Source of the DNA: Panulirus ornatus
Lineage: Eukaryota; Arthropoda; Malacostraca; Decapoda; Palinuridae
Direction: 5' to 3'
DNA: 64,000 nt
Assembly (NCBI RefSeq): GCF_036320965.1
Contig: NC_092225.1
Coordinates: forward strand, 74,285,935-74,349,934
Part shown: positions 1 through 64,000 of the stretch, one piece after another
How positions within the stretch are numbered: position 1 is the first letter of the stretch
Layout of the letters: every line of letters begins with the position of its first letter
Notes under the pieces: model-generated
Told to the model about the DNA's origin: nothing
Database searches by the model: none
What the model saw: the letters and a program-made list of their open reading frames with translations, nothing else
Made by a program: the position numbers and the translations under genes

Positions 1-1940
1 TCCGTGTGGACTATTAATCACATTTTCTTATTCGACACCATGGTCCACCCTGGCCTTCACCCCCGCCACCCTATATGTTAAAAATAAGAGAACTTGAGCA
101 ACTCTGACCTTCGTTATTGGAAGAACTTGATCATTTGACATTTCGTCTTTGTCCAAGATCTTGAACAAAAATTCCCGGGTTATGATTTATACAGAATTAT
201 CTCTAACAGAAGGACACGATCTCAAAAAATAAAAAAAGATAATCATTGGAAACTCATTATCTTAGCAGCAATGAAGTGTTCTTTGAATGTTAGACATTCG
301 CGCCGTCAGATGTGGCATGTATACCGTACATAAAAACTATACATCTTGCGTGACCAGCATGTAGCACTAGGCTACACAATCCTCATGGTATTGCGTCCCG
401 ACTATACAGAAGAATCTAGCTAACGTGGACGACTTGCAGGTCTGCCTATAACCCTACACTTATCAGGATGGTTGTTGGGTCACAAGGTTTTATTTCGCCT
501 TTATATTCGTGAGAGCATGTAGGAATTAGCTACGGTAAATGTCATTGGTAGTTTTCTGTGTTCTGAGTAGCCGCGGGTGAGCGACCTTTGGCGTGCCATT
601 TAATTGTGAACGAGATCCATACGATAAAAAGGCGGTGCTAATTGTTTCCTGTATGGAGAGACTCCGAGGAAAATATCGACGCCGACTGCTAAACCCTACA
701 CAGTTGCCAGTGATTTCCAGATAGGCGGCAGGGGATGGAAATTGTTGCCTACTGGAAAGTAAGTTTTTACGTGCGTGTATTACTGAGTGGGAATATCGTT
801 GCGAAGGGTGCAAACGAGAGTCCGGAAGATGAGTCTGCAGTCTTCTTGAAACGTCAGAAATTGACATAAAAAGTTGTAGCGGAATGTTTTTAACACTGTT
901 CCATTGTAAGGTTCTTGCTGGAGGTCGGCTTTGAGTTCTGTGGGGAAGTTTTGTCCCGTGTTGCTGGTGGGCGCGGCAGACATTAATCTTGGTTGTGTAC
1001 CTGTTGGCCAGACAGACCCCCAATGCAGGAAGTAAAGCCTGCGTATATGAAGAAATGGATCACGTTTACCTGCGTACTATGTCTCGAGCCATGTGGATGA
1101 CTGTATAGGTCAGGGGAATGGAAGACGACCTTAGTCTGGGTTTGGAGAGTTAATAAGATAAGGATGCCACGACCTCCCCTCGCCTTGAGCAGGACGGGAC
1201 GACCCTGGGGCATGATGGCTCTCCCCGGCCTTATCTCCGGGTCTCACAGTCGCGCTCAAGATTAAATACCACCAGTATCTGTGGCGTCCTCAGGGTAGTG
1301 GTGCTTTCGCATGCTCAAATGAAAACATTGTCCACTAGTTAGAGAGGATCACCCTGAACAGTTCAGGACGTAGCCCAAGCAACAACAGTAGTAGTTCCAG
1401 CGAGAAAAATCATCCCTAGTTGACATACTCAGTAGTGACCCTCTCAGTAGTGACCTTCCCAGGAGACATAGTATTCTAACATGAGGAAACCTGGTGTTGA
1501 GGTACGCTGCTGAGGTCAGTGTGCTTCCCGAGCAACACGGCGACCCTCTAAGGATGATAGGAAATTCTTGGGGAATGTTAAGACTGGCCTCCAGGCGTGT
1601 TTACATAACTCGTCCGGCTTGAGGCGGAACGGGTTGTGCAATCTGCAGCATTGAGTCATCCTCTACCAGTCGTGTTCCGGGGAAATGCTTCCTACAACTG
1701 GGGCGTGTCTTTTACAGGGTTCTCCTAATAACAGGGACGTCTCCTATAGAGGTTGCTTCGTACAACAGGAAAGTTTCTACAGAGTATACCTGTACCAGCG
1801 TGTGGTGGTCAGTAGTTATGTCGTGTGCCCACATCCGCCCAGCAATAAGCACTGTGGTATGCACCAGCCGACGTGTTTACACCTTTAAGTTGAACGAAAG
1901 ATTTAAAATTTTTGTTATACATTATTCATATCCATTTCTT
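1..1940. other. Upstream flank, no gene recognised
   Basis: No domain, repeat or splice-supported exon recognised. A 165-codon minus-strand open frame at 526-1023 resembles nothing I know and has no coding-like features. Confidence 0.5.
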
Positions 1941-2644
1941 GCTGTGTGTGTGTGTGTGTGCGCACGCGTGTGCGTGCGCGCTTGTCTGCCTGAATGATTT
2001 ACGGTTTAAGGACAGAGAAACTGGAACTTGTGAATATACAGATGAAAACCTTGAAGACCAGAATATTGTGCCTGTGTTCGTATGTGTGATTCCGCTCGGC
2101 GTTTGCCATCACCAGTTTCCATGCCGGTGCTTGTGGCCTTCGTCCTGTTTGAACCTTTGCTTCTGTGCGTTCGTCCATAGATCTCTTCTTGTGGGTGTGT
2201 GTACGCATGTCTTAGTGTTCTCGTGCGTATACGCTTATATTCATGCCTGTGTGTGTTTTATGATAAATAATGGAACGAAAGAGGGACTTTTTTGTTGTTG
2301 CATTTGAGTTCACTGCTGCTACAAGTTCATCTTCCTATATCATAGTTGTGTATACACCAGACTTCCCAGTTTTTATGATGTAACTCGTATGTCATTGGCC
2401 CTTTAATTGTCATCGTCGCAACCGTCAACAACGTAAGTTATGTTGTTTCTCTTGTTAAGATATGCAAACTTGTGTTTACTAGCGTGATCCTGGACCTTCA
2501 AGTACACTTCGTGGAGTGCGTCCGTCACTGGTCCCTGTGTAGCAGACCTGTGATAGCGTTAGTGGGTTGCTGAAGCTGGGTAATCTAATTCATGTCCCGT
2601 TTGTGTTGTATTCGGAATCTATGTACAATGAGAGAAGTATAAGT

Positions 2645-3140
2645 CGGTTGATATACAACGAAGAGACGTAGCTAGGACGCCATTTGGTAAACATGCGATT
2701 GTCCAAGACAGACAACAAGCGTATCATAAACTTATTTTACAAATCTTATCAACAATAAAGTTATCCAATTTGTATAAACCATCACTAATATTAACATTAT
2801 AATTCTTTGTTTTTAATAATAGAAGATTCACTATTTCTCGTAAGAGTTAATAGCTGAGATGGCATTACTCCAGTCAATACAATGATCATGGTTTTTATCG
2901 TGATTAAACAGGTCATTTGATTCTTGTCCTGCTCTTATACTATATGTTGCTCGAGTCTACCAAAGATACTTACCAGTCTGTCCAACATAAAACTCGTGAC
3001 AATTTCTACATTGCACTTTATAGATGCACCCAGGAGAATTTTCTAGTGAATTCCTGATTGATATTCTTTATTATATTATTGTTGCTGAAAGCAACATTTA
3101 CATTAAAGGATTTAAGCAACATGGGAAGTAAAGTAAAATT
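2645..3140 (-). mobile_element. Penelope-like retroelement fragment (3' end with GIY-YIG region)
   Basis: The minus strand matches the better-preserved copy at 28281-28660: the region encoding GCIYKV..C...Y.GQT (GIY-YIG endonuclease) followed by a 3' untranslated part. It also contains the 3' segment seen at 24180-24308 (ctaggacgccatttggtaaa and following). No intact frame remains. Confidence 0.75.
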
Positions 3141-3203
3141 GTGTGTGCCCAGTTTGAGAAAACATTGACACTTTCTTCCACGGACAGTTTTCAATATGAG
3201 CGT

Positions 3204-3234
<31 letters not shown>

Positions 3235-3997
3235 CAATATTAGTCATATTTCGTTACCTCGTAAGGAAGCTTTTATTTTTCTTTGCATTGCTGTGCGGAT
3301 GCCAGACACATGATAATACAAATTACTTTACCGTCGTAGAGGAAATGTTAAAAGCCGACTGGAAACTATTTTGTTTCTGCCTCTTAAGTTCACTGTGATA
3401 GACGTCTTCTCTCGGACCCCACGGTGCTTCTCTCGGACACCACGGGATATTTTTTTTGTCTGACCCTACGATATTTTTTTTTTCCAGACTACACGGGATT
3501 TTTTATCGGAGCCACGTATTTTTTTTTTTTTTTTTCGCTAGCACGGGAATGTTTTCCCCTGGCCACACGGGGCTGCTGCTTTATTTCGGAACCCAGGGAA
3601 TGCTTTTTTTTCTCGGACCGCACGTGGGAAAGCCTTTTCATTCGTCGAACTCACTGCTAACTTAGGGGGGGAGTTATTGAATCTTTGGACCCCGTGTATA
3701 CAGGAATTGAACTCTACACATGGAACTGTATACAGCCATCCCTCGCCTAGTTCTGATATAAAGGTTACTGCTAGATCACCATTATGCCGCCTAGGTATGT
3801 ATAGTTGGTCATGTCATCCTTCTGTTCTCCTGTGTTCATATATCTAGTTCCCCTCGTCTCATCACCCGTCCCACTCTGTCTCTTCTGGTATTTTAGTTGC
3901 ATTTCGTTTTACGCTTTTGAGCGTCCCTGTTTCCTCGTGTGAGGTGAGCTGGCCACTGCAGCATGTTCCTGTTAGGGTCGTATTACATTGTATACAG

Positions 3998-4140
3998 GAG
4001 GATATCTTCAACATTCTATACAGGGTATCTTCAACATTCTATACAGGGTATCTTCAACATTCTATACAGGGTATCTTCAACATTCTATACAGGGTATCTT
4101 CAACATTCTATACAGGGTATCTTCAACATTCTATACAGGA
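3998..4140 (+). repeat. 23-bp minisatellite, about 6 copies
   Basis: The unit is gggtatcttcaacattctat plus aca. Because 23 is not a multiple of three, all three plus frames run open through it. Confidence 0.95.
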
Positions 4141-4429
4141 TATCCTCAGCGTCTCTCCATACGCCTGAAAGCAGCGTGAACATTGACCAAACAATACGTC
4201 TGCCAGAGATCCTCTTCAGGTAATTTTTCTGCGACATGTTTAGTGTGATGTCGACATGAAGGTCCCTTTCGCTGCATCAGGTTTGTCTTATTTTCTCTCG
4301 GTCACAATCTAGTCTCGTTACTCCTCATTCAACTCCTGATATAAATAGCTTCCAGAAGGAATTTGAGCTTTTGTATATTGTCTGTCTTCGTAAACGTATT
4401 ATACCCTATTATCAAACTTCATTCGTAAT

Positions 4430-4645
4430 TTAGCATGATAGAAAAATGTGTGAATTTCGTCTGGTAAGTAATTCGGAGATTAGAAATGATAGGGGTCCAG
4501 ACACTAAACCCTGATGAACTCCACCTGTCACTCTTCCCCAGTTCAAAAACGTTCCCTGGACTTGTGTTGCCTGCCTCATCTCTTGGTTATGAATCCAGTG
4601 ATACAGCCGTCCTCTGGCACAAACTTGAAGGTCTAGCTTCATTCA
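4430..4645 (-). mobile_element. CR1/Jockey-group LINE reverse-transcriptase fragment
   Basis: The minus strand reads KLDLQVCARGRLYHWI, then VTGGVHQGLVSGPLSFLI, recognisable as the RT region ..WI...L..R.Q.V..., with V.SGVPQGSVLGPLLFLI in a worn form. No catalytic YADD remains. It is a short, old relic in the upstream flank. Confidence 0.6.
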
Positions 4646-4737
4646 TCATGTCTCGTGTGGAAAATGGTATCCACAGACCTTCTGATGGTCCAAGGTCAAA
4701 CTACACACTCCATCCACTCATCTCAACTCTCAGATGC

Positions 4738-4739
4738 TG

Positions 4740-4811
<72 letters not shown>
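4738..4811 (+). repeat. (CT)n microsatellite
   Basis: About 36 uninterrupted CT dinucleotides; a second (CT)n of similar length lies at 29741-29801. Confidence 0.99.
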
Positions 4812-4859
4812 ATTCTTACATCTTTTCAAGACATACTCAAGGCCATCGTTATTTTCTAT

Positions 4860-5960
4860 AGTTTCTTAAAGGCCACACTTATAAGGGATTCTGGTCTGTA
4901 GCTCATGGCTGCCATTTTAGTCAGCCAGTAAATTGGTTGTGTCTGGGTCAGGTGGAACACAACGGTCATGGATGAGGTCATAATGATACATGCCCCGTGG
5001 CCAGTCTAATGTTTCCTGCTGTACCAGACACTGTGGTGTCATGTGTTTCATACCGTATGCAGGTCGGATCAAAAAATGTCTGGTAATGATAATAATCATG
5101 AATCAAAATACTGATCGTTTTTTGTGTGGAAAAAGTACTCGGCCGATCATGTGCCCAACTTGTATGGTGAATATAAGATATTCGAGCAGTGTTCAGGGTT
5201 GGCTTTGAACTTTAGTGAAAATAAGGATATTGTGAAGATGTGTGAAAATGAGAGGGTAGTAAGGGGATGGGGAGGGCGTAGGGAAGATAAATGTAATGAT
5301 AGTGTGTAATCAGCATGAGGGAGTAATGATAATGTTTGTAATCAGGACGAGGGAGTAATGATAAGGGTGTAATGGAGATTGAGAGGTGAAACTATAAGTA
5401 TAATGATGAAGCTTAAGTGAAGATTTATAGGGATGAGGCTGTTTTGAAGATGGGATTTTGACCTGACCTCAAATGATGTTGGTTCGGTTCAAGAGGAAGT
5501 AGTAGTTATGATGGTGTGTCTTTGGAAAAGTTAACCTTCGACCTGACCAGTAATATTAAAGTAATAGGTTAGTGACAAGGATATGATTGCGCTAGCATTG
5601 ATGACTATGATGATGACTAACGATGATTTATGTTGACGACCACTGAGGCTGGCGTGTGTGCTGGACCTTGGGTAGCCCACCCTGGACTACATCATGGCCA
5701 CCTTCGCTAACCATACTACTGACAACAACTCTATGTCCATTACTCTCCATCTTTCAATTGTAAATGACTCTTATTTCTCATTTATTTTTTTATTTATTCT
5801 AGATTTGTTTGTGTGTACCCTCTGTAGTCCCTCATTGTTGTTATTGGTTCGTCGGATTTTCCTTGATTTCTAATTTTTCATCTGTTCGTAGTAGACTAAT
5901 ATTTTGATGCTCCTTCACTTCATTTTCCTCCTGTTTATATAGAGATTTTACTCGTTCTTG
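4860..5960. other. Non-coding flank
   Basis: Only imperfect short repetition (agtaatgataa at 5280-5370) and AT-rich sequence; no gene seen. Confidence 0.5.
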
Positions 5961-5962
5961 CT

Positions 5963-6414
5963 AGGGTGTGCAGGTGTACATGTTGACACTGTTACTAGGG
6001 TGTGCAGGTGTACGTGTTGACACTGTTACTAGGGTGTGCAGGTGTACGTGTTGACACTGTTACTAGGGTGTGCAGGTGTACGTGTTGACACTGTTACTAG
6101 GGTGTGCAGGTGTACGTGTTGACACTGTTACTAGGGTGTGCAGGTGTACGTGTTGACACTGTTACTAGGGTGTGCAGGTGTACGTGTTGACACTGTTACT
6201 AGGGTGTGCAGGTGTACGTGTTGACACTGTTACTAGGGTGTGCAGGTGTACGTGTTGACACTGTTACTAGGGTGTGCAGGTGTACGTGTTGACACTGTTA
6301 CTAGGGTGTGCAGGTGTACGTGTTGACACTGTTACTAGGGTGTGCAGGTGTACGTGTTGACACTGTTACTAGGGTGTACAGGTGTACGTGTTGACACTGT
6401 TACTAGGGTGTACA
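5963..6414 (+). repeat. 34-bp minisatellite, about 13 copies
   Basis: The unit is ctagggtgtgcaggtgtacg plus tgttgacactgtta. Central copies are identical; the first differs at one base (acatg) and the last two have gtacagg for gtgcagg. Confidence 0.97.
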
Positions 6415-7630
6415 GGTACTGGGGTACATGCCTGCCGACAATTAAGCCAGCTTTCCTTGGGAGGATGTGGGGTTAACGTGAGACGCCCATGGTTTTCCTG
6501 GAGGCCAGAAACTTTCCGGAAAGCGGAAATTCGTGGCCAGACAACAGTATGAAACAGGGCGGCCAGCTGCGGGAGCCTCAAGGTTGTAGGTTACGAAGTA
6601 TTTCGTTCCTGAAGGATACTTTTTGTAACCTTCCCTCGCCTTTTATTGAAGTGTAATGTGCTAGTTTCCTGTTATGGATGGCTGGAGAATGATTAGAGCG
6701 TCTAGTATTATTATTACGCTCGTACATCCTGGATTCTCCTGCAGCAACAGGCGAGACGCGTTTATCAAGCGAGCAGACAAGAATTGTGATACAGAATGAC
6801 TGGGGTTGTTAAGGGTATAATTCTTAGTAAATGATCATATTGAAATAATATGAAGTATGGACTTGATAGCTAGGGATCATAATTAAGATGGTGGTGTCTG
6901 ACAACTCTTTGTCACAGTGCCTCGTTATAGCAGTGTAACGATGTTTCACTTGGTAGCGTAACGTGCCACTTTACGAACTGGTCCCCTTGAAATTCGGGTC
7001 GGAAAAGTCCTCGAGAAGGACCACAAAAAAATGCTGTAAATAATGACGAACGGGAGCCACAGCTGAGGGTTCAAAAGTGGCGATGTGTGGCGTGGGGAAG
7101 GTAGTGGCTGGCCGGCCTTACTGTGAGTGTAGTCTATCGCAGGACGCCAGACCTGCTGCACGCCGCTCCTCCCACCGTAGCCTCAACTTGTGTCAGCGCT
7201 TTGTACAGAGACACGTGACCAAAAACGTTCTACTGTGATGTTAGTTTTGTGGAGGGCGAGAGAGTTGGCAGAGAACCGCTAGTGATTCTGATGACCCATG
7301 AAATTACCCGATATGTAGTAGTGTGCCGAGAATTGTTTTCTCTATTTTGAACGCTACAGAATACTGTATTATACGCCGGAGATGTTAACGACTCGTGGAA
7401 GAATTTTCGGGTGTTGGATGGAGCCTGGCGGCTCCTGGGCACCGGACTGGGTGCTCTCGTGTGCTGCCAGGTGACCACTGTAGAGGGGGGGGTGATGTGC
7501 TTCTGATGGGCAGGTGACCAGTGTGCAGGAAGTGGCGAGTTTGTGTTCGGTTGGTGACGAATCTCCACCGAGATGGCGTCTTTCCCTGAGGGGCAGGTGG
7601 TAGGTGTTCGGGAATAGGTTTTATCTGACG

Positions 7631-7650
7631 GGGGGGGGGGGGGGGGGGGG
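7631..7650 (+). repeat. G homopolymer, about 20 bases
   Basis: Uninterrupted G run; C runs of about 20 also occur at 23910-23929 and 28118-28140, and a G run at 37117-37130. Confidence 0.98.
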
Positions 7651-7689
7651 AAGGATATTCTGTGAAGTGGTTCTTGACATGAGACGGGT

Positions 7690-8590
7690 AGGTTGAAGGG
7701 TGTCCTGAGTGGGGCGTGGTTATGTGATGGGCAGGTGAAGGGTGTCCTGAGTGGGACGTGGTTATGTGATGGGCAGGTGAAGGGTGTCCTGAGTGGGACG
7801 TGGTTGTGATGGGCAGGTGAAGGGTGTCCTGAGTGGTACCTGGTTATATGATGGGCAGTTGAAGGGCATCCTGAGTGGGACGTGGTTGTGATGGGCAGTT
7901 GAAGGTTGTCCTGAGTGGGACGTGGTTGTGATGGGCAGGTGAAGGGTGTCCTGAGTGGTACGTGGTTATGTGATGGGCAGGTGAAGGGCATCCTGAGTGG
8001 GACGTTGTTGTGATGGGCAGATGAGGGTATCCTGAGTGGGACGTGGTTATGTGATGGGCAGGTGAGGGGTATCTTGAGTGGGACATGGTTGTGATGGGCA
8101 GGTGAAGGATGTCCTGAGCGGTACGTGGTTGTGATGGGCAGGTGAAGGGTGTCCTGAGTGGGACGTGGTTATGTGATGGGCAGGTGAAGGGTGTCCTGAG
8201 TGGTACGTGGTTGTGATGGGCAGGTGAAGTGTGTCCAGAGTGGTACGTGGTTATGTGATGGGCAGGTGAAGAGTATCTTGAGTGGGACGTGTATGTGATG
8301 GGCAAGTGAAGGGTGTCCTGAGTGGGACGTGGTTATGTGATGGGCAGGTGAAAGGTATCTTGAGTGGGACGTGGTCATGTGATGGGCAGGTGAAGGGTGT
8401 CCAGAGTGGTACGTGGTTATGTGATGGGCTGGTGAAGAGTATCTTGAGTGGGACGTGGTTATGTGATGGGCAGGTGAAGGGTGTCTTGAGTGGGACGTGG
8501 TTATGTGATGGGCAGGTGAAAGGTATCTTGAGTGGGACGTGGTTATGTGATGGGTAGGTGAAGGGTATCCTGAGTGGGACGTGGTTGTTG
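7690..8590 (+). repeat. 40-42-bp minisatellite, about 22 copies
   Basis: The unit is gaagggtgtcctgagtggga plus cgtggttatgtgatgggcaggt, with variants lacking two bases (ggttgtgatgg). The plus strand is strongly G-rich. The frames read through it (minus strand T-S-H-S-G-Y-P type repeats) are repeat artefacts. Confidence 0.95.
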
Positions 8591-8879
8591 ATAGTTCCGT
8601 CATGTGGCCATATCCAGGCTGGTGTGCTGGCAGTATTGTCTCAAAAGCTGCGGGAGTGTTGAGTGTACGGTAGAAGGCAAGGTGTGTGTGAGGGGGAGTG
8701 GCCGAGGTGAGTCTCTCCCTCGCTAGGAGCAGCGCCCCTGGGAGTGTAGGGGTACTAGGGGGCCACATGCAGATCCCCCTGACTGATTATTAGCCGCTGC
8801 AGGATGCTCGTGCCCTGCCTGCCTTGCCTTACACTGGGGGAGGATCCATTTGTCCTTCAGCGAGGATGGGAGACCCACT

Positions 8880-9945
8880 GGTGCATGGCTGCGGGGGAGC
8901 CATCACTACTAGCACATGGCTGACTGGGGGACCCATCACTACTAGCACATGGCTGACTGGGGGACCCATCACTACTAGCACATGGCTGACTGGGGGACCC
9001 ATCACTACTAGCACATGGCTGCCCTATCACTACTAGCACATGGCTGACTGGGGGACCCATCACTACTAGCACATGGCTGACTGGGGGACCCATCACTACT
9101 AGCACATGGCTGCCCTATCACTACTAGCACATGGCTGCCCTATCACTACTAGCACATGGCTGCCCTATCACTACTAGCACATGGCTGACTGGGGGACCCA
9201 TCACTAGTAGCACATGGCTGACTGGGGGACCCATCACTAGTAGCACATGGCTGACTGGGGGACCCATCACTACTAGCACATGGCTGACTGGGGGACCCAT
9301 CACTACTAGCACATGGCTGACTGGGGGACCCATCACTACTAGCACATGGCTGACTGGGGGACCCATCACTACTAGCACATGGCTGACTGGGGGACCCATC
9401 ACTACTAGCACATGGCTGACTGGGGGACCCATCACTACTAGCACATGGCTGCCCTATCACTACTAGCACATGGCTGCCCTATCACTACTAGCACATGGCT
9501 GCCCTATCACTACTAGCACATGGCTGACTGGGGGACCCATCACTAGTAGCACATGGCTGACTGGGGAACCCATCACTAGTAGCACATGGCTGACTGGGGA
9601 ACCCATCACTAGTAGCACATGGCTGACTGGGGGGACCCATCACTAGTAGCACATGGCTGACTGGGGAACCCATCACTAGTAGCACATGGCTGACTGGGGA
9701 ACCCATCACTAGTAGCACATGGCTGACTGGGGAACCCATCACTAGTAGCACATGGCTGACTGGGGGACCCATCACTAGTAGCACATGGCTGACTGGGGGA
9801 CCCATCACTACTAGCACATGGCTGACTGGGGAACCCATCACTAGTAGCACATGGCTGACTGGGGAACCCATCACTAGTAGCACATGGCTGACTGGGGGAC
9901 CCATCACTACTAGCACATGGCTGACTGGGGACCCATCACTACAAG
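8880..9945 (+). repeat. 33-bp minisatellite with interspersed 25-bp variant units
   Basis: The main unit is ctgactgggggacccatcac plus tactagcacatgg; the short unit is ctgccctatcactactagca plus catgg. Short units occur in clusters near 9020, 9110-9180 and 9450-9510. ACT-to-AGT and ggggga-to-gggga variants are grouped in the later part. Confidence 0.97.
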
Positions 9946-10106
9946 CACACTATTGGCCGGCTGGCTAGGAGCCCCATTATCACTACCAGGTGCCCACCTG
10001 GTGCAGGCCCCTGGTGGTCTGTATTTACCTTCCCTGGCGGGTTAGGGACCGGCCTCCCTCACTCATCTAAAAAATTCAAATTATTTGTAAGGTAACCCAC
10101 GCATGT

Positions 10107-10150
10107 ATGCAAATGAGGCGATTATGGTTTATATAACATTATGACGTCAG
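10107..10150 (+). promoter_or_regulatory. Possible promoter motif cluster: octamer, TATA, CRE
   Basis: Within 44 bases there are ATGCAAAT (10107-10114, POU octamer), TATATAA (10130-10136) and the full palindromic CRE TGACGTCA (10142-10149). It lies 2.3 kb upstream of the SLC13 ATG and would need a 5' UTR intron to serve that gene. Three perfect matches so close together are suggestive, but short motifs occur by chance. Confidence 0.3.
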
Positions 10151-10328
10151 TTGATTGCGAGAACGTGCAGTATTGTTGGTGTGCAGAGTGATGAAGTGGA
10201 GCGGTGGAGGTGAAGTGGAGCGGTGGAGGTGAATATTTGACCTACGGTAGATGTGGCCAGATGCATTGCCCCTCACTCCCGACCTGGTTACATGGTCTCG
10301 CTAGAGAAAGTCTTGCGTCACAAACATC

Positions 10329-10329
<1 letters not shown>

Positions 10330-10359
<30 letters not shown>
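10330..10359 (+). repeat. (GT)n microsatellite
   Basis: About 14 GT units; further GT/TG tracts at 1945-1985, 3203-3231, 33832-33848 and 37098-37114. Confidence 0.98.
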
Positions 10360-10999
10360 ATACGTCTTGTTTCTTGAGGCCCGAGGGTTTGGTGACCCAT
10401 AGGTGTAAACAACTGGTCTGACCTGACCTGACCATTACGGACGGATTGGATAAAAGGCCAGAAATCATACCCTTGGGTCATACCGTCGTACTTTAGGGCT
10501 GGTAACGCTCAAGGGTCGAGCAGTCATGACGGTAAAGTTCCTCACCTGTTTGGTAGTGGTGGTGATTATTAGCGCTTCCTCAGGGAGGAGCGGATAGAGG
10601 CCCAGGATGATGGACGGGCCAACATGACATGCCCGAGCAACCGGCCTACATGACCACAGGATGGCACAGCTGGTGGTGGTGGTGTGGATCGCTAGAGACG
10701 CTGGTCTATGACGACTGCTGACACTTGGCGTTGACTCCAGCAGGTTCCGGCATTGTTGCGTCTGTGTGGGAGACCTTCTAGCTGTGTCTGGTGCTGTTCA
10801 GACTGTGTGGGGAGACCTTAGCAGACACTCTCTCCAAATCGTGTGGGAGAGACCCAAGCAGACTCTGGCATTGTCGAGGATGTGGCAGAGACCCTAACAG
10901 GTTCTGCAACTGCAAAATGTGTGGCAGGGACCTTTGCAGACTCCAATGGTGTTGAGACTGCGTGGGAGGGCCCTAGCAGATTTTGTTGAAACTGTATGG

Positions 11000-11735
11000 G
11001 AGGGATCCTAGCAGACTCCGATGGTGTTTAGACGGTGGTGGAGGGATCCTAGCACACTCCGATGGTGTTGGGACGGTGATGGAGGGATCCTAGCAGACTC
11101 CGATGGTGGCGAGACGGTGATGGAGGGATCCCAGCAGACTCTGATGGTGTTGGGACGGTGATGGGGGGATCCTAGCAGATTCCGATGGTGTTGGGACGGT
11201 GATGGAGGGATCCTAGCAGACTCCGATGGTGTCGAGACGGTGGTGGAGGGATCCCAGCAGACTCCGATGGTGTCGAGACGGTGGTGGAGGGATCCCAGCA
11301 CACTCCGATGGTGGCGAGACGGTGGTGGAGGGATCCTAGCACACTCCGATGGTGTTGGGACGGTGATGGAGGGATCCTAGCAGACTCCGATGGTGGCGAG
11401 ACGGTGATGGAGGGATCCTAGCAGACTCCGATGGTGGCGAGACGGTGATGGAGGGATCCTAGCAGACTCCAATGGTGGCGAGACGGTGATGGAGGGATCC
11501 TAGCAGACTCCAATGGTGGCGAGACTGTGATGGAGGGATCCTAGCAGACTCCGATGGTGGCGAGACGGTGATGGAGGGATCCTAGAAGACTCCAATGGTG
11601 GCGAGACGGTGATGGAGGGATCCTAGAAGACTCCGATGGTGGCGAGACGGTGATGGAGGGATCCTAGCAGACTCAGATGGTGGCGAGACGGTGGTGGAGG
11701 GATCCTAGCAGACTCAGATGGTGTTGAAACGGTGT
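11000..11735 (+). repeat. 41-bp minisatellite, about 17 copies
   Basis: The unit is gagacggtgatggagggatc plus ctagcagactccgatggtggc; each unit carries a BamHI site (ggatcc), so a digest would give a 41-bp ladder. Diverged older copies (gagaccctagcagactc) extend upstream from about 10770 and downstream to 12080. Confidence 0.95.
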
Positions 11736-12227
11736 GGGAGGGAACCCAGTATGTTCGGATAGTGACGAGACTGTATGGTATAGACCCTAGCGGGACCGAA
11801 CACTAGTGTGTGTGAATGTGTGGGAGAGACCCTTTTAGGTTCTGATGGTGTTGAGACTGTATGGGAGGGACCATAGAAGACCATCACAGTTGAGGCTGAG
11901 ACAGACCCCTAGCAACCTTCGATAAGGTTAAGAATGTTTGGGAGACCCTAATAGACCTCGACAATGTTGAGATGTAGACCATACCAGGCTCCGACACTGA
12001 GCGAGACCCTCTAGGAGGCTTTAACACTATTGAGACCATGCAGGAGAGACCCTAACAGGTTCTATAAATGTTAAGATTCCATTCGTACAGAAATGTCCAT
12101 TATAATGTGGAATAAAATTACGGTTATTATGAGGCAATGATTGTTGTTGTTAGCGGCTGGAACTGGTTTTCTCGGGTAATTCGTAATCATGACAGCGACA
12201 ATAACCTGCGGAAACTGCTTCTCTCCA

Positions 12228-12448
12228 GATTATATCGATATATAGAGGGAAAATAGTGAAAAATATCGAACACCTTAAGTTATAGTGATAAGGAACTGCC
12301 AACAGTTAATGAACCATAATTTGGATGATAAGAAAGTCGGTTACCGGCCCAGCCTCCCTGAGGACTGAGTGAATGTCCAGGAACTTTCACTCGTAAGACA
12401 AGCGGCCAGAAACACACAAGTGCGTCGGGGCAGAGGAGAGAAGTCAAG
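12228..12448 (+). promoter_or_regulatory. Putative 5' UTR / proximal promoter of SLC13
   Basis: A TATA-like stretch (gatatatagaggg, about 12237-12249) lies about 200 bases before the ATG and would suit transcription starting near 12270. Alternatively the pyrimidine-rich cttctctccag ending at 12228 could be the 3' splice site of an untranslated exon, linked to a start farther upstream. The ATG itself sits in a good initiation context. Confidence 0.3.
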
Positions 12449-12550
12449 ATGGTCATACCGTGGGCGTCGCTGCAACGCTACTGGCGATCTGTCCTGCTGG
12501 TGCTCGTACCTTTGGTCCTGTCTGCCATTCCCCTGGGCAGCCCCACCCCG
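12449..12550 (+). CDS. SLC13 (Indy-like): SLC13 exon 1: N-terminus and TM1
   Basis: Encodes 34 residues starting [15 protein letters not shown] and a hydrophobic helix ending IPLGSPTP, like the short N-terminus plus TM1 of SLC13 proteins. The ATG has a favourable context (A at -3, G at +4). It ends in phase 0 at a strong donor (gtaagtg) and joins in frame to exon 2, which resumes at the family's charged/Cys segment before TM2. A second, equally good, in-frame donor lies 72 bases downstream (exon end 12622) and would add 24 mostly hydrophobic residues. Intron 1 is 21 kb. The exon is short, so its support comes from phase and position more than from similarity. Confidence 0.75.
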
Positions 12551-15500
12551 GTAAGTGACTTGGCAACAGTTCTGGTGACACCGCTAGTCCTGGCCGTCGT
12601 TCTCCCGGTCAGCCCCATCTTGGTAAGTGACCCCAAATTTGCACCAAGCCAATCCTGGCATAGTTACTAGCAGAGCTGCTGCCAGGGTGGTTGAGAGCGA
12701 AGGTGAAGACAATGGTCGACAGTGGGGAGGTAGGTTGCGTCGTGGTTACGATCATGATGGGTAAGGTCACCTTCAGCAGAGGAGGTAAGGCTGCGGTGAG
12801 GTGGTAGTGAGCGTTGCAATTATAGGAGATGAGGGTAGGATTGGCAGGGGCGTTGCTGGGATAAAGGTTCTGTGGTCTGCAGACGAAGGAAGTTAAGGGG
12901 CCATGTAGAACAAGGTGTGTGCCTTCAGGGATGTGGGGAAATTGAGTGATAAATGTACCGAACCGGGTAACTATGGCGTTGACTTCCCTGCTGTGGTGTG
13001 TATAATCATTCGACCCTCAAACAAAATGGAGTGACCTTGAGGTATGACGATTTGACCTCATAACTATACCTGTCAGGATAAGGTCAAAGACCACGCCACT
13101 CAACAGTCGTTAGGGTAGTACACAGTCGTGTTCGAAGGTCATACCATAATTTTCAAGGGGTTAAGAATGCACGCGACCTTGTTCCTTATGGTCACAAGTG
13201 GATGAGCATGAATTATAGCATGAAACTATATTTATGGCTAATGTACAACACGGTTGGACCTGTGTCCTTTCCAGGACCCACCTCTTTTCACCAACTGATA
13301 TTTCATCAACTGTGGAAAAGTCCACATCAAAATGCCACGACATGTACAGTAATAGTTCCAACTCAAGAGTTAAATTATGAAGTGTGCAATACCCATGTCC
13401 TTTCCCAGGACCCGTGTCCTTCCCAGGACCCGTGTCCTTTCCCTGGTTTTATCAGTAACTTAGACCCTCTTGGATGTTAGTCTGGGTCCCTGACACAGTT
13501 TTGAAAATGGACCACAGTGGACCATCACTGCCAAATTTAGTTCAAATTGGCCCAGCAACGTTGTGTCAGAGAAGATGGTTGTGTGATAGATCAGTACTAT
13601 AACGACTGACTGCAAGTGTTGGCAGCACCTCACCTTGCCTGCAGCTGGGTGAGGTAAGGATGGTATATGATTTAATGTTTGGTATCTTGAGGATTATGGA
13701 ACACCGTGTGACCTGTGTGACCTTCGTTATACTGATCCATACAGATGTTCATGATCTTTAGTGTGTGTAACTGTCCTCTGCAGACTGTAACGTGATCCAT
13801 GAAATACGACTACCTGTACTGACACTGAACAAGTTCAATAAAGGTGTTGTGGTTGGTTTGACCTGCAATTGTTTACCATCCTGAACAAGTTCAATAAAGG
13901 TGTTGTGGTTGGTTTGACCTGCAATTGTTTACCATCCTGAACAAGTTCAATAAAGGTGTTGTGGTTGGTTTGGTTGGTCTGACCTGCAATTGTTTACCAT
14001 CCTGAACAAGTTCAGTAAAGGTGTTGTGGTTGGTTTGGTTGGTCTAACCTGCAATTGTTTACCATCCTGAACAAGTTCAGTAAAGGTGTTGTGGTTGGTT
14101 TGGTTGGTCTGACCTGCAATTGTTTACCATCCTGAACAAGTTCAGTAAAGGTGTTGTGGTTGGTTTGGTTGGTCTGACCTGCAATTGTTTACCATCCTCC
14201 TCGGGAAGGGATCATGCTCTCCCAGTAAGTGTCGTTCGTAGTACAACTGGAATTCGTCTCCTTCACTCTATGGTCATGGCGGGCCCGAGGGCCAGGTGGT
14301 CGGGCGTGCTTGCACCTTTAGTGTTGACATCTGGCTGGCCCACTTATTATCTAGACTATATTGGCCACACGCCATGTGTGATGGCAGCAGAAGCTTGTCG
14401 AGCTGTACCACTGGCAAGGGTTACGGACACCTGCTCTGTAACTTGCGTATTTCTGATCTAATGTTAATCACCGGAGGTTAGTTCAGTGGTTCAGACCTGG
14501 AACGTACATTATGTACTCGAGGAGTCACGACTCTCTTCCTTAAGCACGGTGGTACCACTCTTAGGCATGACCTGGAATTCGACCTGACCCTTGAGGATCA
14601 AGTCCAAAGTTCCAGACAATCGTCCCCAAGCGTCCTGCTGGAGGGTCGGACTTTTGTACAAGGTTGTGTGGCTGTCCTCTAAAGTTGTACTTCTGTTCTA
14701 GAGGGTCGAACCCTTAATCTCAAGGATCACTTCTTCATTCGTTCTCGAGGGTCGTGCCTCGGTTCTCTAGGGTCGTGCCTCGGTTCTCGAAGGTTGCACT
14801 GTCTGCTAAAGGATGTACTCTAGTGCTCAAGGGGTTAAATTCCAGAGACTTTCCAGGAAGGGAAGAGTGAGGAGTGTGTGTGTACTCTGGGTACTGGACA
14901 GGTTTGGCTGCTGTTGCACCGATGGGCACAGACGTTATGAACTACTGATGTGAGACGAGTGTGAGGCAGGAGGGAACGTCTCTCACGACTGAAAATCCTT
15001 TTCTTGTCGAACATTTGACTTGTATGTTCAGGTGGCAGCTGATGTTACATGACCCCCTTTTGAAAGTGACTTGAGATTTCATCTGTCAAGCCAGTGCACA
15101 ATAAGTAGCATCATATGAGATGTCGATGCTCATGTTTTTTTTGCTTCCTCGACCTCAGCGTCAACGTACCGTATCCATGGGCTGAACCCTGAAGGTTAGT
15201 GATGATTGCAGTTGTGTGCTGTAAAATGTTTCTCGGCAGTAGCGTGTTACGTGATGATCAGAATTAACTTGTCACGAGTACCTTGCAACGTGTCAGTGAG
15301 GTGGTTTCCAGTGGAAAAATGTCCGAGGTCATTTGAGTCAAATACGCGTTTACTGAGGCTATTACCTGTAAATTTGAGTCTGCTGGTGGTAGGGAAACCC
15401 CAACTAGGAGGGGATAGTGGGTTAAGTCGAGTTGGAATATTGAGGAGACCAGCTCAATGTATCCGAGCACACTGTTTTGGAGCGATTGTGCTTCAAACCC

Positions 15501-18500
15501 AAGGTGTCTTGTAGAGACCATCGCAACAACACCTGATCCTATGTAGAATCTCTTACGATTGGGACAGTAAGAGTCCCAGACTCGTTTCATGACGGTAAGA
15601 GTGGCCCCTGAAAATCTTTGAAAAACTTTGGTCATTTGCTAACAGATGACCTTTGATGCATGTGTTGTCCGATACAACGGGAAGGGTTGGTATTTTGAAG
15701 TGGGAAGTAGGGTGATCCCGGACAGCAGTGCAGCTTCATTGTAGTTTTGAAATCACTGTAAAAAAAAAAAAGAAAAAGAAACTAAGATCTGAGGTTCAAC
15801 TAAGAGGGAGTCAAGGTCACAAAGTCACTCTAGGAAAACTTTTCTCCGTCAACTAATCCCAAAAGGTGTCCGAACTGTTTTGGAGGCCAGGTTCCTACCT
15901 AACCAGTTTTGCACCTCAGAACTGACGAAATCCCTGGATACAGGTACACTGTGTTCAGCTCTGGAATTACCACACAAAGTAATGGCTGATATTTTTTCAT
16001 ATACTGTCTCTGAAGGCAGTAATGGTGGGAAAGTCTTGCCTGGTGACGAGAGCTCAAGAAAGTAGAGAGCACGTGAAGTTCTTCCTGCTACTGGTCGCTG
16101 TCTATGAAGTTATTGCTAAAGCAGCTTTATCGTGTTGTAATTTGGTGTGGGGTGACCTCGGAACGGCAGCAGAGGCGTCAGGTGTGGGGAGTCGCTGGTC
16201 TCGCTTCACACTTTTTTTTATTCTGTTGGTGGTCTGTCCTGGGGCAGTCCACGAGCATCGTGCATATGAACCTGCCTGGCCTGGTGGACGGAGCATATGT
16301 AATCAACTTGAATGATCAGTTTTTGAGGCTCCTACACAACTCCGCACGTGGCATCCCGGAGTGTCAACATTCGTTAAGAATACTCTGGAGTAATTGTTTT
16401 TCCGTGTCACTCCCTGGTGAGGCGAAGGATTGCATTGTTCACTGTAAATATATGACACGGGACTAGTCGAGGGTACCTTGTTAGACTCGCAGCTTGTAAC
16501 ATGCGACTGTTTGTGTGCGTATGTGGATCCGAACCACTAAGGGAAATTAAGAATACATCATTAAGACTGTATTGTTGTGATAACATCTACACACTAACCT
16601 TAACTTACGTAAGGATGTTCATATCAAGATTGTTGTAGGGTCGGCAACACCTGTACATAAGCATTCTCTCCAGCCCAGGGAGCTCACGCCGTGACTATAT
16701 AAATTCTCAAGCTGAAGGATTACACCACAAAGAGTGGTTCAAATCCTGCCACAGTATCAGAGCGCACTTGCAACACCGGATTTCGTCACATCTTACCTCA
16801 CGCTGTACATAGACAAGGTCAAGTTGTTAATTCGCATGACCAGATATTTTTGCACTTTTGGACATCTGAGCACATCCTTCTCCCTGGTAAACACCACGTG
16901 CAGCACCAGGGTAGCACCCACTAGACTATGAATTGTTACTCATTTTTCTGACGAGTGGAGTGCCCTTCCTCGGTGATATTCTTAATTCTGAAGGTTATTA
17001 TTGGGGACAATAAGAGGCATTCCATTCTGCTTTCTATATAGATTGCTGAATAGCCTTGGAAGCTCCAGTGCTTAGCTTGTAACCTTAAATCCTATAATCC
17101 AATCCAATCCACCTTTCTTTATCTATTCCTTCTTAGCTTCCAGTTGAGACCAGCTGGTCAGGGTAGCTGGCAGATTAAGACTGGAAAAGCTCTTCCTTCA
17201 GGTGATTATGTCCCGTTCAGACGTCCTAAGTCTGGTTATTCGTGAGACACTGGATTTCATTGAGACACCTTTCCAAGCTCTCCTTTAGGGTCAAGCTCTG
17301 CTTTGAGGCTAAATTTCCCATAAAGCTAAGCTCTACTTTGAGGCGAAGTCATCCCGTGATGCGGAGTTCTTAAGGCGAAGCTCTGTGAGACTAAGTTTTC
17401 CCGCGAGAAGTTCTCGTCTGAGAGGAAGTTATCCTGCGTAACAAAGTTCACTTATAAGGGGATGTTCTCCTGTGAGGGGAAGCTCATTACCCTTCGTAAG
17501 TATACTACCGTCTTCCGCCAACAGGCATTTATGATCTTTAGACGAAAAATAATTTGCCAACATTTTTTTTTTTTGCCAGACTTTCCTTCTCTTTTCTGTA
17601 CCGAGGACACTACAGATGTTAGTTCTACTGATAAAACCTGGTTTTTTTTTTTTTCTGTACCACTTGGGACAACTTGCATTGCTTCACCGCTTCATTCGCC
17701 TCTTCTAATCGCATGCTCATCCCAAAAATCACGCCTATCCTTGGACGCTCAACAGACTTGGAGCGAACGATTATATTCTCGTGCTTTTGAATATCCCTTA
17801 AAGCTTGTGCCAGCATTTGCTTGTTTTACGTAGTTTAAAGTCCAAAACTTTGCTCTCCTAAAAAAAAAGAAATGCACTGGCACAACCTGTGTGGGTTGTA
17901 CCGGTCCCCGACTCCCATTTCCTTAATTATTATGAGTCTGGGGTATCTGCCACCAGTATAATTTTGGCAAGTTGTGATCCACCGCTGGTATGTTTACCTT
18001 CATAAATGTCAGGTCATCCTCTCTTGAGGCAGACTAGGGCCGCTGCGGCTTGTATTAGTTTGAAAGCTTTTGATGGTCTGGGTAAAGGATCTAATCTCTA
18101 ATGTCTTCCACCTTTCCTCCCTTGCTGTTCCATCTGCAGCTTCTGCTCGGTCCACTTCTTTGATTTGTAATGGTCCATCCTGTCAACACTAGTGTTCCTA
18201 AGGGTTCTGTCCCGTCTCCTCCCTTCTTCCTCCTCGACCTTAATTCATCTGTAGAATAAACCAGTGTTTACTCGTGTGCTGACGACTACTGCATTTCATT
18301 CTTCCATTATTCATCTTCATATTCTAGTTTCATCTACTAATCTCATTACGACTGCTACAAACAACTGAGGTATGGATGGAATTTCCTGGTGGGGCAGATA
18401 TAACGTTTGAGAACGCCTCAGAGACGCAGTTTTCAATAAAACCAGTTTTTATACATTTTCCTCAAGACCCTCTCTATCTCTTTTGCTTGCACTTTAGACT

Positions 18501-19412
18501 ATACTGGTCAGTGTATCAGAACTGTACAGTATTATCTGCGATGGAAACTCTCTACAGCATCAGTCTGTCTTGTCAAGTAACTTCTACTCGTGTTGAGAGG
18601 TTGACACATTTATCACTGGAGCAGTTGCTCGCGTTTTACAAAGGACTCTTTTGTCCTTGTTCAGTATTTCAGTACGCCCTTCACATTTGACCAGGATCTA
18701 GCTCCACACACATGATCAAGTCCACAGTAGCCAGACTTATCGCTGCACCAGACTGACTTCAACAACTTTCCCCATCTCTTGCTGCTGCTTTTTGTCACTA
18801 ATTTTGTAAATGGTGTTTAGTTTCTGCTTCCATGAGGTTTGCTTCTCGTCTGCCCCCTCCCACTAACAAGGCCTTGCTGTAGTTGTCATGCCACTGCGTC
18901 ACATACTGACGTTACAGCCAGTTCGAAAGTAAACTTTTTTTTTTTTTTTTTAACCCTTTTAGAATTCTAAGAGCTTTGGAATTCTACCAACTCGTGACCT
19001 TTCTAGTAACTTAATCCAATATGGAAGACAACCTTGTCATCCCCCCCCCCTCCCTTCCCCTCAGAAAAAAAAAACTTGCCCAATCTTTTATTCTTTTTTG
19101 CTGTTCATTATTGTTGTGTTCCAGGCTTGACCTCTATGACCGTCAGTGGAGGTGGGGTCGTAAGACTTTAACTCCTCCTGTAAAGGTAGCCTAGTGTGTG
19201 TGTGTGTGAGGCAAGCACGTACCGGGTGGATACTACCAGGCTTAGCACAAGACATGTCCCACAAGACTCTTTTTATCGCTAAATTTGCCTGCGGTTAGCG
19301 TTACGCGTCATCCCCGCTCAACGGAAAAAAAAAATTGGGTACCCGGAATATGTCTCCTTGATACGTCAACATAGCTCCGGTCAGGTCAAGTCAGCTGACT
19401 TTATATTCTTTA

Positions 19413-19443
<31 letters not shown>

Positions 19444-19670
19444 TTCAAACTATTCGCCATTTCCCGCGTTAGCGAGGTAGCTTTAAGAACAGAGGACTGG
19501 GCCTTTGAGGGAATATCCTCACCTGGCCCCCTTCTCTGTTCCTGCTTTTGGAAAATTAAAAAAAAAACGAGATGGGAGGATTTCCAGCCCCCCGCTCCCT
19601 CCCCTTTTAGTCGCCTTCTACGACACGCAGGGAATACGTGGGAAGTATTCTTTCTCCCCTATCCCCAGGG

Positions 19671-19714
<44 letters not shown>

Positions 19715-21092
19715 AGATTGGGGAAGAGCAGTGTGGTTTCAGAAGTGGTAGAGGATGTGTGGATCAGGTGTTTGCTTTGAAGAATGTATGTGAGAAATAC
19801 TTAGAAAAGCAAATGGATTTGCATATAGCATTTATGGATCTGGAGAAGGCATATGATAGTTGATAGAGATGCTCTGTGGAAGGTATTAAGAATATATGGT
19901 GTGGGAGGCAAGTTGTTAGAAGCAGTGAAAAGTTTTTATCGAGGATGTAAGGAATGTGTACGTGTAGGAAGAGAGGAAAGTGATTGGTTCTCAGTGAATG
20001 TAGGTTTGCGGCAGGGGTGTGTGATGTCTCCATGGTTGTTTAATTTGTTTATGGATGGGGTTGTTAGGGAGGTGAATGCAAGAGTTTTGGAAAAAGGGGC
20101 AAGTATGAAGTCTGTTGGGGATGAGAGAGCTTGGGAAGTGAGTCAGTTGTTGTTCGCTGATGATACAGCGCTGGTGGCTGATTCATGTGAGAAACTGCAG
20201 AAGCTGGTGACTGAGTTAGGTAAAGTGTGTGAAAGAAGGTTGAGTAAATGTGAATAAGAGCAAGGTAATTAGGTACAGTAGGGTTGAGGGTCAAGTCAAT
20301 TCGGAGGTAAGTTTGAATGGAGAAAAACTGGAGGAAGTAAAGTGTTTTAGATATCTGGGAGTGGATCTGGCAGCAGATGGAACCATGGAAGCGGAAGTGC
20401 ATCATAGGGTGGGGGAGGGGGCGAAAATCCTGGGAGCCTTGAAGAATGTGTGGAAGTCGAGAACATTATCTCGGAAAGCAAAAATGGGTATGTTTGGTTC
20501 CAACAATGTTGTATGGTTGCGAGGTGTGGGCTATGGATAGAGTTGTGCGCAGGAGGATGGATGTGCTGGAAATGAGATGTTTGAGGACAATGTGTGGTGT
20601 GAGGTGGTTTGATCGAGTAAGTAACGTAAGGGTAAGAGAGATGTGTGGAAATAAAAAGAGCGTGGTTGAGAGAGCAGAAGAGGGTGTTTTGAAATGGTTT
20701 GGGCACATGGAGAGAATGAGTGAGGAAAGATTGACCAAGAGGATATACGTGTCGGAGGTGGAGGGAACGAGGAGAAGAGGGAGACCAAATTGGAGGTGGA
20801 AAGATGGAGTGAAAAAGATTTTGTGCGATTGGGGCCTGAACATGCAGGAGGGTGAAAGGAGGGCAAGGAATAGAGTGAATTGGATCGATGTGGTATACCG
20901 GGGTTGACGTGCTGTCAGTGGATTGAATCAGAGCATGTGAAGCGTCTGGGGTAACCATGGAAAGCTGTGTAGGTATGTATATTTGCGTGTGTGGACGTAT
21001 GTATATACATGTGTATGGGAGTGGGTTGGGCCATTTCTTTCGTCTGTTTCCTTGCGCTACCTCGCAAACGCGGGAGACAGCGGCAAAAAAAG

Positions 21093-21132
<40 letters not shown>

Positions 21133-24008
21133 TAGGTAGTACATCCAGGTGCTGGCTGTACCCCGTTGTTCTGGTCAGCCTCGTGACCGATGCGTCAAGG
21201 CTGGAGACGTTCCTGTGAAGCTGGCGTCCTTGTGTCTGCAACTCCGGGAGAGATAGGAAGGGAGGGGAGGAGGGTTGACCTTGCAGTTGCCGTACCTCAA
21301 GCTGAAGTTCTCTGGTCAAAAACATTGCGGCCTGTTTGATCCCTGACTATAGCCCTGTGGTACCTGGGTAAGATCTGTTTTACTACTTCATGTTAGTTAA
21401 CGTTACACGACTGGCCAATATTTGCCGCAGTAGTGCCGATCTGTGCGGTGTGGAGGCTGCTAAGCTGGGAGAATCGTTCTTGGTCACTACAATCGTTACA
21501 GATCCTTTACTCTTCAACGGATAGGTTTGATGTCTCGTGTTAGCAGATGTATAAGCCCATACATAACAAAGAAAAACGGACCCGGCCGCGCAGGCCGCCT
21601 TGTGACGTCACGCGGCCCTGAACCCTCAGTTGCAAGAATACTGTGAGGGAAGATATGGATACCGAGGGAAGTTATGATAATGAGGAGAGGTGCGGATTCT
21701 GTGAGGTGAGGTACGGATACTGTGAGGTGAGGTACGGATACTGAGGGAAGTTATGAATACCGAGGAAAGTGTGAGCAAAGTGTAGATGAATCTACGTTTT
21801 CGTTAGCTTTGTACCAGTACGTTTTCTTTTAAGGCCATTGACGTAGCACACAGGCTCTACCCACATGCGTATGGGTCGACTTGGTGTACATAGGCTTAGA
21901 CCAACCGTCTTCTCGACTCTACATTTATGTAGAAAATCGATTCTTCACCAGTGGTTGTCAGTGGTGGTGTCTTTCGTTACCACTGGAGACAATGAACCAG
22001 TAGTTCGTACCGCCTACATGGGTCCCCTCCAAATAAGCAGCAGTATCGCTATGCCATCATGCCACCTTGCGCGATCATAGCTTAATCCTCGGCTCTGGTT
22101 TCCCTTCTGAAAATTTGTATTGGTGTTTTTCATTACCCTAGATGGCAGTAAGAACCTTCCAGGGTGTCTGCAACGTGCACTGCGTTGGGGCGCCTCTGGT
22201 GCCGGGCGTCTTTCCTAGGAACAAATGTCGCTACGTGGATAGTTCCAGGGGAAGGCGGTGCACCCACATGCCTGCCTGCCTGCAAGGAACAGATGCTCTT
22301 TTCTCCAAGCTTGGGTTCGCTCAGTTTGTTGCCACCCTTCGTCTGTACCTCCCACGTGTCTTTTGCTGCACTGAGGAGTGGCCCGGATCGTCCTGACTGA
22401 TCCTAGTGTTGCTCTGGTCTCTCTGGTCGGTTGTGTCCGCGCGCTCTACGTAGTAGGTGTTTGGCAGCCACCGACCAGGCTGGTATAACGTGTATTACCT
22501 GCCTGGGTAGCGGGAGGGTTAGTGACTGCTGCGTAGTGATTGAGCTACCATTTCAGTGGTGGTAAGTTCGCTTATTTGGCCCAGGTTGCTCTATACTCAC
22601 ACATGGGCGGGTGGTATCTCTATTCATCTCGAACACAACGTAACTCGCACCCGTTGTTCCTCGTAACTAAAGTTTTCCAACGGTGAGCGGTACGCGTTAG
22701 CACCCAGCCCCCCTCCCCCCTCTTTTTTTTTTTTTAGCAAAGTCTTGCTGGTTCTTGAAAGTACGATCTCTATTTCTCAACCTCGTACACACGCGCATAA
22801 AAAAAAAAAAAAAAGGGCGCTCATGGCCTAGGGGACGCATTATTCGTCGGGAGTAGACTGGCTGGAGGGCTGATAGCAACGTGAGGTTTTACAAGTACGA
22901 AGCCTCGCTCGCACTGGCTGAACTGACGAGTGCCGGCCCTGATCTTTTCATGACAAATTAATCTAAAGTTTGACTTGTATTAAGATTCCCTCATTAGATG
23001 ACTATACAAGACGGAGGTAGAGCTATAAATGAGGGAGACTGTGGAATACTTTGGTTCCATCATTTAGTAATGTTAACGTAGCAACCTAGTCGTCATAGAG
23101 ATGACGGAGAGAAATAAATGTGGACAACGGCCGGCAAAGTAATGCTACTTTGTTGACAAGAACACGAAACGCGAAGATCAGATATTCGGAAATCCATTAA
23201 CGAAAATATAGGAAGTGAATATTGTTGTCAGTAACAATGTGAAGTATACGGAAGTGTTCAGCAACAGGTGATGAATGAAACCAGTTACAGAGTTACATAG
23301 CGAGGAACATCGACCACGAAATACCGGAAATTTTTTTCTGCTCTTGTAAGACCGCACCTGGAATGTTGCCAAGTCTGGCTCCCAAACAACAAAAAAGGAG
23401 GAAAACGTAGAACAAATACAAAGACGGGCGATAAAATTGTTTAGTACTGAGAAGTTTGCCACATAACGTTAAGCTAAGATTTTTTTCCCCTTTAACGTAC
23501 ACCTGACGCTGACTTTATTTTCAATAAAATGAAAATTCCATAAAGTAGATCATAAAGATCTTCCTGAAACACGAATAGGTACCATAACAAATGAAATAAA
23601 ACTTTAAATGCGGTAATACTGACTTACAAATATAATTTCTGTGCAGGGTAGATGCGTTGAATATTTGAACAAGTTATCGTTAAACGTCGTTCATTCAAAG
23701 ACCATGAACACCTTAAAAAAAAAACGTTAGATTTTTCATGTCAGGTCATCATCAGGTCAGGTCTCTACTTACAGTGCAAATATATATTTTTTCATACATT
23801 CGCCATTTCCCGCGTTAGCAAGGTAGCGTTAGCAACAAGGGACCGAAGCTAAGAGGGGACAGTTCCATCTTTTGGAAAAGTTAATATTGGAAGAGAGGAT
23901 TTCTAGCCCCCCCCCCCCCCCCCCCCCCCGCTCCCTCACATTTTAGTTGCATTTTACGATACTGGAAATACGTGAGAAGTATTCTTTCTCACCTATCCCC
24001 AGGGATAC

Positions 24009-24100
<92 letters not shown>

Positions 24101-27100
24101 CTGAGTCCACAGGGAAAATGAAACACTATAAGTTCTCAAGTGCACTTTCATATAATAATCATATTGTCAGGGGAGACACGAGAGAAATATGTCAGTTATT
24201 ATACAACAGAGACACTTAGCTAGGACGGCATTTGGTAAACATGCGATTGTCCAAGACAGACAACGAGCGTATCATAAACTGTTATGTTTACAAATTTTAT
24301 CAACAATAAGGGGCAAGTATGAAGTCTGTTGGGGATGAGAGAGCTTGGGAAGTGAGTCAGTTGTTGTTCGCTGATGATACAGCGCTGGTGGCTGATTCAT
24401 GTGAGAAACTGCAGAAGCTGGTGACTGAGTTTGGTAAAGTGTGTGGAAGAAGAAAGTTAAGAGTAAATGTGAATAAGAGCAAGGTTATTAGGTATAGTAG
24501 GGTTGAGGGTCAAGTCAATTGGGAGGTGAGTTTGAATGGAGAAAAACTGGAGGAAGTGAAGTGTTTTAGATATCTGGGAGTGGATCTGGCAGCGGATGGA
24601 ACCATGGAAGCGGAAGTGGATCATAGGGTGGGGGAGGGGGCGAAAATTCTGGGGGCCTTGAAGAATGTGTGGAAGTCGAGAACATTATCTCGGAAAGCAA
24701 AAATGGGTATGTTTGAAGGAATAGTGGTTCCAACAATGTTGTATGGTTGCGAGGCGTGGGCTATGGATAGAGTTGTGCGCAGGAGGATGGATGTGCTGGA
24801 AATGAGATGTTTGAGGACAATGTGTGGTGTGAGGTGGTTTGATCGAGTGAGTAACGTAAGGGAAGAGAGATGTGTGGAAATAAAAAGAGCGTGGTTGAGA
24901 GAGCAGAAGAGGGTGTTTTGAAGTGGTTTGGGCACATGGAGAGAATGAGTGAGGAAAGATTGACCAAGAGGATATATGTGTCGGAGGTGGAGGGAACGAG
25001 GAGAAGAGGGAGACCAAATTGGAGGTGGAAAGATGGAGTGAAAAAGATTTTGTGTGATCGGGGCCTGAACATGCAGGAGGGTGAAAGGAGGGCAAGGAAT
25101 AGAGTGAATTGGATCGATGTGGTATACCGGGGTTGACGTGCTGTCAGTGGATTGAATCAAGGCATGTGAAGCGTCTGGGGTAAACCATGGAAAGCTGTGT
25201 AGGTATGTATATTTGCGTGTGTGGACGTATGTATATACATGTTCAATGGGGGGGGGGGTTGGGCCATTTCTTTCGTCTGTTTCCTTGCGCTACCTCGCAA
25301 ACGCGGGAGACAGCGCAAAAAGAAAATAATAAAAATAAAATATAATATATATATATAGGTAGGTAGTACATCCAGGTGCTGCTGTACCCCTTTGTTCTGG
25401 TCAGCCTCGTGACCGATGCGTCAAGGCTGGAGACGTTCCTGTGAAGCTGGCGTCCTTGTGTCTGCAACTCCGGGAGAGATAGGAAGGGAGGGGAGGAGGG
25501 TTGACCTTGCAGTTGCCGTACCTCAAGCTGAAGTTCTCTGGTCAAAAACATTGCGGCCTGTTTGATCCCTGACTATAGCCCTGTGGTACCTGGGTAAGAT
25601 CTGTTTTACTACTTCATGTTAGTAACGTTACACGACTGGCCAAATTTGCCGCAGTAGTGCCGATCTGTGCGGTGTGGAGGCTGCTAAGCTGGGAGAATCG
25701 TTCTTGGTCACTACAATCGTTACAGATCCTTTACTCTTCAACGGATAGGTTTGATGTCTCGTGTTAGCAGATGTATAAGCCCATACATAACAAAGAAAAA
25801 CGGACCCGGCCGCGCAGGCCGCCTTGTGACGTCACGCGGCCCTGAACCCTCAGTTGCAAGAATACTGTGAGGGAAGATATGGTTTCCGAGGGAAGTTATG
25901 ATAAATGAGGAGGTGCGGATTCTGTGAGGTGAGGTACGGATACTGTGAGGTGAGGTACGGATACTGAGGGAAGTTATGAATACCGAGGAAAGTGTGAGCA
26001 AAGTGTAGATGAATCTACGTTTTCGTTAGCTTTGTACCAGTACGTTTTCTTTTAAGGCCATTGACGTAGCACACAGGCTCTACCCACATGCGTATGGGTC
26101 GACTTGGTGTACATAGGCTTAGACCAACCGTCTCTCGACTCTACATTTATGTAGAAAATCGATTCTTCACCAGTGGTTGTCAGTGGTGGTGTCTTTCGTT
26201 ACCACTGGAGACAATGAACCAGTAGTTCGTACCGCCTACATGGGTCCCCTCCAAATAAGCAGCAGTATCGCTATGCCATCATGCCACCTTGCGCGATCAT
26301 AGCTTAATCCTCGGCTCTGGTTTCCCTTCTGAAAATTTGTATTGGTGTTTTTCATTACCCTAGATGGCAGTAAGAACCTTCCAGGGTGTCTGCAACGTGC
26401 ACTGCGTTGGGGCGCCTCTGGTGCCGGGCGTCTTTCCTAGAACAAATGTCGCTACGTGGATAGTTCCAGGGGAAGGCGGTGCACCCACATGCCTGCCTGC
26501 CTGCAAGGAACAGATGCTCTTTCTCCAAGCTTGGGTTCGCTCAGTTTGTTGCCACCTTCGTCTGTACCTCCCACGTGTCTTTTGCTGCAACTGAGGAGTG
26601 GCCCGGATCGTCCTGACTGATCCTAGTGTTGCTCTGGTCTCTCTGGTCGGTTGTGTCTGCGCGCTCTACGTCGTAGGTGTTTGGCAGCCACCGACCAGGC
26701 TGGTATAACGTGTATTACCTGCCTGGGTAGCGGGAGGGTTAGTGACTGCTGCGTAGTGATTGAGCTACAATTTCAGTGGTGGTAAGTTCGCTTATTTGGC
26801 CCAGGTTGCTCTATACTCACACATGGGCGGGTGGTATCTCGCTTCATCTCGCACACAAAGTAACTTGCACCACTTGTTCCTCGCAACTAAAGTTTTCCAA
26901 CGGTGAGCGGTACGCGTTAGCGCCCATCCCCCCTCTTTTTTTTTTTTTTAGCAAAGTCTTGCAGGTTCTTGAAAGTACGATCTCTATTTCTCAACCTCGT
27001 ACACACGCGCATAAAAAAAGAAAAAAAAAAGTGCGCTCATGGCCTAGGGGACTCATTATTCGTCGGGAGTAGACTGGCTGGAGGGCTGATAGCAACGTGA

Positions 27101-28220
27101 GGTTTTACAAGTACGAAGCCTCGCTCGCACTGGCTGAACTGACGAGTGTCTGCCCTGATCTTTTCACGACAAATTAATCTAAAGTTTGACTTGTTTTAAG
27201 ATTCCCTCATTAGATGACTATACAAGACGGAGGTAGAGCTATAAATGAGGGAGACTGTGGAATACTTTGGTTCCATCATTTAGTAATATTAACGTAGCAA
27301 CCTAGTCGTCATAGAGATGACGGAGAGAAATAAATGTGGACAACGGCCGGCAAAGTAATGCTACTTTGTTGACAAGAACACGAAACGCGAAGATCAGATA
27401 TTCGGAAATCCATTAACGAAAATATAGGAAGTGAATATTGTTGTCAGTAACAATGTGAAGTATACGGAAGTGTTCAGCAACAGGTGATGAATGAAACCAG
27501 TTACAGTGTTACATTAGCGAGGAACATCGACCACGAAATGCCGGAAATTTTTTTCTGCTCTTGTAAGACCGCACCTGAATGTTGCCAAGTCTGGCTCCCA
27601 AACAACAAAAAAGGAGGAAAACGTAGAACAAATACAAAAGACGGGCGATAAAATTGTTTAGTACTGAGAAGTTTGCCACAAACGTTAAGCTAAGAATTTT
27701 TTCCCCTTTAACGTACACCTGACGCTGACTTATTTTCAATAAAATGAAAATTCCATAAAGTAGATCATAAGATCTTCCTGAGACACGAATAGGTACCATA
27801 ACAAATGAAATAAAACTTTAAATGCGGTAATACTGACTTACAAATATAATTTCTGTGCAGGGTAGATGCGTTGAATATTTGAACAAGTTATCGTTAAACG
27901 TCGTTCATTCAAAGACCATGAACACCTTAAAAAAAAAACGTTAGATTTGTCAGGTTCATCATCAGGTCAGGTCTCTACTTACAGTGCAAATATATATTTT
28001 TTCATACATTCGCCATTTCCCGCGTTAGCAAGGTAGCGTTAGCAACAAAGGACCGAACCTAAGAGGGGACAGTTCCATCTTTTGGAAAAGTTAATATTGG
28101 AGGAGAGGATTTCTTGCCCCCCCCCCCCCCCCCCCCCCCCGCTCCCTCACATTTAGTTGCATTTTACGATACTGGAATACGTGAGAAGTATTCTTATCTC
28201 CACCTATCCCCAGTATACAG

Positions 28221-28283
<63 letters not shown>

Positions 28284-29733
28284 ATCACTAATATTAAGAT
28301 TATAATTCTTTGTATTTCATAATAGAAGATTCAATGATGTTTCTCGTGGTACTGGAGTTAGTTAATAACTGAGGTGGCATTACTCCAGTCAGTGCATTAA
28401 TCATAGTTTTTAACGTGATTAAACAAGGCCTTTGATTCTTGTCCTGTTCTTATTCTATATTTGTGTTGCTTAAGTCTAATATAAAGATACTTACCAGTCT
28501 GCCCAACATATAACTTATCACAATTTCTACATGGCACTTTGTAGATGCACCCAGGAGAATTTTCTGGTGAATTCCTGATTGAGATATTCTTTATATATAG
28601 TATCGTCGTTGCTGAAGGCAACATTTGCATTGAAGGATTTAAGCAACATGAAGTAAAGTGAAATTCTTATTAACAGGGGAGAACTAAAAGATTCTTGGTC
28701 TCAATGGGAGGTTTGGGCTCAACAAAATGATTTCTTGGCTAACTTAAGGGTTTATCAATGAAAAATCTAGGGTACTCTTAGATCCAATAGAATATATCTT
28801 CTCAAACTCATCAATATACTCTGGACTGCAAATACGTAATGCCCTAAGGAACATAGATTGAAATGATAATTTAACTCGTGTTGAGATGAGTAATAATGGA
28901 TATATGAGCATACATTGATAGGTTTTCTGTATATGCTAAACTTAAACTTGTTTCCTAGCCTATGGATTATGCAATCTACAAATGGTAACATACCATTATT
29001 TTAAAATTTTCTACAGTAAATTTGATGGAAGGCACTAAATTAAGGGGAGAAATGTTTGTAAATTTTCATTTGTTGGCCAAACACAAAGAACATCTACAAA
29101 CCTAAACTAAACTGCATTAGAAGGTAAGATATCCTTTAGCAATTGTTTCAAAAAATTCCATATAAAGATTGATTAGTACAGGTGAGAGGGTTAACCGTTG
29201 CCATAAATTTTTGAGCATAATCATCTCCATTGAATTGAAATAGTCTTTTATACACAATTTTGTCAGTTCAATGAAAACAGACTTTGAAACAGGTAAATGA
29301 ATATCATCCAAGACATCAAATATTCTTAAAGGTCATTTACTGGAACTTTTGTGAAAAGTGAGGAAACGTCAAAGCTAACATGTTTGAAATCAAAATTAAC
29401 ATTGATATTGTTAAGCTTAACTAAATCTACATTGCTCATATTAGAATTTGATGTCTTACTAAAGGGCTTAATAATATGAAGTAGCGCAAGAGGGTGGGAG
29501 ACTGTGGTAATATTCTCGTGTAGGATTTCCCTTTCATCGTATGCCGTTAGATTGCTTACATGAGCAAGATGTGGTCCGTCTTTGTCTTCCCCCTACTGGG
29601 TGGTGGTGGTGTTACCAGGGGTAGTGGAGGGAGGAGGGAGAGACAGACACCCGCCTTGCCTCACCTCGGCCACTTGCATTAGAGGTGGGAGTAGCATGTT
29701 GCGAAAGAGGTGAGATAGACGTGGGTTTACGGG

Positions 29734-29803
<70 letters not shown>

Positions 29804-32800
29804 GTGCAACACAACAGTAACGCAGGAAAGACCAGTACAGCACGGTACCGCCTCTACCCCACCCTCGTAGGCGTTTTCGTATTTGATGAAGGCGGTAAAC
29901 AGTAAGGGACACGAGACAGCTGGCGAGACGCATTGAGACAGTGGGTGAGACGCACACGACAGGTGAGATGCATTAGATGAGACATGGTGGGTGACACGCT
30001 ATAGGGGAGACAAGTATGTAAGACTGAGGCACAGCAGGCGAGAAGACAATGTGGATAAAACACACACACAGACAGTATGTGAGGCTGCATTAAAAAAACA
30101 TTATCTGCTGAATCATCAGATGTAGTCAACAGCCAGTGTGGGACCTCTGTTCGCACACGCCTACGTAGACTCCGGGACTCCGGAATGGTTGGGTGGGAAT
30201 ATAAACTTAGAAGCGTCACACAGACCACTCCAGAAAAGCCAGGCATCTGATAGTCAGAGAAGAATAGTACAGTGGTAAAGTACAATAGTACGGTAGTAAG
30301 GTAAGATAGTGCGTTAGTTAGGGAGGGACAGTGCCGTAGTTAGGGTAGAAGGATAGTGGGGGTAGTAAGGTAAAACCATTTATCCAGTAGTTAAACTAGT
30401 GATGGTCATGAGGGCAGCAGACCAGTGCTAATGTCTTCCTCCCCTCTCCTCGTACACTGTGACGTAACTAACAGCTCTTGCATCCCTGACTTCGCATCAG
30501 GCCATTGAGTAATGCGGTATGACCTTTGAGCCCGGCGCGGCATGATCCTTGAATACGACGGTACAACAGTACAATCCACAGGTATGATGGGGTGACCTCA
30601 GATTTGACCATCAAAGTTCGTATCAAAGGTCACATACCAAAAGTTCGCACTGTCTTGCTCAAAGGGTTAGAAAATGTAGGATAATGTGCAGTGACCAGAA
30701 TATTACAAGGTCAGCTTATTGAGATTGGAATTGTTCTTCGTTGAATTTCTAACAGTAGTCGATAGATACAAAAGCAGACAAAACAGAGGCCAAATTTCAT
30801 CATTCCTGAGAATTTTTATCGAAGTCAATTCCAATCAAAAGGACATGGAACAAACAATTCATTTTCATTTTCAGAAATCTTGTCCCTCGCAGCAGAAAAT
30901 TCATAAGATCTCAATTTGGAGCTTCGAAATTCCATTATCTTCATTTCCAGAGATAATTCCTAGACACTGATAGTAGTGATCAAGATGATTTTCGATTCTT
31001 TGGAAAATATATCTAGACATAGCACTGTAGGTTTGGATATCTTTGAATTCATGTGCATTCTGATTTCAGATTAGAATCATTTTGACCTAAATGTTTTCGT
31101 TGCTATTTGAAAGTATATTAACTGATGGAAAGTTCCTATGATCATGCCCATATTTCAATACCATCAAGGAGCTGCACTCTTGGAAAAATGCCATCACACA
31201 CCGTGCATCCAACAGTTAGTCTCTTACCTTGCAGATTGCCATACATACTAATGAGATGTGTTGTAATGCCTCCACCAACGTACGATAATCTCGTCCTTTT
31301 TCATGGAGAAAGATTTTGATTTCCTCCCAGCAACTACCATACCGGGAACCTTTCCCCTCTGCTCGAATACTGGATATTGCCGTGCATGGAGATTTGATGT
31401 GGACGACCTGGGGAGGATCTAGGGGAAAAGCTGAGGAAGACCTGATGACAAAGTGGTCGGGGAAGAGCCTGGAGAAGAATTTTGTAAGACCTTGGGGGTG
31501 ATCTTGGGAAGACTTGTTTGTGTGATTGTTTTTGCGTTTTTTTTCTCACGACTGAAACGTTGTACCCAGAGGTTCCGAGTCTGGAGTGTAAATACTTGTA
31601 TCAATTTACCGCACGTTGGCTGTGAAGGCAGTTTTGAGGCCACCAAAGGCCTTGGTTTTTTCCCGAGCAATGCTGAGTACTTTGCTAGTATTTATCTAAA
31701 GATATAAGAAAACATCAGTGTTACCGAACTCCGTCTGTTCAAGGTTACACCGTGAAGGAAAAGTCGCATAAGGCGAGGCTATATCATTCGGAACATAGTC
31801 TCGTCAAAGAACTTTTTCCTTCTAAAGAGTCTAAATTTTCCTGCTACTGGAAATGATGCAACTTTGGGTTGCAGGAGCCTTGAGATAGGCTCTTGTAACA
31901 CTGACCTTTTTATGAAATTAAGTTAATTGTTAGATAATATCGTCTTGGAGTCATCAGGAATATCAAGTCTTCTAAACAAGGTATGAATAGTGCTCAAAAC
32001 CCTAAGTGTCACTTTCATTACCAGATATCGTATGACCGTCTCGAACTCTCAAATACCACATGCAAGCAACGTGGCAATTACTAGTCTCATCATCGAAAGA
32101 TCCAAAATATATCTTTAAAAAGAAATCCAGCGCTAAACTATATTAGGAAAGATGAAGGAAGGGTGCGCGATGTAGTAGTAGCGAGAAGTACGAGGCTTGG
32201 AAAGAACAGAATGAAATGGTGATAGACGGTGGCATTGTATAGGATTGCCAGAAACGAAAGGCGGAGCTTTGTTTGGAAAAGGAAGTAACTCTTTTCATCG
32301 AGTTGTCATCCTTGGAGAACTACTTCAGAAAGGTGTTATGCGATTATTTCCGCCATATCCAATTGTTTGAGATGATGACTGAAAAACGCAAACTTCCTCA
32401 ACAGACGACAACGTCTGAGGAATCCGATCTTGATTTACTGTGGGATGTGTGCTTTATCTCTTACACACTAACTTCCAGTATCAATGTCCACACTCCCTTT
32501 TTATGCATATCTGCTTTTCCTCTTTATCATTGTCACTTCTTACGCTATCCGTAACCACGCTCCCTTTTTAACCACGTTTATTACTTTTATCTGTATTAAC
32601 TCTTTTCCTTCATCTCCCTACTCTCGTTCCCCTAACTACTAACTATACCACCACACGCATAGTTTCTCACCAAAATGTTGATCATCCTGTACAACCACAC
32701 TACATGCTTTTATTTTCGTGAAATTCTTTCTTTCTACGGGCCCAGCCGGACATAAACAAACCAAGGTCTCTCGTAATGTCTCGTGTGTGCTTCTATCTTG

Positions 32801-35800
32801 CCTTGGATGACGTCACTTCCCATGTACGCAAAGGAAAAACGATCCTTAACAAAATCATTTTCGTTTGTTCTCCACCGGCCACGCGGGCTGAACCCTGGGT
32901 ACATTTCAATATAATCCTGGAAAAAATCTATTTGCATTTCTAGTACATGGTACAGGAAAACCTGATGATCCATTATGATATTTGATATTCAACATAAATG
33001 ACCGTCGGGCAGGGTTCCCAGGAAGCAACACAACCCTTGAACAAGACAAAAAGGAATATACTGGTGGATATAAAACTTTGTATGCTAGTATTTAACTGGA
33101 GATGAATTCTGAACATTTTAGAGTAGTTATTCTTTTGGTTATTTGTTGCGACAACAGTAGGCAGCAGGTTAAATGTTATAAGATGCAAGGCCAGGCCGGC
33201 CTTGGCAGGTGTTTCATAAACGTGGCCAAATGTTGGGTTGTACTGGTGTATTACCTCCGTGGCCTGGTGGTGGTAGTGGGCGGTACTGGTGTATTACTCC
33301 CGTGGCCTGATGATGGCAGTGGGCCGTACTGGTATATAACTCCCGTGACCTGGTGGTTGTAGTGGGCTGTACTGGTGTATTACTCCCGTGACCTGGTGAT
33401 TGTACTGGGCTATATTAGTGCATTACTCCCGTGGCCTGGTGGTTGTAGTGGGCTGTACTGGTGTATTACTCCCGTGGCCTGGTGGTGGTAGTGGATTGTA
33501 CAGGTGTATTCAGTGTATTAAGGTGTGATTTGTGTTCCAGGCTGCGAGATGTGGCTACGTGATCATGGTCATGGCTATCTACTGGGTGACGGAGGCGCTG
33601 CCGCTGCCGGTCACCGCGCTCATCCCCGTCTTTGCCTTCCCACTGCTGGGCATCCTCTCCACGGGCGACGTGTGCATAGTGTACATGAAGGAGACCAACA
33701 TGATGTTCCTGGGGGGGCTCACCGTCGCCGTTGCTGTCGAGCACTGTAATCTACATAAACGTATCGCCCTCAAGGTCATCCTCTTAGTCGGTAAGTATGG
33801 ATGTGGGTCATCATGTGTGTGTGGGTCAGGGTGTGTGTGTGTGTGTGTGGGTCATTGTGTCTGTGGGTCAGGGTGTGTGTGTCTGTGGGTCAGGGTTCCA
33901 GTGTTTGCTAGATAGATCGAGAGAAAAAAAATAACTGGTCTTGCAACATTTACCGTATCATCTTTATAAAAAAGAGGATAAACAAAAAAATAACTGTCAG
34001 AATGCATGTTGATGGTAAGACATGACAAAAAGTATGCAATAAAGTCGACACCAGAAGTGGGCGAGGGTCTTTGAGGACGTGCCAGAACATATATATAAAA
34101 CGTTCACTCGTGATGAAATACAAAATGTTTTGTGTTCATGGTTGGAGAGGCATGGCACAAGTGGTTATATTACAGCTTTCATCACAGGGCTGGTGCTGAT
34201 TATCAGCAGTGATGATCAACACTAACTGGTGCTGATGATCAACACTTATGATCAACACTAACTGGTGCTGATGATCAACACTTATGATCAACACTAACCT
34301 AGTAGACATACCGGAATCTTGACACTCAATTCTTGATGATCTTTGAGTAGCTCTTGACACTATTACCTGTGATGACGCTATAGTTGAAAAGGAAACATGA
34401 AGTTGAGAAATTGAGTCACTTCTAGGTAATGTAGGAAACATGCCACTGTATGATAGACGAGGTTGTTGCAGAGACCAGATAATGAAACACACCCGAAACT
34501 CAGAGAGCAACAACCATGATTATGCAAATTTGTTTAGAAAAACTTAGATGTTTGATAGTCAAGCTAAATCGCATCTTAGAATAGGTAAAAAAAAAAAATG
34601 CTATTATTCATAGCTGTTAGTCAGTCATATTAACCAGTGAACTGGTCCATCATTGCAAAAAGCGACGACTTTGTTCAAGAACATGAAATCTTGAAGACGA
34701 GTTGAAATCTTTTTTATCCCTATTTTCACACGATGACAAATTCGATTGCCAGCGAAAGATATTATCTTATAATTGACGTGAGTGGACAAGGAAGTATCAG
34801 CATCAATTAGGATGAAAAGTAAAATATCCTGATAAGCGACGCAAGATTTTCAATATCCCAATGTGTGCTGTAAGACCTGCTGGTCCATTGCTGATGGTGT
34901 GTGTCTGCCTCCCTGATATTAGTGACATGTTCCGTGTCTTGCTTCTCTCGTGTGGACTCTGATACTGGTGTATGATTTTCTTGTCAAAATCCTGCAGCAT
35001 TATGATGTATAGATCAGAGGGGATGGCTGATCTGGCTGCCCCCTGCATCATCCTGAGTGTACCATCACCGTTTGGCCGGGTTCTTATATTTCTGCATGAC
35101 TGTAGTATGTCAGCAACAGTTGGGCCTACGTCTCTGGTCTTAGTTCTTATGTTCGGATGTATGAAGGAACCTGCTTTTAGTAGGGACAGCCGGAACCTTA
35201 GGGCGATTCCTCACTAGCAGTGCCAGACCTCGCCACCTCTCTCTCTCTCTCTCCGTTGTGAGGTAGTCACTGAGAAAAGTCCACATCAAGGCTGGGCCTT
35301 TAGGGAAAACGAAGAGGCAAGGGAAAATATTTACGAATTTTGGAGGATGTGAAAACTTGCCATAGTTAGGAAAGACATGAGAGGAAAGAGAGTTCCGAAG
35401 TTTCGAGGTGTAAGGAAAGAAACGGTTTAAAAACAATCCATCCTTGAGTTGCCAACTGTTACACAGTGTCTGTATGACTCGGCAGCTTGCAGAGTATCGA
35501 GTGGTCTAGCTAGCGGTGGGAGCACACGAGCAGCAGTTCTCTAGAGCAAAACCGAAGAAATACGTATAGAAGTAAATTAAACAGACATTGCTGCGTAGGG
35601 CAAGCGATCAAGTTTTGAAGTTAGCCTTGGGGAGTTTACAAGTCGGACCGCTTTCGACTTGACTCTAAGTAAGGGTACAAAGCTAGAACCACTCCAAATG
35701 TGAAAGCAGTACTCTGTATAAGGACGGATTAATCTTTTTTTTTTTTTATAAAGGGAGCAACTGCTTGGAAGAAAAAAAGAATCGACATCTAAACAGGATT

Positions 35801-38800
35801 CCCAGTATCTCTGTGGGAGACTTTGCTTTTTCAAAGATAGTCGATGTTACAGTAATACCAGGAATGTTCGTTGCGTCAAGAGGTGTTATTGCAGAACCGT
35901 TGAAGGAGAGAGGAAGGAAGCGAGGAAATTCCAATGGAGATAGAGGTGGAAACTGGGTCTTGGAGGCCTAACTCAGTGAGATATCCTATTCGTCTGAGTT
36001 TGAGGAAGTTGTCGAGATACAGATCGAATGAGGAGGAGCAGATTAAAAGGATGTGGAGGAATGGTGTTTATTCGTCAGCGTACGAGTACACTTTACTTAT
36101 GGAAAAAAGTAAATGGTTGATAGAAGGGAAGAAAAGTGTAGGAGACGGGACAGAACCTTGGACAACAACCACGGAGATAGATCGGCCTAAGAGGAAGCAA
36201 AGTGAGGGAGGGAAGCCAGAAGAGGGGGAGCTCAGAGATGGTACACCGATGCCACACTGTTTCAAAAGCTTCTGATATGTCAAGAGAAACTATATAGAAT
36301 TCCCCAAAATCTTGAAAGGATGATGACCAGATATTAAGAAGATAGGAAATATAGGAAATAAAATCGCCATTGGATATCGCCTTACGGAGTCCATATTTGT
36401 GATCATAGAGAAGACAGGTTCAAGATGTCGAAGGATGTGGGAGTTGAGAAAGGATTCCAAGACTAGAAGTGGCAGATGTCAAAGCAACAGGACGATAGTT
36501 AGAGGGTGTTCGAGCGGCTACCCTTCTTAAGGATGGGATCTACAAGCTCGTGCTTCCAAAAATAAAGAAAAGTTCTGGTTTTATTTGAACTGAAACTGAA
36601 CAGACGAGCAAGCACAGGTGTAAGCTCAGAGGCACACTCATCAGTACATAGGGATGGATACCTTGCTTGTGTTCAGAGAGAAGCGCTTTTCGGAGAGTTC
36701 TGACACCACAGCTACCTATCCACATCCTTCTCTTCCTGCTCAGGAATCCCTTGTATTCTTATAAGGCTCTAGCAGTCCTCGGAAGACTGGTAAGATCTAC
36801 TTAGCGGGTCCACATATCGATGTGTTGTGATGTGTGTTTGTCTATGAGGAGAGAGTGCTGAAAAGTTTAGTAAGTGCTCAGTGTCTTCTTTATGGTAGCT
36901 GTATCGTAGAAGGATCGTGGGATGTGTTGCAAAGATTACCATGTAAGTGATTAGGGATGTCCAGAGTGTGTGACTCATGTTTGTATGGAGACTGTTGGTT
37001 CTGACTGCCGTGAGTCTGCTAGGCTGATGTTTTAGATGGCGTTGATAGGTCGGCTGCATAGTGCTTGTCAGGTTATTTGTATTTTTTTTATTTGTATTTG
37101 TGTGTGTGTGTGTGTTGGGGGGGGGGGGGGTTGGAGACTTGTGAATATAGGTTTTCTCGTTACAGGGATTCTGTACTCCTTAATTTGTGGTCCTCTAGGT
37201 TATTCTTCTCGTGTTAAGGGATTTCTGTACTATCGTGAATGTGTTCTGTAGGTTATCTTGTTGCAGGGATTCTGTACTATCCTGAATTTGTGGTCCTTTA
37301 GATTATTCTCCTCCAGAATATAAATTGTTTTCTGGTGTTTACGGTTTTTGCTTAAGATAGTGTCACGGGGTGACCAGGTTTATGGTCACCTGTTGTATCA
37401 ATCAGCCAGCCATGGCGTGAAATATCTCGGCACATTTACTGAATACAAAGGAACGGAGGGAGAGACGCATCAGTGGTCTGTGAAAGATAAATTTACCCTA
37501 GACAAATACAAAAACAAAAGTAGATAATCACGACATCGATTTGAATTCTATACGTAACTGCGAAGACTCGAGAAAGGTACAGATGTGTCTTAAGTAACTG
37601 TATAGAAATTCCAGACATTAAAAGTATCATCGGCGATTTTTTTTTTCCCCCTTTGAATTCAAATCCTCACTCGCGAATTTGTCTCCATAACCACGTATGT
37701 GACCAGATTGATCTAGTCGTAGGTCCCTACGTCGATCAACATTGTTGGAACCTTCGATTATCAACACCAGATCAACTTGTTTCAAAAGTAAATCTTGATC
37801 TGGAGAGCAAAGAAAGGATTCTGATATTACTAAGTGCATTGTCTGGTGAGGTTCTATCTTGTAAATATTAGATATTTACTAGATACAAGTTTTATAGTTT
37901 CATATTTTTTGAAGTAGCATTTATTCTAATTATATTAATCTTTAGGGGAATATAATTATTTAGGTCTTAAAATATTATGGAAATCGTTTTCTACCATTGT
38001 TTTTCTGTAAAACATTATTCTATTGTACTGGTAAACTAAATACTTCAACAAACACTGCACAGTCATATTAAGTAAACAAAATAGATAAAGTTTGTATTGA
38101 AAAAATTTACACTTGAATCCTTTTTGTTTTATAATTTCTCTGCATTTGTTCATTTATATTCTTGGTTATTGTAAATAAACCCTGCTCGCTTGACTGCCCG
38201 AGTTGAACCTTTCCTTGTGGGTTTACATGTGGCACTCCTGGTTACCAGCGGGAGTAGTCCTGCGGTGTAGCTCATTCTAGACTCTACCAGTTTGGTTCGT
38301 ATGTACAAACAGTTTTGTAATATTTCAGGTCAGTCTCCCCGCATGTTGATGGTAGGCTTCATGATAACCACCATGTTCCTCTCGATGTGGATCTCCAACA
38401 CAGCCACCACAGCCATGATGGTGCCCATAGTAGACGCCATCCTCGCGGAGATGTACGAGGTGAGGACGACTGTTGCTCTAGCTTAGCCAGCCGAAGCTTT
38501 AGTGTATGTAGGTAGGTCGCCCCGCTCAGGGGTATGGCAGGGTAGTGTTTAGAGTTTAAGAAAACATTTGTTGGATATGTAGAGAAGAAAACATCCCCAG
38601 CACTGAACATGAACTTGCCAGGGTTAAGGGAATTCCTCTGAATGTTTTTGCTTATATTGTTTAACAACAGAGATCAATAAGGGATAATAAGAGTTGAAGA
38701 GTAGGGATCGATATGATTATAACTACTAGAATTTCATGACTGACTTGTCGATTAATACGCAGTGTTCTGCTCTGATATTTTAGGGTCGAGAACCGATACA

Positions 38801-41650
38801 TGTTCAGTATAAAATTGAACGGCAAACCGACACTCCTTCCTTAAACAATAAACCACAAAATCAATAGTGCAGCTCTGGCAAGGTACAACGAAAATTACCA
38901 CCACCCACCCGACATGCATACTTCTGACCCAAACCACCACCATCACTTTCCTCCTAAGAATACAGATATACTTGGTAAACGCTATGAAAAATCGGCCACA
39001 GACTAAGCGAGTTGAGAGGTTTGTAGAAAGAAAAGTCGCTGAACGAGCTCTTAACATATGGTGTTCACGTGTAATATATGGCAACATTCACCTTGGATAC
39101 GCGGAATCCACCACACCCAGGCCATCGAACTTGTGTGGTTAGCTAATCTGGTTGGCCACGACGAAACGATAGTTTTTCATCTGGGATCAGCGCGTGGTGC
39201 GCGAGATCCCCCGTTACCACACGCAAAAGAGCCCGGTAGCACTACATTAAATATAGTACCTCTATCGTGTACTGTCTGTATGTTGTAGATGTGAAGAACC
39301 TCCCTCGAGCGCGGGCTGAACTCTCTAAACCATTGGTTAATTGGCTTGGGTTCAAATTCCTTTCGCCCACAGATGATTGTTTCCACAAGCTGGAAGTACT
39401 TGTAAATATTTTCAAGTTCATTTCTTCGCTTATTATATCTAAAGTTCCTCTCTGCTGTTGGGGGGAATTCATGGGTTGTTTGTTGATGACAAATATTTGG
39501 TATCTTTGTATTGTTCATGAAAAACTCATTTTGATGTATAATGCGAGGAATTTCCTTTAGATTTTGTTTGGAACAATATGAATAGCAAGTATTGTATCTG
39601 TAAATCTCGCTAATGGAGCTAGTTGTAAGGGAGTGCTGGTTATCGTGTCAAACGAGGAGTGAATTTTTTTTTTTTTTTTTTTTTTTTCAAAGTTTAGCGA
39701 CGTTTGCCATCGGATCTACGAGTGGCTGCCAGAAGTTTGATACTCCCAGCTTCAGGATCGCCTTGAACCGTTTTTATTAAGTTAAATGTTTTTGTATGTA
39801 CTGGTAATATAAGTCTAAACAAGCAGTTTTGCCAAGGGTCTCTAGCTTAATTCTGGGGAACTATCCGTGTGTGTTTACAGAGGATCGGGGTCGCTGTGGT
39901 TACCTGGAGTCTGTATTAAGATAAGATTCGATTTCTTTGTCAAATTGCATAAATACCAAATGGTCATGTTAGAAGAAATGTGACGCGTGTATCTTTATAT
40001 AAGATTCTCGAGGAATTTTCCTTTTTCACGACGCATTTTTTAAATAAAGAAAAGCGGGAGGAAAAAAGTGATGTAAGGAGACCTAGGTAGAAAGTTTCCT
40101 GTCAACAGTGGGAAAATGACCCTTGACAACCTAGGAATCGTGGAAATGGTTCTTGAACCTCATGACTGGAACTCTTAATGACAGAGATTCAGGAAATGAA
40201 GCTGAGGAAATAGTGCCTGGCTCACTGCATTATTTCACCAATTTTCTGAGAAATGTCGAGATTGTTGAAATGTACGTTCATATAAACTATGGCTATATTA
40301 CTATAATAAAGCATCAGGTACGGATTTTTGAAAAGTGTGAGAATGTTAATGTTGGTAGTAAATAAATATGAAATGTTTGAAAATACTGAGGCAATGAAGG
40401 TAAAAGTGCATGTTTCCTAAATATATTGTAAAGTAATAATCGGTTATCGAGTAAGTAAATTTACGAGAAGTATTGAAAAGGAATATGGAGAAGTTGAAAA
40501 GTAAACAACTTCTAAGTAAGAAGACTTGTAACTAAACTGTAAAGAAATACGATCCCATTCGAAAGACCAAAGTCTTACCGAGCGAAACCTCTCCTAATAT
40601 AATTATATAATATAATATAGGTAACGAGAGCTTAACTCTTACAAATGGCCATAGATTTTCTAAATGCGACTCTCCACCTGGTGATGGAGCTGGCGGAGGA
40701 GCCAGCATTAATGTGACGTCATAAATCATGTACTCCTCGCATTTCCCTCCAGAAGAAGTAAGGCAAACTTATGTTTAAGACCGAATAAGGCAGCTACCAA
40801 GACCCTTTTTCTTGGTGACTTCAGTACGCACAGCCTTTATGATAGTGACTTAAGTGCGCACAACCTTTATGGTTGTGTGGGGAAGGAATAAGATGCAGTA
40901 ATGTTAGCGTATTAACCCCTTGTGATTGTAATATTCTCAGTGACGTGTTCGTATGGAAACTTTTCCTTTGTACACCGATATTTGCATCGTCGTGATTGTC
41001 TACATGAAAATCTAAACTTTCCCGGTCAGTCTGTACATGGCTCTGAGGTGAGGAGGATTGTGTGCGACTATCAGTGCAAAACAAGGGAAGAGTTTTACAT
41101 AAGCTACCATCCCTTATACTTGTATATACAGTGTCTCAACCTCTCTGTGCATGAACCTATACCCCAGCATACGCTCGGTACCCTATTGTTAACCGACCCA
41201 TAAGAGGAGGAACATCAGGGTTGTATGTGAGCTGGATACTTGACCAGAAGTGACTCCTGAGCCGTTTGATTGCTGGTTTGCTGTCCAACACACTTGAACT
41301 TTCGTAAGGCTTATCTACCCATGTCATCTTCAGGTTCCGTACAAACCTTCCCACCTGTATTCCAATGTGCAGAAAATTATTACTGAGAGATAAAGACTTC
41401 AAAACGTTTCTCCCCAGTGACTATATCCATCGGCCAGCCTCAGTGTTTAATGTGTCATTTTAACCCCACAGACCCAGACTGGAGAAGAGTCGCAGCCAGA
41501 GAACCTGCAGCAGGACATGCGTGTTTCTCCTGCAAACCAAAGTCAGATGGAGCTGGTACCGCCGCGTGATGAGGAGGCAGGCGCTGGGTAAGGCTAGGGT
41601 AGTTTTATATGAAATGGAGAATTTTGTGTGTGCATGTGTGTCTGTATATG

Positions 41651-41729
<79 letters not shown>

Positions 41730-44012
41730 CGCACGTTAGCTTGAAGGTAACACCAGGAACAGACGAAGAAAGGTCCCATTGGCTTGTATCCATTCTCTAG
41801 CTGTCATGAGCGGTACACTGGAAACACAGCTCCCTATCCACAACCAGGCCCAACAGACTTACTTGGTTTACTTTGTGTGCCTCTCATGCCCGTGTCAGTA
41901 CTCTGACACCATGTTGCCACCCACATAAACATCGTTCCAATTCGCTCTTCCCCGTGCACCCTTTCACCCTCCAGCATGTCCAGGCCATGAGCACTCGAAA
42001 TCTTTCACTTGATACTTCTAGATCGAATGTGGTCTCTCCCTACTCCTTGTCCCCTCTACTTCAGATGAGTTTATCATGTCAACCTCTCCTTACTTACTCT
42101 CCATATGTCCAAACCATTTCAGCACACAGTCTTCAGCCCTTTCAACCACATTCGTCTGATTACCACCCTTCTATTACTTTATTACTTTATCAAACCACCT
42201 TATACCACATACTGCCCTCAAACATTTCGTTTCCAACAAATCCGCCATCCTCCGCACCTCATCTATAGCCCATGCCTTGCAACCATACAACATTGTTTGG
42301 ACTACTATACCCTCAAACATACCAATTTTCGCCCTCCCACATAACTTCTACATTTTCCCCACTGTTCCCAGAATCTTTGCCATCTCGCTCGCCCTGCGAT
42401 TCTCCTACGCTCTTGTTTACATTCGCTGCCATGCCCACTCACTGGTATTTGAAACAAATCCAAACTTTCTGCATTCAAACACACCTAAAGTAACGTGTCC
42501 CTTTGCCCTGTTTAACCTGATAACTTTGCTTTTGTTCATATTTGCTCTCGATTTCCTCTTTCATGACACACTCCCAAACTTAAGTCACGAACTCCTGCAG
42601 TTTCTCAGTCGAATCTGCCGCCAATACTTTGTCAGCAAACGACATTCGACTCTCTTCCAGGCCCCCCTCACCCCTCTACACGCTGCTTCCTCTCCCATCA
42701 TCATCCCATTTATAAACAAATTAGATATTACGCATCCTTGTCTCAGACCAACCTTCACCTGGAACCACTCGCTCCTCTCCCTTGCTTTTCGTACACATGC
42801 CATCCATTCTTGTCAAAAATTTCACTGCTTCTAGTTGCTTTCCTCCCACACCATATACCCATAAGTCCTCCTACAAGGCATCTGTTAACACTAACATATG
42901 CTTTCTCCAGATCCATAAATACCATACCCAAAGCTTTGTTTCAGTTGAATGTTTAACGTACGGGTAGAAAAAGTGATTATTTCCAAACGAAGATTCGTCT
43001 GCGGCTGGGATGTGTGAGGTTACCGTAAGTTTGGGAGACCGGGGAGAGTAAGCAGTCTGTCTGTAAGGGATGATTGTTCCTGGGAAGTGAGTTGAATGCT
43101 GTTTGCTGATGACTTCAGTGATAGATTCAAGAAAGAAACTGAACTGAAGTCGGTGACTGAGTTTGGAAGATTGTGTGCAAGGAAGAAGCTTAATGTGAAT
43201 AAAAGCAGGATAGAGGGACATGTTGGTTGAGGAGCTAGTTTGGATGGAGAAAATGTGACGTGGAGGATCTTAAATACCTGGGAGTGAACATGGCAGCAAG
43301 TGGAGGGAGAAACGAGTCAGGGTGGGAGAAGGGGGGAAGGGGGAACTAAGGTTCTGGGAGCACTGAAGGTGTGGAAAGAGAGGTCGTTATCTGATAGGGC
43401 TGAAATGGGTATGTTTGAAGGTACAGTCCCGACAATATGAATACGAGGCATGGGATATAGATGAAAATATGCGGAGGATGGAAGGACGGATGGGTTTGGA
43501 AATCAAATGTTTGAGGACAGTATGTGGTGTGAGGTGGTTTGATCGAGTAATGAGTGGTATAGTAATAGAAAGTGTGTAGTTGAGAGAGCTCTAGACGGGG
43601 TGCTGAAATAGTTTGGACATATGGAGAGAATGAGTGAGGAGAGGTTGATAGATATGTCAGAAGTGGAGGAGACGAGAGGAAATAGTAGACCAAATTGGAG
43701 ATGAGAGGATGGGGTGGAAAGATTGAGTGGTCGGTGCCTTAACATGCAGGAGGGTGAAAGGCTTGCACGGGATAGAATGAATTGGACCGATATGGTATTC
43801 AGAAGTATAATAGTCAGCGGACTGAACCAGGGCATGAGGCGGCCAGATGAAACCGTAGTAAGATCTGTGGGGCCTGGTTGTGGACAAGAGGCTGTGGTTT
43901 CGGTCCATTGCGCACGACTGCTAGATAATGGACGTGAGCGAATGCTTTACTTTGCTTGTTCGTAGCGTTACCTCCTAGTTAACGCAGGAAACTGGGATTA
44001 ACTATGATTATA

Positions 44013-44085
<73 letters not shown>

Positions 44086-47000
44086 TAAGTACTACATGAT
44101 TGTTTTCTTTGAGTTACACCACGAGTGAAAGGCACCATCATCGATATTGTTACTGTCAATATATGAGGAGTGATAAGTGTCCCAAGGAGTCCATCATTTT
44201 CTATCTGCTGATTGCAGTACAGCCCTAACGCTGCGAGTGCCTCATGAAAACGATCATTAGGCTTTATGATTATGTATGTTACATAATTTTGTGTATACTG
44301 TACTCATGATTACAAACGTAAGATACAGGCAGATGTAGAGGCTGTTTGAGTGAGGAGTGTGACCGTCTTGCAAGGAAATCTTTGTTACAAATATCATGGT
44401 GAAAGTATTATTAACCGATGATTCATTTCCCAGTATTTTATATTTTCCTTGTTTATCTTTTTTTTTTCCTGCACGTCCATAGGTAAGTGGGTGGTTAATA
44501 GTATAGACCAATCACGTACAGGCAGATCTAAATGGATACCCTCCTTTTGCTGACGTCTGTGTGAGGGATATCTAGTGGCAACATTGGCACAAGTCTACCA
44601 TACATTAAACGTGTATAAATCAATTCCTGTCTTTTACCAGTGTGGTTAAGAATGGCAGAATGGAGCTAGAGTTGGTGACGAAGAACCCTGAGAATCCCAA
44701 GCAGAAACCAGACGAGCACAAGGGTCTTACCTCTATCCCTCCGAACGAGAGTTGTCGGATCCTGAGGGACATGTGTTTCCTGGCTGTGGCTTACTCTGCC
44801 AACCTTGGTGGTACTGGCTCACTGACGGGCACCGGCCCCAACCTGGTGGTCAAGGCTGTTCTCGCCAGGTCACGAATTGTCTTTTTAGCATGGAAGTCTA
44901 GGCCTGATGACTCTCAACTTATCTGGACTGATAAACCTTCTTTCGGATTAAGCCTTCTAAATGTTTTTTTGCCTTTTTCTATAGCTTTGGGTCCAGGTGA
45001 ATGAAGCGATCACTTGCTTAGCATTACAATTAACCAGAAAGTGTAGAAGCTGATGGCTTCCTGGTGTATTGTGTGTCGACGATCGCACGCTCGGCTCGTG
45101 GGCCACCTTCTTCTGGCTAACTACGTGTTATCTTAAAAGCTTCATCACGTGAGCATTTTCAGGTGGAGGTTGCAAGTGTTATCGTTTTTTCCCATCTTCA
45201 GGTATTGGTTAAGCTTTATCTATCTATCTATGCTTATGCTTATGCTTAAGGGTGGGGGTACTGTGTGAGGCGTCCCCTCTATCGCATGCTGATGGTGACA
45301 AGATTGTGGCATATTGAGTGGTATGTGCGTCCCCTCCCCCAGGGAACAATCTGCTTGTCCCCAGGATGCCTGGAACGAAGACAGACTTGAAGCAGCACCG
45401 GAAACTACGGATCTGAGACTTGCGGAAGTTGGTAGGTTGCTACACACCATTGATGAGGAGGGAGAAGTCTGCCAGCCCCTCAAACTTCAACAGGAACCCC
45501 GGGTCGTCTTTTTCCTTGCCGTGGCATATGCTTCCAACATTGGTGGCACCGGCAGCATCACAGGAACCTCTGCCAATTTCATCGCGAGCAACCTCCTGGC
45601 CAGGTCTTATAACGTTGGTTCTGTACACAGAGTGCGCTCATATACTAATGATCCCTCCGCCACGGACGCCCGCGTCACCTTAACGCTTGTGTGAAAAAAA
45701 AAGAAAAATCTTAATTTGCTGTTTTGTTGTCCAGCCGCTGAAGATTAACAAAATTTAGGCAGTTAACCCAGACTTCAGGCACAAAAGTGTCTAGTTGAAA
45801 TTATAGGGAAAATTATATGAAGGACGAGTAGGTGTAGACTTGCTGATCTCGGTGCAAGGTCATACAGAGCTCGGTGCAGTGTCTTTAAAGGACGTAGCTT
45901 TTGCCATGTGAACTGCAATGATGAAAAAGTCATTGTGGAAGTGGTATCCAGAGGCTCCTGGTGTTGGTGCATGATGCTCCTGTCAGCAGACTGGATGGAC
46001 GAAAGGAAAATCAAGAGCTGAGCATCCCAACATGTTGCTCTGGCCGTGGAGGGAGCCTGAGTGGCGATGGCCCTCCCAGTCTGTGGACCTCGCACACCCG
46101 CTCGTCTCCCGTGTGTCACTCTGGATCCTCCCTGGACATGGCTAGCTTTGTCAGGGATATGAAGTGACCTTTATAATGATGCTGTAGTTTAGAGGTTTTG
46201 ATGTAGGAAAAGTATTAATGTAGATTGATTTTAGTGTACAACTAAATATCTTTATTGAATGGCTCTACGGGTACAACAGACAGGAGGACGACAATAGACG
46301 GGAGGAAGAGGACAACGGACAGGAGGAAGAGGACAGCGGACAGGAGGACGACATCAGACAGGAGGACGACAACAGACAGGAGGACGACAACAGAGAAAAC
46401 GACGAAATGCAGGAGGAGATACAGGAGGAAATACAGGAGGAAATCCAGGCAGAGGATTTGCATTCGCTGGAAGAGGGAGAGACGAAACGGTCCACCTTCC
46501 AGATAGCTGAGACGGAGGAGGACGCAGGGCCTAAAGGAGACGAGGAGAAGCGCAATTACCGCTTGATGATGATGTTCTCCATTGTGTATTCTTCTAACGT
46601 GGGAGGGACAGGCCAAATTACAGGCACAGCACCCAACCTTGTCCTGAAGGCAGTCCTCGAGGAGTGAGTAGATGACCTTGTGTTAACCTTTACTGCGTCC
46701 TCCTCGAGTAGTGATCCTTCCCCGCCGGATCGTACACGGAGACGATCATTGACATCTGGCGGGTGTTACGTCCTTTGGAGATGCGCCTGCGCACTCGCGT
46801 CAAGTAAATTTTCACTGCAAATCGTAAATGATCGACATTTACTTTGCTGGAAAGTGTTGAAAGTCTGTAAAGATTGCTGGAGTAAGTTGTTCCATGAATG
46901 TTTAAAGCCTAATGTAAGAAATAAACATGCGCATGACGGTGCTACTTAACACGTATATTTAAGACTTCTAAGCTTATCAATGTTTGCATGTTTCTAAAGC

Positions 47001-50000
47001 TAACAGAAAATCGACAGATGGTCGATCGCTTTTGCATGGCTCATTTTTGATGACTGTTTCACCGCTGCCCTAAGGACGTAACACAGGGTACACGAGCACT
47101 GCCTGATGCTGCACATAAGCAGGTGCAGCGGCAAAGGGTAGTCTGGGGACCACTGACCGAGGTGTGTGGGTATGTCATAACCAAGGAGTGTGAGTGGGTG
47201 TGTGTCATAACATAATCAAGGTGTGAGTGGGTGTGTCATAACATAATCAAGGTGTGAGTGGGTGTGTCATAACATAATCAAGGGGTGTGAGTGGGTGTGT
47301 CATAACATAATCAAGGGGTGTGAGTGGGTGTGTGTCATAACCAAGGTGTGTAGGTGGGTGGGTGTCATAACCAAGGGGTGTGAGTGGGTGTCATAACATA
47401 ACCAAGGGGTGTGTATGGGTTTTTCATAACATACAGTGTGGGTGGACGAAAGCTGACAGAAGGTTTCGGGAAAGTGGAAGATGGAGGACTGTATGGATGG
47501 AAGGAGAACGATGGTTTTGGGTGGATGGAAGGATTATTCTCAAGGGTATGGATGGATAACAGGAAGATGGAGGGGTATAGATGAATAAGGGTTCAAGGGG
47601 TATGGAAGGGGATGGAGGAATATGGATTGATGGAGATGGATAGTTATGGATGGGATGGTCGACGACGGAGGGTCATGGATGGATGAAGGGGTTTGGGCGG
47701 ATGGACAGACTAGAGACGTATAGGATGGAAGATGGTAAGTAATAGTTAGAGCATACATCCCTGCTCTTGATCCTTACTCTCGTTTGTTAGTTTTGTTGAA
47801 CGTTTCATTCATGTTAACCATTTGACACTTTTAAGACGAGTCGGTTTACTTTGTTGCAAGCCAGTGATATAATGGAGACATTGGATGTCAATATATTACG
47901 ATGTAAGCTGACTAGCTTCCTCCTGCAGCGCCTACACTGAGCCATCTGGCCTGAACTTCTTGACGTGGATGATGTTCAACGTGCCTGGGATGCTGATTTG
48001 TGTATTCCTGGCCTGGGCTTGGCTTCAAATTCTATTTTTGGGTCTCTTCCGGTAAGTACCAAGTGTTGGGTCTCTTCAGGTAAGTACCAAGTGTTGGGTC
48101 TCTTCAGGTAAGTACCAAGTGTTGGGTCTCTTCAAGCAAGTACAAATTATTATGTTTCGGATGCAGAAAGTACGCGTGTAATGTTCTAAAGGAGATCTGA
48201 GTGATTTTTGGTTTTCCTTTCTGAATACAGTATCGTGTGGGAGGTAGAAATGTCTAGGTTGACGTTTACTGCTTCGTTTTCCATTGACAGAAGATTGTTA
48301 TCATTGGCCTGTCCACCAATCTGTTCAACAGAGCTGGGTAAAATTTAAAGCGCTGGCAATTTTCTTCACAACCTCGCATCTTCCACAACCAAGTTACTCA
48401 CGGTTCTCGCTTTATCAACGCTGATGACTATGATCATGCTGCCTACATCCGTCATCTTACTACAGTTTGCGTCATGATTTGATCGGTTAAATACGCAAGC
48501 TAACATCCCTCGCCTTCCTCAGTTGTGCCTGGCATCATCTGTCGCAGTGACCTACAGCCACTGCACGTCGGATCTTGCTGTGCCTCTATAGTCTATTTTC
48601 ATTTTCCACTGGTGAACGTTCTGGTCGCTCCAGCGATGACTGTCTCCCAATTTTTCAATTAAGAAATGTTTCGATATTTTTGCACTCGATTTTTCTAATT
48701 CAAATGTGGGTTTGAGATTTTGTGCTTATCAGTCGGTGCATTTCATTTCCAAATCAAACATTTGTCATAAATTGACATTTCTATTGCCGACATTGTACTG
48801 GCAGTCATAACTACTGGCGACCTTGGATGAAACAAAAGCTAATGTTTACAAGAAAAAGAACGTTAGAATTAAATGTCTCCGCCGTTTAGAGACCCGACTT
48901 TGAATGTAGAAATTATATTGGAAGAAGGAAAGGCAATGAATTGAATTAGATAAGATCTGCAGCTTTGTGAATTAAGGTAATGGTATCTCGGGAGTCGGTC
49001 GTTGGGTGGCTGTACTGCGCGCGAACCTTATAATAGGATGTAGCAAGCAGGTGTGCGCTACGGGACCAGGGCATAACGACGCAAACAGCTCACATGAGCT
49101 GTGACCAAAATAATACCCGTAGAACATACAGGGCGAAGCAACATCCTAATAGAAGGAAAAGGGATGATTGGACGTAAATAACAGATTGAATAAGAGGGAA
49201 GGTATTGATAATCTGGCTAACAGAGAGTGGACGGAGCCATCTGGTGGGAAGGAAGCTCGTGTAGATACTAACACCGTGAAAAAGAACGATGACCTATAGA
49301 CACCACCTGGTAAACTTGGTGCAGAAATCGTCAGCGAGACCTTTTTAATGACTTTAAATTATCTCCGGAGAGGCAACTGTTTTGTGTCCACATCTTTGAA
49401 ATTATGGCCACACAATCCTGTGATACTTATTCTAATATGAAAACCTGACCTGTGATCATTAGAACCCTGATACCTTCTCCAGTTTGATAACTTGAGTGAT
49501 CACCACACAATCCTTATGTAATAAAGATATTCAGCTCTAAAAGTCATTCACCACCACGCAACCCGTACGTAACCCTCAACATAACTGTCATTGTCCACCA
49601 CCACACAATCGGTGTGACTGTGGCGTAGAATCTGTGATAACGGAAGGTAACTGGTTGAGGTTGACAGGCTTGCCTTATTACATGTAGGTCATTTAATGCA
49701 ACTGTAACACGGGGATATGAGATTTTTTCATCCCGAAGACTCTGTGCTTATACTGGACTTGTTCTGCAAGGCTGCAGTGTAATTGCCCTTGAAATAGATG
49801 TGCTATATTTGACTCGGTCATAGTGTAAAAATGAATTCTTTGCAGTTACTGCAAGGCGATTAAACTCGTTTAAACAAAAAAGACGTAAGATTAGTTCATT
49901 AGTCTTATAAAACCTAAACATAGTTAGAGGAATACGTAGAATATCAAACAGCAACGGACAATCTGTCCTCTCGAGGCTTTTTGTGATAGACGTCAAACTT

Positions 50001-53000
50001 GCAAAAATGAGGGGAAAGTAAGAAGGCATATAGATGATTCGAAGAGGAAAAGTCTTGTATTTAAACTGTTGATTCAACACGTAATGATTTCCAGTACAGA
50101 CTTGTAATGTTTACACATGTGAAAAGGCCAAGCCAGAGTTAACCACTGGAAGAGGTCGATTTTCTTGTAGCTTCGTTGGTGTTAGGGAACCTCCTACGTT
50201 GGTATTAGCCTTGTTACCCATTAATCCTGTGTTTGGGATTCTCATGTGAAGCTGTTTGACTCTGCACTCGTTTGGTAAGTGTTCATTATACTTTTTTACA
50301 TTAGTGTGTGGTAACCTGCAGATATCGTGTTTTACATGAATGTGGTAACCTGATGAACCTTTTATTACATGAGTTTGTGGTAACCTGCAGGTACCATGTC
50401 ATGTAGTCCACTGTTGGCTGTGATTTGCAACGTAATTCTCTCTCCTTTTGTTGTCACAGATTACAACATGTGTGTGATAAGCCTTTTTTCATATCAGAAT
50501 GACAGCTGAAGTACATTTTAGAATGAAAGTTGAAGTGTCTTTTCAAAATGACACCTTAAGTATATTTTCAGAATGACAGTCGAAGTATCTTCACTGCATG
50601 ACTGGTGGACTATATCAAATGAATTGGTTGCACTAATATAGGTGTCACACTCTCCCGGTAGGAAGAAGAGGATGATCGCGGAAGTGTCACCCGAGCGAAA
50701 GAGAGCAGTCAAGCAACTGGTGGAAGCCAAGTACAAGGAGTTGGGTAACATCACTTTCCAGGAGATGGAGGTACTCCTCCTATTCTTTGCGCTTGTGCTC
50801 CTCTGGCTGTTCAGGGCACCAGAGTTCATCCCTGGCTGGGCCTCATGGTTTGAGGAAACCTACCATGTGTAAGTAGCTAAACATCTTCGGTTCATACAAA
50901 GCCATCTATACACAAGTTCCCATTTTTTCCTTCCATCTCTTTTAACATAATTCTTACACAAATCCTCTCTCCATATTGATATGTTTTCTGTATCTTAAAG
51001 TGAGCCAGGCTAAAATCTGACCCATGTACTGACTCATGGTAGTACATCTAATCCATGTACTTCCTCACCCTTGATAGTACATATTACCCATGTACCTCCT
51101 TACTCATGATGGTTTATATTACCCATATACTTACTAACTCATGATAGTACATGTTATCCATGTACTTCTTTACTCATAGTACATATTACCAATGTACTAA
51201 TAATAGAACATGTTATCCATGTACTTCTTTACTCATAGTACATATTACCCATGTACTATCTTACTCGTGTTGTACATATTACCCATATACTTACTCATGA
51301 TGGTGCATATTAGCCATGTACTTCCTTACGCATGGTCATGCATATCACCTTTGTACTTCCCATCAAGGTAACACCTTGCCTGTGTGTTTTTGCTGATGAC
51401 ACCTGTACCCCCACGCTTACTGCTGACACTTGTACCCCCACGCTTACTGCTGACACCTGCACCCCCACGCTTACTGCTGACACCTGCACCCCCACGCTTA
51501 CTGCTGACACCTGCACCCCCACGCTTACTGCTGACACCTGCACCCCCACGCTTACTGCTGACACCTGCACCCCCACGCTTACTGCTGACACCTGCACCCC
51601 CACGCTTACTGCTGACACCTGCACCCCCACGCTTACTGCTGACACCTGCACCCCCACGCTTACTGCTGACACTTGTACCCCCACGCTTACTGCTGACACT
51701 TGTACCCCCACGCTTACTGCTGACACTTGTACCCCCACGCTTACTGCTGACACTTGTACCCCCACGCTTACTGCTGACACTTGTACCCCCACGCTTACTG
51801 CTGACACTTGCACCCCCACGCTTACTGCTGACACTTGCACCCCCACGCTTACTGCTGACACTTGCACCCCCACGCTTACTGCTGACACTTGCACCCCCAC
51901 GCTTACTGCTGACACTTGCACCCCCACGCTTACTGCTGACACTTGCACCCCCACGCTTACTGCTGACACTTGCACCCCCACGCTTACTGCTGACACTTGC
52001 ACCCCCACGCTTACTGCTGACACTTGCACCCCCACGCTTACTGCTGACACTTGCACCCCCACGCTTACTGCTGACACTTGCACCCCCACGCTTACTGCTG
52101 ACACTTGCACCCCCACGCTTACTGCTGACACTTGCACCCCCACGCTTACTGCTGACACTTGCACCCCCACGCTTACTGCTGACACTTGCACCCCCACGCT
52201 TACTGCTGACACTTGCACCCCCACGCTTACTGCTGACACTTGCACCCCCACGCTTACTGCTGACACTTGCACCCCCACGCTTACTGCTGACACTTGCACC
52301 CCCACGCTTACTGCTGACACTTGCACCCCCACGCTTACTGCTGACACTTGCACCCCCACGCTTACTGCTGACACTTGCACCCCCACGCTTACTGCTGACA
52401 CTTGCACCCCCACGCTTACTGCTGACACTTGCACCCCCACGCTTACTGCTGACACTTGCACCCCCACGCTTACTGCTGACACTTGCACCCCCACGCTTAC
52501 TGCTGACACTTGCACCCCCACGCTTACTGCTGACACTTGCACCCCCACGCTTACTGCTGACACTTGCACCCCCACGCTTACTGCTGACACTTGCACCCCC
52601 ACGCTTACTGCTGACACTTGCACCCCCACGCTTACTGCTGACACTTGCACCCCCACGCTTACTGCTGACACTTGCACCCCCACGCTTACTGCTGACACTT
52701 GCACCCCCACGCTTACTGCTGACACTTGCACCCCCACGCTTACTGCTGACACTTGCACCCCCACGCTTACTGCTGACACTTGCACCCCCACGCTTACTGC
52801 TGACACTTGCACCCCCACGCTTACTGCTGACACTTGCACCCCCACGCTTACTGCTGACACTTGCACCCCCACGCTTACTGCTGACACTTGCACCCCCACG
52901 CTTACTGCTGACACTTGCACCCCCACGCTTACTGCTGACACTTGCACCCCCACGCTTACTGCTGACACTTGCACCCCCACGCTTACTGCTGACACTTGCA

Positions 53001-54467
53001 CCCCCACGCTTACTGCTGACACTTGCACCCCCACGCTTACTGCTGACACTTGCACCCCCACGCTTACTGCTGACACTTGCACCCCCACGCTTACTGCTGA
53101 CACTTGCACCCCCACGCTTACTGCTGACACTTGCACCCCCACGCTTACTGCTGACACTTGCACCCCCACGCTTACTGCTGACACTTGCACCCCCACGCTT
53201 ACTGCTGACACTTGCACCCCCACGCTTACTGCTGACACTTGCACCCCCACGCTTACTGCTGACACTTGCACCCCCACGCTTACTGCTGACACTTGCACCC
53301 CCACGCTTACTGCTGACACTTGCACCCCCACGCTTACTGCTGACACTTGCACCCCCACGCTTACTGCTGACACTTGCACCCCCACGCTTACTGCTGACAC
53401 TTGCACCCCCACGCTTACTGCTGACACTTGCACCCCCACGCTTACTGCTGACACTTGCACCCCCACGCTTACTGCTGACACTTGCACCCCCACGCTTACT
53501 GCTGACACTTGCACCCCCACGCTTACTGCTGACACTTGCACCCCCACGCTTACTGCTGACACTTGCACCCCCACGCTTACTGCTGACACTTGCACCCCCA
53601 CGCTTACTGCTGACACCTGCACCCCCACGCTTTTAAGCTAATGCCTCTCGCAAATAGACTTTGACTTTCCCAGTTGGATAACTTCTGTGATAACATCTCT
53701 ACTCATACGTTAGTTAACACACACTCCATATACTCTTATGTTAACACCTGTCACCATGAACTCAAACAGTTCTCCCTGATCCTCTCGCTTCGCACACCTA
53801 CACAACATATGCCACTCTGTCATCGAACTGATTCGACAAACCTTCAAAATACTCGCACCATCACCTCATCACTACCTGTTATTACTCAACTCTCCTGCCC
53901 CCGTCACCGATGTTCCCGTTTGTTCTCTTGTCTTACACACGTTGTTTACCTCCTTCCAAAACGGTCTTTTTATTTTCCCTAAAGTTTGATACTCACCACA
54001 GTTCTCATTTGCCCTCTTTTTCAACCCTTGCACCTACTCTCATGACCTCCTGCCATTTTCTTTTGTCTCATTTGCACTTTCCTTGTGAATATCATCCAAA
54101 AGCCCCCTCTTTTCTTTCACTAACTACTACTTCATCCCACTACTCGCTACCTTTTCTAATCTGCCTACCTCTCAACTTTCTCATGCCACATGTATCTTTT
54201 GCACATGGTATCACTGCTTCTCTAAATACATCTCACCCTCTCCCCTCACTTCATTTGCTTTAATCTTTTGCCATTCGACATTCGATCTCTCCTGGTACTT
54301 CCTCACACATGTCCTTTTCAAGCTTGCTCACTCTCTCCACTCTTCTCCCCAACATTCTCTACTTTTTTGAAAACCTCTGCAAACCGTTACCTCCGCCTCC
54401 ACAAGATGTGATCAGACATACCTCCAGCTCCCCCTCTCACCACATTAACATCCAATATATATGTATG

Positions 54468-54527
<60 letters not shown>

Positions 54528-54732
54528 ATTTCCTGCATTAGTGAGGTAGCATTAAAAACAGAGGACTGAGCTTTAGAGGGAATATCCTCACTTGGCCTCC
54601 TCCTCTGTAACTTCTTTTGGAAAATTAAAAATGAGTGGAAGATTTCTTCCAGATCCCCTTCTCCCTTTCCTTTTAGTCGCCTTCTACGACACGCAGGGAA
54701 TACGTGGGAAGTATCCTTTATCCCCAATTCCC

Positions 54733-54825
<93 letters not shown>

Positions 54826-56782
54826 CACATCCAAGCCCAACAAAATTATCCAGGGTTTATCCCAGACGCTTCACATGCCCTGATTCAATCCATTGACAGC
54901 ACGTCGACCCCGGTATACCACATCGTTCTAATTCGCTCTTATTACTTGCACACCTTTCACCCTCCTGTATGTTCAGGCTCCGATTGCTCAAAATTTTTGT
55001 CACTCCCTCCTTCCACCTCCAATTCGGTTTTCCACTTCTCGTTCCCTCCACCTCTGACCCATGTATCCTCTTTGTCAATCTTTCCTCATTCTCTCAATGT
55101 GACCAAACCATTTCAATACACCCTCTTCTGCTCTCTCAACCACACTCTTTTTATTACCACACCTCTCTCTTACCCTTTCATTACTTACTCAATCAAACCA
55201 CCTCACACCACATATTGTACTCAAACATCTCATTTCCAACACATCCACCCTCCTCCGCACAACTCTATCTATAGCCCACGCCTCGCAACCATATAACATT
55301 GTTGGAACCACCGTTCCTTCAAAAATTTTTGCTCTCCGAGATAACGCACTCTCCTTCCACACGTTCTTCAACGCCTCCAGAACCTTCGACCCCTCCCCCA
55401 CCCTGTGACTCGCTTACGCTTCCAGGGTTCCATCCGTTTCTAAATCCACTCCCAGATATCTAAAACACTTCACTTCCTCAAGTTTTTCTCCATTCAAACT
55501 TACCTCCCAATTGACTTGTCCCTCATCCCTACTGAACCTGATAGCCTCGCTCTTTTTCACATTTACTCTCAGCTTTCTTCTTTCACACACTTTACCAAAC
55601 TCAGTCACCAACTTTTGCAGTTTCTCACCCGAATCGGCCACCACCGCTGTATCATCAGCGAACAACTGACTCGCTTCCCAAGCCCTCTCATCCTCAACAG
55701 ACTGCATGCTTGCCCCTCTCTCCAAAACTCTTGCATTCACCTCTAACAACCCAATCCATAACCAAATTAAACCATGAAGGCATCATGCACCCCAGCCGCA
55801 AACCGACATTTACTAGGAACCAATCCCTTTCCTCTCTTCCTACTCGTACACGAGTCTTACATCCTTGATAAAAACTTCACTGCTTCTTGCAACTTACCTC
55901 CCACACCATATGCTCTTAATACCTTCCACAAAGCCTCTCTATCAACTCTATCATTCCTTCTTAAGATTCATAAATGCTGCGTACAAATACGTTTCTTTTT
56001 TTAAGTATTTCTCGCATACATTCTTCAAAGCAAACATCTGATCCACACATCCTCTACCACTTCTGAAACCACACTACTCTTCCCCAGTCTGATGCTCTGT
56101 ACATGCCTTTACCCCCTCAATTAATGCCCTCCCATATAATTTCCCAAGAATACTCAAACTTGTACCTCCGTGATTTGAACAGTGGCACTATGCATGCATT
56201 CCGCCAATCCTCAGGCACTTCACAGTGAACCATACATACATTGAATATCCTTACCAACCAGTCAACACAGTCACCTCCTTTTTTAAAAAATTCCACTGCA
56301 ATACCATCCAAACCCGCCGCCTCGCCGGCTAGCATCTTCCGCAAGGCTTTCACTACCTCTTCTCCGTTTACTAAACCATTCTCCCTGACCCTCTCGCTTC
56401 GCGCACCACCTCGACCTAAACACACTATCTCTACCATTCTATCATCAAACACATTCAACAAACCTTCAAGATACTCTATCTCTTTCTTACTTCACTACTA
56501 CTTGTTATTACCTCCCCATTAACCCCCTTTCACCGATGTTCCCATTTGTTTTCTTTGTCTTACGGACTTTATTTACCAGCTTCCAAAACATCTTTTTATT
56601 CTCCCTAGAATTTAATGATACTCTCACCCCAACTCTCATTTGCCCTCTTTTCCACCTCCTGCACCTTTCTCTTGATCTGCCTGTTTCTTTTATACATGTT
56701 CTAGTCATTAGCACTACTTCCCTGCAAATATCATCCAAACTCCTCTCCTCTCTTTCACTAATAATCTTACTTCATCCCACTA

Positions 56783-56824
<42 letters not shown>

Positions 56825-57542
56825 GTATTATTTGATACAAATATCTAATTGGTCGGTCTTTGCTGCTCCTCTATATGTCTTAAGCCAATTCAGCAGATCC
56901 TTATCCGCTATCTTGTACACTATGGTAACGACCAAGCCTTTCTGTGAAACTGTCATTACTTGTATCGGTATATTTCAAAATGCATAATGTCCTTGGATAT
57001 GTCATTACCAAGAATCTACGCTCTTCCACTTTTTGTGTTACTGGCCAAAGACTCGTCCATACAGACACTGACTCTACCTCCACTTGTTCTTTAATGCACC
57101 GAGCAGTCCCCCTTCCATCCACTGTCTGACTCTCTTCCTCACCCAGGATCCCATATGTTGCCACATCCACTGCCAGGTACCTAGATCGCTTCATTTAACT
57201 CGGATCTCCCCCTCGTTTAACCTTAAAGTTGGACAATCTTGTCCCATTCCCCTTCTGCATCATTACCTTAGTTTTGTTAACATTAACTCGAACTTCATAC
57301 AGACAACATTATACTGGTAATGACATTGTTACAGACAATATTATACTAGTAATGACATTGTTACAGACAACATTATACTAGTAATGACATTGTTACAGAC
57401 ACATTATACTAGTAATGACATTGTTACAGAGAAGTGGACGATGCCACCCCAGCAATGCTGATTGTATTCCTGCTCTTCCTCCTGCCGGCTAAGCTCGACT
57501 TCTGGTGCTTCTGGAGTCCATCTAGTAAGTCGCTTGTGTGTG

Positions 57543-57616
<74 letters not shown>

Positions 57617-58692
57617 TATATTTATTTTTTTATTTTGCTTTGTCGCTGTCTCCCGCGTTTGCGAGGTAGCGCAAGGAAACAGACGAAAGAAATGGCCCAA
57701 CCCACCCCCATACACATGTATATACACACACACGTCCACACACGCAAATACACATACCTATACATCTCATTGTACACATTTATATACACACAGACACATA
57801 CATATATACCCATGCACACAATTCACACTGTCTGCCATTATTCATTCCCATCGCCACCTCGCCACACATGGAATACCATCCCCCTCCCCCCTCATGTGTG
57901 CGAGGCAGCGCTAGGAAAAGACAACAAAGGCCCCATTCGTTCACACTCAGTCTCTACCTGTCATGCAATAATGCCCGAAACCACAGCTCCCTTTCCACAT
58001 CCAGGCCCCACACAACTTTCCATGGTTTACCCCAGACGCTTCACATGCCCTGATTCAGTCCACTGACAGCACGTCAACTCCGGTATACCACATCGATCCA
58101 GTTCACTCTATTCCTTGCCCGCCTTTCACCGTCCTGCATGTTCAGGCCCCGATCACTCAAAATCTTTTTCACTCCATCTTTCCACCTCCAATTTGGTCTC
58201 CCACTTCTCCTCTTTCCCTCCACCTCCGACACATATATCCTCTTGGTCAATTTTCCTCACTCATTCTCTCCATGTGACCAAACCATTTCAAAACACCCTC
58301 TTCTGATTCTCAACCAAAGTCTTTTTATTACCACACATCTCTCTTACCCTGTTATTACTTACTCGATCAAACCACCTCACACCACATATTGTCCTCAAAC
58401 ATCTCATTTCCAGCACATCCACCCTCCTTCGCACAACTCTATCCATAGCCCACGCCTCGCAACCATACAACATTGTTGGAACCACTATTCCTTCAAACAT
58501 ACCCATTTTTGCTTTCCGAGATATTGTTCTCGACTTCCACACATCCTTCAAGGCTCCCAGAATTTTCGCCTCCTCCCCCACCCTATGATTCACTTCCGCT
58601 TCCATGGTCCCATCCGCTGCCAAATCCACTCCCAGATATCTAAAACACTTCACTTCCCCCAGTTTTTCTCCATTCAAACTTACCTCCCAATT

Positions 58693-58757
<65 letters not shown>

Positions 58758-59093
58758 CCTGGGGATAGGGATAATATCCATAGGGATAGGGGAGAAAGAA
58801 TACTTACGACGTATTCCCCACGTGTCATAGGTTACTAAAGGAGGCGGGAGCGTGGGGCTGGAAACCCTCCCCTCCTTGTATTTAACTTTCTAAAAGGGAA
58901 ACAGGAGTCATGCGGGGAGTGATCCTCGTCCTCGAAGGCTCAGATTGGGCTGTGTAAATGTGTGTGGATGTAACCAAGACGAGAAAAAAGGAGAGATAGG
59001 TAGTATGTTTGAGGAAAGGAACTTGGATGTTTTGGCTCTGTGAAACGAAGCTCAAGGGTAAACGGGAAGAGTGGTTTGGAAATGTTTTTGGAG

Positions 59094-59149
<56 letters not shown>

Positions 59150-59923
59150 CATGCATTCGCAATTTCCCGAGTTAAGAACAGAGGACCGAGCCTTAGAGAA
59201 AACCTTACATGGCCCCCTTTTCTCTAACTTCTCTTGGGGAAAGTTAAAACTGGAGGGGAGGATTGAGTGATCTGGGTTTGAACATTCAGGAAAGTGAAAG
59301 ACATGCATGGGATAGTGAATTGGAACAATATGGTATACAGTGGTTGACATGTTAATTCACTGATCCATGGGATGGAAAGCATCTTGGGTAAACCATGAAA
59401 ATATCTATGGAGACTAGTTGTATATAGAGGGCTGTGGTTTCGATACATTGCACATACAGGAGAGAATGGATGTGAACAAATGTGGCATATCTTGGTATGT
59501 TCCTAACACTACCTCGCTAACACTGGAAAAAAAAAAAAACGTACGAAAAACTTAGAGAAAATTACTTTATTGCCTGTTTATAATGTGTTCTTAAATTTTA
59601 TGTATGTAGATGTGACTGATGAAATGTGTTCCTCCTCAGACCCAGTGCGAGATGAAAAGGATAAAAATTCTTGCCTGGACTGGGATGTAGTACAGAGGAA
59701 GATCCCTTGGGGTATTGTGCTTCTCCTCGGTGGTGGTTTTGCAATGGCTGCTGGTGCTAAGGAATCTGGTCTTTCTAAATGGCTTGGGGAACAACTTTAC
59801 ATCTTCAATGGTACTCATATAGTGTGGATCGTATTATCGGTGACACTGATGACTGCCTTGTTAACAGAGGTGGCCTCTAACACTGCCACAGCATCAATAC
59901 TGCTTCCAGTTTTGAATGAGTTG
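12449..59923 (+). CDS. SLC13 (Indy-like): SLC13 (INDY/NaDC-type) Na+-coupled carboxylate transporter gene, 3' end outside window
   Basis: Plasma-membrane transporter of the SLC13/DASS family, whose members carry citrate, succinate and related anions (or sulfate) with several Na+ ions. The coding exons I place are 12449-12550, 33541-33790, 38329-38459, 41472-41587, one of three exon 5 versions (44641-44868, 45343-45603 or 46235-46663), 47929-48051, 50662-50868, 57430-57524 and 59640-59923. All junctions keep frame and nearly all use good GT/AG sites. The joined protein (about 512 residues with exon 5a) has TM1 at 12-30, the first SNT motif at 140-142 ([11 protein letters not shown]), the TM5 loop GGTG..TGT..N, the [12 protein letters not shown] helix, the [11 protein letters not shown] helix and the second SNT motif ([13 protein letters not shown]). 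The last helices and the family's C-terminal PROSITE-type signature are missing because the window ends. Family assignment is firm. Substrate and the human paralogue group (SLC13A2/3/5) cannot be decided here. Confidence 0.93.
12551..12622 (+). repeat. Duplicated exon 1 end with second in-frame splice donor
   Basis: The 46 bases ending at the donor (to gtaagtgac at 12551) recur just downstream, ending at gtaagtgac at 12623. About three quarters of positions match without gaps, and the ten donor bases are identical. The interval is 72 bases with no stop codon, so use of the second donor would insert 24 residues (VSDLATVLV.. to VSPIL) between TM1 and TM2. Whether it is used cannot be told from sequence. 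Confidence 0.6.
12680..13820. other. Intron 1, start
   Basis: Simple duplications such as cccaggacccgtgtcctt (13405-13440); no exon or element recognised. Confidence 0.5.
13822..14200 (+). repeat. 56/66-bp tandem repeat, six copies
   Basis: Unit starts gaacaagttcaataaaggtg; starts are near 13827, 13883, 13939, 14005, 14071 and 14137. The last three intervals are 66 bases because of an added ggttggtttg, and the later copies have cagtaaagg for caataaagg. Confidence 0.95.
14210..17990. other. Intron 1, unassigned
   Basis: No recognisable coding sequence. A tRNA-like A-box string (ttagttcagtggt) occurs at 14478 without a matching B box. Small repeats of ggtcgtgcctcggttctc near 14750-14790. Confidence 0.45.
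18000..18900 (+). mobile_element. Jockey-like LINE remnant, RT region
   Basis: Broken plus-strand frames give a worn V..VPQGSV.SP..F...N, then a Y.CADDY catalytic block near 18265-18280, and [10 protein letters not shown] near 18410 (the family's FNASKTQF-type motif). Several stops and shifts. Intron 1 relic. Confidence 0.55.
19435..19672 (+). repeat. Short interspersed element 'cgccatttcccgcgttagcg', copy 1
   Basis: About 235 bases from cgccatttcccgcgttagcg to atccccagggata. Homologues in this window: 23790-24013, 28001-28222, 54525-54737, reversed 58755-58935, partial 59148-59255. Each has a (TA)n tract at its downstream end, most at both ends. The head resembles the reverse complement of the RTE-like LINE tail (ctacctcgcaaacgcgggag). 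No coding frame or clear tRNA promoter boxes, so I call it SINE-like or MITE-like without choosing. Confidence 0.75.
19712..21096 (+). mobile_element. RTE-like LINE, 5'-truncated, copy a
   Basis: Begins abruptly after a (TA)n tract inside the RT domain ([20 protein letters not shown], then [13 protein letters not shown]). A two-base loss follows AYD and shifts frame. Then come [20 protein letters not shown], the catalytic [32 protein letters not shown] and the C-terminal block [17 protein letters not shown]. The 3' tail ends ctacctcgcaaacgcgggag before a new (TA)n tract. Further small indels split the frame near 20240 and 20490. Clade is by general resemblance to RTE elements. Confidence 0.88.
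21131..22960. other. Single-copy part of the 4-kb duplicated segment
   Basis: GC-richer than its surroundings, with a CRE, short direct repeats (gtgaggtgaggtacggatac) and no protein similarity seen. The equivalent stretch in copy B is about 25361-27180. Could hold a non-coding exon or a promoter; not decidable here. Confidence 0.4.
21595..21620. promoter_or_regulatory. CRE in CpG-rich block inside the 4-kb duplication (also at 25818-25843)
   Basis: TGACGTCA sits inside a GC-rich, CpG-rich stretch (ggccgcgcaggccgcc...cacgcggccc), unlike the AT-rich surroundings. Both copies of the duplicated segment keep it unchanged. No gene start is recognised next to it. Confidence 0.3.
23320..23480 (+). 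mobile_element. CR1-like LINE C-terminal scrap (second copy at 27540-27690)
   Basis: The plus strand reads [19 protein letters not shown] followed by a worn E.IQRRAIKL, the typical LVRPHLEYC.QVW.P...LE.VQRRATK block downstream of LINE RTs. Present in both copies of the 4-kb duplication. Confidence 0.6.
23790..24013 (+). repeat. Short interspersed element, copy 2 (28001-28222 is its duplicate)
   Basis: Same head (cgccatttcccgcgttagca) and tail (tatccccagggata) as copy 1, with an internal run of about 20 C (23910-23929) and a (TA)n tract of more than 80 bases after it. Copy 3 in the second duplicated segment has an equally long C run. Confidence 0.75.
24014..24098. repeat. (TA)n microsatellite, representative of at least 13
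   Basis: Other (TA)n tracts are near 19411-19434, 19673-19711, 21097-21130, 28223-28280, 41652-41726, 44018-44083, 54474-54524, 54738-54822, 56787-56823, 57545-57607, 58697-58754 and 59096-59147. Almost all abut an end of a LINE or of the short interspersed element, or join one to the other. Confidence 0.98.
24099..24308 (-). mobile_element. Penelope-like element, 3'-terminal fragment
   Basis: Starts after a long (TA)n tract with cctgagtccacagggaaaat and contains the same segment as 2660-2757 (gctaggacg.catttggtaaacatgcgattg, quoted in part). It breaks off at tatcaacaata, exactly where duplicated segment B begins. The rest of the element resumes at 28281. Confidence 0.7.
24309..25340 (+). 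mobile_element. RTE-like LINE, truncated, copy b
   Basis: The 3' half of the same LINE, from [10 protein letters not shown] to the tail, carried in duplicated segment B. Here the frame is open for 200 codons (24319-24921), where copy a has indels, then shifts near 24865 (a missing base pair in the VREERC region) before the C-terminal WFGHMERM block. Confidence 0.88.
24309..28280 (+). repeat. 4-kb duplicated segment, copy B
   Basis: Near-identical to copy A. Its left edge abuts a Penelope-like fragment ending tatcaacaata and its right edge abuts accatcacta. In the Penelope copy at 2.65 kb these two sequences are only 20 bases apart, so copy B sits inside what was one Penelope element. The excess of single-base indels relative to copy A also fits an assembly duplicate of two haplotypes. 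Confidence 0.9.
28281..29545 (-). mobile_element. Penelope-like retroelement (RT + GIY-YIG), degenerate
   Basis: Read on the minus strand, from high to low coordinates, it shows RT pieces (a [15 protein letters not shown] block near 29370, then [13 protein letters not shown] near 29160), a thumb-like [20 protein letters not shown] block (28990-28880) and a GIY-YIG endonuclease ([20 protein letters not shown], 28560-28500). This domain order is specific to Penelope-like elements. Frames are broken by shifts and stops, so it is dead. Its 3' end is displaced to 24099-24308 by the intervening duplicated segment. Confidence 0.85.
29741..29801 (+). repeat. (CT)n microsatellite
   Basis: About 30 CT dinucleotides in intron 1, just beyond the end of the Penelope-like element. 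Confidence 0.99.
29860..33220. other. Intron 1, end; no gene recognised
   Basis: Imperfect gagacgcac-type repetition at 29920-30000, then unremarkable AT-rich sequence. Confidence 0.5.
33247..33504 (+). repeat. 43-bp minisatellite just before SLC13 exon 2, six copies
   Basis: The unit is tgtattactcccgtggcctg plus gtggtggtagtgggcggtactgg with scattered substitutions. It ends 36 bases upstream of the exon 2 acceptor, where the branch point would be expected nearby. Confidence 0.93.
33541..33790 (+). CDS. SLC13 (Indy-like): SLC13 exon 2: TM2-TM3 region
   Basis: The acceptor is tgtgttccag and the donor gtaagtatgg; entry is phase 0 and exit phase 1. It encodes about 83 residues: the helix [20 protein letters not shown], then [15 protein letters not shown], then the conserved [20 protein letters not shown] and [17 protein letters not shown]. 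The WxTEALPL and Fx[14 protein letters not shown] blocks are diagnostic of SLC13. A 43-bp tandem repeat ends 36 bases before the acceptor, and GT-rich repeats begin about 20 bases after the donor. Confidence 0.95.
34195..34300 (+). repeat. 36-bp tandem repeat, about 2.5 copies
   Basis: The unit is gatcaacactaactggtgct plus gatgatcaacacttat; in intron 2. Confidence 0.85.
35130..36760 (-). mobile_element. Jockey-like LINE remnant, minus strand (intron 2)
   Basis: Minus strand blocks: [20 protein letters not shown] with YSYADE (36190-36070), then [40 protein letters not shown] (35745-35600), and [20 protein letters not shown] (35420-35350). These are the RT SGRSISV..GVPQGSVLSPTLF/YADD region, the LIRP.MEYCSHIW block and the C-terminal FFPRT.RLWNSLP block. 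Frames are broken. Confidence 0.7.
36770..38320. other. Intron 2, end; nothing recognised
   Basis: Mostly AT-rich with a GT/G-rich tract at 37098-37130; no coding or element similarity seen. Confidence 0.5.
38329..38459 (+). CDS. SLC13 (Indy-like): SLC13 exon 3: re-entrant hairpin with first SNT motif
   Basis: The acceptor is gtaatatttcag and the donor gtgagg; entry is phase 1 and exit phase 0. With the split Gly it encodes 44 residues including [30 protein letters not shown] in two blocks. The Ser-Asn-Thr of WISNTAT matches the first SNT motif, which in the bacterial homologue VcINDY helps bind Na+ at site Na1 and the carboxylate. All expected residues are present. Confidence 0.95.
38470..41460. 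other. Intron 3; nothing recognised
   Basis: AT-rich; T run of about 20 at 39667-39687. No exon or element recognised. Confidence 0.5.
41472..41587 (+). CDS. SLC13 (Indy-like): SLC13 exon 4: cytoplasmic loop, first part
   Basis: The acceptor is cattttaaccccacag and the donor gtaagg; entry is phase 0 and exit phase 2. It encodes a polar, Gln/Glu-rich segment ([17 protein letters not shown].., then PPRDEEAGA) that matches in position the poorly conserved intracellular loop between the first SNT hairpin and TM5. It has no family similarity of its own; support is phase compatibility with exons 3 and 5 and good splice signals. A (TA)n tract begins 65 bases past the donor. Confidence 0.78.
41790..42950 (-). 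mobile_element. RTE-like LINE, degenerate, minus copy c (intron 4)
   Basis: The minus strand shows [20 protein letters not shown] (42790-42700) and downstream a reversed copy of the LINE C-terminus and tail (ccaggcccaacagac, ctccctatccac). Heavily decayed. It meets copy d head to head near 42950. A (TA)n tract flanks its 3' end (41652-41726). Confidence 0.72.
42952..44015 (+). mobile_element. RTE-like LINE, degenerate, plus copy d (intron 4)
   Basis: The plus strand retains traces of the RT (gctgtttgctgatgacttca, F-ADD region at 43100), the MF.GTVPT block, and [20 protein letters not shown] near 43740-43800, ending gcctggttgtggacaagagg before (TA)n. Stops and shifts throughout. Opposite in orientation to copy c and about the same length. 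Confidence 0.72.
44641..44868 (+). CDS. SLC13 (Indy-like): SLC13 exon 5a: loop plus TM5 (alternative cassette, copy 1)
   Basis: The acceptor is cctgtcttttaccag; entry and exit are both phase 2. It encodes about 75 residues: a mixed-charge loop ([20 protein letters not shown]...) and then [20 protein letters not shown] followed by [11 protein letters not shown]. The second part is TM5 with the broken-helix loop that forms part of the Na1 site in this family. The donor is weak (CAG then gtcacg). Another gt at 44997 has better context but gives phase 1 and would shift exon 6 out of frame, and homology with exon 5b also stops at 44868, so I end it there. Confidence 0.85.
45343..45603 (+). CDS. 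SLC13 (Indy-like): SLC13 exon 5b: loop plus TM5 (alternative cassette, copy 2)
   Basis: The acceptor after gtcccctcccccag gives entry phase 2; the next AG, at 45363, does not keep phase. Exit is phase 2 at a weak donor (CAG then gtctta). It encodes about 86 residues: an acidic loop ([20 protein letters not shown]... and [17 protein letters not shown]), then [20 protein letters not shown] and [11 protein letters not shown]. The frame has no stops. Compared with the other two copies the conserved Pro of GTxPN is Ala and the following Leu is Phe, so this version may differ in ion or substrate handling. It could also be a decaying duplicate, since its donor is poor. Confidence 0.78.
46235..46663 (+). 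CDS. SLC13 (Indy-like): SLC13 exon 5c: long acidic loop plus TM5 (alternative cassette, copy 3)
   Basis: Entry is phase 2 and exit phase 2 at a strong donor (gtgagt). The best acceptor is ttgattttag at 46234; the AG at 46279 also keeps phase and would shorten the loop by 15 residues. It encodes about 142 residues. The first 60 or so are repeats of the [11 protein letters not shown] and QEEIQEEI type, very acidic and possibly helical. Then come [15 protein letters not shown]... and [20 protein letters not shown] followed by [11 protein letters not shown]. The TM5 part is the closest of the three to the vertebrate family pattern (GTAPNLVL). Internal 18-21-bp repeats make the acidic stretch a coding minisatellite. 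Confidence 0.87.
47165..47430 (+). repeat. Imperfect 28-33-bp tandem repeat in intron 5
   Basis: Variants of gtgtgagtgggtgtgtcata plus acataatcaagg, about nine copies, lying 500 bases before exon 6. Confidence 0.9.
47929..48051 (+). CDS. SLC13 (Indy-like): SLC13 exon 6: TM6 region
   Basis: The acceptor is cttcctcctgcag and the donor gtaagtacc; entry and exit are phase 2. It encodes [20 protein letters not shown] and then [20 protein letters not shown], matching the family block NF.SW..F..P......[11 protein letters not shown]. The exon end and donor are repeated every 28 bases downstream (gt at 48080 and 48108). Only the first donor keeps the reading frame into exon 7. Confidence 0.95.
48041..48150 (+). 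repeat. 28-bp tandem repeat containing exon 6 end and its splice donor
   Basis: The unit is gggtctcttccggtaagtac plus caagtgtt. Four copies; donors gtaagtacc at 48052, 48080 and 48108 are intact, and the fourth has gcaagtac. The second and third would add 28 or 56 bases and shift the frame. Confidence 0.93.
48151..50650. other. Intron 6; nothing recognised
   Basis: Unremarkable apart from the tail of the donor repeats at its start. A 110-codon minus frame at 49748-50080 has no recognised similarity. Confidence 0.5.
50662..50868 (+). CDS. SLC13 (Indy-like): SLC13 exon 7: cytoplasmic loop and TM7
   Basis: The acceptor is tctcccggtag and the donor gtaagta; entry and exit are phase 2. It encodes a basic loop ([37 protein letters not shown]) and the helix [20 protein letters not shown] with [11 protein letters not shown]. 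This matches the SLC13 segment ELG.(I/M)TF.E......F..LVLLWF.R.P.F..GW. Confidence 0.95.
51010..51335 (+). repeat. Imperfect repeat of 'tactcatgatagtacatattacccatg'-type units
   Basis: Variable-length units built from tacttcctcactcatgatag and tacatattacccatg, about eight copies, directly leading into the 27-bp satellite. Confidence 0.8.
51398..53631 (+). repeat. 27-bp satellite array, 83 units without an indel
   Basis: The unit is gacacttgcacccccacgct plus tactgct. From the first to the last unit start (51398 to 53612) is exactly 82 periods. Variant order: one acctgtaccc, one acttgtaccc, eight acctgcaccc, five acttgtaccc, sixty-seven acttgcaccc, one final acctgcaccc. The period is a multiple of three with no stop codons in several frames, giving open frames of up to 770 codons on both strands (TADTCTPTL or VGVQVSAVS repeats). 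These are not taken as genes. Confidence 0.98.
53640..54470 (-). mobile_element. RTE-like LINE fragment e (linker and endonuclease edge)
   Basis: The DNA parallels 56345-56780 on the same strand (ccctgatcctctcgcttcgc, caccgatgttcccgtttgtt, catttgccctctttttc), so it is another minus-strand copy of the LINE region between endonuclease and RT. It extends upstream to the interval ending cctctcaccacattaacatc. It begins directly after the 27-bp satellite and ends at a (TA)n tract. Confidence 0.65.
54525..54737 (+). repeat. Short interspersed element, copy 4
   Basis: From gccatttcctgcattagtga to attcccagggata, flanked by (TA)n on both sides (54474-54524, 54738-54822). More diverged at the CpG positions of the head than copy 1. 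Confidence 0.75.
54826..56786 (-). mobile_element. RTE-like LINE copy f, longest in window
   Basis: On the minus strand from high to low: [15 protein letters not shown] (56570), the RT N-terminus [20 protein letters not shown] with [15 protein letters not shown] (56360-56180), a gap region, [12 protein letters not shown] (55680-55645), [19 protein letters not shown] (55475-55420), [20 protein letters not shown] (55320-55260) and the C-terminus. Frames are interrupted, and (TA)n tracts lie at both ends. It shows more of the RT than any other copy here. Confidence 0.85.
56840..57300 (-). mobile_element. Degenerate LINE fragment, divergent subfamily
   Basis: The minus strand reads [14 protein letters not shown] (57300-57260) and [15 protein letters not shown] (57190-57145), corresponding to the [10 protein letters not shown] and [14 protein letters not shown] blocks of the LINEs above but clearly more divergent. 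It lies just before the exon 8 acceptor repeats. Confidence 0.5.
57303..57429 (+). repeat. 32-bp tandem repeat containing the exon 8 acceptor
   Basis: The unit is acagacaacattatactagt plus aatgacattgtt, four copies, one lacking a base. The last acag is the exon 8 acceptor (57429). Earlier AGs lie at 57334, 57366 and 57397. Confidence 0.95.
57430..57524 (+). CDS. SLC13 (Indy-like): SLC13 exon 8: TM8
   Basis: Entry is phase 2 and exit phase 1 at donor gtaagtcg. It encodes [20 protein letters not shown] and [11 protein letters not shown], the family segment D.T.A...G..LF.LP... . The acceptor (attgttacag) is the last of four near-identical copies of a 32-bp tandem repeat. The same acag-a sequence at 57334, 57366 and 57397 would add 95, 63 or 32 bases and cause frameshift or stop. 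A (TA)n tract starts about 20 bases after the donor. Confidence 0.9.
57608..58696 (-). mobile_element. RTE-like LINE copy g, 3' half
   Basis: The minus strand is open from 58677 to 58288 ([20 protein letters not shown] ... [20 protein letters not shown]), then shifts. The 3' tail (ctacctcgcaaacgcgggag in reverse) lies at 57645-57670 beside (TA)n. It is cut on its 5' side by another (TA)n at 58697. Confidence 0.85.
58755..58935 (-). repeat. Short interspersed element, copy 5, inverted
   Basis: Read in reverse it has the tail tatccccagg next to (TA)n and then the gggaagtattctttctcccc-type interval. It interrupts the sequence upstream of LINE copy g. Confidence 0.65.
58970..59520 (+). mobile_element. 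Composite LINE relic: endonuclease piece, short repeat element, LINE 3' end
   Basis: 59020-59092 encodes [19 protein letters not shown], the LINE endonuclease signature (ALCETKLKG). A (TA)n tract follows (59096-59147), then a partial short repeat element (aatttcccgagttaagaaca), then the LINE 3' end (gggtttgaacattcaggaaa, ggtatacagtggttgacatg). Internal LINE sequence between these is missing. Confidence 0.65.
59640..59923 (+). CDS. SLC13 (Indy-like): SLC13 exon 9: TM9 and second SNT motif (last exon in window)
   Basis: The acceptor is gtgttcctcctcag and the donor gtgagtaa; entry is phase 1 and exit phase 0. About 94 residues: a short polar loop, then [40 protein letters not shown] (shown in two blocks), a helix [14 protein letters not shown] and [20 protein letters not shown]. 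The DW..V..K.PW.I.LLLGGG.A.A.G...SGLS.WLG block and the second Ser-Asn-Thr are hallmarks of the family. No later exon is visible before 64000; the remaining C-terminal helices (about 80-100 residues in family members) must lie beyond. Confidence 0.95.
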
Positions 59924-59929
59924 GTGAGT

Positions 59930-61270
59930 AAATTGGACATAGTTTACCTATTCATTAAGAACTTGTCGTGCACTTAGGCTTTTCCCAATTTTACTGGAGA
60001 AATGTCATTCTAAGTATTTGATTAAAGTTTGATACTAGTTACAGTACTATGGACTTGTCCTTGATGAAATGGATATTTACATCATTAGTGTTTCTCTTGC
60101 ATTGAAAGAGCAGTTATCTAGTTATGTTCACTTTTGATTGTTTCAGGTCTTCATGTATTATATACTTAGCCAAAATTTGATGACCTGGTTTAGTATACCA
60201 AACAGTATCACACTATTTTGTAGTTGTATAGAAATATGATCATGGTATTTTGTGGTTGTGGAGAAATATATAATTTAACTAGTTGTGACACTGTAATCCA
60301 TAATGTATGGGCTCTAAACATTTGCACAAATATAACGCACACAGGGAACAGAGATGTATGTTTGATATTTAAAATTTCTATGCAGGATTGTAGATGGTTA
60401 TCTCATTTCACGCCTAGACCTGGTTCATGAAGGATTAGAAAATTGTTGCATTTATCCATAGTAAATTTGGCCAGTGAATCTTGCATTTAATACCACGTTT
60501 GTTTTCAGTCAAGGATTTTCCTATAAACAGGTAAGATTATAAGAAAAGTTGTATGACTACCAGAGTCATAAAGGTCTTGAACCAGTTGGTTTGGTTTTAT
60601 AAAGTATCTAAAAGATTGTTGTATATTTTGTGTGGTATCCATAGCTATTGATGACAAACATGCATCAGCTAGTGTATGCCATTAATGAGAACTGGAAAGT
60701 GTATGGGGCTGGATATTGAATGCAATTTTATGGAAAGAAAAATTAACACGGTCAAGAAAAATTCTTAGGATCTTCGTGACAACTGAAGAGGTGCACTTTA
60801 AGAAATTTAAAGTTGATTGCAAACTATCCTTGAGTATAATTTTAGTACATCATTGATGAGTTAAGTAGATATAGGGTATTTTCATATTGCATACAAAGTA
60901 CAGTCGGCAAGCAAATTTCATTTTTGTAATTGCACAAATATTGCTGAATGATTTTGGAGAATTTTTGGAGGAGCTTGGTCATCGAAGCTCATCCAGTCCT
61001 TTGGGAATGGTTCATTGAAGGGTATCCAGTGTTTTTGTGTGATTACCTATTTGTAATTACTTTTTATCTGGAGGGGGAGGCAGTTTTAATCTCCCGCGGC
61101 CCCCATATCTTGAACTTCCTCCGCTATCATGCATCTATTCAATCTTCTCTGTGCTGTCAACATTGTCGTGATTGAGTCAATTCCTCTAATATACCTCTAA
61201 TATATCCTCTAATATACTTTAACTTGTACTATAAAAGTACTCCTGTACATATTTCCTAGCAAGTATCTTG
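59930..61270. other. Intron 9, first part; nothing recognised
   Basis: AT-rich, no exon matching the missing SLC13 C-terminus. The last part of the window (62720-64000) is likewise without a recognised exon. Confidence 0.5.
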
Positions 61271-61279
61271 CTCAGTTTC

Positions 61280-62720
61280 ATGACATGGCCTTTGTTGTTT
61301 TATCCTGGCATCTTTTGAAGAACTATCCACTGTTTACACTGATCATGAGGCTGGTTCAGAGACTTGGTTATGATTAGGTCACCCCCTTACTCTTCCCTCT
61401 TTCATGGTTGATAAATTTAAGGCTTCTAGCATTTTCCTTTAACTCATCTCTTAATGCTAGTGCAATCTTTGTTGCTGTGCTTTAGACCTATATTAGTGCT
61501 TGCTGCTTTTGTAAATGTGGTGACCAAACCTGAAAAGCATATGATGGCTTTGGCCTATTGTAGGTTGCAAACGGCATGCTGTGTGTTTCTTAATTCTAAT
61601 ATTTGTATGTAGATTTTGTATTCTTTACTGTTTGAATGGGGGATTCTGGCAAAATGCTGGAGTTGTATACTCCCAAGTTTGACATCTCATACAGATTCCT
61701 GAAGCTTATTTCTTGTTAAATAATCATACCTAGACTTTTTTTTTTTTTGTTGGGTCCCTTCCTCATTAAAATAACTAGAGATGAATTTCATTAAACATGT
61801 ATCAGACCAACCTTGAATATTATTTAGGTTCCCTTGTAGGTTAGGTCCTCATGGCCAGAGTATCATTCCCAAATATATTCTGGAAGCAGTCCAGTCCTTC
61901 AGGCAAGTCATACACACAAAAAAAAATAAAAGTAATAGTCCCAGAATGGAGCCTAGTGCCTTGTCATTGATGACCTCAAGCTATTATGAAAAGGCTTCTC
62001 TGACATGCATCCTTTGTTCTCTTCCACTTAGAAAACTTTCTCTCCAGTGAAGTCTTCCCTTTATTCCTGTCTTAAGATCCAGCTTCTTTACCATCTTCAT
62101 ATCCAGCATAGCGTTAGATTTTATAGCAGTCCACATATATTCTCACTCATGCAAAATAAAACTCGCTCTTAAAAACAAAAGCTTGTCATGCATGATCTTT
62201 TACAGAAATCATGTTTATCTCGCCAAAGAATTCTCTCCTCTGGAAGTCATTCATTAGCTCTCATCTTTTGTTGCACCTTGGAGCACACAAATCAGGGAAA
62301 CTTGTCTGTAGTTCAATCCATCTTCCTGATTATCTTTCCTTTGGATAGGTGATTGCCTTCTTCCACTCCCAAGGCACTTTTACTTTCTCCAGCAGCATCT
62401 TGAACATCATTTCAAGCTCTTTGTAAAGTGTATTTATGCACATCTTCAAGATGTATGAAATTTTATTAGGACCATGAGCTTTGTATGAATCCATACTCTA
62501 GCATTTTGCCTGTTTTTGCAAGATATTTGATTCTTTCCAATACCTCCTTCCCATTCCATCTGTCTGGTTTCGGGTCTTTGGTATCTTCCACTGTGAAAGC
62601 ACTTTATATGATTCCTCTTGTATGCTTGCATCATCCTCTGTGACTCTTCCCTCTGAATCCCTTAGCCAGATTAGCTGCTCTTTAACAATTTGCTCATGAA
62701 TCTATGGAAAAATTTCATCT
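61280..62720 (-). mobile_element. CR1-like LINE remnant, minus strand
   Basis: On the minus strand, from high to low coordinates, worn blocks appear in the right order: IRDSEGRVTEDDASIQEES (62670-62610), YKAHGPNKISYILKMCINTL (62490-62430), LLEKVKVPWEWKKAITYP (62400-62345), TGIKGRLHWRESFLSGREQR (62075-62015) and LGSILGLLLLFF (61950-61910). This follows GPDGIS, VP.DWK.A, WI...L..R.QRV and GPLLF of CR1/Jockey-group RTs. Many stops. It lies in intron 9. Confidence 0.6.
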
Positions 62721-64000
62721 GCATTGTTCTGCTTTTTTCTCGTCTTGCTATTCTCATTTTTCACTGTCATGCATGTCTGAATTCTGGTTGGCTAGAGTAC
62801 CACGTATCTCATCACAACACTGAAGCTCCTTCCCTTTTTGATATTTTATTGAACCATTCCTCAGTTCAAACTTCCCTCCATTTTTAAGGCTAAAAGTACC
62901 CATGTTCCTGTCTTTTTGCTGTAAATTTCATGAACCCATTAACCACAGTGCCCTGATTTCTGGCTGTTAACTCTATTTATCAGTTAACCATTCAGATTGT
63001 TGAGTTCTGTGTAGTCTTTGTGATTATATGTCTGGCCTCATCTAATTCTTTTTACATTTTCATTTATCACATTCAATTAAAGCATTACATGATCACTTTT
63101 CCACTTTGGTGCACTATTTGTGATTTATTTTTCCATTCTAGTATGTGTAAATAGATTTAATTGTTGACATACTGGGATAGGATATATTCTAGTACACACT
63201 GAAAACTTGTCACCATGACTTTGTCACCATGTTTGCATCTTTATAATTCAAATCCCCATCACGGGCTGTCATGACAAGAGCCCATGCCAAGCTTAGCAAT
63301 GGTGAATCTATACACAAATTGTTAAATGTGAATGGCAAGCTAGTTAGGACTTGCAAGCCAAGGAGTATAACATTCTTCTGTGAAGCAGGAATTGCCACAT
63401 GACTGGAATAAATACTTACAGAATGTCGAAAAGTATAGAAGTGTAATGAGAATTGAAAAATAATAATGGAAGAAATATATTGAAGTCTTTGATGACAACA
63501 TTAATGTAGACTGATGTACTTAATAATGAAAGCTAAATTTAATTCCATATTACATTTTAAAGTTTCTAGATATCCTTTTTCTGAATAACCCGTAGGGTCT
63601 TGCCCTCTACAAATTTTCAAATATTCAAAAAAGTGTTGCAGTAAATGAAAATTGATTTTTAGCTAGCTATACATAAAAAAGATATCAAGACCACAATCTG
63701 TGGGCCTGTTTCTATAATCTCAACCTGAAGTTCATTTGACAAATGATCCCCAGATATCGGGTTATTGTCTTCATCACCATAGTAGTTGATTTTCCAAAAT
63801 CGCCACCCGCTGGGATTTCAACCCCAACTGAGTACTGTCAAGTTTAGGCTTTGGTCATTTTCAAAGCCTGCACATAGTGGGCACAGTTGCTCACTTGATT
63901 ACTGAACTGGTACACATTTCATGTGCATCTATTTCAGGCATTCTTTTCTTCTTGCCTGATGAAACTTGAATGAATTTTTCTCAACAGTCCTGGAAAGATT

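Follow-up and report, generated by a model that had tools for sequence, protein, structure and literature searches.

Three frame-compatible versions of exon 5 in a lobster SLC13 gene probably encode alternative substrate-binding loops

The window analysed here comprises 64,000 nt of Panulirus ornatus contig NC_092225.1 and carries on its + strand the middle part of one SLC13 gene (Table 1). Joining the exons through the first of three exon 5 copies (5a) yields a reading frame that is 100% identical to residues 59-536 of P0001, the P. ornatus Na(+)/citrate cotransporter isoform X6, which carries version 5a; this holds for an exon 9 start at 59640, and a second possible start at 59610 is in frame. 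Residues 1-58 of P0001 (exon 1) have no match anywhere in the window, so that exon 1 lies outside it, presumably upstream; residues 537-625, from the last exons, fall past the window end. The joined 5a, 5b and 5c isoforms match PF00939 with 229.6, 225.1 and 241.5 bits, respectively (cut-off 27, all E-values at or below 2e-66), and the top PDB match of the joined protein is NaCT (SLC13A5; E 3e-103). SNT-type motifs are encoded by exon 3 (SNTATTAMM) and exon 9 (SNTATASI), and GGTGxxTGT by 5a, 5b and 5c. Exon 5 apart, the parts of P0001 that map to the window each have one convincing place, as an earlier sequence-only reading of this DNA had described, and no second SLC13 gene was found within the window.

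Table 1 Exons of the SLC13 gene in the window and codons aligned with NaCT position 228
Feature	Position	Strand	Remarks
Exon 2 (constant)	33541..33790	+	P0001 from residue 59
Exon 3 (constant), HPin and first SNT motif	38329..38459	+	
Exon 4 (constant), start of HPin-TM5 cytoplasmic loop, phase 2 end	41472..41587	+	
Exon 5a, 228 nt, loop and TM5a-L5-TM5b, L5 TGTGPN	44641..44868	+	donor CAG|GTCACG (weak)
NaCT-228 codon of 5a: GGC (Gly)	44834-44836	+	
Exon 5b, 261 nt, acidic loop and TM5, L5 TGTSAN	45343..45603	+	donor CAG|GTCTTA (weak)
NaCT-228 codon of 5b: TCT (Ser)	45569-45571	+	
Exon 5c, 384 nt, acidic loop and TM5, L5 TGTAPN	46280..46663	+	donor GGA|GTGAGT
NaCT-228 codon of 5c: GCA (Ala)	46629-46631	+	
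Exon 6 (constant), phase 2 entry	47929..48051	+	
Exon 7 (constant)	50662..50868	+	
Exon 8 (constant)	57430..57524	+	
Exon 9 (constant), HPout and second SNT motif	59640..59923	+	P0001 start = 59640

Each of the exons 5a, 5b and 5c has AG/GT borders, is entered and left in phase 2, has a length that is a multiple of three and joins exon 4 to exon 6 in frame. For 5c, two plausible in-phase acceptors leave a 45-nt ambiguity of the start, the longer alternative spanning 46235-46663 (429 nt). Joining 5a, 5b or 5c, the last with each of its two acceptors, gives four frames that stay open throughout (488-555 aa). A TM5 profile derived from 115 protein blocks of other species was searched against the 2055 stop-to-stop ORFs of the window, giving exactly three strong matches with E-values of 5e-23 (5a), 2e-15 (5b) and 2e-17 (5c). 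The next match has an E-value of 1.1, the best of 20 shuffled windows scored 10.9 bits compared to 53-77 bits for the real matches, and the profile found no fourth exon 5 among these ORFs. The three open, non-identical phase 2/2 exons that had been noticed between exons 4 and 6 are thus present and, by the TM5 profile, homologous.

The 5a part of P0001 is 55-56% identical to 5b and 5c. Within a shared 27-codon core, the differences by codon position amount to 11, 5 and 18 (5a/5b), 8, 3 and 19 (5a/5c) and 13, 5 and 17 (5b/5c), a third-position bias that points to protein-level constraint over much of the separate history of the copies. Changes private to 5b (7, 3 and 4 by codon position) lack a concentration at third positions, and 5b could be relaxed or decaying. 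All three exons keep GGTGxxTGT and Asn230 (NaCT numbering). Mutually exclusive exons have been sought by conserved splice-site type, reading frame, homology and similar length, with a length difference of 20 aa allowed and loop differences tolerated in a control search (PMC3228551). The lobster copies share splice-site type and frame (AG...GT, phase 2) and are homologous by both profile E-values and identity; exons 5a (76 codons) and 5b (87 codons) fall within 20 aa of each other, and 5c (128 or 143 codons) falls outside, exceeding 5a by 52-67 codons, with the surplus located in the loop. The loop preceding TM5, as delimited by our own cut points, comprises 45 aa with a net charge of +1 in 5a, 56 aa with -8 in 5b and 97-112 aa with -30 in 5c. 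The acidic loop of 5c (46273-46449) consists partly of tandem repeats with periods of 18/39 and 12 bp, which are multiples of three, so that these repeats can grow without breaking the frame.

We approached the question whether the exon 5 copies serve as ALTERNATIVES by comparing the predicted protein isoforms of other species outside exon 5. The homologues examined are the best 120 of 7484 matches (predicted proteins, 90% clusters), of which P0001-P0041 denote the best 41. Setting Panulirus aside, the best 41 include 14 named decapod species, and in 10 of these, isoforms of the same gene differ at exon 5; they are 99-100% identical downstream, and their exon-5 blocks are only about 50-75% alike. 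Version pairs were found in Homarus (P0005/P0023), Procambarus (P0002/P0022), Cherax (P0009/P0033), Scylla (P0006/P0017), Palaemon (P0011/P0024), Macrobrachium nipponense (P0020/P0031), Penaeus indicus (P0021/P0037) and P. vannamei (P0016/P0036). Penaeus japonicus has four versions (P0014/P0026/P0030/P0032), all located on one 110,979-b contig, and in M. rosenbergii P0028 carries one version and P0010 the same version plus one of 5a type. The downstream parts match at 316/317 residues in Procambarus and are identical over all of 319-321 residues in the remaining pairs (314 for P0016/P0036). P0016, which comes from short 'lgn' contigs, was assigned to P. vannamei by identity (314/314 downstream to P0036), and the P. 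vannamei gene thus shows both versions. Only one version was seen among the best 41 for Eriocheir, Chionoecetes, Petrolisthes and Halocaridina. The swapped block begins past the exon 4 text and stops short of [YF]S[EQ]P; the residue preceding [YF]SEP follows the exon version and is mostly S or D, the residues that the split codons AG|C and GA|C at the phase-2 junction would give.

An all-against-all comparison of the homologues returned the same decapod pairs and added Daphnia pulex, D. pulicaria, D. carinata and D. magna, each with a GSGTN-bearing and a GSSPQ-bearing version (X4 and X6 in D. pulex); downstream identity (99-100%) and likeness of the exon-5 blocks (about 50-75%) are as in the decapods. 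In the ostracod Cyprideis torosa, the single gene model P0089 contains three successive TM5 blocks and reads as if a gene finder had joined three alternatives; these blocks carry SPS, TNP and TSP at NaCT positions 227-229, and the pocket may be still more variable among the alternatives of Cyprideis. The cassette of alternative exon 5 versions that had been proposed for this SLC13 gene is therefore recovered in same-gene isoforms of 10 of the 14 decapods. The same three exons are not seen in other decapods; their predicted proteins show 2-4 versions per species, with 5a as the version in common. Separately from exon 5, the proteins P0014/P0015, P0019/P0020 and P0024/P0025 also differ N-terminally, before AARCGYV/EARCGYV, which suggests alternative first exons.

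We further examined the relationships of the versions on a block tree of 48 columns, in which numerous forks lack resolution and bootstrap values had not stabilized, so that the support values are rough. Within the TSPN class, Penaeus japonicus X4 groups with carideans (support 100/96). Penaeus belongs to the Dendrobranchiata, and carideans and Panulirus belong to the Pleocyemata; at least one non-5a version therefore probably predates the split of the suborders. The astacidean alternatives form one group (97/98). By path length, 5c is nearest to Penaeus X5 and a P. vannamei version, a placement that carries no support, and 5b sits on a branch of length 1.36 with no firm place in the tree; a search of 175 candidates with the 5b-specific region found no relative at E-values of 10 or below. 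The Daphnia versions group together and with a second D. pulex gene (90/75), and the Daphnia duplication may therefore be a separate event.

Counting TM5 blocks among the best 120 homologues gave one block in 113 proteins, two in five, three in one and none in one (P0041). Two blocks occur in the annotated gene models P0003 (Homarus X2), P0010 (M. rosenbergii X9) and P0071 (Daphnia pulex X2) as well as in P0060 and P0095; P0060 (Conger) was not counted as a cassette, and our guess is that it represents a fused model. Five proteins among P0001-P0041 come from 'lgn' contigs only (P0004, P0016, P0027, P0029 and P0039), two of them of 5a type and three of TSPN type, and each of the five contains one TM5 block. 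Their longest contigs measure 2.1-3.4 kb, too short for introns like those of the lobster gene, and the five are therefore taken as spliced RNA. One version per transcript thus appears to be usual and strict exclusion less certain, the counts being those of gene models rather than of RNA. Among the 90%-cluster representatives, no P. ornatus protein carries 5b or 5c; the 5c-specific region matched 6 of 31 candidates with the P. ornatus 5a isoform at the top, which implies that these representatives include no P. ornatus 5c isoform.

Which mechanism would keep a second copy out of the transcript can be narrowed down from the exons and introns themselves. Frame-based decay is ruled out as the enforcer because no stop arises when two or three copies are joined, in any of four combinations, in agreement with the initial statement that two copies together would preserve the frame and that exclusion must be enforced differently. 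U12-type donors are likewise ruled out, the borders being GT-AG and the cassette donors unlike the U12 consensus. The inner introns measure 474 nt (5a-5b) and 631/676 nt (5b-5c). These lengths rule out steric hindrance, for which a limit of <50 bp has been used (PMC5740500). As frame, spacing and donor type impose nothing, exclusion would need splicing regulation. The donors of 5a, 5b and 5c match 6, 5 and 5 of 9 consensus bases, compared to 6-8 for the seven other donors; such weak cassette donors would fit a regulated choice and are no proof of it. In a test for a docking site/selector RNA duplex, performed once per direction, the worst-of-three energies were reached by 1/12 and 2/12 sets of crude block shuffles, and we make no claim for competing RNA structure as the enforcing mechanism.

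Cryo-EM structures of human NaS1 and NaDC1 place Na1 on HPin residues and on the carbonyl of Gly258 (NaS1) or Gly239 (NaDC1) in L5; the substrate is contacted by the next residue, Thr259 (NaS1) or Thr240 (NaDC1), and in NaS1 also by Ser260 (PMC10980263). The counterparts of Ser260 are Ala241 in NaDC1, Pro201 in VcINDY and a glycine of NaCT printed as Gly288, which is Gly228 by count on the NaCT alignment, and the authors of the structures suggest that Ser260 could preclude binding of citrate and succinate (PMC10980263). In Drosophila INDY, residues T245, A246 and T247 of the TM5a-b loop lie around citrate (PMC11782487), and the human NaCT variants G219R and T227M, the sites of which both fall within the exon-5 block, abolish citrate uptake (PMC6063891). 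In NaCT numbering, G219, G226, T227 and N230 are present in 5a, 5b and 5c. At position 228, 5a has the Gly of NaCT, 5b the Ser of NaS1 and 5c the Ala of NaDC1/NaDC3; at position 229, 5a and 5c have Pro and 5b has Ala. Human transporters keep this variation at 228 (Gly in NaCT, Ala in NaDC1/NaDC3, Ser in NaS1) in separate genes, whereas the lobster variants are exons of one gene on a constant, carboxylate-type remainder.

To compare versions within and between species, we used 36 hand-chosen blocks, which yield 20 pairs of versions of one gene and cover 11 species in these pairs, leaving out M. nipponense, D. pulicaria and D. carinata as near copies of species included, as well as paralogues; for P. 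indicus and P. vannamei a single version was entered, so that neither contributed a pair, and the pairs of both would have shown no difference at 228. None of the 20 same-gene pairs differs at position 219, 220, 222, 225 or 226, and differences were counted at 227 in 4 pairs, at 228 in 14, at 229 in 8, at 223 in 13 and at 224 in 16; 228 is therefore not uniquely variable, and we single it out for its known place at the substrate. Across species within one version class, 228 differs in 17 of 108 comparisons. The versions seen in Cherax, P. indicus, P. vannamei, Homarus and Procambarus have Gly228 in common, with different residues at 227 and 229 in Homarus and Procambarus. The constant part of P0001 carries the carboxylate-type Thr in VATPPN where NaS1 has Asn533. 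A full sulfate-type pocket is accordingly not expected from 5b, a switch to sulfate is doubtful, and the idea of 5b as a true sulfate transporter is weakened.

The sequence-only reading had let the exon choice swap part of the ion site as well as the cytoplasmic loop, with different coupling or regulation as the outcome. The ion-site part fails because the Na1-ligating Gly of L5 is identical in 5a, 5b and 5c; with it, altered coupling gives way to substrate recognition as the better prediction, and the loop does change, in both length and charge. Since the substrate-side residue after the conserved Thr varies while the Na1 Gly is constant, we predict that exchanging the exons affects recognition of the substrate more strongly than coupling to sodium.

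Taken together, one SLC13 gene contains three frame-compatible versions of exon 5, and we consider it likely that splicing places one in each mRNA, which would give different versions of the predicted substrate-binding loop. By homology, exon 5 would encode the end of the HPin-TM5 loop followed by TM5a-L5-TM5b, with the constant Gly226 of L5 providing the Na1 carbonyl and residues around 227-229 the substrate contacts. Splicing that picks 5a, 5b or 5c would produce transporters identical apart from exon 5, and the choice is predicted to alter substrate affinity or selectivity together with the charge of the loop (+1, -8 or -30) and regulation through it, with sodium coupling kept and the second copy excluded through splicing regulation. 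Exon choice may instead act mainly on a regulatory cytoplasmic loop (its length, charge and partners), on trafficking or on stability, the TM5 differences being tolerated drift of little consequence for substrate choice, an account that we regard as less probable though still a real contender. The loops differ far more than TM5 does (45-112 aa, and the charges given above), the homologous NaDC1 loop 165-212 is poorly resolved and described as flexible (PMC10980263), and five species have versions alike at 228. Against this stand the L5 residues found at the substrate in solved structures, and position 228, which differs in 14/20 same-gene pairs compared to 17/108 same-class pairs across species; duplication of TM5 would moreover be superfluous if the loop alone mattered, unless exon borders dictate it.

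That P. ornatus uses only 5a, perhaps with 5c, and that 5b is a fading copy being lost, seems rather unlikely to us. Its donor CAG|GTCTTA matches 5/9 consensus bases, its branch of 1.36, the exon without a relative and the private changes of 7/3/4 fit such a loss, but the 5c donor likewise matches 5/9, the 5b acceptor is pyrimidine-rich (12/16), 87 codons are free of stops, GGTGxxTGT and the loop Asn are intact, and the third-position bias holds against both other copies. Versions that are alternative and not exclusive, with regular two-version transcripts giving a duplicated TM5 or a decoy transcript, are in our view improbable: P0003, P0010 and P0071 do contain two blocks and Cyprideis P0089 three, and joining copies creates no stop, but 113/120 homologues have one block, 0/5 'lgn'-only proteins among P0001-P0041 have two, and a second TM5 would be expected to disturb the fold. 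The preferred account, one exon 5 version per mRNA with a changed substrate-binding loop, can be extended to crustaceans at large, where exon 5 would form an interchangeable pocket module that, through Gly, Ala or Ser at the L5 selectivity residue (Pro, Asn or Ser in an ostracod), turns one gene into citrate-, dicarboxylate- and sulfate-leaning transporters, a diversity spread over separate SLC13 genes in vertebrates, and that decapods, Daphnia and ostracods keep or re-evolve; we put this forward tentatively, as a doubtful generalization.

The closest known system by analogy is the exon 4 cassette of NKCC2 (SLC12A1) in vertebrate kidney, where, as here, three homologous exons (4B/4A/4F) lie in tandem and NKCC2 uses one per transcript. 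NKCC2 exon 4 encodes a transmembrane helix and the following cytoplasmic loop, and mutagenesis has shown it to specify affinity (PMC7818487). NKCC2 belongs to an unrelated family, the lobster piece comprises the L5 substrate-side residues and the loop preceding the helix, and the number of crustacean versions seen varies (2-4); an effect on affinity in the crustacean transporters is a prediction from residues. Swaps of tandem duplicated exons are often ancient and have arisen repeatedly and independently in ion transporters (PMC9741552, PMC5740500), and those of SLC25A3, SLC39A14 and CACNA1C, like lobster exon 5, involve homologous neighbouring exons in one frame. The main text of PMC5740500 contains no mention of 'SLC13'.

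A printed description of an SLC13 exon-5 cassette was not found among the titles and abstract starts of the open-access papers listed. Drosophila INDY, like the lobster protein an arthropod member of SLC13, transports citrate, and it is not known to have an exon-5 cassette. It is sodium-independent and described as electroneutral (PMC11782487). The nearest trace concerns Daphnia pulex indy, for which one exon is reported in multiple splicing events (PMC7318467); INDY expression is also reported for Daphnia magna, in a text that does not use the word 'isoform' (PMC8016896). The isoforms themselves are already contained in public annotation. The SLC13 family (INDY/NaCT) is relevant to lifespan, to metabolism and to epilepsy in humans, and the residues that decide between citrate, dicarboxylate and sulfate are still argued from structures. 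A loop swapped on a constant background would supply matched natural isoforms for a direct test of these selectivity residues. If isoform use is confirmed, an SLC13 anion transporter would join the genes known to evolve tandem alternative exons, and one gene would give lobsters, shrimps and water fleas several ways of dealing with citrate or related anions.

Outside exon 5, the gene contains further repeats. A 28-bp unit is repeated 3.8 times (48038-48143, 96% match) across the boundary of exon 6 with the next intron, including the splice donor, producing three GTAAGTACC donors in succession followed by a degenerate fourth; use of a later donor would include an in-frame stop just past the first. 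The intron between exons 7 and 8 holds a 27-bp minisatellite of 83 copies (51393-53632, 99% match), which, owing to its unit, leaves about 750-775 codons without a stop in four frames, and, on the - strand, a reverse transcriptase fragment (55414-55782; RVT_1, E 1e-7) that represents the remnant of a retroelement.
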